From a methanotrophic endosymbiont of Bathymodiolus puteoserpentis (Logatchev) (lineage in GTDB: Bacteria; Pseudomonadota; Gammaproteobacteria; Methylococcales; Methylomonadaceae), in the NCBI RefSeq assembly GCF_900128525.1, contig NZ_FQTQ01000012.1, forward strand, positions 1-64,000: DNA of 64,000 bases. The letters run 5' to 3'. The notes under the pieces were generated by a model. That model was not told the DNA's origin and searched no databases. It worked only from the letters and a program-made list of their open reading frames with translations. A program made the translations under genes and the position numbers. Position 1 is the stretch's first letter. Every line of letters starts with the position of its first letter. Shown here one piece after another: positions 1 to 64,000 of this stretch.

Positions 1-300
1 AAGCAAGCAGCAAAAACTTAACGCGACTGCTAATGCCTTCGGCGCCCCGATTCGTCCTCGTCACCTCGTCCCGACCCAACAAGGGGTCGGAACATAGGCT
101 CCAAATGACTTGACGCCGTGTCGGATGACCTTTTATTTTGTCTCCACCTTCGCTACCGCTCAGACTCCGACAAAACAACGGCCCTACGGCTATCGCGGAC
201 TACCAGCCCTCGCATTCGCTCTCCATGGCTGGCAGCGTCTGTTTTCTGATATAGGTTCCTGCTAAAAGCATGCAGAAATGACAAAATATTTTGATGTTTT
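1..300. other. GC-rich structured stretch without a gene
   Basis: No convincing gene. The stretch is visibly richer in G and C than its surroundings and contains perfect hairpins: CCGACCC at 71-77 with GGGTCGG at 84-90, TTTTGTC at 136-142 with GACAAAA at 169-175, and CCAGCC at 203-208 with GGCTGG at 227-232. One plus-strand frame stays open over long runs but has an internal stop and no start, so I read it as non-coding. It may be a dispersed repeat or an RNA-like remnant. It lies downstream of rplT, where pheS often sits in related bacteria. Confidence 0.4.
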
Positions 301-358
301 CTAGGGAGTATCTGAGCGATTATTAAAAATCAGCATAGCTTAACTATGCTAATTTTCT

Positions 359-721
359 TTAAAGTGGGCTTCTATTTACTTTGGCAATTTCTGCAATCGC
401 AGCAAAAGCTTCCATATCGCGTACTGCGATATCAGCTAATACTTTACGGTCAATCGCAACGTTTGCTTTTGTTAAGCCGTTGATTAATCGGCTATAAGAT
501 ATATCGCACATACGCGCTGCCGCATTAATACGAACAATCCATAAAGCACGGAAAGTACGTTTTTTAACTTTACGGTCACGATAAGCATATTGTCCAGCTT
601 TAATAACTGCTTGCTTAGCAACACGATAAACACGGCTACGCGCGCCGTAATACCCTTTTGCTTGCTTTAAAACTTTTTTATGTCTTGCTCGGGCTGTTAC
701 ACCCCGTTTTACTCTAGCCAT
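359..721 (-). CDS. rplT: 50S ribosomal protein L20
   Basis: Ribosomal protein L20 of the large subunit; it binds 23S rRNA early in assembly. The 120-residue product opens with [19 protein letters not shown] and contains the family's GYYGARSR and RKRxFRxLWIxRINAA-type segments (here [14 protein letters not shown]), which are near diagnostic. The length is normal (about 117-120 aa). It lies 15 bases after rpmI, in the classic thrS-infC-rpmI-rplT order, all on the minus strand. In E. coli L20 represses translation of rpmI-rplT; that may apply here, but I did not identify the operator. Confidence 0.98.
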
Positions 722-736
722 TTTCTTTTCCTAAAA

Positions 737-934
737 TTAACTGTAAGGCAGCATACGTGCAGTCATACGCACATCATTTGCATGAATAGTTGCAGCTTTA
801 CGCAACTGTCTTTTTCTTTTAGTCGATTTTTTAGTCAAGATATGACTACGATGAGATTGTCCACATTTAAAATGGCCGCTAGCTGTACGCGTAAAGCGTT
901 TTGCAGCACCACTATGGCTTTTAATTTTTGGCAT
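737..934 (-). CDS. rpmI: 50S ribosomal protein L35
   Basis: Ribosomal protein L35, a small basic protein of the large subunit. The 65-residue product starts [20 protein letters not shown] and includes the conserved [17 protein letters not shown] block. The length is typical. It sits between infC (upstream, about 150-base gap) and rplT (15 bases downstream) on the same strand, so it belongs to the conserved translation operon. Confidence 0.98.
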
Positions 935-1085
935 TTATTTTCTCCAATAGTATTAAAAATATCACGTCCCTGATATAAGAACTCAGCAAGGCAAAATGCA
1001 CGGGCCCGGCTGAATTAGTAAGCTACTATTCCTACAGCAGCGAAACTTATCGAATACCTCGATAAGAATATCAACTAACAAGTTG

Positions 1086-1610
1086 TTATTTTTTCTTTTT
1101 TGGTCCTAAAACCATAATCATCTGGCGCCCTTCCATTTTAGGAAACTGCTCAACGACGGCTATTTCCTCTAGGTCTTTTTCTACTCGCTTTAATAACGCC
1201 ATACCAATTTCTCTGTGTGCCATTTCGCGGCCGCGAAAACGCACTGTGATTTTGGTTTTATTGCCTTCTTCAAGAAATTTTATTAGGTTGCGCAATTTGA
1301 CATTGTAATCACCAATATCAGTACCTGGGCGAAACTTAATTTCCTTAACCTGAATTTGTTTTTGTTTTTTCTTGGCTACCTGCATTTTTTTATTCTGTTC
1401 GAATATAAACTTGCCGTAATCCATGATCTTACAAACCGGAGGATCAGCATTTGGTGAAACTTCTACCAAATCCATATTTGCTTCAGCCGCTAAGCGCTTT
1501 GCGTCCATAAGTGACATAATGCCACCCTGCCCTTCTGGCAAACCTGTTAGCCTAATGCGCCTTGCTGTAATTGCGTCATTTAGTCGTGTTGCATCTTTTT
1601 TAGAAGCGAT
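1086..1610 (-). CDS. infC: translation initiation factor IF-3, non-AUG start
   Basis: IF-3 binds the 30S subunit, keeps subunits apart and proofreads start-codon selection. The reading frame is open well upstream of the first TTG or ATG. The family N-terminus is recovered by starting at the ATC codon at 1610-1608: [20 protein letters not shown], then [27 protein letters not shown] motif lies about 8 bases before this ATC. This gives 174 aa, close to the usual 175-180. The C-terminal domain has the conserved [17 protein letters not shown] and [13 protein letters not shown] segments. Rare AUU/AUC/AUA starts in infC are known to mediate autoregulation; ATC here is inferred from frame and SD position. 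The gene lies 23 bases after thrS. Confidence 0.93.
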
Positions 1611-1633
1611 ACCCTGATCCTCCAGTTTCTATT

Positions 1634-3541
1634 TTATTTTTTTTGTTCAATTTCGTTATTTAATCTCTGTGTAAATTCATTAAGTGAAAAGCTACCTAAA
1701 TCTTCGCCTTTCTGCGTACGTACTGTTAACGTTTGCTTATCTAACTCTTTATCACCGATAATTAAAAGATAAGGCACTCGTTGCATAGAGTGTTCGCGAA
1801 TTTTAAAGCCTATCTTCTCATTTCTCAAGTCAATTTTTGCTCTAAAGCCTTGTTTTTGTAATTCTGCAACAACTTGCTGTGCATATTCATCATGTCGACT
1901 AGCAATATTAAGTACGACTAACTGCTCTGGCGCTAACCAAAGCGGCAAATTCCCTGCATGCTGCTCAATTAAAATACCAATAAAGCGCTCTAAAGAGCCT
2001 AATATTGCACGATGCAACATCACTGGCACATGTTTGGAGCCATCTTCAGCAATATAGCTCGCATCTAAACGCCCTGGCATAGAGAAATCGACTTGAATCG
2101 TACCACACTGCCAAACGCGCTCTAAACAATCTTTCAATGAAAATTCAATTTTAGGCCCATAAAATGCACCTTCACCAGGCTGCAAGTCCCAAACAAGTTG
2201 TTTATTATCTAACGCGAGTTCTAAAGCTTTTTCAGCCTTGTCCCAGTCTGCATCAGAGCCAACACGCTTTTCTGGGCGTGTAGACAATTTAATAATAACC
2301 TCATTAAAACCAAAGTCTTTATAAACTTCAAATAATAAATCAATAAAGTCCGAAACTTCAGCTTGAATACTGTCTTCAGTACAAAAAATATGCGCATCAT
2401 CTTGCACAAAATTTCTTACGCGCATCAAACCATGCAAAGTACCTGACGGCTCATTGCGATGACATGAACCAAATTCAGCTAGACGCAACGGCAAATCTTT
2501 ATAGCTTTTTAAACCTTGATTATAAATCTGCACATGGCACGGGCAATTCATCGGTTTAATCGCATAATCACGATTATCTGACTGCGTGGTAAAAATCATA
2601 TCACCGAACTTATCCCAATGACCTGATTTTTCCCATAAACTGCGATCTACAACTTGTGGCGTTCTTACTTCACCATAGCCATGTGCACGTAATTTATTGC
2701 GAATATATTGCTCAACCTGCTGGTAAACCGTCCAGCCTTTTTCATGCCAAAACACCATGCCAGGCGCTTCTTCTTGAGTATGAAATAAGCTAAGTGCCTT
2801 ACCAATTTTTCTATGATCGCGTTTTTCAGCTTCTTCTAAACGGTGCAAATAATCTGCTAAGTCTTTTTTATCATTCCATGCTGTGCCATAAATACGCTGC
2901 AACATTTCATTATTTGAATCACCACGCCAATAAGCGCCAGCAATTTTCATTAATTTAAAAGCTTTTATTTTACTGGTACTAGGTACATGCGGCCCACGAC
3001 AAAGATCAGTAAAATCGCCTTGCGTATACAAAGATAAGTCTTGATCCGCAGGAATTGATTCAATAATTTCAGCTTTATACTCTTCACCTAAATCACGGAA
3101 AAACTTTATCGCTTCATCGCGTGATACAACAGAGCGGGTAATTTTTAAATTAGCCGCAACTAGACGTGACATTTCCTTTTCTATTTTTTTAATATCGTCT
3201 GGCGTAAATGCACGTTCATAGGAGAAGTCATAATAAAAACCATTATCAATCACCGGCCCTATCGTTACCTGTGCTTCAGGAAATACTCTTTTAACTGCCT
3301 GAGCCAATAAATGCGCCGCCGAGTGACGAATAACCTCTAAACCCTCAGCGTCTTTTGCGGTAATAATCTGTAAGGTTGCATCATTTTCAATCAGCGTACT
3401 GGCATCAACCAGTTCATCATTTACCCGACCCGCCAAGGTTGCTTTTGCTAAACCGGAACCAATAGATTGTGCAACCTCCATGACAGTTACAGCATTATCA
3501 AACTCTCGTTTAGAGCCATCAGGCAAGGTAATTACAGGCAT
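1634..3541 (-). CDS. thrS: threonine--tRNA ligase
   Basis: Class II threonyl-tRNA synthetase, charging tRNA-Thr. The 635 residues cover an N-terminal TGS domain ([20 protein letters not shown]), the editing domain with HxxxH ([11 protein letters not shown] near residue 73), the class II core with [10 protein letters not shown] (zinc cysteine) and [16 protein letters not shown] motif 2, and a C-terminal anticodon-binding domain. Length is normal (E. coli 642). It is first in the operon leading to infC-rpmI-rplT. A promoter and a terminator-like hairpin sit directly upstream and are listed separately. Translation starts at ATG 3541. Confidence 0.98.
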
Positions 3542-3559
3542 TCTATCTTTCTCTAGTTT

Positions 3560-3593
3560 ATAAAATAAAAAAGCACTGCCGATGCAATGCTTT
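3560..3593 (-). terminator. intrinsic terminator hairpin in the thrS leader
   Basis: On the minus strand a 10-bp stem (AAAGCATTGC with GCAGTGCTTT, one G-T pair; plus positions 3584-3593 and 3570-3579) with a 4-base loop is followed by TTTTTTATTTTA. That is a good rho-independent terminator shape. It lies between a strong-looking promoter (3610-3639) and the thrS ATG (3541), inside the presumed leader. It could be an attenuator rather than the end of the upstream yhiN transcript. Confidence 0.6.
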
Positions 3594-3602
3594 TCAGTTA
3601 GA

Positions 3603-3639
3603 ACTCGCCATTATACTCACTACTTTATGCTTTTGTAAA
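3603..3639 (-). promoter_or_regulatory. putative sigma70 promoter of thrS
   Basis: Reading the minus strand: TTTACA (3639-3634), an 18-base spacer, then TATAAT (3615-3610). The predicted start of transcription is near 3603, about 60 bases upstream of the thrS ATG. The match to sigma70 consensus is good, but this is motif evidence only. Confidence 0.55.
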
Positions 3640-3727
3640 CATATACTTACATAATAAAGCAATTAAACCATCTGACAATTTTTTACATCACTTAAATACC
3701 TAATTCCTTCAAGTTCTAATGACGTAG

Positions 3728-4909
3728 TCAAACATACTGCCCTGCACACCAGCCAGATGCCCATGCCCACTGAAAATTATAGCCTCCTAACCAACCAGAA
3801 ACATCCAATACTTCACCAACAAAATACAACCCTTGCACTTGTTTAGCCTCTAAGGTTTTAGATGAGATGCAGTGACAATCCACACCGCCCAAAGTCACTT
3901 CGGCAGTGCGATAGCCTTCGGTTCCATTAGGTTTAATTTGCCAATGATGAAATTGCTCAGCGATCAATTGAATTTGTTTATGTGATAAGTCGAGTAAAGA
4001 GCACTCCAATAAATCATTAGCTATAAATAAGGGAGTTAGACGCTTGGCAAAAAACTGCAATAAATAATTTTTTAATTTAACTTTTGTTTTATCTTTTTGT
4101 GCGGTTAATAAAGCTTGCTGTAAATCCACAGCAGGCAATAAATCAATATTGATGAGCTCACCTTTATGCCAATATGATGACATTTGCAAAACGACGGGGC
4201 CACTTAAGCCACGATGCGTAAATAATAGGTTTTCAGTAAAACTTTGCCGCGCATTACTTATCGTACAAGGCAATGCCAAACCCGATAAAGCTGCGAATTT
4301 TTCTTTTTCTGCTAATTGCAAAGTGAATGGCACTAAGCCTGCTCGAGTGGCCTGCACATGAATACCAAATTGTTCGGCAATTTTATATCCAAAAGGTGTC
4401 GCGCCCATTTTAGGAATAGATAAACCACCCGTGGCGATGACTAAAGACTGACACTTAATTTTTTCTTTCCCTAGCGAAAGGAGATAGCCGGAACCTGCAG
4501 TTTGTATAACCGTCTTAAGCTCAGAATTTAAACGTATTTCTGCACCCGCCTTAGCACATTCAGCAAGCAGCATATTTAAAATATCGCGCGCACTTTCATT
4601 ACAGAACAACTGTCCATGCTCACGCTCATGGTAAGGAATATTATGCGCGTGAATCATTGCTAAAAAATCCCACTGGGTAAACCGGCTTAAGGCTGATTTA
4701 CAAAAGTGTGCATTTTCAGACAGGAAATTTTCCGCCTCAACCGTGTAATTGGTAAAATTACAACGCCCACCACCTGACATGAGAATTTTTTTACCCGCTT
4801 TATTAGCATGATCTAAAACTAGAACCCTGCGCTTGCGCTTACCCGCTTCTATTGCACACATTAAACCTGATGCGCCAGCACCAATAATTACCACATCTAC
4901 TTCTTGCAT
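3728..4909 (-). CDS. YhiN/HI0933-family flavoprotein
   Basis: NAD(P)/FAD-dependent oxidoreductase of the HI0933/YhiN family; the physiological substrate is not established. The 393-residue protein starts MQEVDVVIIGAGASGLMCAI (Rossmann GxGxxG), then has AGKKILMSGGGRCNFTNY, a family signature. It ends with GLYFVGEVLDVSGWLGGYNFQWAWASG, the second FAD-contacting segment. Length matches the family (390-410). It stands alone between thiC and thrS on the same strand and is separated from thiC by a terminator. Confidence 0.9.
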   Translation of the reverse strand: MQEVDVVIIGAGASGLMCAIEAGKRKRRVLVLDHANKAGKKILMSGGGRCNFTNYTVEAENFLSENAHFCKSALSRFTQWDFLAMIHAHNIPYHEREHGQLFCNESARDILNMLLAECAKAGAEIRLNSELKTVIQTAGSGYLLSLGKEKIKCQSLVIATGGLSIPKMGATPFGYKIAEQFGIHVQATRAGLVPFTLQLAEKEKFAALSGLALPCTISNARQSFTENLLFTHRGLSGPVVLQMSSYWHKGELINIDLLPAVDLQQALLTAQKDKTKVKLKNYLLQFFAKRLTPLFIANDLLECSLLDLSHKQIQLIAEQFHHWQIKPNGTEGYRTAEVTLGGVDCHCISSKTLEAKQVQGLYFVGEVLDVSGWLGGYNFQWAWASGWCAGQYV

Positions 4910-4931
4910 TGTTTCACTTCTATAAAAACAA

Positions 4932-4963
4932 AAAAGCCCTTTAACCGAAGTAAAAGGGCTTTT
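4932..4963 (-). terminator. rho-independent terminator after thiC
   Basis: AAAAGCCCTTT (4932-4942) pairs with AAAGGGCTTTT (4953-4963): an 11-bp stem with a 10-base loop and A/T tracts on both sides. It lies 45 bases downstream of the thiC stop on the minus strand. Confidence 0.85.
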
Positions 4964-5007
4964 TGTACAGGCTATTCTCGTATTAGCAGACTGAAGTCCG
5001 CTCTACA

Positions 5008-6894
<1,887 letters not shown>

Positions 6895-6927
6895 TTAAAA
6901 AATCTTAAAGCGCAGGCAAGAGCTTGT

Positions 6928-7012
6928 GGGCTTTCCTACGCCAGTATTAGCTGGTCTCAGGTTCAAAGGGTTTTATCTCAGCTTCTTACAACGAAGCACC
7001 CCTAGCCTTTCG
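6928..7012 (-). promoter_or_regulatory. TPP (THI-box) riboswitch upstream of thiC
   Basis: Read on the minus strand, this leader contains the THI-box blocks in order: AGGGGTGC, then GCTGAGAT, then ACCCTTTGAACCTGA, then CTAATACTGGCGTAGG. These match the conserved core that binds thiamine pyrophosphate. It ends about 50 bases before the thiC ATG, the expected place for control of thiC by its end product. Confidence 0.93.
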
Positions 7013-7157
7013 GTTAATAGTACAAAGTAATAGATAATGCGAGATATTGCAAATTTAATACGCAAGCTTTGCTCTATTTAAAAATCTACTCAGGTAATTC
7101 TCTGAATTGCGCTAAAATCCGCACCATAAAAATAAATAACCAGCCCTTGGGGGAAGC

Positions 7158-8735
7158 ATGGAATTAGAAAATCTTAATCAAATCGAACATAAAGGGGCGG
7201 GGATGCGCAGCGAACTGCTTAGATTTGGCTGTGCAATCCTGTTCTTAGTCGGTATTATGTTATTTATTGGCATGACGACTGAACATACGCCTAACCAAAC
7301 TTTTCTGATCGTTTCTGCCATCATTGGCGGCTACATGGCTCTTAATATCGGTGCCAACGATGTTGCTAATAATGTAGGCCCAGCGGTTGGATCACAAGCC
7401 TTAACTTTAACTAGCGCAATCCTAATTGCCATGATTTTCGAATCCGCCGGTGCTCTTATTGCAGGTGGCGAAGTCGTCAGTACAATTAAGAAAGGAATTA
7501 TTGACCCTTCTCTTATTAATAATACGGACACCTTCGTTTGGTTAATGCTAGCCGCGTTACTCGCTGCGGCTATTTGGTTAAATGCCGCTACCTTTTTGGG
7601 TGCTCCTGTGTCAACGACGCACTCGATTGTTGGTGGTGTATTAGGCGCTGGAATAGCCGCTGGCGGGTGGAATATTGCTAACTGGGTCGTTTTTGGCAAA
7701 ATTGCTGCTAGTTGGGTTATTTCGCCGATGCTCGGTGGCTTGATTGCAGCGGCTTTCTTATATTTTATAAAGCGTAGCATGACCTACCAAGAGGATATGT
7801 TGACTGCGGCAAAAAAAGTCGTCCCTCTGTTAATTGCTATCATGGCTTGGGCATTTTCTACCTATTTAATTCTAAAAGGCTTGAAAAAAATATGGAAAGT
7901 CGACTTCTTAACGGCTGGATCTGTTGGCTTCGCCTTTGCTTTAATACTTTATTTTGCAGTACGCCCTTTCATTAACAAAGCAGCTAAGTCTTTAGAAAAT
8001 AATAAATTTAGCGTTAATAAACTCTTTACTATCCCTCTTATTTTCGCTGCGGCCTTGCTAAGTTTTGCTCATGGTGCGAATGACGTTGCTAATGCAGTTG
8101 GTCCGTTAGCAGCCATTAACGATGCTTTAAGCCACGGTGGTGAGATTGCTAAAAAAGCCGCTATTCCAATATGGGTTATGCTAATAGGTGCTTTGGGTCT
8201 ATCGCTTGGCCTTGCTTTATATGGTGCAAAACTCATAAAAACTGTTGGTACTGAAATTACAGAGCTCGATAAAATGCGTGCCTTTTGCGTGTCTATGGCG
8301 GCAGCCATTACCGTGATTATCGCGAGTCAATTAGGCTTACCCGTTAGTTCCACGCATATCGCAGTTGGTGCCATTTTTGGTGTCGGTTTCTTACGTGAAT
8401 ATTTAAAGCGCACTAATGCCAAACGCTTAGAAGAAATTAGAGCCCACCACGAAACCTTAGACCCAGAAAAAACCGAAGCCTTTTTAGAAGATTTTAGAAA
8501 AGCCAGTGTCGCTAAAAAATCAACCCTATTAGCCGAGCTTAAAAAGCAAGCTAAAAAAAGCCAAACCGACTTTACTAAACGGGAAAGAAAAGCGCTTAAG
8601 AAAGTTTACCAAGAACAACTAGTCAAACGTTCTCATGTCTATAAAATTGCGGCTGCCTGGATTATTACCGTGCCATTATCCGCTCTATTAGCGGCTATGT
8701 TGTATTTTACGATTCGCGGCATAATGCTTCCGTAA
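7158..8735 (+). CDS. pit: PiT-family inorganic phosphate transporter
   Basis: Low-affinity phosphate (metal-phosphate)/H+ symporter in the inner membrane. The 525-residue protein carries both duplicated PiT signatures: NIGANDVANNVGPAVGS near residue 64 and AHGANDVANAVGPLAAI near 305. It has multiple hydrophobic segments and a large polar central/C-terminal insertion (DPEKTEAFLEDFRKAS...), as in longer gammaproteobacterial members. GGGGGA-like SD precedes ATG 7158. It diverges from thiC; no PhoU-like partner is adjacent. Confidence 0.93.
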   Translation: MELENLNQIEHKGAGMRSELLRFGCAILFLVGIMLFIGMTTEHTPNQTFLIVSAIIGGYMALNIGANDVANNVGPAVGSQALTLTSAILIAMIFESAGALIAGGEVVSTIKKGIIDPSLINNTDTFVWLMLAALLAAAIWLNAATFLGAPVSTTHSIVGGVLGAGIAAGGWNIANWVVFGKIAASWVISPMLGGLIAAAFLYFIKRSMTYQEDMLTAAKKVVPLLIAIMAWAFSTYLILKGLKKIWKVDFLTAGSVGFAFALILYFAVRPFINKAAKSLENNKFSVNKLFTIPLIFAAALLSFAHGANDVANAVGPLAAINDALSHGGEIAKKAAIPIWVMLIGALGLSLGLALYGAKLIKTVGTEITELDKMRAFCVSMAAAITVIIASQLGLPVSSTHIAVGAIFGVGFLREYLKRTNAKRLEEIRAHHETLDPEKTEAFLEDFRKASVAKKSTLLAELKKQAKKSQTDFTKRERKALKKVYQEQLVKRSHVYKIAAAWIITVPLSALLAAMLYFTIRGIMLP

Positions 8736-8739
8736 CTTA

Positions 8740-9097
8740 TTAGCTCCCAGTTTTTTGATAAAAATAGGGACTCTCAAAATATCATGTCAACTAATTTATT
8801 ATTATTTTTTCACTTTACACACAGACTTTTTTTCTAATCGTTAAGTCGCTGATAAGAGCCTACAAGCGTGAGAAAAATAACATTTGACTTAGATAAGCTA
8901 TTGATTAATAAAATATTAATATAAATGTCATAAATTTGTACAATTTAACAAACAAGCAATAAAACCGAGGCTTTCACTTACTTTTCCTGACCTTATACAC
9001 AAAGTTATCCACAGGTTTTGTGGGTAACTTTATTTTTCTTTTCAGCATAAAGACTTAGCGTTCTTATATCGAATTTTCATTAGCAAAAAGGCAGTCA
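8740..9097. promoter_or_regulatory. AT-rich intergenic region with DnaA-box-like cluster upstream of priA
   Basis: No gene fits this 360-base gap. It has a very AT-rich stretch (about 8875-8960), then three DnaA-box-like 9-mers: TTATACACA (8993-9001), perfect consensus TTATCCACA (9005-9013), and TTACCCACA on the opposite strand (9019-9027). The last two also form the arms of a near-perfect 13-bp hairpin (AAAGTTATCCACA with TGTGGGTAACTTT). The role is unknown: DnaA regulation of priA, a secondary DnaA-binding locus or, less likely, an origin. Confidence 0.5.
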
Positions 9098-11317
9098 GTG
9101 AATAGCTCAAAAAAAATAATTTTAAGTGTAGCCGTCCCCATTCCACTGCACTTCTCATTTGACTACTTACCACCTGATGGCTGCAATCCTGAACAACTCA
9201 AGCCTGGCCTGCGCATCAAAATTCCCTTTGGTAAACAAAGCAAAATCGGTGTAATACTTGCCATCAATAGCAGCTCAGATATCAATACCAGCAAGCTAAA
9301 GCAAGCTGAAGAATTGTTAGATGTCGAACCACTACTCTCCGCTAAAGACTTACAATTATTACACTGGACACAGCTTTATTATCACCACGCTATCGGTGAT
9401 GTATTTATCAGCGCTTTTCCTAGCGCATTGCGCAAAGGAAAATCTAGCGAACTCAAGCCTACACCTTATTTTTCATTAACAGAAGCCGGCCAAGCAACCG
9501 ATGCAAGCACCTTAAAAAAAGCACCCAAACAACAGGCGCTATTTAAGTTATTTCAAACACAAAGTAAAGCCATCAATATTGCAGTCATCAGCCAGCATTT
9601 CAAGCTTTGGCGACCCTCATTAAACGCTTTACTAAAAAAAGAATTGGTCTACGAAAGTAACTTTATTGCATTGCCCACTAAAAATATTTGTATCACCCAG
9701 CAAACGCCACTCGCAGCAAATGAACAGCAGCAAGCAGCTATCGATAGCATTAATACCAAATTAGATAAATTTTCGGTATTTTTACTTGAGGGTGTGACTG
9801 GCAGCGGCAAAACCGAGGTCTACTTACAAGTTATCGAGCAAGTATTAGCACGCAATTTACAAGTTCTCGTATTACTACCTGAAATTACCTTAACACCGCA
9901 ACTTGAAGCGCGTTTTAAGCAACGCTTTGCGGTACCAATCGAAACCTATCACTCGCAGCACACAGAAAGGCAACGCCAATCTGCTTGGCTAGCTATGCAA
10001 AAAGGCCATAGCTCTATTTTGCTCGGTACGCGTTCTGCTTTATTTACACCCGCGCCACGCTTAGGTTTAATTATTTTAGATGAAGAGCATGATGCATCTT
10101 TTAAGCAACAAGAAGGTTTTCGTTTTTCTGCGCGAGACGTGGCTATCGTGCGCGCCAAAATGCTTCATATTCCAATTATTTTAGGCTCAGCTACACCGTC
10201 TTTAGAAAGTCTATATAATGTAGACAAACAGCTTTATCAGTTACTACGCCTGCCTAATCGCGCTGGCAATGCCCTCCCCCCCAAGTTAGCTTTGCTTGAT
10301 ATTCGAAATCAGCAATTACAAGAAGGCTTATCGCCCCCGTTAATTAGAGAAATTAAAAAAACATTAGCTAAAAAAGAGCAGGTTTTATTATTTTTAAACC
10401 GCCGAGGCTTTGCGCCGACGTTAATTTGTCATAGTTGCGGCTGGGTCGCTCAATGCAAGCGTTGCGATGCCAACTTAGTCGTGCATTATCGACAAGGAAA
10501 AATACGTTGCCATCATTGCGCTGGCGAACAGCCTCTGCCACGCTCATGCCCTGGCTGTCAGTCAGAAGAACTGAAACCATTGGGCTTAGGCACAGAGCGC
10601 GTAGAAAACGCCTTAAAGGTCATATTTCCAGAACATAAAAGTGTTCGTTTAGATCGCGATACGACACAGAAAAAAGGTGTTTTAGAACAGCATTTAGATG
10701 CCATCAATCAAGGTAAAGTTGATATTATCTTAGGCACGCAAATGCTCGCTAAGGGCCATCATTTCCCTAATGTGACTTTAGTGGTGTTATTGGATGTGGA
10801 CAGCGGTTTATTTAGTATCGATTTTCATGCGCCCGAAAGACTCGCACAATTAATTGTACAAGTTTCAGGTCGCGCAGGACGCGCAGAAAAGAAAGGCCGT
10901 GTTATTATGCAAACGCGACAGCCTGAGCACCCTTTATTAAATACCTTAATTCATCACGGCTACCAAGCCTTTGCACAGGCGGCTTTAGCAGAGCGCAAAG
11001 CCGCTGCATTGCCGCCATATAGCTATCAAGCTTTACTGCGCGCCGTATCCTTAGAAAAAGACACAGCACTTGAGTTTTTACTTGCAGTCAGTGAACTAGT
11101 TAACAGTTACCCCACTCATAGTACTTGGGTATTAGGCCCTGTTGCCGCGCCTATGGCCAAAAGGGCCGGACAATTTCGCTATCAATTATTACTGCAAGAT
11201 ACGCAACGCAAACAATTACATCTATTATTAAATCGCCTATTACCCGACATAGCCAAACTTAAGCTAGCACGAAAAATTCGCTGGTCATTGGATGTCGATC
11301 CGATTGATTTATACTGA
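9098..11317 (+). CDS. priA: primosomal protein N' (replication restart helicase PriA)
   Basis: 3'-5' SF2 helicase that reloads the replisome at collapsed forks. The 739 residues show an N-terminal DNA-binding domain (LSVAVPIPLHFSFDYLPP), Walker A GVTGSGKTEVYLQ, DEEHDASFKQ (motif II), SATPSLESL (motif III), a zinc-binding cysteine array (CHSCGWVAQCKRCD, CHHCAGE, CPGC) and SGRAGRAEKKGRV. Length matches E. coli PriA (732). The start codon is GTG at 9098. It converges on the MFS gene, with a 9-base tail-to-tail overlap. Confidence 0.97.
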   Translation: MNSSKKIILSVAVPIPLHFSFDYLPPDGCNPEQLKPGLRIKIPFGKQSKIGVILAINSSSDINTSKLKQAEELLDVEPLLSAKDLQLLHWTQLYYHHAIGDVFISAFPSALRKGKSSELKPTPYFSLTEAGQATDASTLKKAPKQQALFKLFQTQSKAINIAVISQHFKLWRPSLNALLKKELVYESNFIALPTKNICITQQTPLAANEQQQAAIDSINTKLDKFSVFLLEGVTGSGKTEVYLQVIEQVLARNLQVLVLLPEITLTPQLEARFKQRFAVPIETYHSQHTERQRQSAWLAMQKGHSSILLGTRSALFTPAPRLGLIILDEEHDASFKQQEGFRFSARDVAIVRAKMLHIPIILGSATPSLESLYNVDKQLYQLLRLPNRAGNALPPKLALLDIRNQQLQEGLSPPLIREIKKTLAKKEQVLLFLNRRGFAPTLICHSCGWVAQCKRCDANLVVHYRQGKIRCHHCAGEQPLPRSCPGCQSEELKPLGLGTERVENALKVIFPEHKSVRLDRDTTQKKGVLEQHLDAINQGKVDIILGTQMLAKGHHFPNVTLVVLLDVDSGLFSIDFHAPERLAQLIVQVSGRAGRAEKKGRVIMQTRQPEHPLLNTLIHHGYQAFAQAALAERKAAALPPYSYQALLRAVSLEKDTALEFLLAVSELVNSYPTHSTWVLGPVAAPMAKRAGQFRYQLLLQDTQRKQLHLLLNRLLPDIAKLKLARKIRWSLDVDPIDLY

Positions 11318-12703
11318 TCCAGACCACTGCGTCAATAAATACTGCAATTTATCTTTATCTAGCTGAGCATTATCAACTTTTAAATAAACCACATTTTCAC
11401 TGCTCTGAAAATCAGCACTCGCCACGCCTGTTACCGTTAAAATATCAGCTAAAAAATCTGCCAATTTATCCGCAGCAATATCATCTGTAGACACCAATAA
11501 ATTAGCTAAATATTGTGGAGCATTCATAAAGAGAGCAACGATTAACCATAGACCTGCTGCTACCGCACAAAACAAAAAAACATAATTTGCACCATATTCA
11601 CCATAAATCCAGCCACCTGTAGTCCCTCCTAAAAAAGCGCCGAAAAATTGCGCACTAGAATACGCGCCCATGGCAGTTCCTTTTAAATTACCCGGTGCGG
11701 TTTTAGAGATTAATGAAGGTAATGTCGCTTCTAATAAATTAAAACCACAAAAAAACACCCATAACCCCGCAATTAACGTATATAAACTGTCATTAAAATA
11801 AAACAAGCTCAGGTCGGCAAGCACTAAAGTAGCCACTGCACCGACAAATACAGCCTTCATCTTGCGCTTTTTTTCAGCGATAATTACAAACGGAATAATC
11901 ATTGCCATTGACGTTGTTAATAATGGTAAATAGACCTGCCAATGGTCTTCAGGTATAAGACCTGCATCACGTAGCAATAAAGGCACAATAACAAAACTGG
12001 CGGTTAAAATCAGGTGTAAAGTAAAAATTCCGTAATCCAAGCGTAATAAATTTTTATCTTTCAATACGGTACTAAATTTGGCTGGAATTAACTCCGCATC
12101 ACCATGAGTTTTAGTTTGTACTGGGTTAGGCACTACAAAAAGAACCACGAAGATAGCCAAAAAAGATAAAACTGCCGTGACCCAAAAAATCCCTTGGATA
12201 CCTGAAAAGCCAGAAATAACAGGCCCTAGGGTCATCGCTACCCCGAATGAAATACCAATACTCGCACCAATCAAAGCCATTGCTTTGGTGCGGTGCACTT
12301 CTCTTGTTAAATCAGCGACTAAGGCCATGATAGCAGCGGCAATCGCTCCGCTACCTTGTAAAGCACGACCAATTAATACACCGTAAATTGTCGTTGATAG
12401 GGCTGCAACAATACTTCCTGAAGCAAATAACAATAAACCAATAACAATGATTTTCTTGCGCCCAAACCGGTCAGACATTAAGCCAAAAGGGATTTGTAGT
12501 ACCGCTTGAGTTAAGCCATAAACACTGATTGCCAAACCAATTAATAAGGGTGTTGAACCTTCCAGCGTCTCAGCAAATAAAGATAAAACAGGAAAAATCA
12601 TAAATAAACCAAGCATACGCAAAGCATAAATACTTGATAAAGAAAGGGTGGCGCGTCGTTCCACTGACGACATGGGACTCGTTATATCCTGAACGTGTGT
12701 CAA
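11309..12703 (-). CDS. major facilitator superfamily transporter
   Basis: Drug/metabolite-type MFS carrier of the inner membrane. The 464-residue protein has twelve likely transmembrane segments and the MFS motif A (GLMSDRFGRKKIIVIGLLLFASG). It ends with a soluble C-terminal domain of about 70 residues (from DDIAADKLADFLADILTV), typical of the YajR-like subgroup. The substrate cannot be told from sequence. Its 3' end overlaps the end of priA. Confidence 0.85.
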   Translation of the reverse strand: MTHVQDITSPMSSVERRATLSLSSIYALRMLGLFMIFPVLSLFAETLEGSTPLLIGLAISVYGLTQAVLQIPFGLMSDRFGRKKIIVIGLLLFASGSIVAALSTTIYGVLIGRALQGSGAIAAAIMALVADLTREVHRTKAMALIGASIGISFGVAMTLGPVISGFSGIQGIFWVTAVLSFLAIFVVLFVVPNPVQTKTHGDAELIPAKFSTVLKDKNLLRLDYGIFTLHLILTASFVIVPLLLRDAGLIPEDHWQVYLPLLTTSMAMIIPFVIIAEKKRKMKAVFVGAVATLVLADLSLFYFNDSLYTLIAGLWVFFCGFNLLEATLPSLISKTAPGNLKGTAMGAYSSAQFFGAFLGGTTGGWIYGEYGANYVFLFCAVAAGLWLIVALFMNAPQYLANLLVSTDDIAADKLADFLADILTVTGVASADFQSSENVVYLKVDNAQLDKDKLQYLLTQWSGSV

Positions 12704-12754
12704 AACTCTAAACTCCTGTAGGTAAAAATTATTCTCATATTTCCAATATTTATA

Positions 12755-12806
12755 TAGGGTGCGGTTTTAGTCCACCTTGTATATAGCAGACCAAAACCGC
12801 ACCCTA
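12755..12806. repeat. palindromic intergenic repeat
   Basis: A perfect 14-bp inverted repeat, TAGGGTGCGGTTTT (12755-12768) with AAAACCGCACCCTA (12793-12806), spaced by 24 bases, between two minus-strand genes. It resembles the other REP/MITE-like palindromes in this window in layout but not in sequence. It may also act as a transcription terminator. Confidence 0.7.
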
Positions 12807-12842
12807 CAGACTTTATTCTAAAACATTTTACCAGTTTTAAAT

Positions 12843-13433
12843 TTATAGTTTATGTTTATTCAATGCCAACCATTGAATAGCAATAATGGGAATTGCTGAC
12901 TCTATACACCCATCTTCAATCATGGCATAAGCCGCTGCAAAACTGACGGTAGAAACGAGAATATCCTCATGCTCATGATCCAAGCCATGAATTCCACCTA
13001 CCTCTGTCGCATCAATACGCCCATAAAATAAAGAAATTTTCTCCGACGTGCCGCCTGGCGAAGTATAAAACTCATTAATTAAACGCATTTCTTGTACCAT
13101 ACAGCCTGCCTCTTCTTTCGATTCTCTATAAGCAACTTCTTCTGCAGTTTCCCCCTCCTCTATCGCACCTGCAACAATCTCCAGTAACCAGGCTTTCTCT
13201 CCCACATCTTGCTGTCCCATAGGCCCCATACGAAACTGCTCAATAATCACGACTTTATCCGCATCAGGGTCATAAAGGAGTACGGCTACGCAATTACCTC
13301 GCTGAAATAATTCTCGCGTCAAAACATCACTCCAGCCACCGGCAAATAAACGATGCCGTACTTGATAACGATTTAAACTAAAAAAACCTTGATACATAGG
13401 CTCTTGAGAAATCACTTTAAATTCTTTTTTCAT
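12843..13433 (-). CDS. nudF: ADP-ribose pyrophosphatase (Nudix hydrolase)
   Basis: Nudix hydrolase splitting ADP-ribose to AMP and ribose-5-phosphate. The 196-residue protein carries the Nudix box in GAIEEGETAEEVAYRESKEE followed by AG, and the NudF-type context: FRMGPMGQQDVGEKAWLLEIVAG upstream and FYTSPGGTSEKISLFYGRID downstream. Length matches NudF (about 200-210). Divergent from htpX. Confidence 0.92.
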   Translation of the reverse strand: MKKEFKVISQEPMYQGFFSLNRYQVRHRLFAGGWSDVLTRELFQRGNCVAVLLYDPDADKVVIIEQFRMGPMGQQDVGEKAWLLEIVAGAIEEGETAEEVAYRESKEEAGCMVQEMRLINEFYTSPGGTSEKISLFYGRIDATEVGGIHGLDHEHEDILVSTVSFAAAYAMIEDGCIESAIPIIAIQWLALNKHKL

Positions 13434-13518
13434 AACACCCTACTTAACTGTTGCAATTTAGTTTTCATACCACCAATATATAGATTAAGTCATTATTTAT
13501 TTTTCGGAGCATAAAACC

Positions 13519-14394
13519 ATGATGCGAATATTTCTTTTCTTAGCCACTAACATTGCCATTATGGTAGTCGTTAGTATTATTTTTAGCCTTTTCGGTCTAA
13601 ATGGTATTTTAGCGTCTAATGGGGTAGACCTTGACCTTAACTCCTTACTAATTCTATCCGCCGTTATCGGTATGACTGGTTCGTTTATTTCTTTAGCTAT
13701 GTCTAAATGGTCAGCGAAAAGAGGGATGGGCGTACAAATTATCGAACACCCGCAAAACCAAACAGAACAATGGCTAATGGATGTTGTTACCCGTCAAGCA
13801 CGTATCGTCGACATTGATACACCTGAAGTCGGGATATTCCAATCAGTCGATCCCAATGCCTTTGCCACCGGCATGACTAAAAACAGTTCATTAGTCGCTG
13901 TCAGTACTGGCTTGTTACAAAACATGTCACCTGATGAAGTAGAAGCCGTTATCGGCCATGAAATGACTCATGTTGCCAATGGCGATATGGTCACTATGGC
14001 GCTAATGCAGGGCGTGGTAAATACTTTTGTGTATTTCTTCGCTACAATTATTGGCCATACTGTAGACCGCGTTATCTTCAAAAATGAAGAAGGTCATGGC
14101 ATAGCCTATTTCGTCACGCAAATGATTGCACAAATTGCCCTATCCTTTTTGGCTTCTATGTTGGTTATGTGGTTCTCTCGTTACCGCGAATTCAAAGCAG
14201 ATGCAGGCGGTGCAAAACTAGCCGGTAGAGAGAAAATGATCAATGCCTTAAGAGCCTTAGCGCGTGCTCATGAACCTCGAGAATTACCGGATCAATTTGC
14301 GGCATTGGCCATTAATGGAGGTGCTGTACATAAATTATTTATGAGCCACCCCCCATTAGAAGAACGTATTGCGGCATTGCAAAATCAACGTTAG
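13519..14394 (+). CDS. htpX: protease HtpX
   Basis: Membrane zinc metalloprotease involved in quality control of inner-membrane proteins. The 291 residues have two N-terminal membrane segments, the catalytic HEMTH motif at residues 147-151 with the distal glutamate region REFKADAGGAKL, and two further hydrophobic segments in between. The C-terminal MSHPPLEERIAALQ is characteristic of the family. Length is normal. A good hairpin terminator follows. Confidence 0.96.
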   Translation: MMRIFLFLATNIAIMVVVSIIFSLFGLNGILASNGVDLDLNSLLILSAVIGMTGSFISLAMSKWSAKRGMGVQIIEHPQNQTEQWLMDVVTRQARIVDIDTPEVGIFQSVDPNAFATGMTKNSSLVAVSTGLLQNMSPDEVEAVIGHEMTHVANGDMVTMALMQGVVNTFVYFFATIIGHTVDRVIFKNEEGHGIAYFVTQMIAQIALSFLASMLVMWFSRYREFKADAGGAKLAGREKMINALRALARAHEPRELPDQFAALAINGGAVHKLFMSHPPLEERIAALQNQR

Positions 14395-14411
14395 ACTATA
14401 AGTCTAAAGTG

Positions 14412-14434
14412 GGCGGGAGATTCTGCCTCCCGCC
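14412..14434 (+). terminator. hairpin downstream of htpX
   Basis: GGCGGGAG (14412-14419) pairs with CTCCCGCC (14427-14434), a GC-rich 8-bp stem with a 7-base loop. No clear T run follows, so it may be a weak terminator or a pause/stabilising structure between htpX and the DUF2835 gene. Confidence 0.5.
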
Positions 14435-14458
14435 TCCATACTCTCATACCTTCGCTCC

Positions 14459-14707
14459 ATGAATACACACTACTATATTCGCTTTCAACTCAACTTATCT
14501 GCTGATCAATACTTAAAAGTCTATCAAGGTATTGCCAAAAATATTACGACTCAAGCTGATGATGGTCGGCGCATTGCGTTCCCCGCACAAAATATTAAAC
14601 AGTTTCTGACTCACGATGGAATTTACGGTCATTTTGAAATGGAACTGACTGCTGAAAATAAGTTTGTTTCGATCAAAAAAATAGATCGCGGGTTTGGTTC
14701 TGTATAA
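14459..14707 (+). CDS. DUF2835 family protein
   Basis: Small (82 aa) protein of unknown function found in gammaproteobacteria. The pattern YIRFQLNLSADQYLKVYQG, then RRIAFPAQNIKQFLTHDGIYGHFEM, fits the DUF2835 family: a short beta-rich protein with no signal peptide or membrane segment. No functional clue comes from the neighbours htpX and fdhD. Confidence 0.85.
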   Translation: MNTHYYIRFQLNLSADQYLKVYQGIAKNITTQADDGRRIAFPAQNIKQFLTHDGIYGHFEMELTAENKFVSIKKIDRGFGSV

Positions 14708-14862
14708 CTTAGGAATATTTCAGTCATACTCTATAGAGATTTATCTTTTAATAAAGTTACATTTTGTGTCCTAATTGTTTTTGCTCTCAATTTGTACAAC
14801 AGCCCAGCAGAAGCAAAAAAAACACTGCTACCAGCTTTATCATATATAGAGTCACTCACATA

Positions 14863-15672
14863 TCAATTGACAGCATCAAAATCTATATTCCCCACGCCAT
14901 TCAGCACCATAAAATGCTTACCCTTTGAGCGAGAAATTAAAGTCACTCCCGATAATTGTGCCATTTCTAAGCCCATTTGCGTGGCACCTGAGCGGGACAA
15001 TAAAACCGGAATACCCATTTGCGAAACTTTAATCACCATCTCTGATGTTAAACGTCCCGTGGTATAAAAAATCTTCTTATTACCCGAAATATTATTGAGC
15101 CACATATGCCCAGCAATCGCATCAACAGCATTATGCCTGCCAACATCTTCGACAAATAATTCTAACTGATCGCCACTATATAATGCACAGCCATGTACCG
15201 CTCCGGCTTTTTTATACACCTCATTATGCGCTCTGACAGAATCCAGAACAGCATATAAAGTCGATTGACGTACACGATTTTCAGGTACACGGATTTCTTG
15301 CAATTTATCCATTAAACGACCAAAAACGGTGCCTTGCCCACAGCCTGTGGTCACGGTACGACGTTGCATTTGCTCAGAAAAATCACTGGATTCGCCTGCG
15401 GTCACCACAGCAACCGACTCGGTTTGCCAATCCACTTGAACAATTTTAATTTCACCAAGGCACTCAAAAAATCCTTGGTTTTTTAAATAGCCTAAAGTTA
15501 ATAATTCAGGATGTGAACCAATCGTCATTAAGGTGACAATTTCTTGTTTATCAACATAAATCGTCATCGCTCGCTCGCCGACTAACTGTAGTTCACGCTC
15601 TTGCCCCGTTTCATCAACACCGATTACCGTAGTAGATACACTTAACCCAGCATCTGTCATTTGCGGTTTCAT
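14863..15672 (-). CDS. fdhD: formate dehydrogenase accessory sulfurtransferase FdhD
   Basis: FdhD transfers sulfur from IscS to the molybdenum cofactor of formate dehydrogenase. The 269 residues contain GSHPELLTLGYLKNQGF and KAGAVHGCALYSGDQLELFVEDVGRHNAVDAIAGHMWL, both strongly conserved. The usual CxxC loop reads TTGCGQGTVFGRL here: the first cysteine (Cys111) is present but the second is replaced. It overlaps mobA by 4 bases (ATGA), fitting a shared molybdenum-cofactor role. No formate dehydrogenase gene is in the window. Confidence 0.93.
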   Translation of the reverse strand: MKPQMTDAGLSVSTTVIGVDETGQERELQLVGERAMTIYVDKQEIVTLMTIGSHPELLTLGYLKNQGFFECLGEIKIVQVDWQTESVAVVTAGESSDFSEQMQRRTVTTGCGQGTVFGRLMDKLQEIRVPENRVRQSTLYAVLDSVRAHNEVYKKAGAVHGCALYSGDQLELFVEDVGRHNAVDAIAGHMWLNNISGNKKIFYTTGRLTSEMVIKVSQMGIPVLLSRSGATQMGLEMAQLSGVTLISRSKGKHFMVLNGVGNIDFDAVN

Positions 15673-16265
15673 AGTTCCCCCTTAGCAGATAATTCATGCA
15701 ACTGCTCCAGCGTATTAATATTCTCAAAAAACTCAGGTGAAGCGCTGAAATCAACTTTTACCCAATGATGCTGTTCAATCCAGCGGTCAATTTTACGTTC
15801 GCCTTGCGCCAAATATTTTTGCAAACTATCTTTTAACGAGGTTTTAAGCGCTAAAAAAACCGGATGCAAACGCTCACCATCAAAAGCGACAGCAATATCC
15901 GCATCGCTACTCGCACGCTCATTCAGTAAAGCCGTTAAACCTTCAGCCGTTATAAAGGGTGAATCACAGGGCATGACCAATAAAACTTCATTTTGGCAAG
16001 TATTTAAAGCCGCATAAATTCCCGCTAAAGGCCCATCAAAATCACTCGTTGCATCACTAATAACGGGATAAGAAAAGACCTGATATTGCTCAATATTACG
16101 ATTTGCATTAATCAATAATTCATCAACCACTGGTGCCATCGCTTGCACGGCATAACGAATCATTGGCTGTCCCTTAAATTTCACCAAACCTTTATCTTGT
16201 TTATTCATACGTCGCGCCAAGCCGCCGGCTAAAATCACGCCTGTTACTTTCGATTGCTTATTCAT
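15669..16265 (-). CDS. mobA: molybdenum cofactor guanylyltransferase
   Basis: Adds GMP to Mo-molybdopterin to form the MGD cofactor. The 198-residue product starts with the nucleotidyltransferase signature [20 protein letters not shown] and has the acidic MPCDSPF metal site and the conserved ALKTSL stretch. Length is typical (about 195). It is translationally coupled to fdhD, so the pair likely supplies a molybdenum formate dehydrogenase encoded elsewhere. Confidence 0.95.
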
Positions 16266-16315
16266 TCTCTAATTCTGCTACTATGTCACCAACGAAAACC
16301 CATAAAAACATTAAT

Positions 16316-17581
16316 ATGTCATTTAAGCAATTAGATTTATGCGCGCCTTTGCTGCTAGCCATTACTGAACAAGGCTATGAGCAGGCAACACCTGTACAAG
16401 AACAATCAATTCCAGTGATTTTGCAAGGCCGAGATATTCTTGCCGGTGCGCAAACAGGAACAGGTAAAACAGCGGGTTTTGCTCTGCCAATATTACAACT
16501 TTTACATAACCAAGAACGTCCAGCAAAACCACACCCTGTAAGAGCCTTAATTCTAACGCCCACACGTGAATTAGCTATGCAGGTGTATGAAAGCTTTAAA
16601 ATATATGGCAAACATTTACCTTTATTTTCTGAGGTCATCTTCGGTGGCGTCAGTACCCATGCACAAATTAAACGTCTACAGCAAGGCGCGGATATTTTAG
16701 TCGCTACACCGGGTCGTTTATTAGACTTACTCAATCAAAAACAAGTCGATTTATCTCAGGTACAATTTTTTGTTTTAGATGAAGCCGACCGTATGCTAGA
16801 TATGGGCTTTATTTTAGACATACGCAAGTTGATGAGCGTGTTACCCAAACAACGCCAAAATTTACTATTTTCCGCGACTTACTCACAAGAAATTAAAATC
16901 CTAGCAGGACAACTATTAAATGATCCTGTTGAAGTCGCTATCGCCCGAGAAAATGTCGCTGCAGATACAGTCACGCAATCGGTTTATGCCATTAAAAAAG
17001 AAAATAAACGTGAGTTAGTCTCTTGGTTAATCGGTCATAATAACTGGCAGCAAGTGTTAATTTTTGTCCGTACTAAACATGGGGCAGATCGTTTAGCCAA
17101 ACAACTAATAAAAGACGGATTACGTTGCGATGCCCTACATGGCGATAAAAGCCAAGGCGCTAGAAGCCGAGCGCTGGAAAACTTTAAATCAGGAAAAATT
17201 AGTGTCTTAATTGCCACGGATATTGCTGCACGCGGCTTAGATATAGACCAATTACCGCATGTGATTAATTTTGACCTACCTGCACAAGCAGAAGATTATG
17301 TGCATCGTATAGGACGAACAGGTAGAGCAGGCACAAGCGGTGAAGCAATTTCTTTAGTCGATGCTGAAGAAGCTTATTTATTGGCTGCTGTAGAAAAATT
17401 ACTCGGTAAGAAAATTCCTAGAGTCGCTGATACGGGCTATGCAACGGTCTCACTCGATGTTATCAATAAGCCCAAAGCTCAGCCACGGCAAAACCAGCGT
17501 CAGCACAGAAATAAAAATGGCCAGAAGAAACAAACCGCAAGCACTAGGAATCGTAGACCTAGAAGTAATACCAATAAATAA
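16316..17581 (+). CDS. rhlE: DEAD-box ATP-dependent RNA helicase, RhlE type
   Basis: RNA helicase for RNA remodelling and ribosome assembly. I place the start at ATG 16316 ([21 protein letters not shown]), the normal RhlE N-terminus; an in-frame ATG at 16283 would add 11 unusual residues. Motifs in order: Q motif ([11 protein letters not shown]), [46 protein letters not shown] and [11 protein letters not shown] short basic, low-complexity tail follows ([17 protein letters not shown]). About 421 aa. Confidence 0.92.
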
Positions 17582-17616
17582 GCGGTACTCTTTATTCTTC
17601 AGTTTACACGTTAAAT

Positions 17617-17673
17617 GGGAGCGACTTTTTAGCCACGATAGTGGCATGAACTATCGCGGCTAAAACCGCTCTC
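17617..17673. repeat. REP-like palindrome (GGAGCGGTTTTAGCCGCGATAG family)
   Basis: Imperfect inverted repeat: GGGAGCGACTTTTTAGCC (from 17617) pairs with GGCTAAAACCGCTCTC (to 17673), extended by ACGATAGT/ACTATCGC. It shares the GGAGCGG...TAGCCGCG core with the palindromes at 26864-26923 and 62712-62751, so it is one member of a dispersed family. Confidence 0.75.
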
Positions 17674-17735
17674 ACGAAACACTCTCACTTCTTATGTTAA
17701 TCATCACTACAAAAATATAGCATGAGCATAGCAAT

Positions 17736-19046
17736 ATGAACCCTGTACAACAAAACCACTATGACGTATTAGTTATCGGTGGTGGCCCAGCCGGAACAAC
17801 GATTGCTAGTTTACTAGCCGAAAAAGGACGTAGCGTTTGTTTATTGGAAAAAGCACATCACCCACGTTTTCATATTGGTGAATCCTTACTGCCAATGAAT
17901 TTACCTATTTTAAAAAAACTCGGCGTACTCGATCAAGTTGACGCTATTGGTATTAAGAAATACGCCGCTGAGTTCAACTCTACCGACACATTACTAGCAC
18001 AAGATACGTTCTACTTTGCTAAAGCCACCACCCCTGGCCACCCTTTTGCCTATCAAGTCAGGCGCTCTGAATTTGATGAAATTTTATTTAAAAATTGCAA
18101 AAAAAAAGGCGTAGTAGCCATCGAAGGTATGACGGTCATAGGTACTGACCTTAAAGATTCAGTAAAAAAGATTCACGCACAAGATGAACAAGGCAAACGG
18201 CATGAGTTTAGTGCTCGTTACCTTATTGACGCATCAGGCCGAGATACTGTTCTAGCACAACAACTCAACAGCAAACATAAGAACCCAAAACATAAAATGG
18301 CCGCTATTTACGGTCATTTCAATAATGTTGAACGTAGAACAGGTAAAGATGCGGGCAATATTAGTATTTATTGGTTTAAACATGGCTGGATATGGTTAAT
18401 CCCATTAAAAGACGGCATAACCAGTATCGGCTGTGTTTGTTGGCCAGATTATTTAAAATCACGCACCATGCCTTTAGCTGAATTTTTACAACAAACTTTA
18501 GAGCTTATTCCTGAAGTACGTGAACGCATAAGGCATGCCCAATTAGAAGGCAAAGCACAGGCAACGGGTAATTATTCTTATCAATCCAACACTATGTCGG
18601 GCGATGGTTTTTTATTGATCGGTGATGCTTATGCTTTTGTTGATCCTGTGTTTTCTAGCGGCGTTTATCTCGCTATGCAAAGTGCTACGAAAGGCGCAGA
18701 CTTAGTTGACCAATTACTCGAAAACAATACGCCACACAAGTCTTTAATTAGCCAATTCGAAAGCTCAGTCGCAGAAGAAATCAACGCTTTTTGTTGGTTT
18801 ATTTATCGCTTTAACAGCCCTGCTTTACATAAATTATTAATGTCCTCCGATGAGGCGGCTCAACACCCTATTAAGCAAAAACTCAAATCAGCGGTTATTT
18901 CCGTATTAGCCGGCGATGCTTATAACAATACTAAAATTCGCCTGCCTCTGCGGGCTTTTAAGTTTTTATACCTGATCAATAAGTTAGCTGAATTCAAAAA
19001 AAACCATGCATTTAATCACTTTAGAAAGCAGCAGAACCAAACATAA
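17736..19046 (+). CDS. FAD-dependent oxidoreductase, tryptophan-halogenase-like
   Basis: Flavin-dependent monooxygenase/halogenase-like protein of 436 aa. The N-terminal Rossmann motif is VLVIGGGPAGTTIASLLAEKG; HIGESLLPMNLPILKKLG is typical of this group; HGWIWLIPLKDG contains the WxWxIP signature of flavin-dependent halogenases; GDAYAFVDPVFSSGVYLAMQSA is the second FAD motif. I cannot confirm halogenating activity: the family also contains non-halogenating oxidoreductases. No biosynthetic cluster is evident nearby, and the gene appears to be a single unit. Confidence 0.82.
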   Translation: MNPVQQNHYDVLVIGGGPAGTTIASLLAEKGRSVCLLEKAHHPRFHIGESLLPMNLPILKKLGVLDQVDAIGIKKYAAEFNSTDTLLAQDTFYFAKATTPGHPFAYQVRRSEFDEILFKNCKKKGVVAIEGMTVIGTDLKDSVKKIHAQDEQGKRHEFSARYLIDASGRDTVLAQQLNSKHKNPKHKMAAIYGHFNNVERRTGKDAGNISIYWFKHGWIWLIPLKDGITSIGCVCWPDYLKSRTMPLAEFLQQTLELIPEVRERIRHAQLEGKAQATGNYSYQSNTMSGDGFLLIGDAYAFVDPVFSSGVYLAMQSATKGADLVDQLLENNTPHKSLISQFESSVAEEINAFCWFIYRFNSPALHKLLMSSDEAAQHPIKQKLKSAVISVLAGDAYNNTKIRLPLRAFKFLYLINKLAEFKKNHAFNHFRKQQNQT

Positions 19047-19215
19047 TAATCACTTAAAATGGGACATAAAACAGGCGTACGAGCAGTAGCTAAAACTCGT
19101 ACTCCTATACGGTTATTTTAAGCGTTTTTGTCCAACCTTAAATTTACAGCTACGATAAAATACTAAACCAAACGACTTAAACATAAGATCAACAGAACAA
19201 CACAAAGGATTCCAA

Positions 19216-20655
19216 ATGCAGGAAATATTGATTGGCGGCAACGAAGAAGCACAAATCATAATGAATGCCGCCATGGGCAACCGCCATGGCATGATTTCAG
19301 GTGCTACAGGAACTGGAAAAACAGTAACCTTACAAATTTTAGCAGAAGGATACTCTCGCTTAGGCGTTCCCGTTTTTATGGCTGATATTAAAGGTGATTT
19401 ATCAGGTATCGCCAAACAAGGCAAAGCACATGAAAAAATTACCGAACGTATAGCAAGTATTAAAATTAATGATTTTCAATTTCGTGCCAATCCTACTGTT
19501 TTTTGGGATATTTTCGCCCAAAATGGCCATCCAGTGCGCACCACTATTTCAGACATGGGGCCCTTATTACTGAGTCACCTACTTGAATTAAACGATACGC
19601 AATCAGGTATTCTATACAGTTGTTTTAAAATAGCAGATGACCAAGGTATGCTTTTGCTAGACCTTAAAGATTTACGCTCTATGCTCAGCTGGATGGCGGA
19701 CAATGCCAAAGCACTTAAATCTGATTATGGCAATATTTCCTCAGCTAGTGTCGGTGCTATACAACGCCGTTTATTAGTCTTAGAAGAACAAGGAGCCGAT
19801 CACTTCTTTGGTGAACCTGCGATACAAATTGATGATTTTTGTCGGACTGATTTCTCAGGTAATGGTGTAATCAGCATTCTCGATGCAACGGATTTAACAT
19901 CAAAATCTCCACGTTTATATGCTGCTTTTTTATTATGGCTGCTCTCTGACTTATTTGAAACACTCCCTGAAGTGGGCGATGCTGACCGCCCTAAACTTGT
20001 GTTATTTTTTGATGAAGCACATTTACTGTTTGATCGTGCTCCTCGTGTACTCATTGATAAAATCGAACAAATTGTGCGCTTGATACGCTCCAAAGGTGTC
20101 GGTATTTATTTTATTAGCCAAAGTCCCTTAGATATTCCTGAGGATATTCTGGGCCAGCTAGGACTAAAAATCCAACATGCCTTAAGAGCCTACACGCCCA
20201 AAGACCGAAAAACGATTAAAGCAGTGGCTGAAACTTTTCGTAGTAATCCAAAACTCGATACCGAAACCATCATAAAAGAACTCAAGACAGGGGAGGCTTT
20301 AGTTTCTATTTTAAATGCAGATGGCAGCCCTACTCCCGTTGAAAGAGTTCTCATTCGCCCACCGGAATCACGTATAGGTGCTTTAAGTGCAATTGAACGC
20401 ACGGAAACAATAACCAGATCACCTTATAAAGACCGTTACGACCAGAGTATAGACCGGGAATCAGCTTATGAAATGCTTAAACAAAAAGCGGAACAAATGG
20501 CCATACAACAAGAAAAGCCAAAGGCTCGGCGCAGTGGAGGCCGTCAATCAGCTGGCGAAGCCTTATTAAAAAGTGCCGCACGTAGCATAGGCAGTCAAAT
20601 TGGCAGACAGATTATGCGTGGTATTATGGGGTCATTATTTGGTGGTCGGCGCTAG
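19216..20655 (+). CDS. HerA-like ATPase, DUF853 family (YjgR-like)
   Basis: Predicted HerA/FtsK-superfamily ATPase; the cellular role is not established. The 479-residue protein shows Walker A (SGATGTGKTVTLQ) near residue 29, ADIKGDLSGIAKQGK, Walker B VLFFDEAHLLFDRAP, and the distinctive SKGVGIYFISQSPLDIPEDILGQLGLKIQHALRAYTPKD. The C-terminus is basic and glycine-rich (SAARSIGSQIGRQIMRGIMGSLFGGRR), as in the DUF853 family. Length is close to E. coli YjgR (500). Confidence 0.9.
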   Translation: MQEILIGGNEEAQIIMNAAMGNRHGMISGATGTGKTVTLQILAEGYSRLGVPVFMADIKGDLSGIAKQGKAHEKITERIASIKINDFQFRANPTVFWDIFAQNGHPVRTTISDMGPLLLSHLLELNDTQSGILYSCFKIADDQGMLLLDLKDLRSMLSWMADNAKALKSDYGNISSASVGAIQRRLLVLEEQGADHFFGEPAIQIDDFCRTDFSGNGVISILDATDLTSKSPRLYAAFLLWLLSDLFETLPEVGDADRPKLVLFFDEAHLLFDRAPRVLIDKIEQIVRLIRSKGVGIYFISQSPLDIPEDILGQLGLKIQHALRAYTPKDRKTIKAVAETFRSNPKLDTETIIKELKTGEALVSILNADGSPTPVERVLIRPPESRIGALSAIERTETITRSPYKDRYDQSIDRESAYEMLKQKAEQMAIQQEKPKARRSGGRQSAGEALLKSAARSIGSQIGRQIMRGIMGSLFGGRR

Positions 20656-20724
20656 GTTATCGAAAGTAGCCGCTTCATACATGCTCTTTTCCTGGTTTAT
20701 AGATAATTCAGTTTATAGGTGTAC

Positions 20725-20786
20725 TGACCTAGGGGCGCATCAGCAGCTATTGATGCACTCCGCCCCTCAGCACTCCTATCGGTCCT
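20725..20786. repeat. nested palindromic repeat
   Basis: AGGGGCG (20731-20737) pairs with CGCCCCT (20761-20767), and inside it GCATCA pairs with TGATGC (20751-20756). The layout and words GGCGCATCA...TTGATGC...CCTCAGCAC match the palindrome at 63465-63566, so I treat them as one degenerate family. It may terminate the DUF853 transcript. Confidence 0.6.
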
Positions 20787-20819
20787 ATTTTTGTAACCAA
20801 TAGTCAGTTAACAATACTC

Positions 20820-21167
20820 TCAATAAGGGCACTGTCGACAACTATTACCACAACAGGTGCCACGTTTTAAGTGATACCACTTGCTATAAACGAATTCCCC
20901 GTATTCTATGGTGTAGTCAATGTATTCAATCAGCCCATTTTTATTGTTATATTGACTAGCAAGCTCCAACATATTTTCAAGCGGACTCTCTTGTATTGTC
21001 AGCTCAATTTTTTCAGCCATCACTTTACTAAGGCAAGTTTTACAGCGACAATCTTGGTCGAATTCTACCGACATAATAGCAGGAAAGCCAAGGCACCAGC
21101 ATGATTCTCCGTCTTGCGCCGCACCGCAACTAAATGCTGCACCGCAGGCTGAGCATTTTTTATGCAT
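20820..21167 (-). CDS. cysteine-rich CWC domain fused to DUF5522-like domain
   Basis: Unknown function, 115 aa with a very high cysteine content. The N-terminus KKCSACGAAFSCGAAQDGESCWC, then CRCKTCL, resembles the cysteine-rich CWC family. The C-terminus WYHLKRGTCCGNSCRQCPY matches the DUF5522 signature. The two are usually separate small proteins and here make one chain. The cysteine pairs suggest metal (zinc or iron-sulfur) binding, which is inference. It is transcribed toward the DUF853 gene. Confidence 0.75.
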   Translation of the reverse strand: MHKKCSACGAAFSCGAAQDGESCWCLGFPAIMSVEFDQDCRCKTCLSKVMAEKIELTIQESPLENMLELASQYNNKNGLIEYIDYTIEYGEFVYSKWYHLKRGTCCGNSCRQCPY

Positions 21168-21206
21168 TTAAAATATTCAAGCTATATATTCTAATTATCA
21201 TTAAAC

Positions 21207-21632
21207 TTATCGGATAGTTAATCCGCCTAAAGCAGTTCCTAATGTATACCCACCACCCGTGCCTACGCCGCCAAAAGCAATATAACCTTTAAATAGCGCT
21301 CGAGCATCTCCAGCTCTTGCAAAGCCAGCATGAACATCCATAGAAAAATAAGTTCCATAAATATCCTGAATATCCTTCACCCCAGCGAACTTACCTTTCG
21401 CTTGCTCAATATCGAGAACACCAAAAGTCAAGCCACCACCATACTGCGTCAATGAGACATGAGCGCTCTGCCCATTAGTACAAGTGACAATACCCGTTCC
21501 TTTGTAGGTTTGATACAAAGCAGACCAGCCACTTAAATTATAGGTAATCGAACAGCTAGTATCTGCTGCAAACACGGAGGTAGGCAGCAAAAAAATGACG
21601 CTAAGCACAGAACTTAAAATTACACGTTTCAT
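21207..21632 (-). CDS. exported protein of unknown function
   Basis: A 141-residue protein with a clear signal peptide (MKRVILSSVLSVIFLLPTSV then FAAD). The mature part is small, with CSITYNLSGWSALYQTYKGTG near the start and several glycine-rich beta-like stretches (TQYGGGLTFGVLDI, IAFGGVGTGGGYTLGTALGGL). Two cysteines in the mature part could form a disulfide. I do not recognise a characterised family; likely a periplasmic or outer-membrane-associated small beta protein. Confidence 0.7.
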   Translation of the reverse strand: MKRVILSSVLSVIFLLPTSVFAADTSCSITYNLSGWSALYQTYKGTGIVTCTNGQSAHVSLTQYGGGLTFGVLDIEQAKGKFAGVKDIQDIYGTYFSMDVHAGFARAGDARALFKGYIAFGGVGTGGGYTLGTALGGLTIR

Positions 21633-21777
21633 AGTTAATTACGCTTATTAAATAATTCAATAGATAAATAAAAACCAACTTAAAGTATTTAATACTTTAA
21701 GCTGGTTTATGATGCAGATATTTAAAACCTATTACACGATAAAGCCGCATAACAAGCCTCCAACATATAAGCTGAAA

Positions 21778-22551
21778 TTAATTAGCAAATTTGATTTCGA
21801 TACGACGATTTCTCTGGCGTCCTTCACGTGTATTATTAGGAACAATTGGCTGGCTTTGACCATATCCAATCGCAGTAATACGCTCTGCCGCGATACCTTT
21901 ACTAACCAAAACATCACGAATAAAATCAGCGCGTCGCTGTGATAATTCCATATTAAGTTCAGCGCTACCTGAATTATCAGTGTGCCCAGAAAGTACAATG
22001 GTTTTAGTCGGGTGTGCAATCATGTACTCCGCTAACAAATCAATCCCAGAAACTGCGCCTGGTACTAAATCAGCAGTCCCAGTAACAAATTCAATGTTAC
22101 CGAATGCCAATAAAATTTCTTCCTCTGCTCTACTTTCCTCCATAGAAACAACACGCTGCTGCATAGTTGCTAATTTATTCTGTGCACGGGCTTTTTTAGC
22201 ATCAATAGCAGAGACGATAAGCTGCTCTTTTTGCGCCATTAAGTCTTTCGTATGTTGATGTGCTTGCTGAGCCTCTGCTTTAGAGAGTGCAGTCTCAATT
22301 TGCGCATTGGCTATATAAGCTAAAGAAGCCATATCTTCTTTATTTTCTGATGCTTCTGCACTCATTAATGTCTTTTTTGCTGTATTTAACTCAGGTGTCG
22401 CATATTTTAAAACACTGGCGCTATTAGCAGCTTGGCTATAAGCTTTCTCAGCATCCAATAATGATTGTGGCTTTTGCAGCTCCGCACAGCCAGAAGCTAA
22501 AGTTGCCAAGATTGCTGGAATAAGCAATTTTTTTACCGTTAATATTTTCAT
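21778..22551 (-). CDS. OmpA-family lipoprotein with DUF4398 domain
   Basis: Cell-envelope protein. Start chosen at ATG 22551 (MKILTVKKLLIPAILATLASGC), where an N-terminal hydrophobic stretch ends in a lipobox-like ASGC; an upstream TTG frame extension lacks support. Then comes an alpha-helical DUF4398-like region (LLDAEKAYSQAANSASVLKYA), a coiled-coil-like stretch rich in A, Q and K, and a C-terminal OmpA/MotB peptidoglycan-binding domain (VLSGHTDNSGSAELNMELSQ, RRADFIRDVLVSKGI, ITAIGYGQSQPI). It follows a second DUF4398 lipoprotein 38 bases upstream; the pair is probably an operon. Confidence 0.9.
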   Translation of the reverse strand: MKILTVKKLLIPAILATLASGCAELQKPQSLLDAEKAYSQAANSASVLKYATPELNTAKKTLMSAEASENKEDMASLAYIANAQIETALSKAEAQQAHQHTKDLMAQKEQLIVSAIDAKKARAQNKLATMQQRVVSMEESRAEEEILLAFGNIEFVTGTADLVPGAVSGIDLLAEYMIAHPTKTIVLSGHTDNSGSAELNMELSQRRADFIRDVLVSKGIAAERITAIGYGQSQPIVPNNTREGRQRNRRIEIKFAN

Positions 22552-22589
22552 AGGTTCAGTCCAAAGTAATAGATTCAAGTCAGAGTGGC

Positions 22590-22958
22590 TTATTTTAGCT
22601 GCGTTTTCAGCATTTCAAGGCTTTTTTGCATATCAGTCTCAGAACTCCGCGCAATTCCTGCTAGTGCTTTTGCTTGAGCAAGGTTGGCATCCGCAATAGC
22701 CTCATTTGCTAAGCGTAAAGCTGTCGCATTATCACCACCTTTCATTTCTTCTTTAGCTTTCTGTAATTTACTTGCTGCACTCTCTAATTGAGCACCTGCA
22801 TTGCCCTCCAAGTCGGTATTTCGAGCTGATTGTAGCGCAGCTTCTGCATAAGCAATTTCAGTTTTAGGGGCAGCAATACCGCATGCGCTTAAAATAGAAA
22901 CAGAAACACCTAAAGTGGCCGCTTTAAGCAGTATCACGGTACTTTTTTTTGTGAACAT
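22590..22958 (-). CDS. DUF4398 lipoprotein
   Basis: Small predicted lipoprotein, 122 aa when started at ATG 22958 (MFTKKSTVILLKAATLG), which has GGAGAG about 9 bases upstream. A lipobox-like ILSAC precedes the mature chain. The rest is alpha-helical DUF4398 sequence (AYAEAALQSARNTDLEG, LQKAKEEMKGGDNATALRLA). It sits directly upstream of the OmpA/DUF4398 gene and likely works with it at the envelope; the exact role is unknown. Confidence 0.85.
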   Translation of the reverse strand: MFTKKSTVILLKAATLGVSVSILSACGIAAPKTEIAYAEAALQSARNTDLEGNAGAQLESAASKLQKAKEEMKGGDNATALRLANEAIADANLAQAKALAGIARSSETDMQKSLEMLKTQLK

Positions 22959-23058
22959 AATCTCACTCTCCAAATTAATTAAAAATTAAGGATAAATATA
23001 GTGTAAAAGCTTTCAATTCTATCCGAATTTTATAGAATCGCCAAACACTTACCCTCAG

Positions 23059-23823
23059 TCAATTCTTAATACCGACCCCTTTCGCCAATAAAATTAAGCA
23101 AAAAACAATCAGTAATACAATAAAACCAACCGTCATCATCACGGCCAGATAAACATCTACATCGGATACACCAATTAAGCCATAACGAAAAGCATTAATC
23201 ATATATAGAATAGGATTAACCATCGCTATTTTTTGCCAAATATCAGGTAACATTGAAACTGAATAAAAAACACCACCTAAATAACTTAGTGGTGTTAATA
23301 CAAAATTAGGAATAATAGCAATATCATCAAAACTATCAGCAAAAATTGCATTAATAAACCCAGCCAAAGAAAATAAAGTCGCAGTTAAGACAAACACACT
23401 GACAGCGACCCACCAGTTGACCACTGTAATCTCTGTAAACATTAGGGAGATTGCAGTCACTACACAGCCCACTAATACCCCTCGTGCTATTCCGCCACCA
23501 ATATAGCCTGCCAGAATAACCCAATTGGAAACTGGGGCAACCAACAGTTCCTCAATATGCCGCTGAAATTTTGTCGAATAAAAAGACGAGACGACATTAG
23601 AGTATGAATGACTAATGACCGACATTAAAATCACACCAGGAACAATATAATTCATATAGCTTACACCATTAACCACACCAATACGCTCACCTATTAACTT
23701 ACCAAAAATCAAAAAATATAAGGACGTAGTGATCGCAGGAGGCAATAAAGTTTGTGGCCAAATGCGTGCAAAACGACGTATTTCTTTGAATAAAAGTGTT
23801 CTTAAAGCAACTGAATTGTTCAT
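23059..23823 (-). CDS. ABC-2 type transporter permease, YadH-like
   Basis: Membrane subunit of an ABC exporter, 254 aa with about six membrane segments. The sequence LLFKEIRRFARIWPQTLLPP, then GVSYMNYIVPGVILMSVI and FYSTKFQRHIEELLVAPVS, matches the YadH branch of ABC-2 permeases. The usual ATPase partner (YadG) is not adjacent; upstream and overlapping by 4 bases is a UbiH-family hydroxylase. Either the ATPase lies elsewhere or the operon was rearranged. Confidence 0.9.
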   Translation of the reverse strand: MNNSVALRTLLFKEIRRFARIWPQTLLPPAITTSLYFLIFGKLIGERIGVVNGVSYMNYIVPGVILMSVISHSYSNVVSSFYSTKFQRHIEELLVAPVSNWVILAGYIGGGIARGVLVGCVVTAISLMFTEITVVNWWVAVSVFVLTATLFSLAGFINAIFADSFDDIAIIPNFVLTPLSYLGGVFYSVSMLPDIWQKIAMVNPILYMINAFRYGLIGVSDVDVYLAVMMTVGFIVLLIVFCLILLAKGVGIKN

Positions 23824-25037
23824 GAAATAATCGTTTCACCTTTCGCTAATTTAGGCAAACGTCCTTCCAAGCCCATCGCTCCACGCATTACTTTGTTTTT
23901 TAATGGGGTAATACGCTCAGCTAAGCCTAAGCCTAAGTTTCTGAAAATTTTAACGGGTAGTACCTTATTGCTAAAGACACGATAAAATAAATCCATTACC
24001 GTCATCATTTTTAAATTTTCATTACGGCGCAAGCGCTCGTAGCGTTTCAGCACAGCTAAATCAGCAATATTTTTTCCTTTATCATTCGCCTCAAGTAAAA
24101 CTTCAGCCAGCATTGCCGCATCTAATAAACCTATATTGACACCTTGCCCCGCTAAAGGGTTAATCATATGCGCCGCATCACCTACTAAAGCGACACCTTG
24201 CCTGACATATTCTTGTGCATGTTGCCGTTTTAATGGAAAACTCGCAACACCTAGGATTTTATTGATTTTTCCTAAACACTCAGGAAAAGTCACCGTTAAT
24301 TCAGCCAGTAAATCTGCTTCTGGCAAAGCTTTCAAACGCTGCACATCATCTGGCGTGTTATACCAAACAATAGAGCCATAATGCCCTGCTAAAGGTAAGA
24401 AAGCCTGAGGTCCCGTAGGCACAAAACGCTGCCAAGTAATATCTTGCTGCTCATAATCAGTTTCCACATTAATCACCATTGCATGCTGCTGGTAATCCCA
24501 ACTCGTCACACCTAAGCCGACAGTTTGTCTCACACGAGATTGCCCGCCATCTGCACCCACCATCACTTTCGCTGAAAGGCTGCGGCCATCGTCTAGTTCA
24601 ACACTGCCCTTACCGGCTGCATAATGAATTCTTTTGATACTTGCTGGACACAATAATTGTACATTGGAAAATTCTTTTGCTCTGTGCAATAAAGCCAGTT
24701 GCGTGACTCGATTTTCAACAATATACCCCAGTGCGTCATAACCAATCGCATCACTATTAAATTCGGTATCACCCGCTGTTTCCCAGACGCGCATGCGTTT
24801 AAAAGGGCAACTGCGCATATTAATCACAGTCTTCCATGCACCCACTGATTCTAAAATTGTTTTAGAGGCAATGCTAAGTGCAGAAACGCGCATGTCATAG
24901 GGCTGTTCAGCTAAAAATGCTTCAGGCATAGACTGCTCGACCAACCCGACTTTTAGCTCACTCCCCCCTAAAGCACAAGCAACTGTCGCTCCCACCATGC
25001 CGCCACCAACAATCAAAACATCAAATTCTTCATTCAT
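23820..25037 (-). CDS. UbiH/UbiF/VisC-family FAD monooxygenase
   Basis: Flavoprotein hydroxylase of the ubiquinone biosynthesis type. Start taken as ATG 25037 (MNEEFDVLIVGGGMVGATVA), giving about 405 aa; an upstream ATG would add MLGKNY. Motifs: GGGMVG (FAD), the middle DG motif VGADGGQSRVRQ, and VALVGDAAHMINPLAGQGVN (the ubiH/coq6 signature). Which ring position it hydroxylates is uncertain; UbiF- or VisC-like is plausible. It overlaps the YadH-like permease gene by 4 bases. Confidence 0.88.
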   Translation of the reverse strand: MNEEFDVLIVGGGMVGATVACALGGSELKVGLVEQSMPEAFLAEQPYDMRVSALSIASKTILESVGAWKTVINMRSCPFKRMRVWETAGDTEFNSDAIGYDALGYIVENRVTQLALLHRAKEFSNVQLLCPASIKRIHYAAGKGSVELDDGRSLSAKVMVGADGGQSRVRQTVGLGVTSWDYQQHAMVINVETDYEQQDITWQRFVPTGPQAFLPLAGHYGSIVWYNTPDDVQRLKALPEADLLAELTVTFPECLGKINKILGVASFPLKRQHAQEYVRQGVALVGDAAHMINPLAGQGVNIGLLDAAMLAEVLLEANDKGKNIADLAVLKRYERLRRNENLKMMTVMDLFYRVFSNKVLPVKIFRNLGLGLAERITPLKNKVMRGAMGLEGRLPKLAKGETIIS

Positions 25038-25185
25038 ATAATTCTTCCCAAGCAAGCAACTGATTTATTTATTATACCATTGCGTAATTTGTAGATTTAT
25101 CGCGCGCTAGTTATATACCCTTAGTGTAATGGTAATGATGCTCAGTGGCACAACATTTAGAGTTGAGTGTTATCTCTTGTGTTTA

Positions 25186-25863
25186 CTAAGCTTTTATATA
25201 AGGTGTTGGATCAGCTATACCTGCTTGCTCAAAACCTATTTTCCTTAAGCGACAAGCATCACATTTACCACAGGCAAAACCTTCAGGACTTGATGCATAA
25301 CAAGAAACTGTTTTAGCATAATCAACACCAAGCTGAGTCCCTTGTTGAATAATGTCGCCTTTACTCATATTAATAAGGGGCGCATGAACTTTAATTTCAT
25401 GCCCTTCAACACCTGCCTTAGTCGCTAAATTAGCTAGTGCTTGAAATGCCTCGATAAATTTTGGACGACAGTCAGGATAACCTGAATAATCCACGGCATT
25501 CACACCAATAAAAATATCATGTGCATCAATCACTTCTGCCCAACCTAGTGCAAAGGAAAGAAAAATTGTATTTCTAGCGGGTACATAAGTTACCGGAATA
25601 CCTTCTTGCGGTGTAATGGGGACAGTCAAGGCCGCATCTGTTAAGGCCGAACCACTAATTGAACCTAAACCTAAAGTAATCACTTTATGCTCCAGTACTT
25701 GATAGTGCTGCGCTATTCTCTGTGCAGATGCTAGCTCTGCATTATGTTTTTGACCATAATCAAAACTCAATGCATAAATAGAATAACCTTGCTGTTTAGC
25801 CATCGCTAAGACGGTCACCGAATCCAAACCACCGGATAATAAAATAATTGCTTTTTTTGTCAT
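25186..25863 (-). CDS. queC: 7-cyano-7-deazaguanine synthase
   Basis: Makes preQ0 from CDG with ATP and ammonia in queuosine biosynthesis. The product from ATG 25863 ([20 protein letters not shown]) is 225 aa. It has the PP-loop [24 protein letters not shown], and the zinc site [20 protein letters not shown] near the C-terminus. An ATG three codons upstream is an alternative start. It stands alone, with no preQ1 riboswitch visible. Confidence 0.96.
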
Positions 25864-25979
25864 ATAACTCAAAATAATAAATTGTTTCTATCCACCTTAT
25901 TATACTGATATGGGCTTAGTAGAGGGAATGAATTAAGCGTATAATGCGGTCATTATGCAAATAGATCTCGATATAACTT

Positions 25980-26855
25980 ATGAAAGAAACAGACGTTTTA
26001 CGCCGCTTTTTATTTGATGACTTAGCCGTACGTGGTGAATGGTTAAACTTAACCGCAAGCTGGCAAGCGGCAAAACAACACCACCAATACCCTGAAGCAG
26101 CCATGCAAAAATTAGGTGAAGCACTCGCTGCTGCCGCCTTACTTTCGGCTACCATTAAATTTGGTGGTACGCTTATTTTACAGGTACAAGGCGAGGGTAT
26201 AATAAAATCTATGGTCGCACAAAGCACCAATAATCATGAAATTCGCGGTTGGATTCGTTGTGCAGACACGGTACCTGACGACAGTTTACAGAACCTCTTA
26301 GGCGAAGGTTATATTGCACTGACTATTGAGCCTAAAGAAGGCGAACCTTACCAAGGCATTGTACCACTAACAGGCGAACACCTTGCTGGTGCAGTTGAAA
26401 ACTACTTCGCGCAATCAGAACAATTAAAAACACGTCTCTGGTTATGCGCTAATGAGCACCAAGCTGCTGGTTTTTTAATCCAAGAACTGCCTTCTGAAAA
26501 AGGTGAACAAGACCAGGAAGACTGGGCGCGTATTGAGGCTTTAAGCAACACGATCTCAGAAGAGGAATTATTAACGCTTTCTTGCGAAGACATGCTACAT
26601 CGCCTATTCCACGAGGAACAAGTGCGTTTATTTGCACCAGAAGCCGTCAGTTTTAAATGTCATTGCTCACCCGAGCAAGTCGAATCGACTTTGCTTTCTT
26701 TAGGCCGTGAGGCAGTTAATGAGCTATTAGTCGAGCAAGATACGATTGTTGCCGATTGTGAATTTTGCAGTGCAAAATATAGTTTTAACAAGGCCGATGT
26801 AGAAAGGATTTTTGCCCAAAATCCTGTTATAAAAGGCTCAGAAACAAAACATTAA
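25980..26855 (+). CDS. hslO: redox-regulated chaperone Hsp33
   Basis: Holdase chaperone activated by oxidation. The 291 residues have the Hsp33 N-terminal domain (RRFLFDDLAVRGEWLNL, LGEALAAAALLSATIKFGG) and the C-terminal redox switch: FKCHC, then DCEFCSAKYSF about 30 residues later, the four zinc-binding cysteines in CxC...CxxC. Length is normal. It is followed by a REP-like palindrome and a converging rimI. Confidence 0.97.
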   Translation: MKETDVLRRFLFDDLAVRGEWLNLTASWQAAKQHHQYPEAAMQKLGEALAAAALLSATIKFGGTLILQVQGEGIIKSMVAQSTNNHEIRGWIRCADTVPDDSLQNLLGEGYIALTIEPKEGEPYQGIVPLTGEHLAGAVENYFAQSEQLKTRLWLCANEHQAAGFLIQELPSEKGEQDQEDWARIEALSNTISEEELLTLSCEDMLHRLFHEEQVRLFAPEAVSFKCHCSPEQVESTLLSLGREAVNELLVEQDTIVADCEFCSAKYSFNKADVERIFAQNPVIKGSETKH

Positions 26856-26863
26856 GGAATGTC

Positions 26864-26923
26864 TGTGGGAGGGACTGTTAGCCGCAAGTGTCATACAAGT
26901 CGCGACTAAAAGCCCCTGCCACA
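26864..26923. repeat. REP-like palindrome between hslO and rimI
   Basis: Imperfect inverted repeat: TGTGGGAGGGACTGTTAGCC from 26864 pairs with GCGACTAAAAGCCCCTGCCACA ending at 26923. It belongs to the same loose family as 17617-17673. Lying between converging genes, it may also act as a two-way terminator. Confidence 0.65.
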
Positions 26924-26940
26924 TTTGCATCCAAATCTTA

Positions 26941-27504
26941 TTACTCACTTGGAAGCAGTGTATAAGCCATCATCAGCGCATCTTCGCGCTCGCCATTTTC
27001 TGTTTTATAATAACCCGGACGCATACCAATTTCGTTAAAACCTAGGCTTTCATACAAAGCGACAGCCGCTGTATTTGATGGGCGTACTTCTAAAAACACA
27101 CTTTCCGCTTTTCTATCTTGTGCAGTTTCAATAATATGGCGCATAAATTTTCCCCCTAACCCTTGCTTGCGCTCATCAGGAGAAATACACAAATTAAGCA
27201 CAGTGGCCTCGCCCACTGCGGTGGAAACAATGCAAAAAGCAACCATTTTATTTTCTGCATCTTCACACACCCAGCAATCATAATGAGCCGCCTTTAAGCA
27301 GTCATGAAATACCCCCTCTGCCCAAGGATAATTATATCCAGCACGCTCTATTTCCAACACCTCAGGCAAGTCAGTCTTGGACATTTTACGAAAACGCATA
27401 AGATCCACTCTATTTAGTGTATCAGGAAATACTTTGGCATAAAATTCACGATCGGCATCATAAGTTACAAGGCCTTTTACTATATTAAACACACGCTTTA
27501 TCAT
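26941..27504 (-). CDS. rimI: ribosomal-protein-alanine N-acetyltransferase
   Basis: GNAT acetyltransferase acting on ribosomal protein S18 in characterised relatives. Core motifs: EVLEIERAGYNYPWAEGVF, NLCISPDERKQGLGGKFM (acetyl-CoA loop Q/RxxGxG/A), VFLEVRPSNTAAVALYESLGF and YYKTENGEREDALMMAY. ATG 27504 gives 187 aa, with about 35 residues ahead of the usual RimI start (MRFRKMSKTDLPE), so the true start may lie further in. It follows the UDG gene closely, as RimI and UDG often neighbour each other. Confidence 0.88.
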   Translation of the reverse strand: MIKRVFNIVKGLVTYDADREFYAKVFPDTLNRVDLMRFRKMSKTDLPEVLEIERAGYNYPWAEGVFHDCLKAAHYDCWVCEDAENKMVAFCIVSTAVGEATVLNLCISPDERKQGLGGKFMRHIIETAQDRKAESVFLEVRPSNTAAVALYESLGFNEIGMRPGYYKTENGEREDALMMAYTLLPSE

Positions 27505-27518
27505 TATTACTTTTGTTA

Positions 27519-28160
27519 TTATTGTTTGGAAAAAAAACTTAAAGCCCGCTGCATATCTTGCCATGCCTCACGTTTCTTCGTCAGACTACGTAACAAATAA
27601 GCGGGATGGTACATCACAACTAATGGAATACCTGAGAATTCATAGCTTGTTTCACGTAACTCACCCAAGCTTGCTTTACTCTGCAATAATTGGTGTGCAG
27701 CAATACGCCCTACAGCAATAATTATCTTAGGTTGGACTAAGCTGATCTGTCGCGCCAGGAACGGTGCGCAAGCATTTAATTCAGCTACTTTTGGATCATG
27801 ATCGTCAACTGGCCTGCATTTTACAATATGAGTCATAAATATCTCATCCCTGTTTAATTGTATAGCACGGAGCATTTCAATAAATAACTCACTCGTATTA
27901 TCAGCAAAAGGCTCTCCCTGCTGCTCATCCTCCAAACTAGGTGCTTCAGTTACCCAAAACCAATCCGCCTGCTGATTACCTGAGCCGATAACAACTTGTT
28001 GCCGCGTGTGACTAAGAGCACATAGCTGGCAAGCTTGCATTTCTGCATTTAAGACCTCCCAGCTATCCTCTTGCGCTGCAGCACCTTCATCAACATAACG
28101 AGGCACCCAAACATCAATACCCATAGCCGCTAAATACTGTAATCGCGTTGTATTATCCAT
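27519..28160 (-). CDS. uracil-DNA glycosylase, family 4-like
   Basis: Iron-sulfur UDG-superfamily protein removing uracil from DNA, 213 aa. The first cluster cysteines are in CQLC (residues 44 and 47), with further cysteines in HIVKCRP and LNACAPFL. The active region reads WVTEAPSLEDEQQGEPFADN, where the usual GEAPGxxED has serine in place of glycine, and the distal motif is VVMYHPAYLLR. Function is probable, though the motif I change deserves care. Its stop is 15 bases from the rimI start. Confidence 0.85.
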   Translation of the reverse strand: MDNTTRLQYLAAMGIDVWVPRYVDEGAAAQEDSWEVLNAEMQACQLCALSHTRQQVVIGSGNQQADWFWVTEAPSLEDEQQGEPFADNTSELFIEMLRAIQLNRDEIFMTHIVKCRPVDDHDPKVAELNACAPFLARQISLVQPKIIIAVGRIAAHQLLQSKASLGELRETSYEFSGIPLVVMYHPAYLLRSLTKKREAWQDMQRALSFFSKQ

Positions 28161-28240
28161 AAAAGATTGGCACTTATTATGTAACAGTCCGCAGACCCTT
28201 ATAAAAATGGGGGTACATAAATAAGTTACTCCAAATTACA

Positions 28241-29773
28241 TTAAACCTGCGGATGCTTCTTAACGCCCTTATCCTCTAGCTTATTTAAAGCACTAATATA
28301 AGCTTTTGCAGATGCAATCACAATATCGGTATCAGCACCCAAACCATTAACAACACGCCCACCCTTAGCTAACCTGATGGTGACATCCCCTTGAGCATCA
28401 GTGCCATTAGTAATATTATTAACCGAATAAAGCTCCAGTACTGCTCCCGACTGAACAATAGACTCGATAGCTTTCAAGCTTGCATCGACAGCTCCGCTGC
28501 CTGCCGCACCCCCTGTTAACTCATTCTTATCCACATTAACAGTAACTGATGCTTGAGGTGTTTCGCCTGTTTCTGAACATACTTTTAAGGCAATTAACTT
28601 AAAATGATCTTCAGCGTCAGCACTTACCTCGGTAATTAAGGCTTGTAAATCTTCATCAAAAATTTCATGCTTTTTATCGGCTAATTGCTTAAAACGATAA
28701 AACGCATCATTTAATTCTGATTCAGTATGAAATTCAAAACCTAGTTCAGTCATCCGACTCTTAAACGCATTACGTCCTGAGTGCTTACCTAAAACCATAC
28801 GATTAGCGGACCAGCCTACATCTTCAGCACGCATAATTTCATAAGTTTCACGATTCTTTAATACACCATCTTGATGTATACCCGACTCATGCGCAAAAGC
28901 ATTCGCGCCAACAATAGCTTTGTTTGGCTGTACAGGAAATCCAGTAATACTAGACACCAATTTTGAACAGGTCAAAATTTCACGAGTATCTAAGCGAGTT
29001 TCACAGTTAAAAGCATCATGACGTGTTTTAATCGCCATCACCACCTCCTCCAACGAGGCATTACCCGCACGCTCACCCAAGCCATTAATCGTACATTCAA
29101 CTTGACGCGCACCATTCATTACCGCAGATAAAGAATTGGCAACTGCCATACCTAAATCATTGTGACAATGCACAGAAAAAATCGCTTTATCTGCATTAGG
29201 AATACGCTGCATTAAACTCGCAATCGTCGCACCAAATTCAGAAGGAATACTATAACCCACCGTATCAGGGATATTTAAAGTGCTCGCTCCCGCATCAATC
29301 ACAGCCTCTAAAATACGACATAAAAAATCCTCATCAGAGCGTCCTGCATCTTCAGCAGAGAACTCGACATCATCAGTATATTGCCGCGCACGCTTAACTG
29401 CACGCACCGCATATTCAATAACCTGCTCAGGCTCCATTTTTAACTTCATCTGCATATGGATAGGAGATGTTGCAATGAAGGTATGAATACGCGAACGTTC
29501 CGCGCCTTTTAAAGCCTCACCTGCACGATCAATATCCCTATCTAACGCACGCGCAAGACCACATACAGTACTGTTCTTTACTGTTTCAGCAACGGCTTGC
29601 ACCGCAGTAAAATCACCCTCACTCGCGGCAGGAAACCCTGCTTCAATAATATCGACTTTCAAGCGCTCTAGGGCACGAGAAATTCTTACTTTTTCATCAC
29701 GCGTCATTGACGCACCAGGGCTTTGCTCACCATCACGCAAAGTAGTATCAAAAATGATTAATTTATCTTTCAT
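28241..29773 (-). CDS. leuA: 2-isopropylmalate synthase
   Basis: First committed enzyme of leucine biosynthesis, condensing acetyl-CoA with 2-oxoisovalerate. About 510 aa from ATG 29773 ([20 protein letters not shown]). The metal and substrate motifs are clear: [41 protein letters not shown] and [19 protein letters not shown]. The C-terminal leucine-binding regulatory domain ([16 protein letters not shown]) is present. I see no leader attenuator in the 200 bases upstream. Confidence 0.97.
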
Positions 29774-29981
29774 AACAAGTTCCATTCATGGAAGCCACTG
29801 ACCTTATAGGTCAACGGTATAAAATTGAAGAAATGCAAAAATTAGAAAATATAAGAGGAATATGCCCACTAGGGCAGATTGTTTATCTGCACGCCTACCG
29901 AGACACAAACAAAGTGATTACTGAGTACCCCTGTATGCTTTAAAACTATTATAGAGTTCATAATATAACCTTTTAAAGCGA

Positions 29982-30737
29982 TTACGGCTGATTGCGACGC
30001 GATTGCTGGCGCTTACGACGCATTAAGACAATCGTAACAATAGGGCCTGACAAAGCATAAGCAAAGAAAAACAAACATAAAATAGTCGCAGGATTAGACA
30101 AGGTAATAGCAAAACCTAACATTACAAAAATCATCACCACAAAAGGTACTTTTCCTTTAAAGTTAATATCTTTAAAGCTATGGTAACGAAAGTTACTGAC
30201 CATTAATAAACCTGTCGTAACCGTTAAAATAAGTACGAGCCAAGGTAAATTTTCCGCACCGTATTGATATTTTTCACTGACCCAGACGAAACCCGCCAAA
30301 AGAGAAGCGGCAGCAGGACTGGGTAAGCCTTGGAAATAATTTTTATCTTGCGTCGCAAGTTGCGTATTAAAACGCGCTAAGCGTAAAGCGCCGCCCGCTA
30401 AGTGCACAAAAGCACCAATTAAACCTACTTGCCCTAAAGAGGATAAGGACCATAAATACATGACAATAGCAGGTGCTGCGCCAAAAGAAATCATATCTGC
30501 CATGCTATCGTATTCGGCACCAAAGTCACTTTGAGTATTGGTCATCCTTGCGACACGGCCATCCAAGCCATCGAGTACCAAAGACACAAAAATCAAGATA
30601 GCAGCAGTTTCATAGCGGCCACTAATCGCGGAAGCAATCGCATAAAAGCCTGAAAACAATGCCGCAGTAGTAAATAAATTAGGCAATAAGTAAATGCCAC
30701 GACTACGTACTTTTGAGCTGTTCTGATTCGGATGAGT
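29982..30737 (-). CDS. pssA: CDP-diacylglycerol--serine O-phosphatidyltransferase
   Basis: Makes phosphatidylserine from CDP-diacylglycerol and serine in the inner membrane. Started at ATG 30737 (MTHPNQNSSKVRSRGIYLLP). The CDP-alcohol phosphotransferase signature runs DGLDGRVARMTNTQSDFGAE, followed by YDSMADMISFG. There are about six further hydrophobic segments and a basic tail (RRKRQQSRRNQP). This is the integral-membrane (subclass II) type. In many bacteria pssA neighbours leuA, as here. Confidence 0.94.
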   Translation of the reverse strand, partial: THPNQNSSKVRSRGIYLLPNLFTTAALFSGFYAIASAISGRYETAAILIFVSLVLDGLDGRVARMTNTQSDFGAEYDSMADMISFGAAPAIVMYLWSLSSLGQVGLIGAFVHLAGGALRLARFNTQLATQDKNYFQGLPSPAAASLLAGFVWVSEKYQYGAENLPWLVLILTVTTGLLMVSNFRYHSFKDINFKGKVPFVVMIFVMLGFAITLSNPATILCLFFFAYALSGPIVTIVLMRRKRQQSRRNQP

Positions 30738-30875
30738 CATGAGTAATATCAATATAAAGCGCTAAAATTAAATGTTGTCTATTGTATAGTATTTACAGCG
30801 CCTCTAAAAAGAAAAACCTAGGATGCCAATCAGATATTTTATTTAAGACATTTCCATGTAAAAATACCAAGCAAT

Positions 30876-31985
30876 ATGGACAATATACAACATGGCATCA
30901 GCCCGCATACAGTCAATTTATCGCGCCACGCTCTTAAACAGATGCTTCGCGTCATACATGACTTACAAGAGCTCAGCGAAAACCCTTACTACCCTAACAA
31001 ACTGCCTAAACTGGCTAACTCAGCTCAAATTAAGGTACAAAATTATTCAGTATTAATGGGCTATGATTTTCATACCACTGAAAATCAAGAGGTCAAATTA
31101 ATTGAGGTCAATACTAATGCTGGCGGTTTATGGTTTGCTTGTGGCATTGAAGACCCACTTAATCAAGCGCTTCCTGATAAATTAGCCCGACAATTACTCG
31201 ACACTTTTATTCAAGAATATCAGCTGTTCACTCAAGATTTACAGGCTAGACCTAAGTTGATTGCTATTATTGATCAAGTGCCCGAACAGCAGTTTCTTTA
31301 TCCAGAAATGCAAGCCTTTGCGCAATTGTTTAAACTAGCAGGGATTGAGTGCGTGATTATTGACCCTAGTGAAATCAATACCAGCAACTCAAAACTCTAT
31401 TATCAAGAGCAACGCATAGACCTCATTTATAATCGTCATTGTGACTTTTACTTAACAACGCCAGAAATGCAAATCGTTGCGCAAGCATGGCAACGACAGT
31501 CCGTGTGCTTAACGCCCAACCCTCGTGTTTATGGTCTATTAGCTGATAAACAACGTATGGCCGACTGGTCACAATCAACACTTTTAAATGATTTACTCAA
31601 GCCAAAAGTAGCCCAACGCCTACAACAAGCGATCCCTAAAACACAGCTTTTACATACACTAGACCGAGATACTTTATGGTCTGAGCGTAAAAAATTAGTC
31701 TTTAAACCAACGACGAGTTATGCCAGCCGAGGTGTGTATATAGGTGAAAAATTAACCAAAGGTAAATTTAATGGTTTCGACCCGCAGACAACATTAGTGC
31801 AAGAACGCATTAAACCCTCTATTATCAGAACAAACGACGGCACACAATTTAAAGTCGATTTTCGGCTGTTTGTTTATCGACATACGGTTCTCACCGCTTG
31901 CGCCCGAATTTATCAAGGCCAAGTAACCAATTTACGCACCCCTAATGGTGGCTTTAGCCAGCTTAAATTAAGCAATTTAATATAA
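30876..31985 (+). CDS. ATP-grasp-like protein of unknown function
   Basis: A 369-residue protein with no signal peptide or membrane segment. The middle contains a glutathione-synthetase-like arrangement: KLIEVNTNAGGLWFACGIED (acidic/asparagine site), DLIYNRHCDFYL, LTPNPRVYGLLADKQRMADW, KLVFKPTTSYASRGVYIGEK and QERIKPS, then KVDFRLFVYR. This looks like a non-standard ATP-grasp fold; the substrate is unknown. It ends one base before the ATG of the M16 peptidase gene, so the two are probably co-translated. Confidence 0.65.
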   Translation: MDNIQHGISPHTVNLSRHALKQMLRVIHDLQELSENPYYPNKLPKLANSAQIKVQNYSVLMGYDFHTTENQEVKLIEVNTNAGGLWFACGIEDPLNQALPDKLARQLLDTFIQEYQLFTQDLQARPKLIAIIDQVPEQQFLYPEMQAFAQLFKLAGIECVIIDPSEINTSNSKLYYQEQRIDLIYNRHCDFYLTTPEMQIVAQAWQRQSVCLTPNPRVYGLLADKQRMADWSQSTLLNDLLKPKVAQRLQQAIPKTQLLHTLDRDTLWSERKKLVFKPTTSYASRGVYIGEKLTKGKFNGFDPQTTLVQERIKPSIIRTNDGTQFKVDFRLFVYRHTVLTACARIYQGQVTNLRTPNGGFSQLKLSNLI

Positions 31986-31986
31986 T

Positions 31987-34860
31987 ATGTATACTTTTTT
32001 AAAACCTTTTATTTTTGTACCAGCCTTACTTAGTAGCGCCTGTAGCTTAACCTCCTCGCCTCTAAAAAATACCCAACAAATGGAGTTACCCCCTATTATT
32101 CAAAGCCAAAATGATAACCGGAAATATCAAGTCTTTACCTTGGATAATGAGCTACAAGCTCTTATTATCTCTGACCCAGATAGCGATAAAGCCGCAGCTT
32201 CTTTAGATGTTTTTATCGGCAGCGCTAGCGACCCAGAAGACCGCGCGGGACTCGCTCATTTCTTAGAACATATGTTATTTTTAGGAACAGAGAAATATCC
32301 TGATCCTGACGAATACCAAACGTTTATTGCTCAACATGGCGGCTCCAGAAACGCCTTTACGGCCAAAGAACATACTAACTACTTTTTCGATATAGAAAAC
32401 GCCTCTTTAGAGCCAATGCTGGATCGTTTTAGCCAGTTTTTTACTGCGCCTTTATTTAATCCTGAGTTTGTTGAACGCGAAAAAAATGCTGTACACTCAG
32501 AATATTTAGGCAAAATAAAAACTGAAAATCGTCGCTTTTATGCTGCCATGCAACAAGCGTTTAACCCTAAAAGCCCCTATGCAAAATTCAGTGTCGGTAA
32601 TCTAACAACCTTAGCCGATAGACCTCAGCAAGCTATACGCGATGATTTACTACGCTTTTATAAGCAACATTACTCAGCTAATTTGATGCGCCTAGTCGTA
32701 TTAGCTAACGAACCTTTGCCCGTCTTAAAAAAATGGGTAACGACTAAGTTCTCAGCCATTCCTAACCACCATAGCAACAAAGCAATTTTTACTGAGCCAT
32801 TACTCAATGCCGAACAAATGGCGCACAAAATCAATATTAAATCCTTGCAGGAAAAGCGTGAATTAACCTTTACGTTCCCCCTACCGGAAGTACAATCGCA
32901 CTACCGCACTAAACCTAGCGCCTACTTTCAATCCTTACTCGGTCACGAGGGCGAAGGCAGTATTTTAGCGCTCTTAAAAGAAAAAGGCTGGGCAGATGAG
33001 ATGAGTGCTTCTACCGGTTTCAGCAATAATGCCCAAGAATCTAGTCTCTACCTTGGCATTAATCTAACTCATGCAGGACTACAGCATGTTGATGATATTA
33101 GTGATATTGTTTTCCAGTATATTCGGCTTTTACAACAGTCTGAAATGCAGCAATGGCTGTATCAAGAGCAACAGAAACAAGCTCAATTAAAATTCCGTTA
33201 CCAAGAAAAACGCGATGCTAGCCATACTGTGACGGGGCTTGCCCGCAACTTACAGTATTATGCGCCTCAAGATGTGCTACGCGGTGCTTATCTTATGGAA
33301 CATAGCGAACCAGAACTAACACAGTCTTTATTGCAATTATTAAGCCCTGAGCGCGTGCTTATTGCCTTAAATAACCAAGATGTCAGTACCAATCAAACGG
33401 AAAAGAACTACCATGTGGATTATGCAATAATGCCAATCCCTTCAGAACAAATAGCACGCTGGTCAAATTCAGCTATCAATCCCGCATTAAAACTGCCCCT
33501 CCCCAACCCTTTTATTCCAGACCAACTGCAACTAAAAAAAGCAACGACAGAAGTAACACGCCCACAACTGATCCCGCAAAGCTATGGCATGCAAGTTTGG
33601 CATCAATTAGATACTAGCTTTAATGTACCTCGCAGCAATCTTTTTCTTGCCTTACACTCACCTATTGCCAATAAATCTCCACGCGATGCACTGCTAAGTT
33701 CCCTTTTAGCCTCTATTATTACCAAACAGTTAAATAGCTATGCTTATCCAGCTAGATTAGCGGGATTACAATACTCTATTTATGCAACCGAGCGGGGTTT
33801 AAGCCTATCCCTATCAGGGTATGACCAAAAACAACCGATACTCCTTGAACGTATTATCGCAGCACTCAAAAACCCTGAAATAACAGAACAGCGCTTTAGC
33901 ATCTTAAAAAATCGCTACCAACAAAGCTTAAGCAATGCGCAAAAACAGCAGCCCTTTCAGCAAATTCTTGCTGATATTAAGCGCACACTAGTAGAAAATC
34001 ATTGGACTAATGAGCAAAAATTAGCCGCACTAAGCACACTAAGCAAGCAGGATTTACAGGAGTTCTCCGCACGTTTTTTACAGCAATTACAGCCAACCTT
34101 ATTCATTCAAGGTAATACAGACGCGCAAGAAACTCAGCAGATTGCTGATTTTATTCATACTCAGTTAGCATTATCTACAAAAGTCATTAAAGTCCCTGCA
34201 GCTAGAGTGATTCAGCTTAAAGAAAGTTCTTTAAATGCACACCACCTACCCATCGACAATCAAGATGCCGCTTTAGCGTTATATTTCCAAGCACCAGACA
34301 AATCAATAGCAGCCCAAGCAAAAATGCAATTATTAGGGCGTATTATTGCTTCTGCTTTCTTTGCTGATTTACGCACGCGCCAACAATTAGGCTATAACCT
34401 TGGCGCAGCAGCATTATCAATGAAAGACGTGCCTGGCTTAATTTTTATTTTACAATCACCAGTTATTTCTGCGCCTGAAATAGAGAGTCGAATTAAAACC
34501 TTTATTATTTCTTTTTTACAGGATTTAGAAAACCTACCTACAGAAGAATTAGAAACCTATAAAGCAGGTTTAATCACCCGCCTTCTCGAAAAGGATAAAA
34601 ACCTACAAAAACGCAGCTATAGAAACTGGCTAGAAATTGACCGTGAAAACGACAATTTTGACACGCAAGAACGCATTGCCGCCGCCGTTAAAATGATTGA
34701 TAAGACCAACCTAATTCAAGCGTATAAAAGCTGGTTAATTGATAAGCCTCGTCAATTCCGTAGTTATGCCTTAGGTACGAAATTTATTAAAGAAGATTTT
34801 ACGGATGTGCAGCCGATAACAGATAATGATTTGTTTAAACGCGAACACGATAAGCTGTAA
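31987..34860 (+). CDS. M16 family (pitrilysin/insulinase-like) zinc peptidase lipoprotein
   Basis: Large M16 peptidase of 957 aa, similar in domain layout to protease III. The N-terminus (FLKPFIFVPALLSSACSL) is a signal with a lipobox ending at Cys, predicting a lipoprotein facing the periplasm. The inverted zinc motif HFLEHMLFLGT, with the downstream glutamate in EKNAVHSEYLG, marks the active domain. C-terminal M16 repeats are inactive-like and include TRQQLGYNLGAA. It directly follows the ATP-grasp-like gene. Confidence 0.92.
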   Translation: MYTFLKPFIFVPALLSSACSLTSSPLKNTQQMELPPIIQSQNDNRKYQVFTLDNELQALIISDPDSDKAAASLDVFIGSASDPEDRAGLAHFLEHMLFLGTEKYPDPDEYQTFIAQHGGSRNAFTAKEHTNYFFDIENASLEPMLDRFSQFFTAPLFNPEFVEREKNAVHSEYLGKIKTENRRFYAAMQQAFNPKSPYAKFSVGNLTTLADRPQQAIRDDLLRFYKQHYSANLMRLVVLANEPLPVLKKWVTTKFSAIPNHHSNKAIFTEPLLNAEQMAHKINIKSLQEKRELTFTFPLPEVQSHYRTKPSAYFQSLLGHEGEGSILALLKEKGWADEMSASTGFSNNAQESSLYLGINLTHAGLQHVDDISDIVFQYIRLLQQSEMQQWLYQEQQKQAQLKFRYQEKRDASHTVTGLARNLQYYAPQDVLRGAYLMEHSEPELTQSLLQLLSPERVLIALNNQDVSTNQTEKNYHVDYAIMPIPSEQIARWSNSAINPALKLPLPNPFIPDQLQLKKATTEVTRPQLIPQSYGMQVWHQLDTSFNVPRSNLFLALHSPIANKSPRDALLSSLLASIITKQLNSYAYPARLAGLQYSIYATERGLSLSLSGYDQKQPILLERIIAALKNPEITEQRFSILKNRYQQSLSNAQKQQPFQQILADIKRTLVENHWTNEQKLAALSTLSKQDLQEFSARFLQQLQPTLFIQGNTDAQETQQIADFIHTQLALSTKVIKVPAARVIQLKESSLNAHHLPIDNQDAALALYFQAPDKSIAAQAKMQLLGRIIASAFFADLRTRQQLGYNLGAAALSMKDVPGLIFILQSPVISAPEIESRIKTFIISFLQDLENLPTEELETYKAGLITRLLEKDKNLQKRSYRNWLEIDRENDNFDTQERIAAAVKMIDKTNLIQAYKSWLIDKPRQFRSYALGTKFIKEDFTDVQPITDNDLFKREHDKL

Positions 34861-35168
34861 GTTTATCAGAAGCTATGGGGTTGGCGCATAAATGCCAACC
34901 CTAGCAAACCGTTTATAATCATTTTAGCCGTTGGAGCAAGAGTAGCGTAGGGAGCTAGTTTTAGATCAATTAAGCCGTAAGGCTCGTAACAAACGCGCCT
35001 CAGCTATAGCATTATCATGTGTAGAGCGTAAAAACTATACCAACAAAGCTTCTTAGAATTTGAGTGTAAGCTCCACAAGAAATAGACCTAAGCAAGTGGC
35101 CTATTTTACTTGACCATTACACAATTTTAATGACACTGCAAAAATAACATAATGTGACAACAAGCGAC
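34861..35168. other. intergenic region with one hairpin
   Basis: Between the converging M16 peptidase and ppk2 genes. A short perfect hairpin, GGGTTGGC (34878-34885) with GCCAACCC (34894-34901), lies just after the peptidase stop and may terminate it. Beyond that I see no gene or motif I can support. Confidence 0.5.
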
Positions 35169-36031
35169 CTAAACCGCTTTGTTCATATTAATTTCCATTC
35201 TTTTTATTTCATCAGCACCATTAACTAAAATCTCGTGGTCTTCCTGCAAATAATCATCTGAAATTTTATTCGGGTACTCCACGTGAGACAAAATATGTTT
35301 AATGCAATTAATACGTGCTTTTTTCTTATTATCCGATTTTATAACCGTCCATTCCGCGTAAGGGGTATTCGTCGATAACAGCATCGAATACTTAGCAATC
35401 GTGTACTTATCCCAAAGCCTTTGCGCTTCTTGGTCTACAGGAGAAATTTTGTATTGCTTTAGAGGGTCTGTGATTCTTTTTTCAAAACGTCTGGCTTGCT
35501 CTCTTTTGCTTACTGAGAAATAAAATTTAATAAAAATAATACCGGAATTAACCAACATTTTTTCAAATTCAGGTACCTCTCTTAGAAACTCTTTATGTTC
35601 AACTTCAGAGCAAAACCCCATTACCGGCTCAACACCTGCTCGGTTATACCAAGAGCGGTCAAATAAAACCATTTCACCCGCAGAAGGTAGGTTCTGAATA
35701 TAGCGCTGAAAATACCACTGCGTTCTTTCTGTATCAGATGGTTTTTCCAAAGCGACCACTTTTGCCCCACGCGGGTTTAAATGCTCAGTAATTCTTTTAA
35801 TCGTCCCACCCTTACCAGCAGCATCACGACCTTCAAACAGCATCAGCACTTTCAGGCCATTTTCTTTAACGTGATTCTGAAATTTTAGTAATTCAACTTG
35901 AAGCCTATGTAACTCTTGTTCATACTCTATCGTTTCTTTTTTGATCCAGACCTGTACCTTACCCTCATTTTTACTGTCTATTTTTTTCTCTATACTTTTC
36001 TTCTTTACTTCTTTACTTCTTTACTCGCCAT
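35169..36031 (-). CDS. ppk2: polyphosphate kinase 2, frameshifted by an 8-bp tandem repeat
   Basis: PPK2 phosphorylates nucleoside diphosphates from polyphosphate (or the reverse). The body is intact: VQVWIKKETIEYEQELHRLQ, Walker A LFEGRDAAGKGGT, LNPRGAK, WYFQRYIQNLP, FDRSWYNRAGVEPVMGFC. Its reading frame upstream reaches a stop without any ATG, GTG or TTG in the conserved N-terminal part. The only well-placed start is ATG 36031, preceded by AAGGAGAAGGGA, but its frame ends after eight codons (MASKEVKK then TAA). Between them lie three copies of the 8-mer TTCTTTAC. Removing one copy joins the frames and gives a normal 284-residue PPK2. The gene therefore reads as OFF by repeat expansion, or is a recent frameshift. 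Without a switch only a truncated protein from GTG 35849 could be made. Confidence 0.85.
36001..36024. repeat. 3 x 8-bp tandem repeat at the ppk2 start
   Basis: TTCTTTAC is repeated three times in register (36001-36008, 36009-36016, 36017-36024; GTAAAGAA on the ppk2 strand), six bases inside the ppk2 start codon. A unit length of 8 changes the frame with each gain or loss, the usual design of slipped-strand phase-variable loci. Confidence 0.85.
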
Positions 36032-36223
36032 TCCCTTCTCCTTCCTAAAACATTTACCAATCTCTTAATTGTAGTATAAACAGCTCAAAAAGTAAGGCTT
36101 TAGCCTTTTACCACTGAATTTAATTTATTCACAACAGTACTTAGCTCCACAGAATAATTAGGCTTCTGCTTAAGTAAATTAGGAGGACATCATCAAAACA
36201 GCTTATAAAAGCACTAAACTAAA

Positions 36224-36619
36224 TTATTGTACTAAGAACTCAGTAAAAAATAGATCTCTTAAGCCATCTTTGTTTTTTGCATGTTTTTCCAGCGTATCTT
36301 CAACCACTTTTAATGCGTCTTCTCGTAACGCTTCACGCTGCTCCATCGTTTGTAAATTAGCAGCAGCTTTACCACTAAAGAGCATAATCAAACCATGCCG
36401 TATTGCTGGAAAATGCTTTTTAACTTTTTCTATCGCCTTAGCACCTTCAACCATTAACTGTACATCTACCCGTAAATACTTTTTCGGCTCTGCCAAATTA
36501 ACTGTAAACTTAGGCTTCATTTCTAGATATTCTACTACAGGCTCTGCCGCTTCATCTTCTCCCGCAGACACATAACTAGGTAAGCACCACAAACTTAATA
36601 ATAATAAAAAAATACGCAC
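36224..36619 (-). CDS. FliL-domain exported protein
   Basis: A 131-residue protein with a signal-peptide-like N-terminus (MRIFLLLLSLWCLPSYVSAG), then a FliL-type domain: YLEMKPKFTVNLAEPKKYLRVDVQLMV, HFPAIRHGLIMLFSGK and LREDALKVVEDTLEK. FliL stabilises flagellar stators in characterised systems, but no flagellar gene is nearby and the hydrophobic N-terminus may be cleaved here. It may be a stand-alone relative with another role. Confidence 0.8.
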   Translation of the reverse strand: MRIFLLLLSLWCLPSYVSAGEDEAAEPVVEYLEMKPKFTVNLAEPKKYLRVDVQLMVEGAKAIEKVKKHFPAIRHGLIMLFSGKAAANLQTMEQREALREDALKVVEDTLEKHAKNKDGLRDLFFTEFLVQ

Positions 36620-36879
36620 AATAATTCTCCACTTTAAAAAAACAATCCTAATACAGTAGCCCCAAAATAAGCCTTACAGCTATGAGGCCAGTAATAATTT
36701 ACAAACAATACAGTATACTATTTTTTATAACTTATCATTATTCTACAGGGCCTTGATATAGTAAAATCACAAGTAAATACAATAACCTGCTAACGATTCA
36801 CTAAAATCTTAGGGCTGGATTATAAACAACCTAAGCCGCCGCATATAAACGGCTAGAGATTCGAATATACCTTGCCCCT
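36620..36879. other. AT-rich intergenic region
   Basis: Upstream of the FliL-like gene. No gene or structured motif that I can support; it runs into the inverted-repeat element at 36880. Confidence 0.4.
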
Positions 36880-37001
36880 CACTGCCATTAAGTTAAGAGC
36901 AAAGAATATGGGGTGCAGTGCTTTAGCCTGCTATTTTCAGCCATGAAAGCAGGCTAAAGCACTGCACCCCAATGAGCTAATTCCTTAACTTAATGGCAGT
37001 G
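36880..37001. mobile_element. MITE-like element with 18-bp terminal inverted repeats
   Basis: CACTGCCATTAAGTTAAG (36880-36897) is a perfect inverse of CTTAACTTAATGGCAGTG (36984-37001). Flanking direct repeats CCTTGCCCCT (36870-36879 and 37003-37012, with one base between the right end and its copy) look like a target-site duplication of 9-10 bp. Inside is a second long palindrome, GGGGTGCAGTGCTTTAGCCT with its complement near 36950-36970. At 122 bp there is no transposase, so it would need a partner (TIR and duplication length suggest an IS4-like transposase; inference). Confidence 0.75.
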
Positions 37002-37027
37002 ACCTTGCCCCTGCATAAAAATATATC

Positions 37028-38377
37028 TCAACCCTCGCGGCTTAAAGTATTTACTAATACATCTTGATAATAGCGTATTCGATCTATATATTTAACTGGC
37101 TCAGCACCTCGTGCATAGCCGTATTTCAAGTTCTTGTAATATTTTTTTTGACTTAATAAAGGTAGCACTTCTTTCAAATCATGCCAGGTACTAGGACTTT
37201 TACCCAACTGCCTAGCTAAGGCGCGAGCATCAAGTAAATGCGCAAAGCCGACATTATATGCGGCTAAAGCAAACCAGACACGATCAGCATTAGCCACATC
37301 TTCAGGAATTCTTTTTAGCATTTTATCCAAGTATTTAGCGCCACCTTTAATGCTTTGCATTGGATCAGTACGCTGAGCAACCCCCATTGCTTTAGCGGTA
37401 TTTTGAGTTAGCATCATCAGCCCTCTAACACCTGTAGGGCTCCGTGCTGCTGCATTCCACCCAGACTCTTGATAAGATTGAGCAGCCAATAAAGTCCACG
37501 GCAACTGATATTGCTTGGCAACTGCTTTAAAAGCTGCCTTATATTTTGGCAATCTACTGGTAATTCGTTTCAGGTAGACATGGTTATTATAAAAATCAAA
37601 AATATCGACATAGCCATAATAGCGCTCATTAATAATATTAAGTGTTGAGTTTTGCTCAATCTGAGCAAACCAATCTTCCACATACTGTTTAAAATAACCT
37701 ACATCAATAGGTAGCATCCAAGCTAATTCCTGCTCCTCAGAAAGAGGGAAAGCAACCATTAAATTAGGATAATAACGGCGATTAAGCGACATAATATTAG
37801 AATCAATTACCGTACAGTCTACCTCACGATTTTCCACTTTTTCTAGTACTTGCTCTGTGGATAAGTCGCTGGTCGCTTCCCACTTTAATTCAGGATAATT
37901 TACTTTTAGTTCAAGTAACGACTCTTGATAACTACTTTCGGCAATAATTAATAGTGAACGTCCGAGTAAATCGCTTACCTCTTTAGGCATATTAACTTTG
38001 CGATGACAAACTACTTGCTGCTGTACTGTCTTATATCCTGGGCCAAAGTTTTGATTCAGGGCTCGGCTATCTGTTTGCGTTAAGCCTGCCGCAACAATAT
38101 GTCCCTCGCCTTTGTTAATTGCTGCCATAATCTCTTCAATATTGTCATAGAGCTTATACTCCACGTCAACATTTAAAGAATCAGCTAATGCCTTACTTAA
38201 ATCATATTCAAAACCAGCAGGCCGATCATTAGCATCAAGATAGTAAGTTGTTGGAGCATTACGCGTCAAAACAATTAACTTGCCTTGCTTACGAATATCC
38301 TTCATCACTGGATCGCTTTCACTACAAGCACTTAATAAGACAGCAGTCGCTATCAACAACAGTAATTTTTTTATCAT
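37028..38377 (-). CDS. mltF: membrane-bound lytic murein transglycosylase F
   Basis: Periplasm-facing lytic transglycosylase that cuts peptidoglycan glycan strands. The 449 residues have an N-terminal lipobox-like LLSACSES, a substrate-binding-protein domain (GKLIVLTRNAPTTYYLDAND) and a C-terminal SLT domain with AAQSYQESGWNAAARSPTGV (catalytic Glu in QES) and ALAAYNVG. Length is a little under E. coli MltF (518). It stands alone next to the MITE-like element. Confidence 0.94.
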   Translation of the reverse strand: MIKKLLLLIATAVLLSACSESDPVMKDIRKQGKLIVLTRNAPTTYYLDANDRPAGFEYDLSKALADSLNVDVEYKLYDNIEEIMAAINKGEGHIVAAGLTQTDSRALNQNFGPGYKTVQQQVVCHRKVNMPKEVSDLLGRSLLIIAESSYQESLLELKVNYPELKWEATSDLSTEQVLEKVENREVDCTVIDSNIMSLNRRYYPNLMVAFPLSEEQELAWMLPIDVGYFKQYVEDWFAQIEQNSTLNIINERYYGYVDIFDFYNNHVYLKRITSRLPKYKAAFKAVAKQYQLPWTLLAAQSYQESGWNAAARSPTGVRGLMMLTQNTAKAMGVAQRTDPMQSIKGGAKYLDKMLKRIPEDVANADRVWFALAAYNVGFAHLLDARALARQLGKSPSTWHDLKEVLPLLSQKKYYKNLKYGYARGAEPVKYIDRIRYYQDVLVNTLSREG

Positions 38378-38716
38378 TCTCTTTTCTATTTTATCTCATT
38401 AAAATGTCGAGCTACCTGTAAATTTCCTTTGTAACCCACCATTATCAATTAATCTACTCAATATTAATCCGCCATTATCCCTGCAATCAGAAACATTTCC
38501 TACTTATTAAGCTTTGCGCTAATACACGTTTATTTCAAGATTGTGCAATTATTGAGTTAGAGACGGACATAACACCGATACCAGTCATACTGACACTATC
38601 CTGAAAAGTGCAATATCCTGCCGCCAAGCACAAAGTTTGTTTATAATATTTAACCTTCTCTAGCCTATTAAAATCTTAGCTCATGGCTTATTTATATTCC
38701 TGAGACCACAAACACA
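38378..38716. other. intergenic region between divergent mltF and nagZ
   Basis: About 340 AT-rich bases containing the promoters of two divergent genes by inference. I see no coding frame, repeat or RNA motif I can support. Confidence 0.4.
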
Positions 38717-38722
38717 TTGAAA

Positions 38723-39742
38723 ATGAAAAAACTGCTGCCTATCGGCCCCGTTATGATTGATATTGAGGGTACAAAGCTTAGTCAATATGATAAAGAAAAA
38801 ATTGCTCACCCCAATACAGGGGCAGTTATATTATTTGCCCGCAATTACGAAGCCCCTGAGCAAGTTGCTGAATTAAACCAACAAATAAAAGCCGCGAGAA
38901 AAGGCCCTATACTTATTGCCGTTGATCAAGAGGGTGGACGCGTACAACGCTTTCAAACTGGTTTCACTCGCCTCCCGCCAGCTGCCGCTTATGCCGATCA
39001 ACCAGAATTAACCAGCGATGCAGGCTGGCTAATGGCTGCCGAATTACTAAGTCTCGGAGTTGATTTTAGCTTTGCACCTGTTTTAGACATTGATTGTGGT
39101 GTCAGCGAAATTATTGGCAATCGCTCATTTTCCCAAGACACAGAACAAGCCTGTCAACTTGCGAGTAACTTTAGAAAAGGTATGCGTAACGCAGGCATGG
39201 CAGCTATTGGTAAACATTTCCCAGGGCATGGCGCAGTCGCTTTAGATTCGCACCTAACATTGCCAATTGATGAGCGCGATTTTGACAGTATTTATAATAA
39301 AGATATTCTACCGTTCAAACGGCTAATTAACGAAGGCTTAGAAGGCATTATGCCAGCTCACGTTGTATACCCTGCAGTTGATGAACTGCCGGCTGGGTTC
39401 TCAACTATTTGGATAACAGAAATCTTACGTAAACAATTAGGCTTTAATGGCACCGTCTTTAGTGATGACTTAAGTATGGAAGGCGCAGCGATCGTAGGTG
39501 ATTTTCCTGAGCGCGCAAAACTCGCCCGCCAAGCAGGTTGCGATATGATTTTAGTCTGTAATAATCCACTTGCTGCGGAGCAGGTTTTAGATGCCACACC
39601 GATAGAATATATTCCTCTGCGCGAACAACGTTTACTAGCAATGCTTGGACAACCAGAGTTAGTCCAGCCCCCCCTTAAAAGCAGTTCAAAATGGCAAACT
39701 ATTAGCCAACAAATTAGCAAACTGGCAGAAACTTATGCTTAA
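38723..39742 (+). CDS. nagZ: beta-N-acetylhexosaminidase
   Basis: Cytoplasmic GH3 enzyme that removes GlcNAc from muropeptides during cell-wall recycling. About 339 aa from ATG 38723 (MKKLLPIGPVMIDIEG). Motifs: LIAVDQEGGRVQRF, NRSFSQD, the catalytic dyad region GKHFPGHGAVALDSHLTLP, and VFSDDLSMEGA. Length is normal. Its stop overlaps the start of the phosphoribosyltransferase gene by 8 bases, so nagZ leads a salvage operon. Confidence 0.96.
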   Translation: MKKLLPIGPVMIDIEGTKLSQYDKEKIAHPNTGAVILFARNYEAPEQVAELNQQIKAARKGPILIAVDQEGGRVQRFQTGFTRLPPAAAYADQPELTSDAGWLMAAELLSLGVDFSFAPVLDIDCGVSEIIGNRSFSQDTEQACQLASNFRKGMRNAGMAAIGKHFPGHGAVALDSHLTLPIDERDFDSIYNKDILPFKRLINEGLEGIMPAHVVYPAVDELPAGFSTIWITEILRKQLGFNGTVFSDDLSMEGAAIVGDFPERAKLARQAGCDMILVCNNPLAAEQVLDATPIEYIPLREQRLLAMLGQPELVQPPLKSSSKWQTISQQISKLAETYA

Positions 39743-40274
39743 TGAAATTGAACAAGTGCAAAGAAATGCTCAATTACTGTATTCAGAAGCAGAAGTAGAA
39801 GCAGCCATCGATGCGATGGCAAAAAAAATCAATGCCTCATTAGCAATGCTAAATCCGGTTATCTTATGCGTTATGAATGGCGGCATAGTGATTGCTGGAA
39901 AATTAATGACTAAACTTAATTTTCCTTTAACACTGGATGCAATTAATGTCAGCCGCTATGGTAACGAAACCAGCGGGAATAGGGCTATTAATTGGCTACA
40001 AAAACCCACCAGCGACCTTAAAAATCGAGCCATACTGATTATTGACGATATTCTTGATGAAGGTATTACCCTTGAGGCTATTTATCAATATTGCCAAGAA
40101 CAAGGTGCAAAGCAGGTTTATAGTGCTGTGTTAGTCGACAAACAAATCAATAAAGCTAAACCTGTACAAGCGGACTTTATAGGTCTTTCAGTTGCCGATC
40201 ATTATTTATATGGTTATGGCATGGATTACAAAGGCTACTTGCGCAATGCGACAGGCATCTACGCTTGCGCTTAA
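39735..40274 (+). CDS. hpt: hypoxanthine-guanine phosphoribosyltransferase
   Basis: Purine salvage enzyme adding ribose-5-phosphate to hypoxanthine or guanine. 179 aa; the PRPP-binding loop is in NRAILIIDDILDEGITLEAI, with ILCVMNGGIVIAGKL upstream. It overlaps nagZ by 8 bases and is followed closely by a 5'-methylthiopurine phosphorylase, forming a salvage cluster seen in gammaproteobacteria. The exact base preference is not certain. Confidence 0.9.
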   Translation: MLNEIEQVQRNAQLLYSEAEVEAAIDAMAKKINASLAMLNPVILCVMNGGIVIAGKLMTKLNFPLTLDAINVSRYGNETSGNRAINWLQKPTSDLKNRAILIIDDILDEGITLEAIYQYCQEQGAKQVYSAVLVDKQINKAKPVQADFIGLSVADHYLYGYGMDYKGYLRNATGIYACA

Positions 40275-40315
40275 ATAACAACATCAATAGCGATATCCAA
40301 AAAATACATACTACG

Positions 40316-41062
40316 ATGAAAACAACGGCAATTATTGGCGGTTCAGGCCTAACTCAAATAGAATCTATTAACGTTATTGATGAGCAACTTTATATAACAC
40401 CTTATGGCGATCCATCTGCTGCATGTATTATCGGTGAGCTTGGTGAACAGAAAATTATTTTCCTCGCACGCCACGGTAATCCACATACTGTTGCACCTCA
40501 TAAAATCAACTACCGCGCCAATATTTGGGCATTAAAAGAAGCCGGTGCAGAACAAATTATTGCGGTGACCGCTGTGGGCGGCATTACCCCAGAAATGTCC
40601 CCCGCACGCATCGCCATTCCTGCGCAAATTATTGACTATAGCTATGGCCGTGAACACAGCTTTTTAGCGGAAGATAATAACCCCGTGCAGCATATTGATT
40701 TTAGCTACCCCTATAATGAAAGCTTAAGAGAACAATTAATTGCTAGCGCAAAAACCCTTAAGCTAGACATACAACCTAGAGGCGTCTATGGTTGTACTCA
40801 GGGGCCACGCCTAGAAACTGCTGCTGAAATTTCACGCATGGAACATGATGGTTGTGACTTGGTTGGCATGACAGGCATGCCAGAAGCTGCACTCGCTAGA
40901 GAACTGGAAATACCCTATGCTAACTGTTCGGTTATTGCCAATTGGGCTGCAGGAAAAATAACCGGTGAAATCACCCTGTCAGAAATTATCAAAAATTTAG
41001 AGCAAGGGATGGCCGATACCGAACAATTATTACGCCATTTTTTATTAAGTAACACACAATAA
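40316..41062 (+). CDS. mtnP: S-methyl-5'-thioinosine phosphorylase (MTAP/PNP family)
   Basis: Cleaves methylthioinosine (or methylthioadenosine) in polyamine and methionine salvage. Start at ATG 40316 (MKTTAIIGGSGLTQIE), giving 248 aa; the frame extends upstream but without the family N-terminus. Motifs: IIGGSG, LARHGNPHTVAPHKINYRAN, AVGGITPEM, YGCTQGPRLETAAEI and LVGMTGMPEAALA. The hypoxanthine phosphoribosyltransferase next door fits the MTIP route, where hypoxanthine is the released base. Confidence 0.88.
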   Translation: MKTTAIIGGSGLTQIESINVIDEQLYITPYGDPSAACIIGELGEQKIIFLARHGNPHTVAPHKINYRANIWALKEAGAEQIIAVTAVGGITPEMSPARIAIPAQIIDYSYGREHSFLAEDNNPVQHIDFSYPYNESLREQLIASAKTLKLDIQPRGVYGCTQGPRLETAAEISRMEHDGCDLVGMTGMPEAALARELEIPYANCSVIANWAAGKITGEITLSEIIKNLEQGMADTEQLLRHFLLSNTQ

Positions 41063-41224
41063 ATAACCCCCCCTATATTGTGCAGGACTGTTGCTTTTCT
41101 TAAAAGTGTAAACTCCTTGTATAACAAGCCATACAATTATTTCTGCAGTGTTGAATACGGATAAAAAAATCAGCAAGATAGCTCGGTATTTATTGCGGGC
41201 CATCCCCTTAACCAAGGAAAAAAT

Positions 41225-42088
41225 ATGACTAATAGTATGACGGCTTTTGCCAATAGTGAAGTAGAATTTGAAAACTTGACCTTAAACTGTGAATTACGTT
41301 CAGTAAACCACCGTTACTGTGATATTAGCTTAAAAATTCCCGAGCGCTTTCGCTTTGCTGAGGCCGATATACGTAGCGCCATCAGCGACAAATTAAAACG
41401 CGGCAAAATAGAATGCAGCCTGAGCTATAAAAAACATAACTTAATGCAACACACTGTATCGGTTGATATGCAGGCTGTTAAAGCGTTATTAGCCACCACA
41501 AAGAGCATAGAGCAACTTATGGGCACATCGCGCTCATTCTCAGCACTAGAGGTGCTTGCATTCCCTGGTATACAAGTCGAAAAAGAAGGCGATAAAGTAG
41601 CGCTGCAACAAGCACTACAACAGCTACTACAAATAGCCATTGATAATTTATTAGCCGCGCGCCAGCGGGAAGGGGCACAACTGAGCCACCTTATCCGTAC
41701 TCGTTGTATCAAATTACAAAAATTTGTCGGCCAAGCTCACGCGCGTATGCCTATTGTTTTAGAGCTATTACGCACAAAATTTAAATCACATATTGCTGAA
41801 TTAGTTGCTGAATCTAATGAGCGTATTGAACAGGAAATGGTTTTATTAACGCAAAAATTAGATGTTGATGAAGAATTAGATCGCTTAGATACACATATCA
41901 TCGAAGTCTTACGTGTTTTAGAGCAAGATGGGCCTGTGGGTCGTCGTTTAGATTTTCTTATGCAAGAAATGAATCGTGAAGCGAATACTTTAGGTTCAAA
42001 ATCAGCTGACAAAGAAATGACTGCATTTTCTATAGAGATGAAAGTACTCATTGAGCAAATGCGCGAACAAGTCCAGAACATAGAGTAA
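41225..42088 (+). CDS. yicC: YicC family protein (element integrated at its 3' end)
   Basis: Conserved YicC family, linked to stress survival and RNA degradation in E. coli. The 287 residues begin MTNSMTAFANSEVEFENLTL and include NHRYCDISLKIPERFRFAE, KRGKIECSL, LDVDEELDRLDTHIIEVLRV and GRRLDFLMQEMNREANTLGSK, ending QVQNIE. Length is normal. The last codons and the stop lie inside the 20-bp attL sequence, so the gene is intact despite the insertion. In many gammaproteobacteria yicC precedes gmk directly. Confidence 0.95.
   Translation: MTNSMTAFANSEVEFENLTLNCELRSVNHRYCDISLKIPERFRFAEADIRSAISDKLKRGKIECSLSYKKHNLMQHTVSVDMQAVKALLATTKSIEQLMGTSRSFSALEVLAFPGIQVEKEGDKVALQQALQQLLQIAIDNLLAARQREGAQLSHLIRTRCIKLQKFVGQAHARMPIVLELLRTKFKSHIAELVAESNERIEQEMVLLTQKLDVDEELDRLDTHIIEVLRVLEQDGPVGRRLDFLMQEMNREANTLGSKSADKEMTAFSIEMKVLIEQMREQVQNIE
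42069..42088 (+). repeat. attL, 20-bp core in the yicC 3' end
   Basis: AAGTCCAGAACATAGAGTAA, identical to attR at 52508-52527; flanking bases differ on both sides. It covers the last five codons and the stop of yicC. Integration here regenerates the gene end. Confidence 0.92.
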
Positions 42089-42126
42089 CTAACCATACAT
42101 CACCATACATCACCACAACCCCATAT

Positions 42127-42151
42127 AAGCCGCTATCTAAGCGGCTTTTTT
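42127..42151 (+). terminator. rho-independent terminator just inside attL
   Basis: AAGCCGCT (42127-42134) pairs with AGCGGCTT (42140-42147), followed by a run of T. It lies 40 bases after the yicC stop and is element-encoded, so transcription from yicC should end here. A small 11-bp direct duplication (CCATACATCAC) precedes it. Confidence 0.85.
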
Positions 42152-42195
42152 GTGTCTTACGCTATCATATATATTCATACTGACCTACAATAAAA

Positions 42196-42215
42196 GGGCA
42201 CACGCGAGGGCACAC
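42196..42215 (+). repeat. left pair of GGGCACAC sites (putative integrase arm sites)
   Basis: GGGCACAC at 42196-42203 and 42208-42215, 12 bases apart. The same pair with the same spacing occurs near attR (52426-52445). Symmetric placement near both ends is typical of integrase or excisionase arm-binding sites. Confidence 0.65.
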
Positions 42216-42269
42216 ACCTACAAATAGGGGGTAACTTACGTATGCCCACCTACTCACATTTGCTATTTT

Positions 42270-42649
42270 ACCGAATAAAAAAAAGTAAAAACGCGGGGGT
42301 AAGCTACCCTCAAAACCCTCATAAGGAATGTGCATGAAATAACTTAGGCAACTTATAAAGTTGTTGCGTCAGGAATGGCAGTATAATTCCATTGCCAATT
42401 CTTAAATTGAACTTGCCTAAATTAATTTGTGCTCATTCCTAAGGTGGTTTTGTATATTTATTTACCGAATAAAAAAAAGTGAAAACGCGGGGGTAAGCTA
42501 CCCTCAAAACCCTCATAAGGTGGTTTTGTATATTTATTTACCGAATAAAAAAAAGTAAAAACGCGGGGGTAAGCTACCCTCAAAACCCTCATAAGGTGGT
42601 TTTGTATATTTATTTACCGAATAAAAAAAGTAAAAACGCTGGGGTTAGG
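42270..42649 (+). repeat. 76-bp tandem repeat array (about 3.5 copies)
   Basis: Units start at ACCGAAT: 42270 (interrupted by a 115-bp insertion), 42464, 42540 and a diverging partial copy at 42616. Copies 2 and 3 are each 76 bp and nearly identical. Each full copy has GAATAAAAAAAAGTAAAAAC, then the palindrome GGGTAAGCTACCC (42297, 42491, 42567), then CTCAAAACCCTCATAAGG. The same sequence, inverted, recurs at 49398-49452 and 50985-51044. No protein is encoded; it resembles a replication or regulatory repeat. Confidence 0.85.
42325..42439. mobile_element. 115-bp MITE-like insertion in the repeat array
   Basis: An extra 115 bp interrupts the first repeat copy. Its ends are imperfect inverted repeats (GGAATGTGCATGAAATAAC at the left; the right end read inversely is GGAATGAGCACAAATTAATT), and both continue with TTAGGCAA. 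It is flanked by TAA on each side (42322-42324 and 42440-42442), while uninterrupted copies have a single TAA there. This is direct evidence of insertion with a 3-bp (or TA) duplication. No coding capacity. Confidence 0.8.
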
Positions 42650-42686
42650 TACTGACAAACCGACAAATTCTAAAATAGGTTACAAA

Positions 42687-43955
42687 ATGCTATTAAATGA
42701 TAAACAAATACAAGCTTGGATACGCAACAACGAGCGATTCGAGCAAAGAGGTGATGATTTAGTGAAAGGCTTATTTTTAAGTTATAGAAAAAATACAGCC
42801 ACTCCTTCATGGCGGTTTAGATACCGCCTATCAGGAATGAGGAAAGTAATCACACTTGGTAGCTATGCTAACTTGTCTTTATCCAATGCAAGAAAGCAGG
42901 CGAAAGAGTTAAGAGCGAGGGTGACGCTTGGCTATGACGTAGCCACAGAAAAGCAGAATAGAAAGCTAGATAGCATAGAAAAAAACGAGGCAAAGAAAAA
43001 CGCTTTAACGGCTGGACAATTAGCAGATAAATATTTTACAGACACCATATTGGGCAACTGGAAACACCCCAATATAGTACGCTCCAAAATTGAAAAGGAT
43101 ATTAAGCCTTATATAGGCAATATGCCAGCAGCAGATGTTAAACCGTTACACATAGACGCGATACTAAGGAAAGTTGTTGATCGAGGCGCGCCAACCGTGG
43201 CTAATGATGTATTGAGAATACTTAAGCATATCTTTGATTATGCTATTAAGCGGCATATTGTCGAATATAACCCAGCGTCAGCTTTTGATCTATCAGATGC
43301 AGGGGGCAAGGAAAGCGCGCGGGAAAGGTTTTTAAGCCGTAATGAGTTAGTATTATTTTTTAAAGCAATGCGACAGGCTAAAGGGTTTTCTCATGTGAAC
43401 CTTGTAACAATGCGCTTACTCTTAATGCTAGGAGTAAGAAAGCGCGAGCTTATCGAATCAAAAATAAAGGATTTTGACCTAGATAATGGCACTTGGACAC
43501 TTGCCAAGGAAAGCACCAAGACTAAAGCCGCTATTATTATCCCATTACCAAGTCAGGCTATCGACTCAATAAACGAACTGATAGCCCTATCAGATAGTAA
43601 TGATTGGCTATTACCAGCCAGAAAAGCACAGGATAGGCGATTACCTTACATAAGCGAATCAACCCTGAATGTAGCCCTTAAAAAAGTCCTTAATACCCTA
43701 CCAGACGACATAGAGCCGTTTACCATTCACGACTTTAGACGAACGGCAAGAACACATATAGAGTCATTAGGTTTTCCTCCCCATATAGGGGAGCGTTGCA
43801 TTAATCACAAAATAAAGGGCGTTGAGGGAGTGTACAACCGATATGATTATTTTGATGAGCGTAAGAAAGCCTTACAAGCATTGGCTAACTTTCTGAATGA
43901 GTGTGAGGGTAATCAAGATTTTAATATTATCCCCTTTAAAAAAAAAGCAGGGTAA
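42687..43955 (+). CDS. int: tyrosine-type site-specific integrase
   Basis: Phage/satellite-type integrase of 422 aa. The N-terminus is a DUF4102-like arm-binding domain (WRFRYRLSGMRKVITLGSYA, LSNARKQAKELRARV). Catalytic residues: Arg251 in LMLGVRKREL, His348 and Arg351 in HDFRRTARTH, His374 in INHKIKGVEG and the likely nucleophile Tyr383 in VYNRYDYF. It is the first gene after attL and points inward, as in P4-like elements that integrate by this enzyme class. It most probably targets the yicC 3' end seen here. Confidence 0.95.
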   Translation: MLLNDKQIQAWIRNNERFEQRGDDLVKGLFLSYRKNTATPSWRFRYRLSGMRKVITLGSYANLSLSNARKQAKELRARVTLGYDVATEKQNRKLDSIEKNEAKKNALTAGQLADKYFTDTILGNWKHPNIVRSKIEKDIKPYIGNMPAADVKPLHIDAILRKVVDRGAPTVANDVLRILKHIFDYAIKRHIVEYNPASAFDLSDAGGKESARERFLSRNELVLFFKAMRQAKGFSHVNLVTMRLLLMLGVRKRELIESKIKDFDLDNGTWTLAKESTKTKAAIIIPLPSQAIDSINELIALSDSNDWLLPARKAQDRRLPYISESTLNVALKKVLNTLPDDIEPFTIHDFRRTARTHIESLGFPPHIGERCINHKIKGVEGVYNRYDYFDERKKALQALANFLNECEGNQDFNIIPFKKKAG

Positions 43956-44066
43956 CACTAACAACCTGATATATAAAAATTACATGTCACTGACTGTATT
44001 AAAATGATAACGAGTGATACAGAAAGCTATAATAAAACAATAGCCACCCTTAAAAGAGGAACAACC

Positions 44067-44249
44067 ATGAATGAGCAATTTATAACCGATAAATCAGGGC
44101 AAAAAATATCCGTCATTTTGCCAATACATGAATATGATGAATTATTAGAGGATTTAAGAGACCTTGCTACCGTTGCAGAATTAAAAAACGAGCCTACCGT
44201 ATCGCTTGATAGTGTAATCAAAAAGCTTAAAGCCAATGACCTGCTATAA
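44067..44249 (+). CDS. antitoxin of a RelE-type toxin-antitoxin pair
   Basis: A 60-residue protein from ATG 44067 (MNEQFITDKSGQKISVILPI), with AGAGGA just upstream. It has the beta-strand then IHEYDELLEDLRDL pattern typical of Phd/YefM-like or short DUF2281-type antitoxins. The stop overlaps the toxin start by 14 bases, the usual translational coupling of antitoxin and toxin. Confidence 0.8.
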   Translation: MNEQFITDKSGQKISVILPIHEYDELLEDLRDLATVAELKNEPTVSLDSVIKKLKANDLL

Positions 44250-44499
44250 GGTAGAGCTAAAAAAATCAGCAGAAAAAAGTCTACTCAAATTACCTAAACC
44301 TGTTATCGCAAAGGTAATTTACTTGCTACAAGGGCTTGTACATGAACCACGCCCAAACGGGTGCAAAAAATTAACAGGCTCAACTAATACCTATCGAATC
44401 AGGACGGGGGATTATCGCGTGGTTTATTCCATCTTTGATGACGTACTAACAATAGATGTTATTAAGATCGGACACCGTAAAGAGATTTATAAGAATTAG
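44236..44499 (+). CDS. RelE/ParE-family toxin
   Basis: An 87-residue protein of the RelE/ParE superfamily. The pattern YKVELKKSAEKSLLKLP, LVHEPRPNGCKKLTGS, then YRIRTGDYRVVYSIFDD and IGHRKEIYKN is characteristic. RelE members cleave mRNA on the ribosome, while ParE members poison gyrase; the YRIRxGxYRxxY and C-terminal H/R/Y favour RelE. It may stabilise the element. Confidence 0.88.
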   Translation: MTCYKVELKKSAEKSLLKLPKPVIAKVIYLLQGLVHEPRPNGCKKLTGSTNTYRIRTGDYRVVYSIFDDVLTIDVIKIGHRKEIYKN

Positions 44500-44512
44500 T
44501 TTATAATCAAAC

Positions 44513-44566
44513 ATCACCCTAGGCTTAGCGGCTGAAAGAGCGGACTCATTCCCCGCTTTGGGTGAT
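44513..44566 (+). other. long-range hairpin after the toxin gene
   Basis: ATCACCC (44513-44519) pairs with GGGTGAT (44560-44566), and inside it AGCGG (44527-44531) pairs with CCGCT (44553-44557). No strong T run follows. It could be a terminator-like or regulatory RNA structure between the TA pair and the next gene. Confidence 0.45.
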
Positions 44567-44607
44567 ACCTTTCTGGAATGATATGCTTTGAATGGAGTGT
44601 TATATTT

Positions 44608-45210
44608 ATGATAAATGAGATACATAAAACTGATATTGTAAGCGCAATTGAATTAAACATGAGGTCTCTTAATGATGAAATTGTAATTGCTATAGAGGAA
44701 TCCACAAAATGCGAGATAAAGAGGACTTATATTAAGAAGTTCGCAGCATTGATACTAATGGATAATAGTGAATATTACTACAAACTAATACCTAAAATTA
44801 AAATTGAATTAGGCATTAACTGGAGTGAAGACAAACATTTAAAGGCGATTGATGCTAGCCTAGTTAACTTATCAATTGCTTATTTTTTTATGAGGGTATC
44901 TTATATTGCTTTAGAGCAGGAGGGGGAAGTTACCGAGGCTATAAACTATATGAATGACGCGGCTATTAGTTTTGGAGAATATTTAGGGGTAACTAGAGAA
45001 ATAGAAAATTACTCACAGGAAAGGAAAGAAATAGCAAAAAAAGCATCTAAAGCCAAGCATAAAGTATCAAGTGCATATAAAGAAACAGTGATTAACCACT
45101 ACTTATCCAATAATTTCAAAAGCAAAGAACAAGCAGCAGAGAAAATAAAATCAGAACTAAATTTAAGCTACGCAACAAGAACTATACGCACATGGCTTAT
45201 TAACGTATAA
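44608..45210 (+). CDS. element-encoded protein of unknown function with C-terminal HTH-like end
   Basis: 200 aa from ATG 44608 (MINEIHKTDIVSAIELNMRS). No family recognised. The middle is helical (YYYKLIPKIKIELGINW, NLSIAYFFMRVSYIALEQEG). The C-terminus (FKSKEQAAEKIKSELNLSYA, then TRTIRTWLINV) looks like a small helix-turn-helix, suggesting DNA binding. It lies between the toxin-antitoxin pair and the iteron-like repeats. Confidence 0.65.
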   Translation: MINEIHKTDIVSAIELNMRSLNDEIVIAIEESTKCEIKRTYIKKFAALILMDNSEYYYKLIPKIKIELGINWSEDKHLKAIDASLVNLSIAYFFMRVSYIALEQEGEVTEAINYMNDAAISFGEYLGVTREIENYSQERKEIAKKASKAKHKVSSAYKETVINHYLSNNFKSKEQAAEKIKSELNLSYATRTIRTWLINV

Positions 45211-45225
45211 AAAACCTACATTTTT

Positions 45226-45281
45226 CTAAGCAGACTGTACCCCCTACTAAGCAGACTGTACGCCATACTAAGCTAAGCGAC
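45226..45281 (+). repeat. 21-bp-spaced iteron-like direct repeats
   Basis: CTAAGCAGACTGTAC occurs at 45226-45240 and 45247-45261, with a degenerate third copy CTAAGCTAAGCGAC at 45268-45281. The period is exactly 21 bp, two helical turns, so a bound protein would sit on one face of the DNA. It lies upstream of the first AlpA-like gene; it may be an operator or origin iteron. Confidence 0.7.
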
Positions 45282-45343
45282 TTCTCAAAGTTTTTTAAGC
45301 AATTAAAATTACCTCGAACCTAACAGCAATCGAGGTATTTTAA

Positions 45344-45565
45344 ATGAAGCAAATAGAACGAATCACCACACAAGAATTTTGTAATCAATCGAAACAATCC
45401 AAGACTACGCTTTGGCGTAAATCAAAAACAGACCCCACTTTTCCAAAAGCAGAATTTATTTTTAACAAAAAACTGTATCGACAAGATGCGGTAACGGCTT
45501 GGATTGAAGCGCAGGTACAAGCTGAGCAAACACATAATAACCTCTTACCTAAAGGGGCAGCTTAA
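45344..45565 (+). CDS. AlpA-like transcriptional regulator (first)
   Basis: A 73-residue MerR/AlpA-type winged-helix protein: ITTQEFCNQSKQSKTTLWRK (HTH), DPTFPKAEFIFNKKLYRQDAVTAWIEAQ (wing and helix). AlpA proteins activate integrase/excision in P4-like elements. It is preceded by the 21-bp repeats, which may be its binding sites (inference). Confidence 0.82.
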   Translation: MKQIERITTQEFCNQSKQSKTTLWRKSKTDPTFPKAEFIFNKKLYRQDAVTAWIEAQVQAEQTHNNLLPKGAA

Positions 45566-45787
45566 ATGGATTTAGTCATTATCAACTGAAAAAAAAGAAA
45601 CCACAAAGTTTAAAGCCTTTACACGCCTTATATTTAAAGGGCTTAGTGTGAATTTATGCGCTTACTTTATAAGTGTTTTGTAACTTTATTACACTTTTTA
45701 AACCAAAACTTTAATGCGCTTTAAAATCTTTTTTTCATGCTTAGGCATAAGCTATCACCCGACCCAATAACAACGCATACCGAGAAT

Positions 45788-46015
45788 ATGACTACCAAGA
45801 AAAATCAACACCAAGAACCCAAACAACTGCCCAACATAGGCTTTGTAAGAACAAAAACATTGCTGCAATTTGTACCGTTTTCCGCATCCACGTTATCGAG
45901 AAAAGTTAAATCAGGCGATTTTCCAGCACCCGTAAAACTATCGGAGGGCATATCAGCCTTTAAAGTGGAAGAGGTGCGCGAGTGGATAGAATCGAAACAA
46001 CAAGGAGTAGCATAA
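45788..46015 (+). CDS. AlpA-like transcriptional regulator (second)
   Basis: 75 aa from ATG 45788 (MTTKKNQHQEPKQLPNIGFV). It has the AlpA pattern VRTKTLLQFVPFSASTLSRK and SGDFPAPVKLSEGISAFKVEEVREWIES. A longer upstream frame exists but lacks family features. It is the second AlpA-like gene of the element, with a different sequence from the first, so they may control different steps. Confidence 0.85.
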   Translation: MTTKKNQHQEPKQLPNIGFVRTKTLLQFVPFSASTLSRKVKSGDFPAPVKLSEGISAFKVEEVREWIESKQQGVA

Positions 46016-46089
46016 ATGTTATTGACAGCAACACAAAGCAGCGCTACCCTATGCAGCAAGTCAGTGACACAAGTTACTGAAATACTCAT

Positions 46090-46275
46090 GTTAAGCATGG
46101 GGCGGTTTGAACCCCGCAAGAATAACGGTGTAGGCGATTACACCTTGTGTAGATCGCTTTTTTTATGCCCTAAATCCCTCTTGAGTACGCTCAAGAACCC
46201 TACTTTATGGTGGGAGCGATTGTTGGAGCAGCTCCGTTATGCTGCGGTTCAAGCCAACATGAACTCCCACCGCCC
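46090..46275 (+). ncRNA. strongly folding RNA-like segment (putative)
   Basis: Four hairpins in 180 bases: GGGG/CCCC around CGGTTTGAA near 46098, GGTGTA/TACACC around GGCGAT, CTTGAG/CTCAAG around TACG, and a three-tier stem GGTGGGAG (46209-46216) with CTCCCACC (46264-46271), TGTTGG (46221-46226) with CCAACA (46254-46259) and GCAG with CTGC. An open frame runs through it from 46016 but its predicted peptide is low-quality. Possible satellite immunity/attenuation RNA; inference. Confidence 0.4.
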
Positions 46276-46327
46276 AAAGATTGAACCCTTTAGCGGTGGC
46301 TTATCCTTAAATAACGGAGCAAGCCAG

Positions 46328-46702
46328 ATGCACAACCATACCCAAAAACCGCTAACAATTCACGTTAGCCCCATTAAAGACCCTGAAACATTAGATAACA
46401 TCATTAATGAGATATTCAGAACAGTAGGCACTTGTCAATTTGCCGAGAAAAATGCGCTTGAATACGGAGAATTAAGCCGCGTTGAGATTGAAAGCTTAAA
46501 GCGTGATGCCGAATATCTAATCAATGCCTGTAATAAGGCATTAAGAACACCACACCCACCTAAAGACACTTTAACCAGTCGGTTTAACGTATTGGCAAAA
46601 GACACAAGGCAGCTAATAGCCAAACAAGTTAGCTTTAATCAAGCCAAACAATACCCCGATGCAATCGTGAAATTTTCTTGCATGGTTGGGGGTGCGGCAT
46701 GA
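46328..46702 (+). CDS. element-encoded protein of unknown function
   Basis: 124 aa when started at ATG 46328 (MHNHTQKPLTIHVSPIKDPE), with GGAG about 10 bases upstream. The same frame is open back to 46016 through the structured segment, so a 228-residue form is formally possible. The body is helical (LDNIINEIFRTVGTCQFAEK, LGE-like acidic stretches). No domain recognised. It overlaps the next gene by 4 bases (ATGA). Confidence 0.65.
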   Translation: MHNHTQKPLTIHVSPIKDPETLDNIINEIFRTVGTCQFAEKNALEYGELSRVEIESLKRDAEYLINACNKALRTPHPPKDTLTSRFNVLAKDTRQLIAKQVSFNQAKQYPDAIVKFSCMVGGAA

Positions 46703-46971
46703 TTAATATAGAAATAGAAAGCCCCTTTAACAAGACCGACACAGAAGAATTAAATACTTTACTTAATAGCGCAACCTTTCGCACTATTCAGGGGATGAGT
46801 GAACAAATTCCAAAGGATGATAAGCAATTGAAAGCCGAGTCAATCATGACTCTTTGTGATTTTGCCGACAGTGGCGCGTTAGTCTTCCCTAACGACCTAG
46901 TAAAGAACGCATTTTTTACGCTATTGGCTATGGCTTTGGATGATGAGATTAAATCAGGGGGTGAGTTATGA
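46699..46971 (+). CDS. small element protein of unknown function
   Basis: 90 aa from ATG 46699 (MINIEIESPFNKTDTEELNT). Acidic, helical, no recognised family. It overlaps both neighbours by 4 bases (ATGA on each side), a tight operon of small genes often seen in satellites. Confidence 0.6.
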   Translation: MINIEIESPFNKTDTEELNTLLNSATFRTIQGMSEQIPKDDKQLKAESIMTLCDFADSGALVFPNDLVKNAFFTLLAMALDDEIKSGGEL

Positions 46972-47114
46972 GCCGATACATATTAGAGCTAAGCCTAAAA
47001 GACCGACCTTTTATGACGGGTGAGTTTTCTTCTGAACAGGAAGCTATAGAATCCCTTGAAGCGTTTAAGGATATTTACGGAAAAGACCTTAGTTACACTT
47101 TAGAGCAGGCATAA
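46968..47114 (+). CDS. very small element protein of unknown function
   Basis: 48 aa from ATG 46968 (MSRYILELSLKDRPFMTGEF, then SSEQEAIESLEAFKDIYG), overlapping the previous gene by 4 bases. The amino-acid composition looks protein-like and the gene continues the ATGA-coupled series. A hairpin follows at once. No family recognised. Confidence 0.55.
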   Translation: MSRYILELSLKDRPFMTGEFSSEQEAIESLEAFKDIYGKDLSYTLEQA

Positions 47115-47116
47115 AA

Positions 47117-47149
47117 AAGCCCCTATTAACTAACGATTAACAAGGGCTT
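47117..47149. terminator. imperfect hairpin after the small-gene operon
   Basis: AAGCCC (47117-47122) pairs with GGGCTT (47144-47149), with a partly paired AT-rich centre and A/T tracts outside. It closes the series of overlapping small genes. Confidence 0.5.
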
Positions 47150-47238
47150 ATATCTAGGATAAGATTTTTTACCACCAACCAGCGGTGTTAATTATAGCAA
47201 TATTCTAGGTTTTTGCCCTAACAAAAAAAGGTTAGGAC

Positions 47239-47466
47239 ATGAAAAAAATAACACAAGATTTAGTCGTGCTTGAATGGCTAAAAGAAAATTCCATCATTAC
47301 CCCAATGACCGCCCTAAATGAATTGGGTTGTTATCGACTATCGGCACGAATTCACCAATTAAGAAAGCAAGGTTATCAGATCAGCACTAAACGAATTGCC
47401 AAGCAAGGCAGGTTTGGAATGGTTTGTTTTGCGGAGTATCGCTTAGAAAATAAAGTGGGGCTCTAA
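47239..47466 (+). CDS. winged-helix/HTH protein
   Basis: 75 aa; LEWLKENSIITPMTALNELG, then CYRLSARIHQLRKQGYQIST, is the phage-type HTH found in small regulators (HTH_39-like). Probably DNA-binding. It ends by overlapping the next gene by one base and leads the replication-type operon of the element. Confidence 0.75.
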   Translation: MKKITQDLVVLEWLKENSIITPMTALNELGCYRLSARIHQLRKQGYQISTKRIAKQGRFGMVCFAEYRLENKVGL

Positions 47467-47804
47467 TGCCTAAATTGCCCCCATACGCTAAAAATATACC
47501 TAATAACCAAGAATATATAATCATTTGCACAGGCTCAGAGGCTTGGAGCAGAGCGCAGTCTATTAGCTGGATGAATGAGGTTGTTAAAACATTATTACCT
47601 TTAGGTGATGCTATAAATGCTTATAGATGGGACTTTGTTTACTGCAAGGAAGTTATTTTATTTTCTAATGGAACACTGGAAACTTATGATCGACTAACCG
47701 AGCTATCAAGGTCACTGCTAAAACATGGCGCGCTAAAGGTTTTATGGTGTATTCCAAAGTTTAAGCGACTAATGAAGTTTATTAGCAAGGAGGCGACAGC
47801 ATGA
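47466..47804 (+). CDS. element-encoded protein of unknown function
   Basis: 112 aa (MPKLPPYAKNIPNNQEYIIICT). A compact, possibly alpha/beta protein with LRLSRSLLKHG-like helices near the end (LTELSRSLLKHGALKVLWCI). No family recognised. Overlaps the DUF3987 gene by 4 bases, so it is probably translated with the replication protein. Confidence 0.6.
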   Translation: MPKLPPYAKNIPNNQEYIIICTGSEAWSRAQSISWMNEVVKTLLPLGDAINAYRWDFVYCKEVILFSNGTLETYDRLTELSRSLLKHGALKVLWCIPKFKRLMKFISKEATA

Positions 47805-49360
47805 GCATGAGCCCTAACGATGAAATTATAGACAATGGAGTTATTGCACTGGAAACACAGCCACCTATTGAGTGGGGAGAATTAAAGCCTATTCCAGACG
47901 CTTTAAAAGCGGTACAGCCATTTAACTTTAATTTATTACCTGACTCATTAAGAATGTGGATTCAGGATATATCAGAGCGGATGCAATGCCCACCTGACTA
48001 CCCTGCTATCGGTGCAATGGTAACTTTATCGGCAGTCATTGGTAGGTCGGTCGGCATAAAACCTAAAGCTTATGATGATTGGCTTGTGGTGGGTAATTTA
48101 TGGGGTTTTGCAGTAGGTAGACCCAGCGCAATGAAAACGCCAGCATTATCAGAGGCATTAAAGCCACTTAAACGCTTAGAGGTCGAAGCACGCAACCGAC
48201 ATAATGAGCAATTAGACGAGTATAAGATTGATGCTGAAATGTTAAAGCTAACAGCGGAACAAATAACCAAGGATGCAAAGAGCGCGATTAAAAAAGGAGA
48301 AAATGCAAAAGCAAGGGAAATGTTAGCCATGTCAGCCGATGAAGATACACCAGCACCAACAAGGAAAAGATACATTGTTTATGATGCCACTATTGAGAAA
48401 TTAGGAGAGCTATTGAATGAAAACCCTAACGGCTTACTTCTCTTTAGGGATGAGATTAGCGGCTGGTTAAAGACTTTAGACCGCGAAGACCGAGCCAATG
48501 ATAAGGAGTTTTGGATTGAATCATTTGGCGGCTTAGGCTCATACACTTATGACCGTATAGGTAGGGGTACGATTGATATACAAGCAATAACAACAAGCGT
48601 ATTAGGCGGTATTCAGCCAGCAAAATTACAGCCTTATATTATAAATAATATGGCTGGTGGCTCTTATGATGACGGCTTCATACAGCGGTTACAGTTAGCG
48701 GTTTATCCAGAGCAAAACGGAAGATGGAAATACATAGACCGTTACCCAAACAAGGACGCTAAAGACGAAGCTTTTAATGTTTATGATGCGATTGCCAACA
48801 AGATTGAATTCCCAGAGCCAGAAGACGAGGAAATACCTTATATTCGATTTAGTGAGGATGCTCAGTCTTTATTCATTGAATGGCTAACCGAGCTTGAGAT
48901 TGAGCTACGAGAGGGGAGCTTGCATCCTGTTATGGAATCACACCTAACTAAATACCGTTCACTTATCCCAAGCTTAGCTTTAATCATTCACATTGCAGAA
49001 CTAGCAGCAGAACAAAAAAACACCATTGAGCCAGTCAGTAAAAAATCACTTATTAAGGCTATTCAGTGGGGCGAGTACCTGCGAACCCATGCGGAAAGAA
49101 TTTACGGCATAGGCTTAAACTCAGAACGCACAGCCGCGCGTTTAATTTTAACGAAGATAGAGCAAGGCAAGTTATCTAGTGGGTTTACTGCTAGAGATAT
49201 AAAACAAAGCGGATGGTCAGGATTAACAGATAACGATACCGTCAAGGATGCGTTGCAGTTGCTTGAAGATTTTAACTATATCGTTGGAATAAAAACAACA
49301 GGCGCAAATAGGCAGACTTTTAAATATTCAATCAATCCTGAATTCATAAAAAAAACCTGA
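47801..49360 (+). CDS. DUF3987 (YfjI-like) putative replication protein
   Basis: 519-residue P-loop protein. GRPSAMKTPALSEALKPLKR is the DUF3987-type Walker A (GxPSxxKT) and LLLFRDEISGWLKTLDRED the Walker B. It also has GRGTIDIQAITTSVLGGIQP and a C-terminal winged-helix-like end (FTARDIKQSGWSGLTDNDTV). Such proteins in P4-like satellites act as primase/helicase-like initiators; exact activity is unproven. It is followed after a hairpin by the SF2 helicase. Confidence 0.85.
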   Translation: MSMSPNDEIIDNGVIALETQPPIEWGELKPIPDALKAVQPFNFNLLPDSLRMWIQDISERMQCPPDYPAIGAMVTLSAVIGRSVGIKPKAYDDWLVVGNLWGFAVGRPSAMKTPALSEALKPLKRLEVEARNRHNEQLDEYKIDAEMLKLTAEQITKDAKSAIKKGENAKAREMLAMSADEDTPAPTRKRYIVYDATIEKLGELLNENPNGLLLFRDEISGWLKTLDREDRANDKEFWIESFGGLGSYTYDRIGRGTIDIQAITTSVLGGIQPAKLQPYIINNMAGGSYDDGFIQRLQLAVYPEQNGRWKYIDRYPNKDAKDEAFNVYDAIANKIEFPEPEDEEIPYIRFSEDAQSLFIEWLTELEIELREGSLHPVMESHLTKYRSLIPSLALIIHIAELAAEQKNTIEPVSKKSLIKAIQWGEYLRTHAERIYGIGLNSERTAARLILTKIEQGKLSSGFTARDIKQSGWSGLTDNDTVKDALQLLEDFNYIVGIKTTGANRQTFKYSINPEFIKKT

Positions 49361-49378
49361 AAACGGCTAACCTATGAA

Positions 49379-49452
49379 CCCTCAAAACCCTCATAACCCA
49401 CTTTTGAGGGTTTTGAGGGTAGCCTACCCCCGCGTTTTTACTTTTTTTATTT
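49379..49452. repeat. inverted copy of the 76-bp repeat with a 15-bp hairpin
   Basis: CCCTCAAAACCCTCA (49379-49393) pairs perfectly with TGAGGGTTTTGAGGG (49405-49419), loop of 11. Then GGGTAGCCTACCC (49417-49429) and a T-rich tail. The right half, read inversely, matches the left array. It lies between the DUF3987 and SF2 helicase genes and could also terminate transcription. Confidence 0.8.
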
Positions 49453-49462
49453 AAAGAATATT

Positions 49463-50812
49463 ATGAAAATTACACTATCCAGCCGCATCAAAATAAGAAC
49501 CACGCCCGACAACGAGCAACAGATTATTAAACAATTCACTTTTGCTAACCCTAAGTATCAGGATGCTATAAGTTTTGGCAGAAGCACACGTGATATTGAT
49601 CGTAATCTTTGTTTAATTGATCGTGAGGTAAACAGACCTATGGCGCGATTAATTGCCCCAATAGGCATACTTGATTATTTGCTACAAACCTTTAGCCCAG
49701 AAGTAAACGACGAACGCTGCACAATAAAGGTAAGCATTCCATTCACAGGAGCATTAAGACCGTATCAGCTTAAATTCGTTAACGATGCCCTTATTGCTAA
49801 GGGTGGGTTAATGATCGCTGCGACAGGTGCAGGGAAAACCGTTTCAGGTATTGCACTGGCTTCACGACTTCAACAGCGCACCTTGATATTAGTTAAAAGC
49901 AAAGACCTTGCTAAACAATGGATGGATGCCATAAAGCAGTTTACAGGGCTGGACGCTGGCTTAATTGGTGGTGGTAAAAATTCAGAGGGTGAGCAGTTTA
50001 CCATTGGCTTGACGCAATCACTTTGTAAGCGCGATTGTTCACAGCTTAACTATGGCTTAGTGATAGCGGATGAATGTCATAACCTACCCGCCTGCCAAGC
50101 TTTTACCGTGATTAATGGTTTAAATGCTAAATATAAATATGGATTATCAGCAACACCACAACGGCGCGATAACATGGAATTTATGATTCACGGGGCATTG
50201 GGTGATGTATGCGCGGAAATTAACCAAGACCAGTTACAGGGTAAAGTCTTACCCGTGTGCGTACAGAAAATACAGCATGAATTTAATGCAGACGTGGAAA
50301 GCTGGACAGATTTTTTAAATGTATTGGTGGATGATGAAAGCCGAAACCTTATTATTGTTGGGCATGCTATAAAAGCATCAAAGGCAATGGGTACGGTTAT
50401 CTTATGCGCTCAGATTAGGCATTGTGAGTTATTGGCTTCACTATGTCATGATCGAGATGCAAAAGCATTGGTATTGCATGGACAGTTACCCGCAAAGGTA
50501 CGGGCAGAACGCATGGCACAAGCACCCGATGCACAATTAATTATAGGTACATTATCCTTATTATCCGAAGGTATCGACTTACCCCACTTATCAGCCTTAA
50601 TTTTTGGCGCACCTGTATCAGCTTCAGTAGATCGCGAAACCCCAGCCGCCACCAGATTAATACAAAGCATAGGACGTTGTAGGCGACCTTATCCAAACAA
50701 AAGCAAAGCCTTTGTATTAGATATTATTGATAAGTGCGGCTTCGGTGTGTCGGCATGGAATAAACGCGTCACCATTTACCAGCAGCAAGGTTTTAAAGTC
50801 ATGAGGGGCTAA
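49463..50812 (+). CDS. SF2 helicase, UvsW/XPB-like
   Basis: 449-residue superfamily 2 helicase. Motifs: Q-like FTGALRPYQLKF, Walker A AATGAGKT (residues 119-126), DECH (203-206), SATPQRR (motif III), LIIGTLSLLSEGIDLPHLSA (V) and QSIGRCRRPYPNKSKAFVLD (VI). The closest analogy is to phage UvsW- or XPB-type translocases that remodel forks and branches. The gene is flanked on each side by a same-orientation copy of the element's dispersed repeat. Either a replication helicase of the element or a cargo gene. Confidence 0.85.
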   Translation: MKITLSSRIKIRTTPDNEQQIIKQFTFANPKYQDAISFGRSTRDIDRNLCLIDREVNRPMARLIAPIGILDYLLQTFSPEVNDERCTIKVSIPFTGALRPYQLKFVNDALIAKGGLMIAATGAGKTVSGIALASRLQQRTLILVKSKDLAKQWMDAIKQFTGLDAGLIGGGKNSEGEQFTIGLTQSLCKRDCSQLNYGLVIADECHNLPACQAFTVINGLNAKYKYGLSATPQRRDNMEFMIHGALGDVCAEINQDQLQGKVLPVCVQKIQHEFNADVESWTDFLNVLVDDESRNLIIVGHAIKASKAMGTVILCAQIRHCELLASLCHDRDAKALVLHGQLPAKVRAERMAQAPDAQLIIGTLSLLSEGIDLPHLSALIFGAPVSASVDRETPAATRLIQSIGRCRRPYPNKSKAFVLDIIDKCGFGVSAWNKRVTIYQQQGFKVMRG

Positions 50813-50984
50813 ATAATGCAACCGCTATATAACACGCCACCAGCAAGCCATAAATGAAAGACTTTAAAAAGCCACCTTATCTGTAATCAAAAAAATATAA
50901 CCAACTCAAATACTTAATGAAAAAAGTAAACACAGTTAATTAGTTAGTAATATTGCTTTTTTATTGGGAAATAAATCTACAAAA

Positions 50985-51044
50985 TTACCTTATGAGGGTT
51001 TTGAGGGTAGCCTACCCCCCGCGTTTTCACTTTTTTTATTTAGA
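50985..51044. repeat. second inverted copy of the 76-bp repeat
   Basis: TTATGAGGGTTTTGAGGG, then GGGTAGCCTACCC (51005-51017), then CCGCGTTTTCACTTTTTTTA, the reverse of the left array unit. Together with 49379-49452 it brackets the SF2 helicase gene. Confidence 0.8.
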
Positions 51045-51079
51045 AAAAACCGAAATAGTGACAAGACAGGACAAAAACA

Positions 51080-51322
51080 ATGACCGATAACTACACCGCC
51101 AAAAACATCAAAATACAGCACATAACCACCGATACTTGGAGTATGGCAATAAGCCTTGCTGAGGAGTTTAATTACAATATTAAGATTATTGAACGCGGCT
51201 TAGAGGCGTGTAAATTAGCACACGTACCAACCAGTTATTTTATAGACCGATACTTAAAAAAGCTTGATATACCGATAAATGAAGATGTAAATGCAATTTA
51301 CAAAGAATTAAGTAACGGTTAA
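51080..51322 (+). CDS. element-encoded protein of unknown function
   Basis: 80 aa (MTDNYTAKNIKIQHITTDTW). Mostly helical (NIKIIERGLEACKLAHVPTS), no recognised domain. It stands alone between the second repeat copy and the Mor-like gene; a GC-containing hairpin (AGCCGCC...GGCGGCTTTTT, near 51350) follows and probably terminates it. Confidence 0.6.
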   Translation: MTDNYTAKNIKIQHITTDTWSMAISLAEEFNYNIKIIERGLEACKLAHVPTSYFIDRYLKKLDIPINEDVNAIYKELSNG

Positions 51323-51469
51323 AAACCGAACAAGCAAGCAACCAATACCCAAGCCGCCGCGATAATATCAAGGCGGCTTTTTATTGTCTTTCTTTAATGC
51401 GCATTAAAATACAGATAGCCATAAATCAAGTTTAATCAAGTTTTACGCCACGATTAAAAAAGGTGATTA

Positions 51470-51823
51470 ATGGCTACTCAAGAACTACCAGAAGTAATCG
51501 AACACATACCCGAAATAATACAAGAACTACCCGAAATCATCCAAGATATTTACGCCTATAGCTTGGAATCCATAAAAAACAACCCAGCAATAAGCGATAA
51601 AGACGCGGCTAATATTGCCCTTGATATAGCACAAAGTACACGTCATAGATGGGGTGGTATTCTTGTCTATATTCCTAAAGGCGATGCACTGGATACCAAA
51701 AACAAAAAACAAAATATACGGCATGATTTTAACGGTAGTAATCATATTGACTTAGCCCGCAAATATAAAGTTAGTGTGCAATCAATCTATAAAACAGTAA
51801 AAACAGAAGCGAGTAAAAAATAA
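51470..51823 (+). CDS. Mor-family transcriptional activator
   Basis: 117 aa related to the Mu Mor/C activators: PEIIQDIYAYSLESI, ALDIAQSTRHRWGGILVYIP (dimerisation/beta part), then the HTH NHIDLARKYKVSVQSIYKTV. In Mu, Mor switches on middle operons; in a satellite it could activate element or helper-phage genes (inference). Its stop overlaps the next start codon by one base. Confidence 0.85.
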   Translation: MATQELPEVIEHIPEIIQELPEIIQDIYAYSLESIKNNPAISDKDAANIALDIAQSTRHRWGGILVYIPKGDALDTKNKKQNIRHDFNGSNHIDLARKYKVSVQSIYKTVKTEASKK

Positions 51824-52306
51824 TGATAACCGCAAAAGATATAAGAAAAAAACCAAGACTTAAAAAATAAAATTGCAGAATTAACAAGCTCTTACATAAA
51901 GAACACCAGCTTAATAGATTTAAAATACAGAGAGCATACAGAGTTAAACAGGGAAGCCGGTAACATTACAAGGGAAATCAATCAAGCTGAAAATATGGGG
52001 CATGATATTCCAAAAGAACTATTCAAAAACAGGAAAACTTATTTATATTCTTAGCGCGTCTACACTAAAACAATCATAGCCGCCGCCAATGCTTACCAAT
52101 TAGCAGAGAAAAAAGCAGGTAGAGAAGTTAGCGTTGCTGGTGCGGTTTCTTATGTGACTAAAGGCAAAAGCAAAGAACCTAACCCAGTAATTAACGAAAC
52201 TAAAACAATCATAGCCGCCGCCAATGCTTACCAATTAGCAGAGAAAAAAGCAGGTAGAGAAGTTAGCGTTGCTGGTGCGGTTTCTTATGTGACTAATAAA
52301 GGTTGA
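51823..52306 (+). pseudogene. decayed gene with 45-codon in-frame duplication
   Basis: ATG 51823 opens MITAKDIRKKPRLKK then stops. One base later a frame reads KIAELTSSYIKNTSLIDLKY and on to a TAG at 52052. After that stop the same frame continues to TGA at 52304 and contains TKTIIAAANAYQLAEKKAGR and following residues twice (98 identical bases at 52064-52161 and 52199-52296, period 135). A frameshift in an A-run plus one TAG separate it from an intact gene. The family is not recognised. Confidence 0.7.
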
Positions 52307-52425
52307 ACGGTATTTTTATGTTTAATTAGGTTACCTTATGCGCTGGTAAAGGCTATCATTGCATTTATTTAATTTTCTTGTGTCATACCGTGTCAGTGAG
52401 CGCCAAGGGTACGCACACAAAAAAA

Positions 52426-52445
52426 GGGCACACAGGCGGGCACAC
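52426..52445 (+). repeat. right pair of GGGCACAC sites
   Basis: GGGCACAC at 52426-52433 and 52438-52445, the same spacing and orientation as the left pair at 42196-42215. Likely integrase arm sites, 60-80 bases from attR. Confidence 0.65.
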
Positions 52446-52449
52446 TATT

Positions 52450-52478
52450 TTGCAACCAATAATTAAATATCTTATAAA
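52450..52478 (+). promoter_or_regulatory. putative outward promoter toward gmk
   Basis: TTGCAA (52450-52455), 17-base spacer, TATAAA (52473-52478): a good sigma70-type promoter inside the right end of the element pointing to gmk. It may replace the promoter lost when the element split yicC from gmk. Confidence 0.55.
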
Positions 52479-52507
52479 ACATTAACTTAATAGCTCACTA
52501 AATATTA

Positions 52508-53152
<645 letters not shown>

Positions 53153-53380
53153 ATGGAGCGAAAATAATTCATTTTTAATCAAAAAATCCTATTCTTTTGT
53201 TTTACAAAAACTTTTTTCATGCTATAAATACTGTGTCGAGTAAAAACTAACACAAAATTCGACATTACAAGTTGATTAGCTTTCAACTCTTAACATTAAA
53301 TCTGAAATAAAAGCTTACCATGAAAATCTTAAATAGTTTTTACATGGTTACTTCACAATAATAACAATAGGATTTTTAAA

Positions 53381-53572
53381 ATGGCTGAAGAACAAAAGAA
53401 AGATAATACTTATATTATAATTGTTGCTGTATGTGCATTTCTTGCGATTGGACTTGTTACAATCTTAAAAAGCAGGGAAACAGAGCACTTAAATTATCAG
53501 GACAATACAACAGTACAGCAAGAAGCTCAATTATTTGAAGGTATAAAAAAATACGACAATAACTTTGAATAA
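53381..53572 (+). CDS. small single-pass membrane protein of unknown function
   Basis: 63 aa (MAEEQKKDNTYIIIVAVCAF) with one hydrophobic segment (IIIVAVCAFLAIGLVTIL) and a short acidic C-terminal tail. No family recognised. A strong hairpin terminator follows, supporting that it is a real, separately ended gene. rpoZ, the usual gene after gmk, is absent here. Confidence 0.6.
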   Translation: MAEEQKKDNTYIIIVAVCAFLAIGLVTILKSRETEHLNYQDNTTVQQEAQLFEGIKKYDNNFE

Positions 53573-53581
53573 CTCAAAATA

Positions 53582-53619
53582 AAGCATTCTCTGTTAACTT
53601 TCGTTAGCAGAGAATGCTT
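53582..53619. terminator. strong hairpin between converging genes
   Basis: AAGCATTCTCTGTTAAC (53582-53598) pairs with GTTAGCAGAGAATGCTT (53603-53619), 17 bp with one G-T pair and a 4-base loop. It can end the small membrane protein gene on one strand and the SPOR gene on the other. Confidence 0.85.
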
Positions 53620-53662
53620 CTAATCACCAATCTTTCTTCTCGCATACACGCTCAAGCTCTAT

Positions 53663-54364
53663 TTATTCCTTCACCTCAATGACTAAAGCATCCATGTCAT
53701 TATCTGTTAAACGAGATTTAATAGCATCCACTGATGCCATTCGCTTATAAGGCCCCATTTTCACTCGATACCAAATAACTGACTTAACAGGTGCTTTTTC
53801 AATCTGCGGCGAGAATCCCATTAAGAGTAGTTTAGCTTTTAAGCTATCGGCATCTGTATAACGGCGAAATGAACCGACTTGCACGGAATACAGCACGCCT
53901 TTCTTTACTTTACCAACTCGCTCCTCTCTTTTTCGGGTTTTCACTTCATAATTTGGTACAACAAACTCTGCTTCCGGCAAAACCTTATAAAAATCAAACT
54001 GAACTTCAGGCTTGGGTACCGGTTTCTTAGCGACTGGCGCTATCACTTTTAACGGTTTACGTTGCACTTCTATTTTTTTAACTTCCTGCCTGACCGGTTT
54101 AACTACCTTACTTGAGTCACTAGGCGCTGGCGCTGTACTTGAAGAAATGAGATATAAAAAATAAGCAAAGATACCAACCAGTACGACAACTAAAAACCAA
54201 CGCCACGCCGGTACTTTTTCACTCTTACCAACCGGCACAGACTTCCTTGTGCTGACTCTAGGCTTATTGGCTTTAGCTGACGGCTTACGCTGGCCTGATT
54301 TTTTAGGAACAGCCTTACCTCCCTTTCTGGGTAAACCTGCACGATTCTTATAGTCCTGAGCCAT
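53663..54364 (-). CDS. SPOR-domain membrane protein
   Basis: 233 aa, N-terminal lysine-rich stretch (KAVPKKSGQRKPSAKANKPR), one membrane segment (WRWFLVVVLVGIFAYFLYLI), a linker and a C-terminal SPOR domain (YSVQVGSFRRYTDADSLKAK, VIWYRVKMGPYKRM) that binds denuded peptidoglycan at the septum. FtsN-like in layout. It overlaps argS by one base; argS-SPOR pairs are common in gammaproteobacteria. Confidence 0.9.
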   Translation of the reverse strand: MAQDYKNRAGLPRKGGKAVPKKSGQRKPSAKANKPRVSTRKSVPVGKSEKVPAWRWFLVVVLVGIFAYFLYLISSSTAPAPSDSSKVVKPVRQEVKKIEVQRKPLKVIAPVAKKPVPKPEVQFDFYKVLPEAEFVVPNYEVKTRKREERVGKVKKGVLYSVQVGSFRRYTDADSLKAKLLLMGFSPQIEKAPVKSVIWYRVKMGPYKRMASVDAIKSRLTDNDMDALVIEVKE

Positions 54365-56124
54365 TACATTGCTTCCGGCGTATTAATCCTCAGTAAGTTT
54401 AGCCCATTAGCTAAAACTTGTTTCACCGCACAACTTAAATTTAACCGCGCATTACGCATGGCCTCATCATCAACAATAAATTGATGCGCATTATAATAGC
54501 TATGAAATTCTGCTGCTAACTCACGCAAATAGTTGACCAACAAGTGTGGTTCATATTGTAAGGCAGCCTTTTCTAAAATTTCAGGATAACGAATTAAGCT
54601 GCTCACTAAGTTAATTTCTTGAGGCTCAAGCAATAAACCTAAACTCTCATCACCTAAAGCGATATCACGCGTCAAGCCTTTTTCATCAAGTTGTCTTAAC
54701 ACACTACAAACCCGTGCATGCGCATACTGCACATAAAAAACGGGGTTTTCATTCGTTTTAGAAGTCGCCAGCTTTAAGTCAAAATCCATATGTTGCTCAG
54801 ATTTACGCATCACATAGAAAAAACGCGCTGCATCTTGTCCCACTTCGTTACGTAACTGGCGCAAAGTCACAAAAGAGCCAGAACGGGTGGACATTTGTAC
54901 TTGCTCATCACCGCGGTACAGCACAGCAAATTGAACCAATAAAACGTTTAACTTCTCAGTATCAGCACCTAAAGCCTGCATTGCCGCTCTAACACGCGGA
55001 ATATAGCCATGGTGATCTGCCCCCCAGATATTAATAATCTGATCAAATCCTCGATCCAGTTTATTCATATGATAAGCAATATCCGAAGCAAAATAAGTGC
55101 CTTGGCCGTTATCACGGACAACAACACGGTCTTTCTCATCACCTAATTGACTAGAAGCAAACCAAGTTGCCCCCTCTTTTACGTATAAATGCCCCTCTGC
55201 ATCTAAACGCTTAAGCGCTTCATCTATAGAGCCATCATCCATTAATTGTCGCTCAGAAAACCACTCTTGATAATTAATACCGAATTCACCTAAATCTTGG
55301 CGAATATCTGCTAAAATCTCATTTAACCCTGATTGAAAAATAGATCGATACTCCTTGGCGCCTAGCAAAGTTTTTGCACGCTCTATCAAGGCATCAATAT
55401 GCTCATCTTTATTCCCTCCTTCCGGCTCATCGGCGGGGATATCTTCGAACACCAGATCAATGGGGTGACGGTATTCATTACCCGCTTGGCGATGTAAGTT
55501 GGCCGCTATATCGCGAATATAATCGCCACGATAAGCATTACTCGGAAAAGTAAGGACTTCACCGCATTCTTCAAGGTAACGCAACCAAATACTTACGGCT
55601 AAAATGTCCATTTGACGGCCAGCATCATTGACGTAATACTCACGGTGCACATCAAAACCAACAGCAGCAAGTAGATCGGCGACAGCTGACCCGTATGCCG
55701 CACCACGACCATGTCCTACATGTAATGGCCCTGTTGGGTTAGCAGAAACAAATTCAACCTGAACTTTTTTACCTGCCCCTACCTGACTTAAGCCAAATTG
55801 CTCGCCTTGTTCATGAATTTTACTGATAATTTGATATTGTGCTTTTGGATCAATAAAAAAATTGATAAACCCAGGGCCAGCGATTTCAACTTTAATAACA
55901 GCTGGATCGGCGGGCAACAGATCGACGATTTTTTCCGCTAATTGGCGCGGATTCATTTTGGCTGATTTAGCCAACATTAACGATAAATTAGACGCAAAGT
56001 CACCATGTAACTGGTCTCGCGCACGCTCAATATTGATTGTTGGATTTAGCTCTTGTGCTAAAAGACCCTGTGTTTTTAATGCTGTAACAGCGTCTAATAA
56101 GAGAGACTCTAACTTTTGTTTCAT
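54364..56124 (-). CDS. argS: arginine--tRNA ligase
   Basis: Class I synthetase charging tRNA-Arg. 586 aa with an N-terminal additional domain, [20 protein letters not shown] (HIGH motif as HVGH), [32 protein letters not shown] (the KMSKS-equivalent is modified, as often in ArgRS) and a C-terminal DALR anticodon domain. Length is normal. Confidence 0.97.
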
Positions 56125-56298
56125 GCGTTTAGCTTGTAGGGGTGAGTTTGAAAAAACTCCCCATTATCCCTTAAATCGAGACTAGGTGAAAGCGCTAAGA
56201 AATCGAGATAAAAGCAATAACAAACTAAGTACTACGTCAGCATGCTATTTAAACGCAATAAACCACCCTAATGCTACTACTGTATTTAAGAGATAAAA

Positions 56299-56973
56299 CT
56301 AATTTGCAGCCAAAGAAAGCCCTGGCTTACTTTCTTCTTGTCCGTACTTATCAATCGCTAATTGTGCCTGCACTTGCAATTGTGTATCAGCAAAGACCTG
56401 AGTCGCCCTAACCGGAACAGTTAGGGCGCGATTAAAATACTTAAGTGCTAGCTGTAACTGCCCTTGTGTTACCAAAAAATCCGCATAATAATAATTAGCA
56501 TCAATAGCATTAGCATTGATAGCTAAAGCTTTCTCTAATAACTGCTGCGCCTTATTATTATCACCATAAGCAACAGGCCATGCGGGAACCATATAATATA
56601 GCGTGCCTAAAGTTACGAATGCTGCACCATCTAATGCTTTAGGACTAAGTTCAATAGCCTGTATTAAAAGATCTTTAGCCTTATTAATTGCCTCTAAAGC
56701 GCTAAAAGCATCAACATTCTTAGCATTACTGGCAACAATAATGGCTTGCAGAATAATAAACTCCGCTTGCTTTGGGTACTGCGCCTGCAAATGATTAACT
56801 TCACTCAATAAATGCTTAAATTCATTATCTTGTTGCTCCTTAGCAACAAGATAATGAATACGCGCCCATTCTGACTCTATATGCTGAACAGCAGGCGCTA
56901 AATCATATGCCCAGACTGTAGCAGGCATTACATTGAAAATAAAGACCAAGAAAAAAGCAACTATTCGTTTCAT
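56299..56973 (-). CDS. TPR-repeat exported protein
   Basis: About 224 aa from ATG 56973 (MKRIVAFFLVFIFNVMPATV), a signal peptide, then helical tetratricopeptide-like repeats: AINKAKDLLIQAIELSPKAL, KAQQLLEKALAINANAIDAN and YYADFLVTQGQLQLALKYFN. Likely periplasmic scaffold; partners unknown. No neighbour gives a clear function. Confidence 0.8.
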   Translation of the reverse strand: MKRIVAFFLVFIFNVMPATVWAYDLAPAVQHIESEWARIHYLVAKEQQDNEFKHLLSEVNHLQAQYPKQAEFIILQAIIVASNAKNVDAFSALEAINKAKDLLIQAIELSPKALDGAAFVTLGTLYYMVPAWPVAYGDNNKAQQLLEKALAINANAIDANYYYADFLVTQGQLQLALKYFNRALTVPVRATQVFADTQLQVQAQLAIDKYGQEESKPGLSLAAN

Positions 56974-56996
56974 AAGAAACAATATAGTTGCTTATT

Positions 56997-57028
56997 ATCA
57001 TTTTTGCAACAAATGTTGCAAAAATGAT
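56997..57028. terminator. perfect 14-bp palindrome
   Basis: ATCATTTTTGCAAC (56997-57010) pairs with GTTGCAAAAATGAT (57015-57028), loop AAAT. It lies between the CYTH gene and the TPR gene on the minus strand and probably ends the CYTH transcript. Confidence 0.6.
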
Positions 57029-57032
57029 ACGA

Positions 57033-57500
57033 CTACCAAGTTGTATACGGCTTTTTAGATAGCTGATTATTATAATATCTTATATCTTCTGTCACATCCT
57101 GACCCACCCAGCTAGGCTTGTCAAAATCCTCATCTACAGCAGATAATTCAATTTCAGCGACAATTAAGCCCGCATTCTCGCCTTTAAACTCATCAATCTC
57201 CCACGTATGTTGCTTAATAACCACAAGGTGACGAGTTTTTTCTACTAAAGGCTTATGACATAAAGTCGTTAATAACTCATGAGCATCCGCTAATGGAATA
57301 TCATATTCATATTCCTGGCGCTGCGAACCTATCGTAGCGCTTTTAATATTAAGCTTTGCAGTATCATCGCTGACTCTAACTCTTACCGAACTATGCTCAT
57401 CACTACTCAGATAACCTTGTCGATAATTAATCGACTTAGTGACTAAAGCACGCCAGCTATCACTAGCTAGTAAAAATTTACGTTCTATTTCAATTGCCAT
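57033..57500 (-). CDS. CYTH-domain phosphatase
   Basis: 155 aa with the CYTH/TTM fold: EIERKFLLASDSW (ExExK), VRVRVSDDTAKLNIK, EYEYDIPLADA, WEIDEFKGENAGLIVAEIEL. Family members hydrolyse inorganic triphosphate or related compounds; substrate here not proven. It lies 14 bases downstream of galE on the same strand. Confidence 0.88.
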   Translation of the reverse strand: MAIEIERKFLLASDSWRALVTKSINYRQGYLSSDEHSSVRVRVSDDTAKLNIKSATIGSQRQEYEYDIPLADAHELLTTLCHKPLVEKTRHLVVIKQHTWEIDEFKGENAGLIVAEIELSAVDEDFDKPSWVGQDVTEDIRYYNNQLSKKPYTTW

Positions 57501-57514
57501 TTACTCTGTATTCC

Positions 57515-58564
57515 TTAATTATAACCATTAGGATTTTGACTTTGCCAGCGCCACGTATCCTCAACCATATCTTCTAAATTCTTTTCCGTTTTCCAATTTA
57601 ATTCACGTAGCGCCAAGCTAGGGTCGGCATAATTCTCAGCCACATCTCCGGTACGCCGGTCAACGATTTTGTAGTTGATGTTTTTACCTGTCACCTGCTC
57701 AAAAGCGGCAATAATCTGCAAAACACTATAACCTTTCCCTGCTCCGAGATTATAAGCTTTACAGCCTATATTCAGCGATGAATCGTCTAAAGCCTTAAGC
57801 GCTGCTAAATGCCCTTTCACCAAATCAATCACATGAATATAATCACGTACTCCCGTACCATCTACAGTTGGGTAATCGCCACCAAATACGGACAACTGCG
57901 CCAATTTACCCACCGCAACCTGAGAGACATAAGGAACTAAGTTATTTGGAATACCATTAGGATTCTCACCAATCAAACCACTTTCATGTGCGCCCATAGG
58001 GTTAAAATAGCGTAATAAAATAATTTCCCAAGGCTGACTTGCTTTTGTTAAGCCATCCGCTGTAGATAGATCTCTTAAGATATCCTCAATCATCGCTTTC
58101 GACTTACCATAAGGATTAGTTGCACCAAATACCGGCAACTCTTCACTATATTTCACTGTATCTGGCTCACCATAAACGGTTGCTGATGAACTAAAAATCA
58201 TTTTTTTAACAGAAAATTCTTGCATCACCTCAGTCAATACCAAAGTGCCATAAACATTATTTTGATAATAACGTATGGGTTGCACACAAGATTCACCTAC
58301 CGCTTTTAAACCAGCAAAGTGCATGACTGCATAAATAGTATGTTCAGAAAAAATATCTGTTAATGCCTTTTTATCACGAATATCTGCTTGTACAAATATA
58401 GGCATTTTTCCGGTTATTTGCTTAACTCGCGCCAAGGATTCTATGCTGCTATTGGATAAATTATCGACCACAACGATATCATAGCCCGCCTCTAATAAGG
58501 CAACACAAGCATGGCTACCAATATAACCTGCACCACCTGTCACTAAAATCTTCTGAGTTGTCAT
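57515..58564 (-). CDS. galE: UDP-glucose 4-epimerase
   Basis: NAD-dependent epimerase for UDP-glucose/UDP-galactose used in LPS and exopolysaccharide. 349 aa from ATG 58564 ([20 protein letters not shown]): [20 protein letters not shown], the catalytic YGKSK in [12 protein letters not shown], and [15 protein letters not shown]. Length is normal. A start two codons upstream is equally possible. Confidence 0.96.
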
Positions 58565-58570
58565 TTGCAT

Positions 58571-59085
58571 AATTCCGTATGTTTTTATTTTAAAAGACCT
58601 GGTTTCCCATAATTAAGCACATAATCTCTGCAAGTAACGAATTACCTTATTGAGTTATTTTATGTAAAGTAAGTAGCTATCAAACGATTTGCAGGGGCTA
58701 CAAATAAGTTATAAACACCTAGATTGCGAGGCAATATATTATATAGAAGTTAAATTGAAAAAGGGGAGGAATATCTCAGAATGAAATATCTAAACCTCTA
58801 GGACGAATCCTAAGCAGCTTTTCATACAAACTTAGTCAAAACAAAGAACAATGAAATTAAATACTCCATTAATCACTATGTTGAAAAAGGCTTAAAAAAA
58901 AATATTATTAGCCTTCACCATTAAACACCCCCACCCTATATTGGTAGATAAAAAGGCGTGCGGCCAGCTTTATAGCTACCTTTGCCGTCAAAAAACTGAA
59001 CCTAAGAGGTGATTAGAGTAGATACTAGGAAATTCCTGAGTTATATACTGATGACTTGAATTCAGGTAAATTAAATATTTATTAA
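58571..59085. other. intergenic region upstream of merR
   Basis: About 515 AT-rich bases between divergent galE and merR. I find no gene, clear repeat or RNA motif; short open frames here lack start and composition support. It probably contains the galE and merR promoters. Confidence 0.4.
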
Positions 59086-59490
59086 ATGAAAATAACAATT
59101 GGAAAATTAGCTAAACAAGCGAATGTAACTATTGAAACCATCCGCTATTACCAACGCAAAGGGTTATTAACCGAACCTGTTAAACCAGCTACTGGTTACC
59201 GAAAATATCCACAAGAAGCAGTTGCCCGACTTTGCTTTATCAAACGAGCCCAACAATCAGGTTTTACCTTAAAAGAAATTGCAGAATTATTATCATTAGA
59301 TGGCAAGCATTGCGCAGACGTACAGCAAATGGCTGAACAGAAACGCCAGCAAATTGATAATCAACTAAAAGACTTAACAGCACTTCGTAATGCACTAGAC
59401 ACTCTGGTGAAGGGCTGTCAGCAGGATAATTCCACCGATCACTGCTCCCTTATTGATGCGTTTTCTGACCAGTCAGAGCAAAAATACTGA
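59086..59490 (+). CDS. merR: mercury-responsive regulator MerR
   Basis: MerR activates mer genes on binding Hg(II). 134 aa: HTH TIGKLAKQANVTIETIRYYQ, then GLLTEPVKPATGYRKYP and a coiled coil. The Hg-binding cysteines are Cys76, Cys111 and Cys120, spaced 35 and 9 as in Tn501 MerR (82, 117, 126). It lies on the same strand as merTPA, not divergent as in Tn21. Confidence 0.93.
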   Translation: MKITIGKLAKQANVTIETIRYYQRKGLLTEPVKPATGYRKYPQEAVARLCFIKRAQQSGFTLKEIAELLSLDGKHCADVQQMAEQKRQQIDNQLKDLTALRNALDTLVKGCQQDNSTDHCSLIDAFSDQSEQKY

Positions 59491-59516
59491 ATACGCCTAA
59501 ATGATATAAAGTTGAC

Positions 59517-59548
59517 TTGACTCTGTTCTATAGAACAGAGCTTATAAT
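59517..59548 (+). promoter_or_regulatory. MerR-controlled promoter of merTPA
   Basis: TTGACT (59517-59522) and TATAAT (59543-59548) are 20 bp apart (19 with TTATAA), the long spacer typical of MerR promoters. Between them the perfect 20-bp palindrome CTCTGTTCTATAGAACAGAG (59521-59540) is the likely operator. Confidence 0.85.
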
Positions 59549-59588
59549 TCACCTCAAACTTAGTAAATAACGCCTTAGGAGAACAAAG

Positions 59589-59954
59589 ATGACAGAAGAA
59601 CAAGACATCACTAAAAAAAGTACACCCTGGCTAGGTATAGGTGCAATACTCGCAGCAATTGGCGCTTCAGCCTGCTGTGTGGGACCTTTATTGTTGTTAT
59701 CTTTAGGTATAGGTGGGGCGTGGATGAGCACTTTAACGTCAATGGAAGTCGTTCGTCCCTTCTTTATCATTATGAGTTTAATTTTTATTGGTTTAGGTTA
59801 TCGCAAGCTGTATTTAATTCCAGACAGCTGCGAAGAAGGTCAGGCCTGTACAGTATCTGAAGTTAAACAAAGACAACGAATGGTCTTTTGGATCGGCTCA
59901 GTATTGATTTTATTGCTATTAGCATTCCCTTGGTATGCCGTTTATATTCTTTAA
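59589..59954 (+). CDS. merT: mercuric transport protein MerT
   Basis: Inner-membrane Hg(II) uptake protein, 121 aa. First membrane segment carries the vicinal pair Cys29-Cys30 (GASACCVGPLLL), and the cytoplasmic loop has Cys81 and Cys87. Three membrane segments. It brings Hg(II) to MerA. SD GGAGAA upstream. Confidence 0.94.
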   Translation: MTEEQDITKKSTPWLGIGAILAAIGASACCVGPLLLLSLGIGGAWMSTLTSMEVVRPFFIIMSLIFIGLGYRKLYLIPDSCEEGQACTVSEVKQRQRMVFWIGSVLILLLLAFPWYAVYIL

Positions 59955-59965
59955 TGGAGAAAAAA

Positions 59966-60280
59966 ATGAAAACCTTATTCATTATTTTAAGCTTAATCAC
60001 TGGTTTTATAAGCACACATGCAGTTCAGGCTAAATCAAATGAGCCAACACAAAATAATAGTCAAACTGTCATGCTTGATATGCAAAACATGACTTGCGCG
60101 ATGTGTTCCATCACTATCAGAAAGGCGTTAGAAGGTGTTGAGGGTGTGCAGAGTGCTAAGGTGGATTTTGACAGCAAAACAGCGAATGTCACTTTTGACC
60201 CCAAAAAAACCAATATAGAAACCCTGCTCAAAACTACCACTAATGCGGGCTATCCAGCCACTTTTCACCCAGAAAATTAA
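59966..60280 (+). CDS. merP: periplasmic mercury-binding protein MerP
   Basis: 104 aa from ATG 59966: signal peptide (MKTLFIILSLITGFISTHAV, then QA), then an HMA fold with NMTCAMCSITIRKALEGVEG (Cys44, Cys47). It hands Hg(II) to MerT. Start is 12 bases after merT. Confidence 0.92.
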   Translation: MKTLFIILSLITGFISTHAVQAKSNEPTQNNSQTVMLDMQNMTCAMCSITIRKALEGVEGVQSAKVDFDSKTANVTFDPKKTNIETLLKTTTNAGYPATFHPEN

Positions 60281-60283
60281 TGA

Positions 60284-61969
<1,686 letters not shown>

Positions 61970-62058
61970 ATGGTTATATTAAGTCAGTGATAGAAGACTA
62001 TTATTTAATGAAATAGCCGTTAAACGCTTATGCTTTTTTAAAAGGGCTACAAACGGAA

Positions 62059-62104
62059 GAGGGGGGACTTTATAAATCTAAATTCACGGTTAAAGCCCCC
62101 TCCC
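62059..62104. terminator. two-way terminator between merA and hsp20
   Basis: GAGGGGGG...CTTTA pairs with TAAAG...CCCCTC (62059-62073 with 62090-62102), separated by a 17-20 base loop between converging genes. Some mismatches at the centre. Confidence 0.6.
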
Positions 62105-62113
62105 CTAGCAAAA

Positions 62114-62695
62114 CTATGATGCTTTTGGCAGTATGATGGTTAAAACTCCATTCTTATACTGACTGGTCATGGCCGATTGCTTGACTGGACCAGGAAGCAA
62201 TATTGACCTTTGATAAGTACCACTAAAGCGTTCTTGTCGGTAGTATTGATTTGCACCTTTGTCATCTTTTTGTTCATTTGAATGTTCCGTTTTGATTGAA
62301 ATAGATAACTGTCGATCCTCAATACTTACATTGAGTGACGAAGGTTCACCGCCAGGGATATCTAAAGTTACAAGATAACGCTCAGGCTCTTCTTTTAAAT
62401 CAAAACGGGGGGCTTTTGTTAATATACTTTTTGAATTTAAATGAAACCTAGAAAATGAATCACCAAACACCTGCTCCATTTCATTTTGCATTCTTTGCAT
62501 TTCTTGATAAGGGTTCCAGTTATCATTTTTCATGAATTCATCATCAAGCGTCATTTTAGGAAGTTGAAAGGATGGTACTTCGTTTACGCTTGTCATTTGG
62601 CTGACTTGATTTTTCAATTGAAAAAACATATAAGTCTGGATAGCAAGTGCTATAAAAAGAATAACAGCTATGATAGTAATAATTGATTTTTGCAT
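62114..62695 (-). CDS. membrane-anchored small heat shock protein (Hsp20)
   Basis: 193 aa from ATG 62695 (MQKSIITIIAVILFIALAIQ), with GAGGTG 5 bases upstream; an upstream frame passes through a REP-like palindrome and is rejected. It has one N-terminal membrane segment, a coiled linker (NPYQEMQRMQNEMEQVFGDS) and an alpha-crystallin domain (EEPERYLVTLDIPGGEPSSL, ... KNGVLTIILPK). A membrane anchor is unusual for Hsp20; it likely protects envelope proteins (inference). Confidence 0.88.
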   Translation of the reverse strand: MQKSIITIIAVILFIALAIQTYMFFQLKNQVSQMTSVNEVPSFQLPKMTLDDEFMKNDNWNPYQEMQRMQNEMEQVFGDSFSRFHLNSKSILTKAPRFDLKEEPERYLVTLDIPGGEPSSLNVSIEDRQLSISIKTEHSNEQKDDKGANQYYRQERFSGTYQRSILLPGPVKQSAMTSQYKNGVLTIILPKAS

Positions 62696-62711
62696 AAGAC
62701 ACCTCACATAG

Positions 62712-62751
62712 TTTGTAGGAGCGGCTTCAGCCGCGAAGCCGCTCCTACAAA
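62712..62751. repeat. REP-like perfect palindrome
   Basis: TTTGTAGGAGCGGCTTC (62712-62728) pairs with GAAGCCGCTCCTACAAA (62735-62751), loop AGCCGC. The GTAGGAGCGGCTT...GCCGCGA layout is the well-known proteobacterial REP type and matches 17617-17673 in its core. Confidence 0.85.
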
Positions 62752-62841
62752 GTATTGTTCTTTTAAAATACAATGGGGATTATATAAATACCTTATGATC
62801 ACCTTTAACTTATTGACCTTATTATGATGATATTAGCTTAC

Positions 62842-63435
62842 CTAGCCCTGTTCAATTTGTCTTACCCTTAAGCCTAACAAAAATAAGAACCAGCCACTCA
62901 TCAACATTTCAACAGCAATTAGCAAACCTATTAACCAGAATGCTGATTCCGGTAATGAAGCGATAACGATAGCCGTTAATATTAAATTCAGTAGCCCTGA
63001 AAAAGCCGGTAATAACCATTTCCAGCCTTGTTTTTTACAAAAAAAGGCATACCAAATTTTAGCAACACCGATGACCGCAAACAGGGATGCTAAAAGAATA
63101 GTTAAAACCAGAGAGGTCGAAAAGGGGTCGAAAAATATAACCACACCAGCAACAATATATAGCAAAGCAATGAAAAGGTGCTGTAGCTTCCCACCCCATT
63201 CTTCCTCTTTAACCTTAACGACATGAATAAGCTGCATTATTCCACCTGCGAAAATAAAGCCACCAAACATTAATACACTGGTCAAGGTAAGAAAACTACT
63301 AGCTAGCAGGCCTAGAGTACCAAAAATTATCATACTTAACCCTAGAAAGATCATCCATTTCCAGTTGATAGGTAATTCTTGTAAAGCCGAATAAGAGAAC
63401 CTTAATGTTTCTCTTGTTTCATCGTTATTATTCAT
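62842..63435 (-). CDS. HdeD/DUF308-family membrane protein
   Basis: 197 aa with about six membrane segments arranged as three DUF308 pairs: INWKWMIFLGLSMIIFGTLG, TSVLMFGGFIFAGGIMQLI, LLYIVAGVVIFFDPFSTSLV. HdeD in E. coli contributes to acid resistance at high cell density. It lies beside Hsp20 and a YfdX-like gene, fitting an envelope/acid stress cluster. Confidence 0.88.
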   Translation of the reverse strand: MNNNDETRETLRFSYSALQELPINWKWMIFLGLSMIIFGTLGLLASSFLTLTSVLMFGGFIFAGGIMQLIHVVKVKEEEWGGKLQHLFIALLYIVAGVVIFFDPFSTSLVLTILLASLFAVIGVAKIWYAFFCKKQGWKWLLPAFSGLLNLILTAIVIASLPESAFWLIGLLIAVEMLMSGWFLFLLGLRVRQIEQG

Positions 63436-63464
63436 TGTCTTTTCCTGGTTAGTAAGAGGAGGCT

Positions 63465-63566
63465 TAAGTTAAGATATTTAATGTAGGATGTGCCGAGGAA
63501 CAAGGCGCATCATTTGCAGTTGATGCGCTTCGTTCCTCAGCACATCCTACCGATTATCTTGACTTA
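63465..63566. repeat. nested palindromic repeat
   Basis: Outer arms TAAGTTAAGAT (63465-63475) and ATCTTGACTTA (63556-63566); inner arms GTAGGATGTGC (63483-63493) and GCACATCCTAC (63540-63550); centre GGCGCATCA...TGATGCGC. Same layout and words as 20725-20786, and its outer arms resemble the TIRs of the 36880-37001 element (TTAAGTTAAG). Confidence 0.7.
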
Positions 63567-63599
63567 ATGCTTGTGAGCTAAAGCCCACTGTATTAAATG

Positions 63600-64000
63600 T
63601 TAATTATTTGAAGTTTTTTCTTTGTGTATTAAGTTCTTGATGGAGGTTTTTGCTTTATCGTACATTTTTTCTACAACATTTTTGCCATCAATTTCTTTTT
63701 TAACGGCTTTAATTTGATTTTTCATATCCTCATAAGCTTTAGAGTCTTTATCGGTATAACCTAATAAAGTAGCAATCTCTAATTGCTCCTGTGCCGCATC
63801 TAAAAGTTCATGTGCTTTTGCTTTGTCCTTATTTTTATCCAAAGCAGACGCTTCTATTAGCAAACTTTCTGTACGAATAATTGCCAAAGGAACAATAGTC
63901 TCCTCCATAACAATCGTCGATAATGCAGTATCTAACGTGAGCAGTGCATCTTCTTTTTTCCCCTCGACTAAAGCTTTAGTGGCCAGTTTAATAGCGTCCG
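63600..64000 (-). CDS. YfdX-family protein, cut by the window edge
   Basis: The frame is open from its stop at 63600 to the edge, so the 5' part is missing. Visible: DAIKLATKALVEGKKEDALL, TLDTALSTIVMEETIVPLAI, LLIEASALDKNKDKAKAHEL and LLDAAQEQLEIATLLGYTD. This helical pattern is that of YfdX proteins, linked to acid and antibiotic stress. It clusters with HdeD-like and Hsp20 genes. Confidence 0.8.
   Translation of the reverse strand, partial: DAIKLATKALVEGKKEDALLTLDTALSTIVMEETIVPLAIIRTESLLIEASALDKNKDKAKAHELLDAAQEQLEIATLLGYTDKDSKAYEDMKNQIKAVKKEIDGKNVVEKMYDKAKTSIKNLIHKEKTSNN

Follow-up and report, generated by a model that had tools for sequence, protein, structure and literature searches.

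The window analysed here, 64,000 nucleotides from a methanotrophic endosymbiont of Bathymodiolus puteoserpentis, carries a mobile element of about 10.4 kb inserted in the 3′ end of the gene which we take to be yicC; the ORF beyond the other end of the element is presumably gmk, both names being assigned from the protein sequences. The attachment repeat corresponds to the 3′ end of the upstream ORF, and just inside both element ends lies a pair of GGGCACAC boxes, which are probably integrase arm sites; a single further occurrence of this box was found in the window. The element encodes a tyrosine integrase, excisionase-type regulators (one of them matching phrog_66 at 2.9e-8), a winged-helix protein, a DUF3987 protein, a helicase of superfamily SF2 and a Mor-type activator. 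The coordinates of the features are collected in Table 1; loci of relatives are referred to below by our L numbers.

Table 1. Features of the mobile element, numbered along the window
Feature	Position	Strand	Remarks
attL	42069..42088	+	3′ end of yicC; exact 20-bp direct repeat of attR
Pair of GGGCACAC boxes, left end	42196..42215 (42196, 42208)	+	12-nt spacing as at the right end
Putative iteron array on the integrase side, three inverted copies	42295..42594	-	Half-site pairs 42307/42316, 42501/42510, 42577/42586
Tyrosine integrase	42687..43955	+	Phage_integrase 2.2e-15; phrog_1
DUF3987 (YfjI-like) protein, predicted MCM-like AAA+ initiator helicase	47801..49360	+	DUF3987 1.1e-88
Codons of residues 462-472 (helix 2 and turn of the predicted winged helix)	49184..49216	+	Segment of the partial Mantel tests
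Main putative iteron dyad	49379..49419		CCCTCAAAA CCCTCATAA, 5-nt loop, two inverted CCCTCAAAA
AT-rich stretch by the dyad	49425..49462		74% AT against 60% in the window
XPB/UvsW-like SF2 helicase	49463..50812	+	Intact, 449 aa; ResIII 1.9e-20, Helicase_C 3.6e-10
Second, half-dyad repeat copy, 3′ of the helicase	50990..51042	+	Half-sites 50990, 50999
Pair of GGGCACAC boxes, right end	52426..52445 (52426, 52438)	+	12-nt spacing
attR	52508..52527	+	Exact 20-bp repeat of attL

Three other features of the element were observed along the way. An Rfam int-alpA RNA (RF02996) was matched at 44512-44580 with 36.0 bits, the gathering score being 35.8. Near the right end, an exact 98-bp direct repeat (52064-52161 and 52199-52296) lies outside the listed ORFs of at least 60 aa. 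Positions 44236-44499 encode a toxin-like protein of 87 aa, which we take to be RelE-like and which, read by eye, is four residues apart from its counterpart in the L047 element. The latter also sits beside yicC and has a similar integrase, with a Toprim protein in place of DUF3987 (by eye).

The helicase gene is bracketed by two copies of a repeat of about 50 nt, which lie in the same orientation some 1.6 kb apart and share 96% identity over 50 nt. With as many as three mismatches allowed, the repeat, TGAGGGTTTTGAGGGTAGCYTACCCCC, has five copies in the window, at 49405 and 50993 on the plus strand and at 42295, 42489 and 42565 on the minus strand, the last two integrase-side copies being 76 nt apart. 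At the same tolerance it did not occur in any of 100 dinucleotide shuffles of the window, and the bracketing of the helicase reported in the sequence-only reading is thus well founded. A slightly shorter repeat pattern recovered only the same five copies across the whole 3.23-Mb assembly, all of them inside the element. The repeat was absent from the genomes of 60 relatives (up to three mismatches) and from viral contigs (exact pattern); no second copy of the element turned up in these collections.

The copies are unequal. Their unit is a half-site made of CCCTC and an A/T-rich tail, CCCTCA(A/T)AA, of which the element holds twelve paired copies: six on the integrase side, four at 49379-49419 and two at 50990-51007. 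Lone matches occur elsewhere in the window at 44888, inside the element, and at 60695. The left bracketing copy therefore belongs to a full dyad of four half-sites, whereas the right copy and the three integrase-side copies have one half-site pair each. In the scanned region 41001-53000 this dyad ranks first, with a score of 51 against 34 for the runner-up, and the AT-rich stretch beside it is inferred to be a candidate unwinding element. Since the dyad starts 19 nt past the DUF3987 stop codon, it belongs to the 3′ end of that gene as much as to the helicase.

The label of UvsW/XPB-like helicase, also proposed beforehand, agrees with the matches of the family profile to XPBII, RAD25/XPB and UvsW chains in the PDB, and the SF2 helicase motifs are conserved across 17 aligned sequences. 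Four relatives were found in named genomes, including one Methylococcaceae MAG and one Methyloprofundus MAG. An order-level search of 311 genomes (E up to 1e-60) gave 24 matches in 21 genomes; two pairs of these are halves of split genes, leaving 22 genes with that of the window included. In 20 of the 22 loci, the first large gene on the upstream side encodes a protein of a replication-type Pfam family: DUF3987 in four (window, L079, L082, L086), Toprim in two (L046, L047), D5_N/DUF5906/Pox_D5 in six (L048, L051, L078, L087, L090, L091) and AAA_25 in eight (L050, L077, L080, L081, L083, L084, L085, L088). For L091, where a contig edge leaves just a short C-terminal piece, the family was assigned at E 2.8e-4, and small ORFs lie between the replication gene and the helicase in L077, L079 and L091. 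The two loci outside the 20 are L049, at a contig edge, and L089, where the helicase is shortened and the upstream gene is a fragment only, resembling the start of the L080 protein. A 29% helicase relative (L052) and an extra flank of the L047 region (L092) were left out of these counts.

Helicases 74-80% identical to that of the window sit behind three of these families in five loci (window, L046, L047, L048 and L051). As far as sequence comparison goes, the helicase is the constant part, while the initiator and the iterons change between elements. Outside the order, a class-level search matched 5 of 369 genomes, two of them already known; among the new loci, the upstream gene encodes DUF3631 in L169 and, in a different context, an HD domain in L170, no upstream family was found for L172, and L171 stands at a contig edge. 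With the helicase as single query no confirmed relative was obtained from viral contigs, and an alignment query of the same contigs yielded 47 distant relatives, for three of which (L094, L095, L096) the context was viewed.

Some of these loci have further genes around the helicase. In L169, a small ORF between initiator and helicase (1145-1501) weakly matches the TubC_N docking domain, at an E of 1.5e-4 that falls short of the curated cut-off, and ORFs of similar size, resembling it by eye, occupy this place in L077 and L091. A PDDEXK_15 phage endonuclease lies 3′ of the helicase in L083 (10906-11358, E 2.5e-20); by eye, a gene of this type follows the helicase in several other loci, and none was seen in the window.

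The gap between initiator gene and helicase holds repeated motifs in most of the loci compared. We counted the best 9-mer of the gap against 200 shuffles in 18 of the 20 loci with a known upstream gene, two gaps being too short. The count was reached by none of the shuffles in nine gaps (L046, L047, L048, L050, L082, L084, L085, L087 and the gap between DUF3987 and helicase in the window) and by at most 2 of 200 in three more (L080, L081, L090), that is, in 12 of 18 overall; L079 is borderline, with 9 of 200 shuffles, and five of the 18 gaps (L077, L078, L083, L088, L091) showed no motif excess. GGTAACA is common to the gaps of L046, L047 and L084; the other motifs differ (AGTGCTG, GTTACG-like, TTGTCAAAG, CCGGACA, TGACAAA, GTGTAGG and more). 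When loci were scanned free of position, the top motif cluster had its centre no more than 150 nt from the start of the helicase in 9 of the 22; in the window the cluster at the helicase start ties with the integrase-side array, and in L048, L079 and L090 the top cluster lies inside the initiator gene, with the gap second.

The 5′ part of the initiator gene was indeed seen to carry a second cluster of the gap motif in L079 (7138-7261), in the oriented loci L082 (2773-2850) and L090 (7885-7957), and in L048 (about 1962-1992). L050 has arrays of an approximately 28-bp repeat (GTTACCCCTCGCGCGCGTGGTG...) at 7751-7901 and 13390-13722, with differing perfect palindromes between the units and a period of about 60 nt.

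DUF3987 is also found without the helicase, and the dyad stays with it. Of the 311 genomes of the order, 45 have relatives of the protein (E up to 1e-40). Only one of the 32 close DUF3987 loci from Methylococcales (set 1, window included) has the helicase after it, namely that of the window, 27 of the 32 having at least 1.3 kb of downstream sequence, and no helicase match was obtained in 29 loci from IMG/VR (set 2). These proportions, 1 of 32 and 0 of 29, indicate that DUF3987 does not need the helicase. Left out of the counts were L057, with a broken DUF3987 gene, and L058 and L059, whose DUF3987 is distant.

All of these loci were scanned blindly, the motif not being supplied, for two 9-mers followed by a loop and two inverted 9-mers. 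In set 1, the best dyad of the locus lies between -6 and +274 nt from the DUF3987 stop in 28 of the 32 loci. The dyads at the stop score 38-51 and the next best elsewhere 30-35, except for 43 in L161 and 42 in L167. The stop dyad of L162 ranks second in its locus and was used for covariation, and none was found at the stop in L034, L163 and L165. In set 2, a dyad scoring at least 39 was found within -150 to +250 nt of the stop in 21 of 29 loci, a number that includes three mutual near-duplicates (L174-L176); the best dyad of L173, L179 and L184 lies 2.5-3.6 kb upstream of the stop. A held-out set of 18 Methylococcales loci (set 3) gave a dyad within -150 to +300 nt, again with a score of at least 39, in 15; no dyad was found at the stop of L217, and the other two misses, L207 and L208, have just 75 and 172 nt of sequence past it. 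Taken as a single query against the viral contigs, the window's DUF3987 gave no pattern match, while an alignment query succeeded. Across loci, the half-sites have an A-tract in common and vary in their first five or six bases. Past the DUF3987 stop of L157, two tandem dyads were noticed by eye, with closely similar flanks and with half-sites of the GTATCTAAA type in one and of the GCTAAA type in the other. At the distant DUF3987 loci L079, L082 and L086 the 9-bp dyad was not seen; L079 and L082 have clusters of another spacing, their motifs having been picked by eye.

The structure of the DUF3987 protein was modelled from an alignment of the window sequence with 23 of the 29 IMG/VR sequences, leaving out the near-duplicates L175 and L176, L183 with its two stops, and the short L199-L201. 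The model has a mean pLDDT of 89.9 and a pTM of 0.87. Over residues 44-441 it aligns with MCM ATPases (best Z 17.5, rmsd 3.7, 265 aligned residues, identity 11-15% among the matches listed), and Foldseek also placed MCM chains first, yet weakly (best E 2.8e-4, TM-score 0.37); a PDB search with the sequence returned weak, probably chance matches, the best at E 0.0062. We read the C-terminus of the model as a winged helix, with helices at 441-454, 464-470 and 478-490 and strands at 494-500 and 505-511. The protein is thus predicted to have an MCM-like AAA+ fold with a C-terminal winged helix.

We compared the half-site with residues 462-472 in a register-free partial Mantel test controlled for residues 240-430 (60-430 in earlier tests). 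Rows were dropped for 3 of the 32 loci of set 1, which have no site at the stop, for 12 of the 29 of set 2 (eight without a qualifying site, four near-duplicates or fragments) and for 3 of the 18 of set 3. The correlation was 0.572 in set 1, where the region had been found (p 0.0005, n 29), 0.328 in set 2 (p 0.006, n 17) and 0.420 in the held-out set 3 (p 0.0005, n 15). The first choice made from set 1, segment 431-475, gave only p 0.053 in set 2 and was narrowed to 462-472 once the set 2 sequences had been seen, which leaves set 3 as the clean test. Relatedness is strong in that set, as the rest of the protein itself tracks the half-site with a rho of 0.52. Segments 440-461 and 491-519 were null in each of the three sets, and 473-490 was also positive in set 2 (p 0.0065) and weakly so in the pooled data (p 0.036). 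Another candidate, segment 220-244, was rejected, as its correlation in set 1 (p 0.0005) did not recur in set 2 (p 0.42).

Single residues could be connected with single bases only in part. In sets 1 and 2, G stands at half-site position 3 in all 16 distinct combinations in which the protein has both R465 and R469, and in 7 of the 27 other combinations; formed on these sets and fixed before the held-out loci, the rule predicted five of six held-out cases correctly. The other rule paired D466 with C at position 5 (Fisher p 0.003 in sets 1 and 2) and was dropped, as it held for only 7 of 15 held-out loci. L181, an IMG/VR locus whose DUF3987 is 40% identical to that of the window, has the same half-site CCCTCAAAA and nearly the same helix, ARDI(K/H)Q. 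Helix 3 is the usual recognition helix of a winged helix; the residues that covary here belong to helix 2 (464-470) and the turn, not to helix 3. Taken together, the covariation suggests that the C-terminal winged-helix domain of DUF3987 sets the iteron specificity.

The presence of the dyad at DUF3987 genes without the helicase, the covariation and the MCM-like model make it most likely that the repeats are iterons of a DUF3987 initiator. In our preferred reading, to which we give a probability of roughly 0.7, DUF3987 would be the replication initiator of the element, the repeats its iterons, and the helicase a factor that works with whatever initiator the element carries. The winged helix of DUF3987 would bind the 9-bp iterons, and the four-iteron dyad 3′ of the gene would be both the main site and the origin. 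There, the dyad probably loads two DUF3987 rings facing in opposite directions, which would open its AT-rich side. The SF2 helicase, encoded by the next gene, probably remodels the opened origin, forks or recombination intermediates, and the repeat copy 3′ of the helicase and those on the integrase side may offer the initiator additional sites, either as origin or for regulation.

These extra copies (50993 and the integrase side) could instead be functionless relics of origins that were duplicated in module swaps, which we consider unlikely. In favor of this, L047 has two clusters of different motif, and 148 bp from the 5′ end of its helicase gene are duplicated exactly (10204-10351 and 10680-10827), likely the scar of an initiator/origin swap; the tandem dyads of L157, with their different half-sites, fit the same picture. 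However, the five copies of the window agree in half-sites and core, and decay following a swap would not leave such agreement.

The sequence-only reading had asked whether the helicase is an exchangeable cassette, perhaps with defence cargo. Such a cassette, for defence or an accessory task, would come and go when the direct repeats on its two sides recombine. The near-identity and common orientation of these repeats, and the rarity of the helicase among close DUF3987 loci, which makes it optional relative to DUF3987, speak in its favor, and so do partial PADLOC matches to helicase-bearing defence proteins. Because repeats of the same orientation flank exactly this gene, its deletion is physically possible, and loss of the helicase in this way is possible; to that extent the earlier proposal stands. 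As an account of the locus, however, the cassette is very unlikely, since bracketing direct repeats were found at only one of the 22 helicase loci, that of the window (comparing 700 nt before the gene with as much as 800 nt behind it, at E up to 0.05), the helicase stays beside a replication gene in 20 of 22, and the dyad is present at DUF3987 loci that have no helicase. Satellites do carry known defence hotspots, according to PMC9122126; in the window, we found no evidence that places the SF2 helicase in one. As a known anti-phage defence helicase it was rejected: the PADLOC matches concern the helicase parts of longer defence proteins only, none is full-length, and none of the five neighbouring proteins scanned matched a PADLOC family. 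The suggestion of defence cargo is therefore not upheld, while the other suggestion of the same reading, that the gene could serve the replication of the element, fits its constant position beside replication genes. As improbable as the cassette is a purely regulatory role, with the repeats as operators for autoregulation of DUF3987 and the integrase or as terminators between genes: three copies do lie directly upstream of the integrase gene and the dyad contains inverted repeats, GGGTAGCCTACCC then CCGCGTTTTT scoring as a terminator-like site, but such sites are not above shuffles (2 found against 2.0 expected in the region), the element specificity and the winged-helix covariation point to binding by the DUF3987 protein, and a repeated motif stands at the same place next to other initiators. 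An operator role alongside the origin role is possible.

The arrangement proposed for DUF3987 and its iterons is reminiscent of that in staphylococcal and other phage-inducible islands. According to PMC7581432, the C-terminal domain of SaPI Rep recognizes an iteron origin directly downstream of its own gene, and PMC6092414 places PICI origins immediately 3′ of the initiator gene. The element resembles these in its predicted helicase-fold initiator, its putative C-terminal DNA-binding domain and the putative iterons immediately 3′ of the gene, as well as in having two iteron sets, an AT-rich stretch and element-specific iterons (PMC7581432, PMC6092414). It differs in that SaPI Reps are named as DUF927 or D5-like type, whereas the putative initiator here is a DUF3987 protein; in that an SF2 helicase follows the putative origin, unlike in SaPIs and PICIs; and in that PICI iteron sets flank the AT-rich region, whereas in the window the AT-rich stretch lies beside the dyad, whose two inverted pairs enclose the 5-nt loop.

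PICMIs of Vibrionaceae are another point of comparison. Their primase is recognized in the family's search model by DUF3987 and DUF5906 profiles, and its deletion results in fewer circular and concatemeric copies (PMC10803314). Both they and the window element have an integrase and a DUF3987-type primase/helicase protein; PICMIs, however, are inserted at fis, with a prototype of 6.1 kb (same source), whereas the window element is at yicC, measures about 10.4 kb and has an SF2 helicase. The word "iteron" is absent from the main text of that paper. DUF3987 and DUF927 ATPases have been predicted as mobile-element helicases in PMC5862659. With MCM AAA+ replicative helicases, DUF3987 shares the predicted fold of residues 44-441, and it differs by a predicted winged helix whose helix 2 covaries with the DNA site. 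T4 UvsW and the archaeal and eukaryotic XPB proteins share the profile of the helicase, which differs from them in being encoded right after replication genes of changing family. The Vibrio satellite PLE, which needs an SF1B helicase from its helper phage in order to replicate (PMC7145576), is a parallel for an accessory helicase in the window element. In the literature on DUF3987 with primases, satellites, iterons or MCM-like helicases, the titles and abstract openings listed mention no such site, and a search joining DUF3987 with helicase and satellite found no paper.

Beyond this element, we would put it at even odds that DUF3987/YfjI is a large family of MCM-like, iteron-binding initiators with a specificity set by helix 2 and an origin at the end of their own gene, that the initiator end and the origin form a swappable plug-in, and that the XPB/UvsW-like helicase is the fixed partner of at least four Pfam families. 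The finding gives a testable function, that of an MCM-like initiator, to a domain of unknown function in satellites, genomic islands and plasmids, and makes its binding site predictable from position and symmetry. An 11-residue segment that covaries with a 9-bp iteron leads to a DNA-recognition code that is testable in vitro. In mobile elements, what look like the borders of a cassette can turn out to be sites of an origin, and the variable part of the module would be the initiator, not the helicase.
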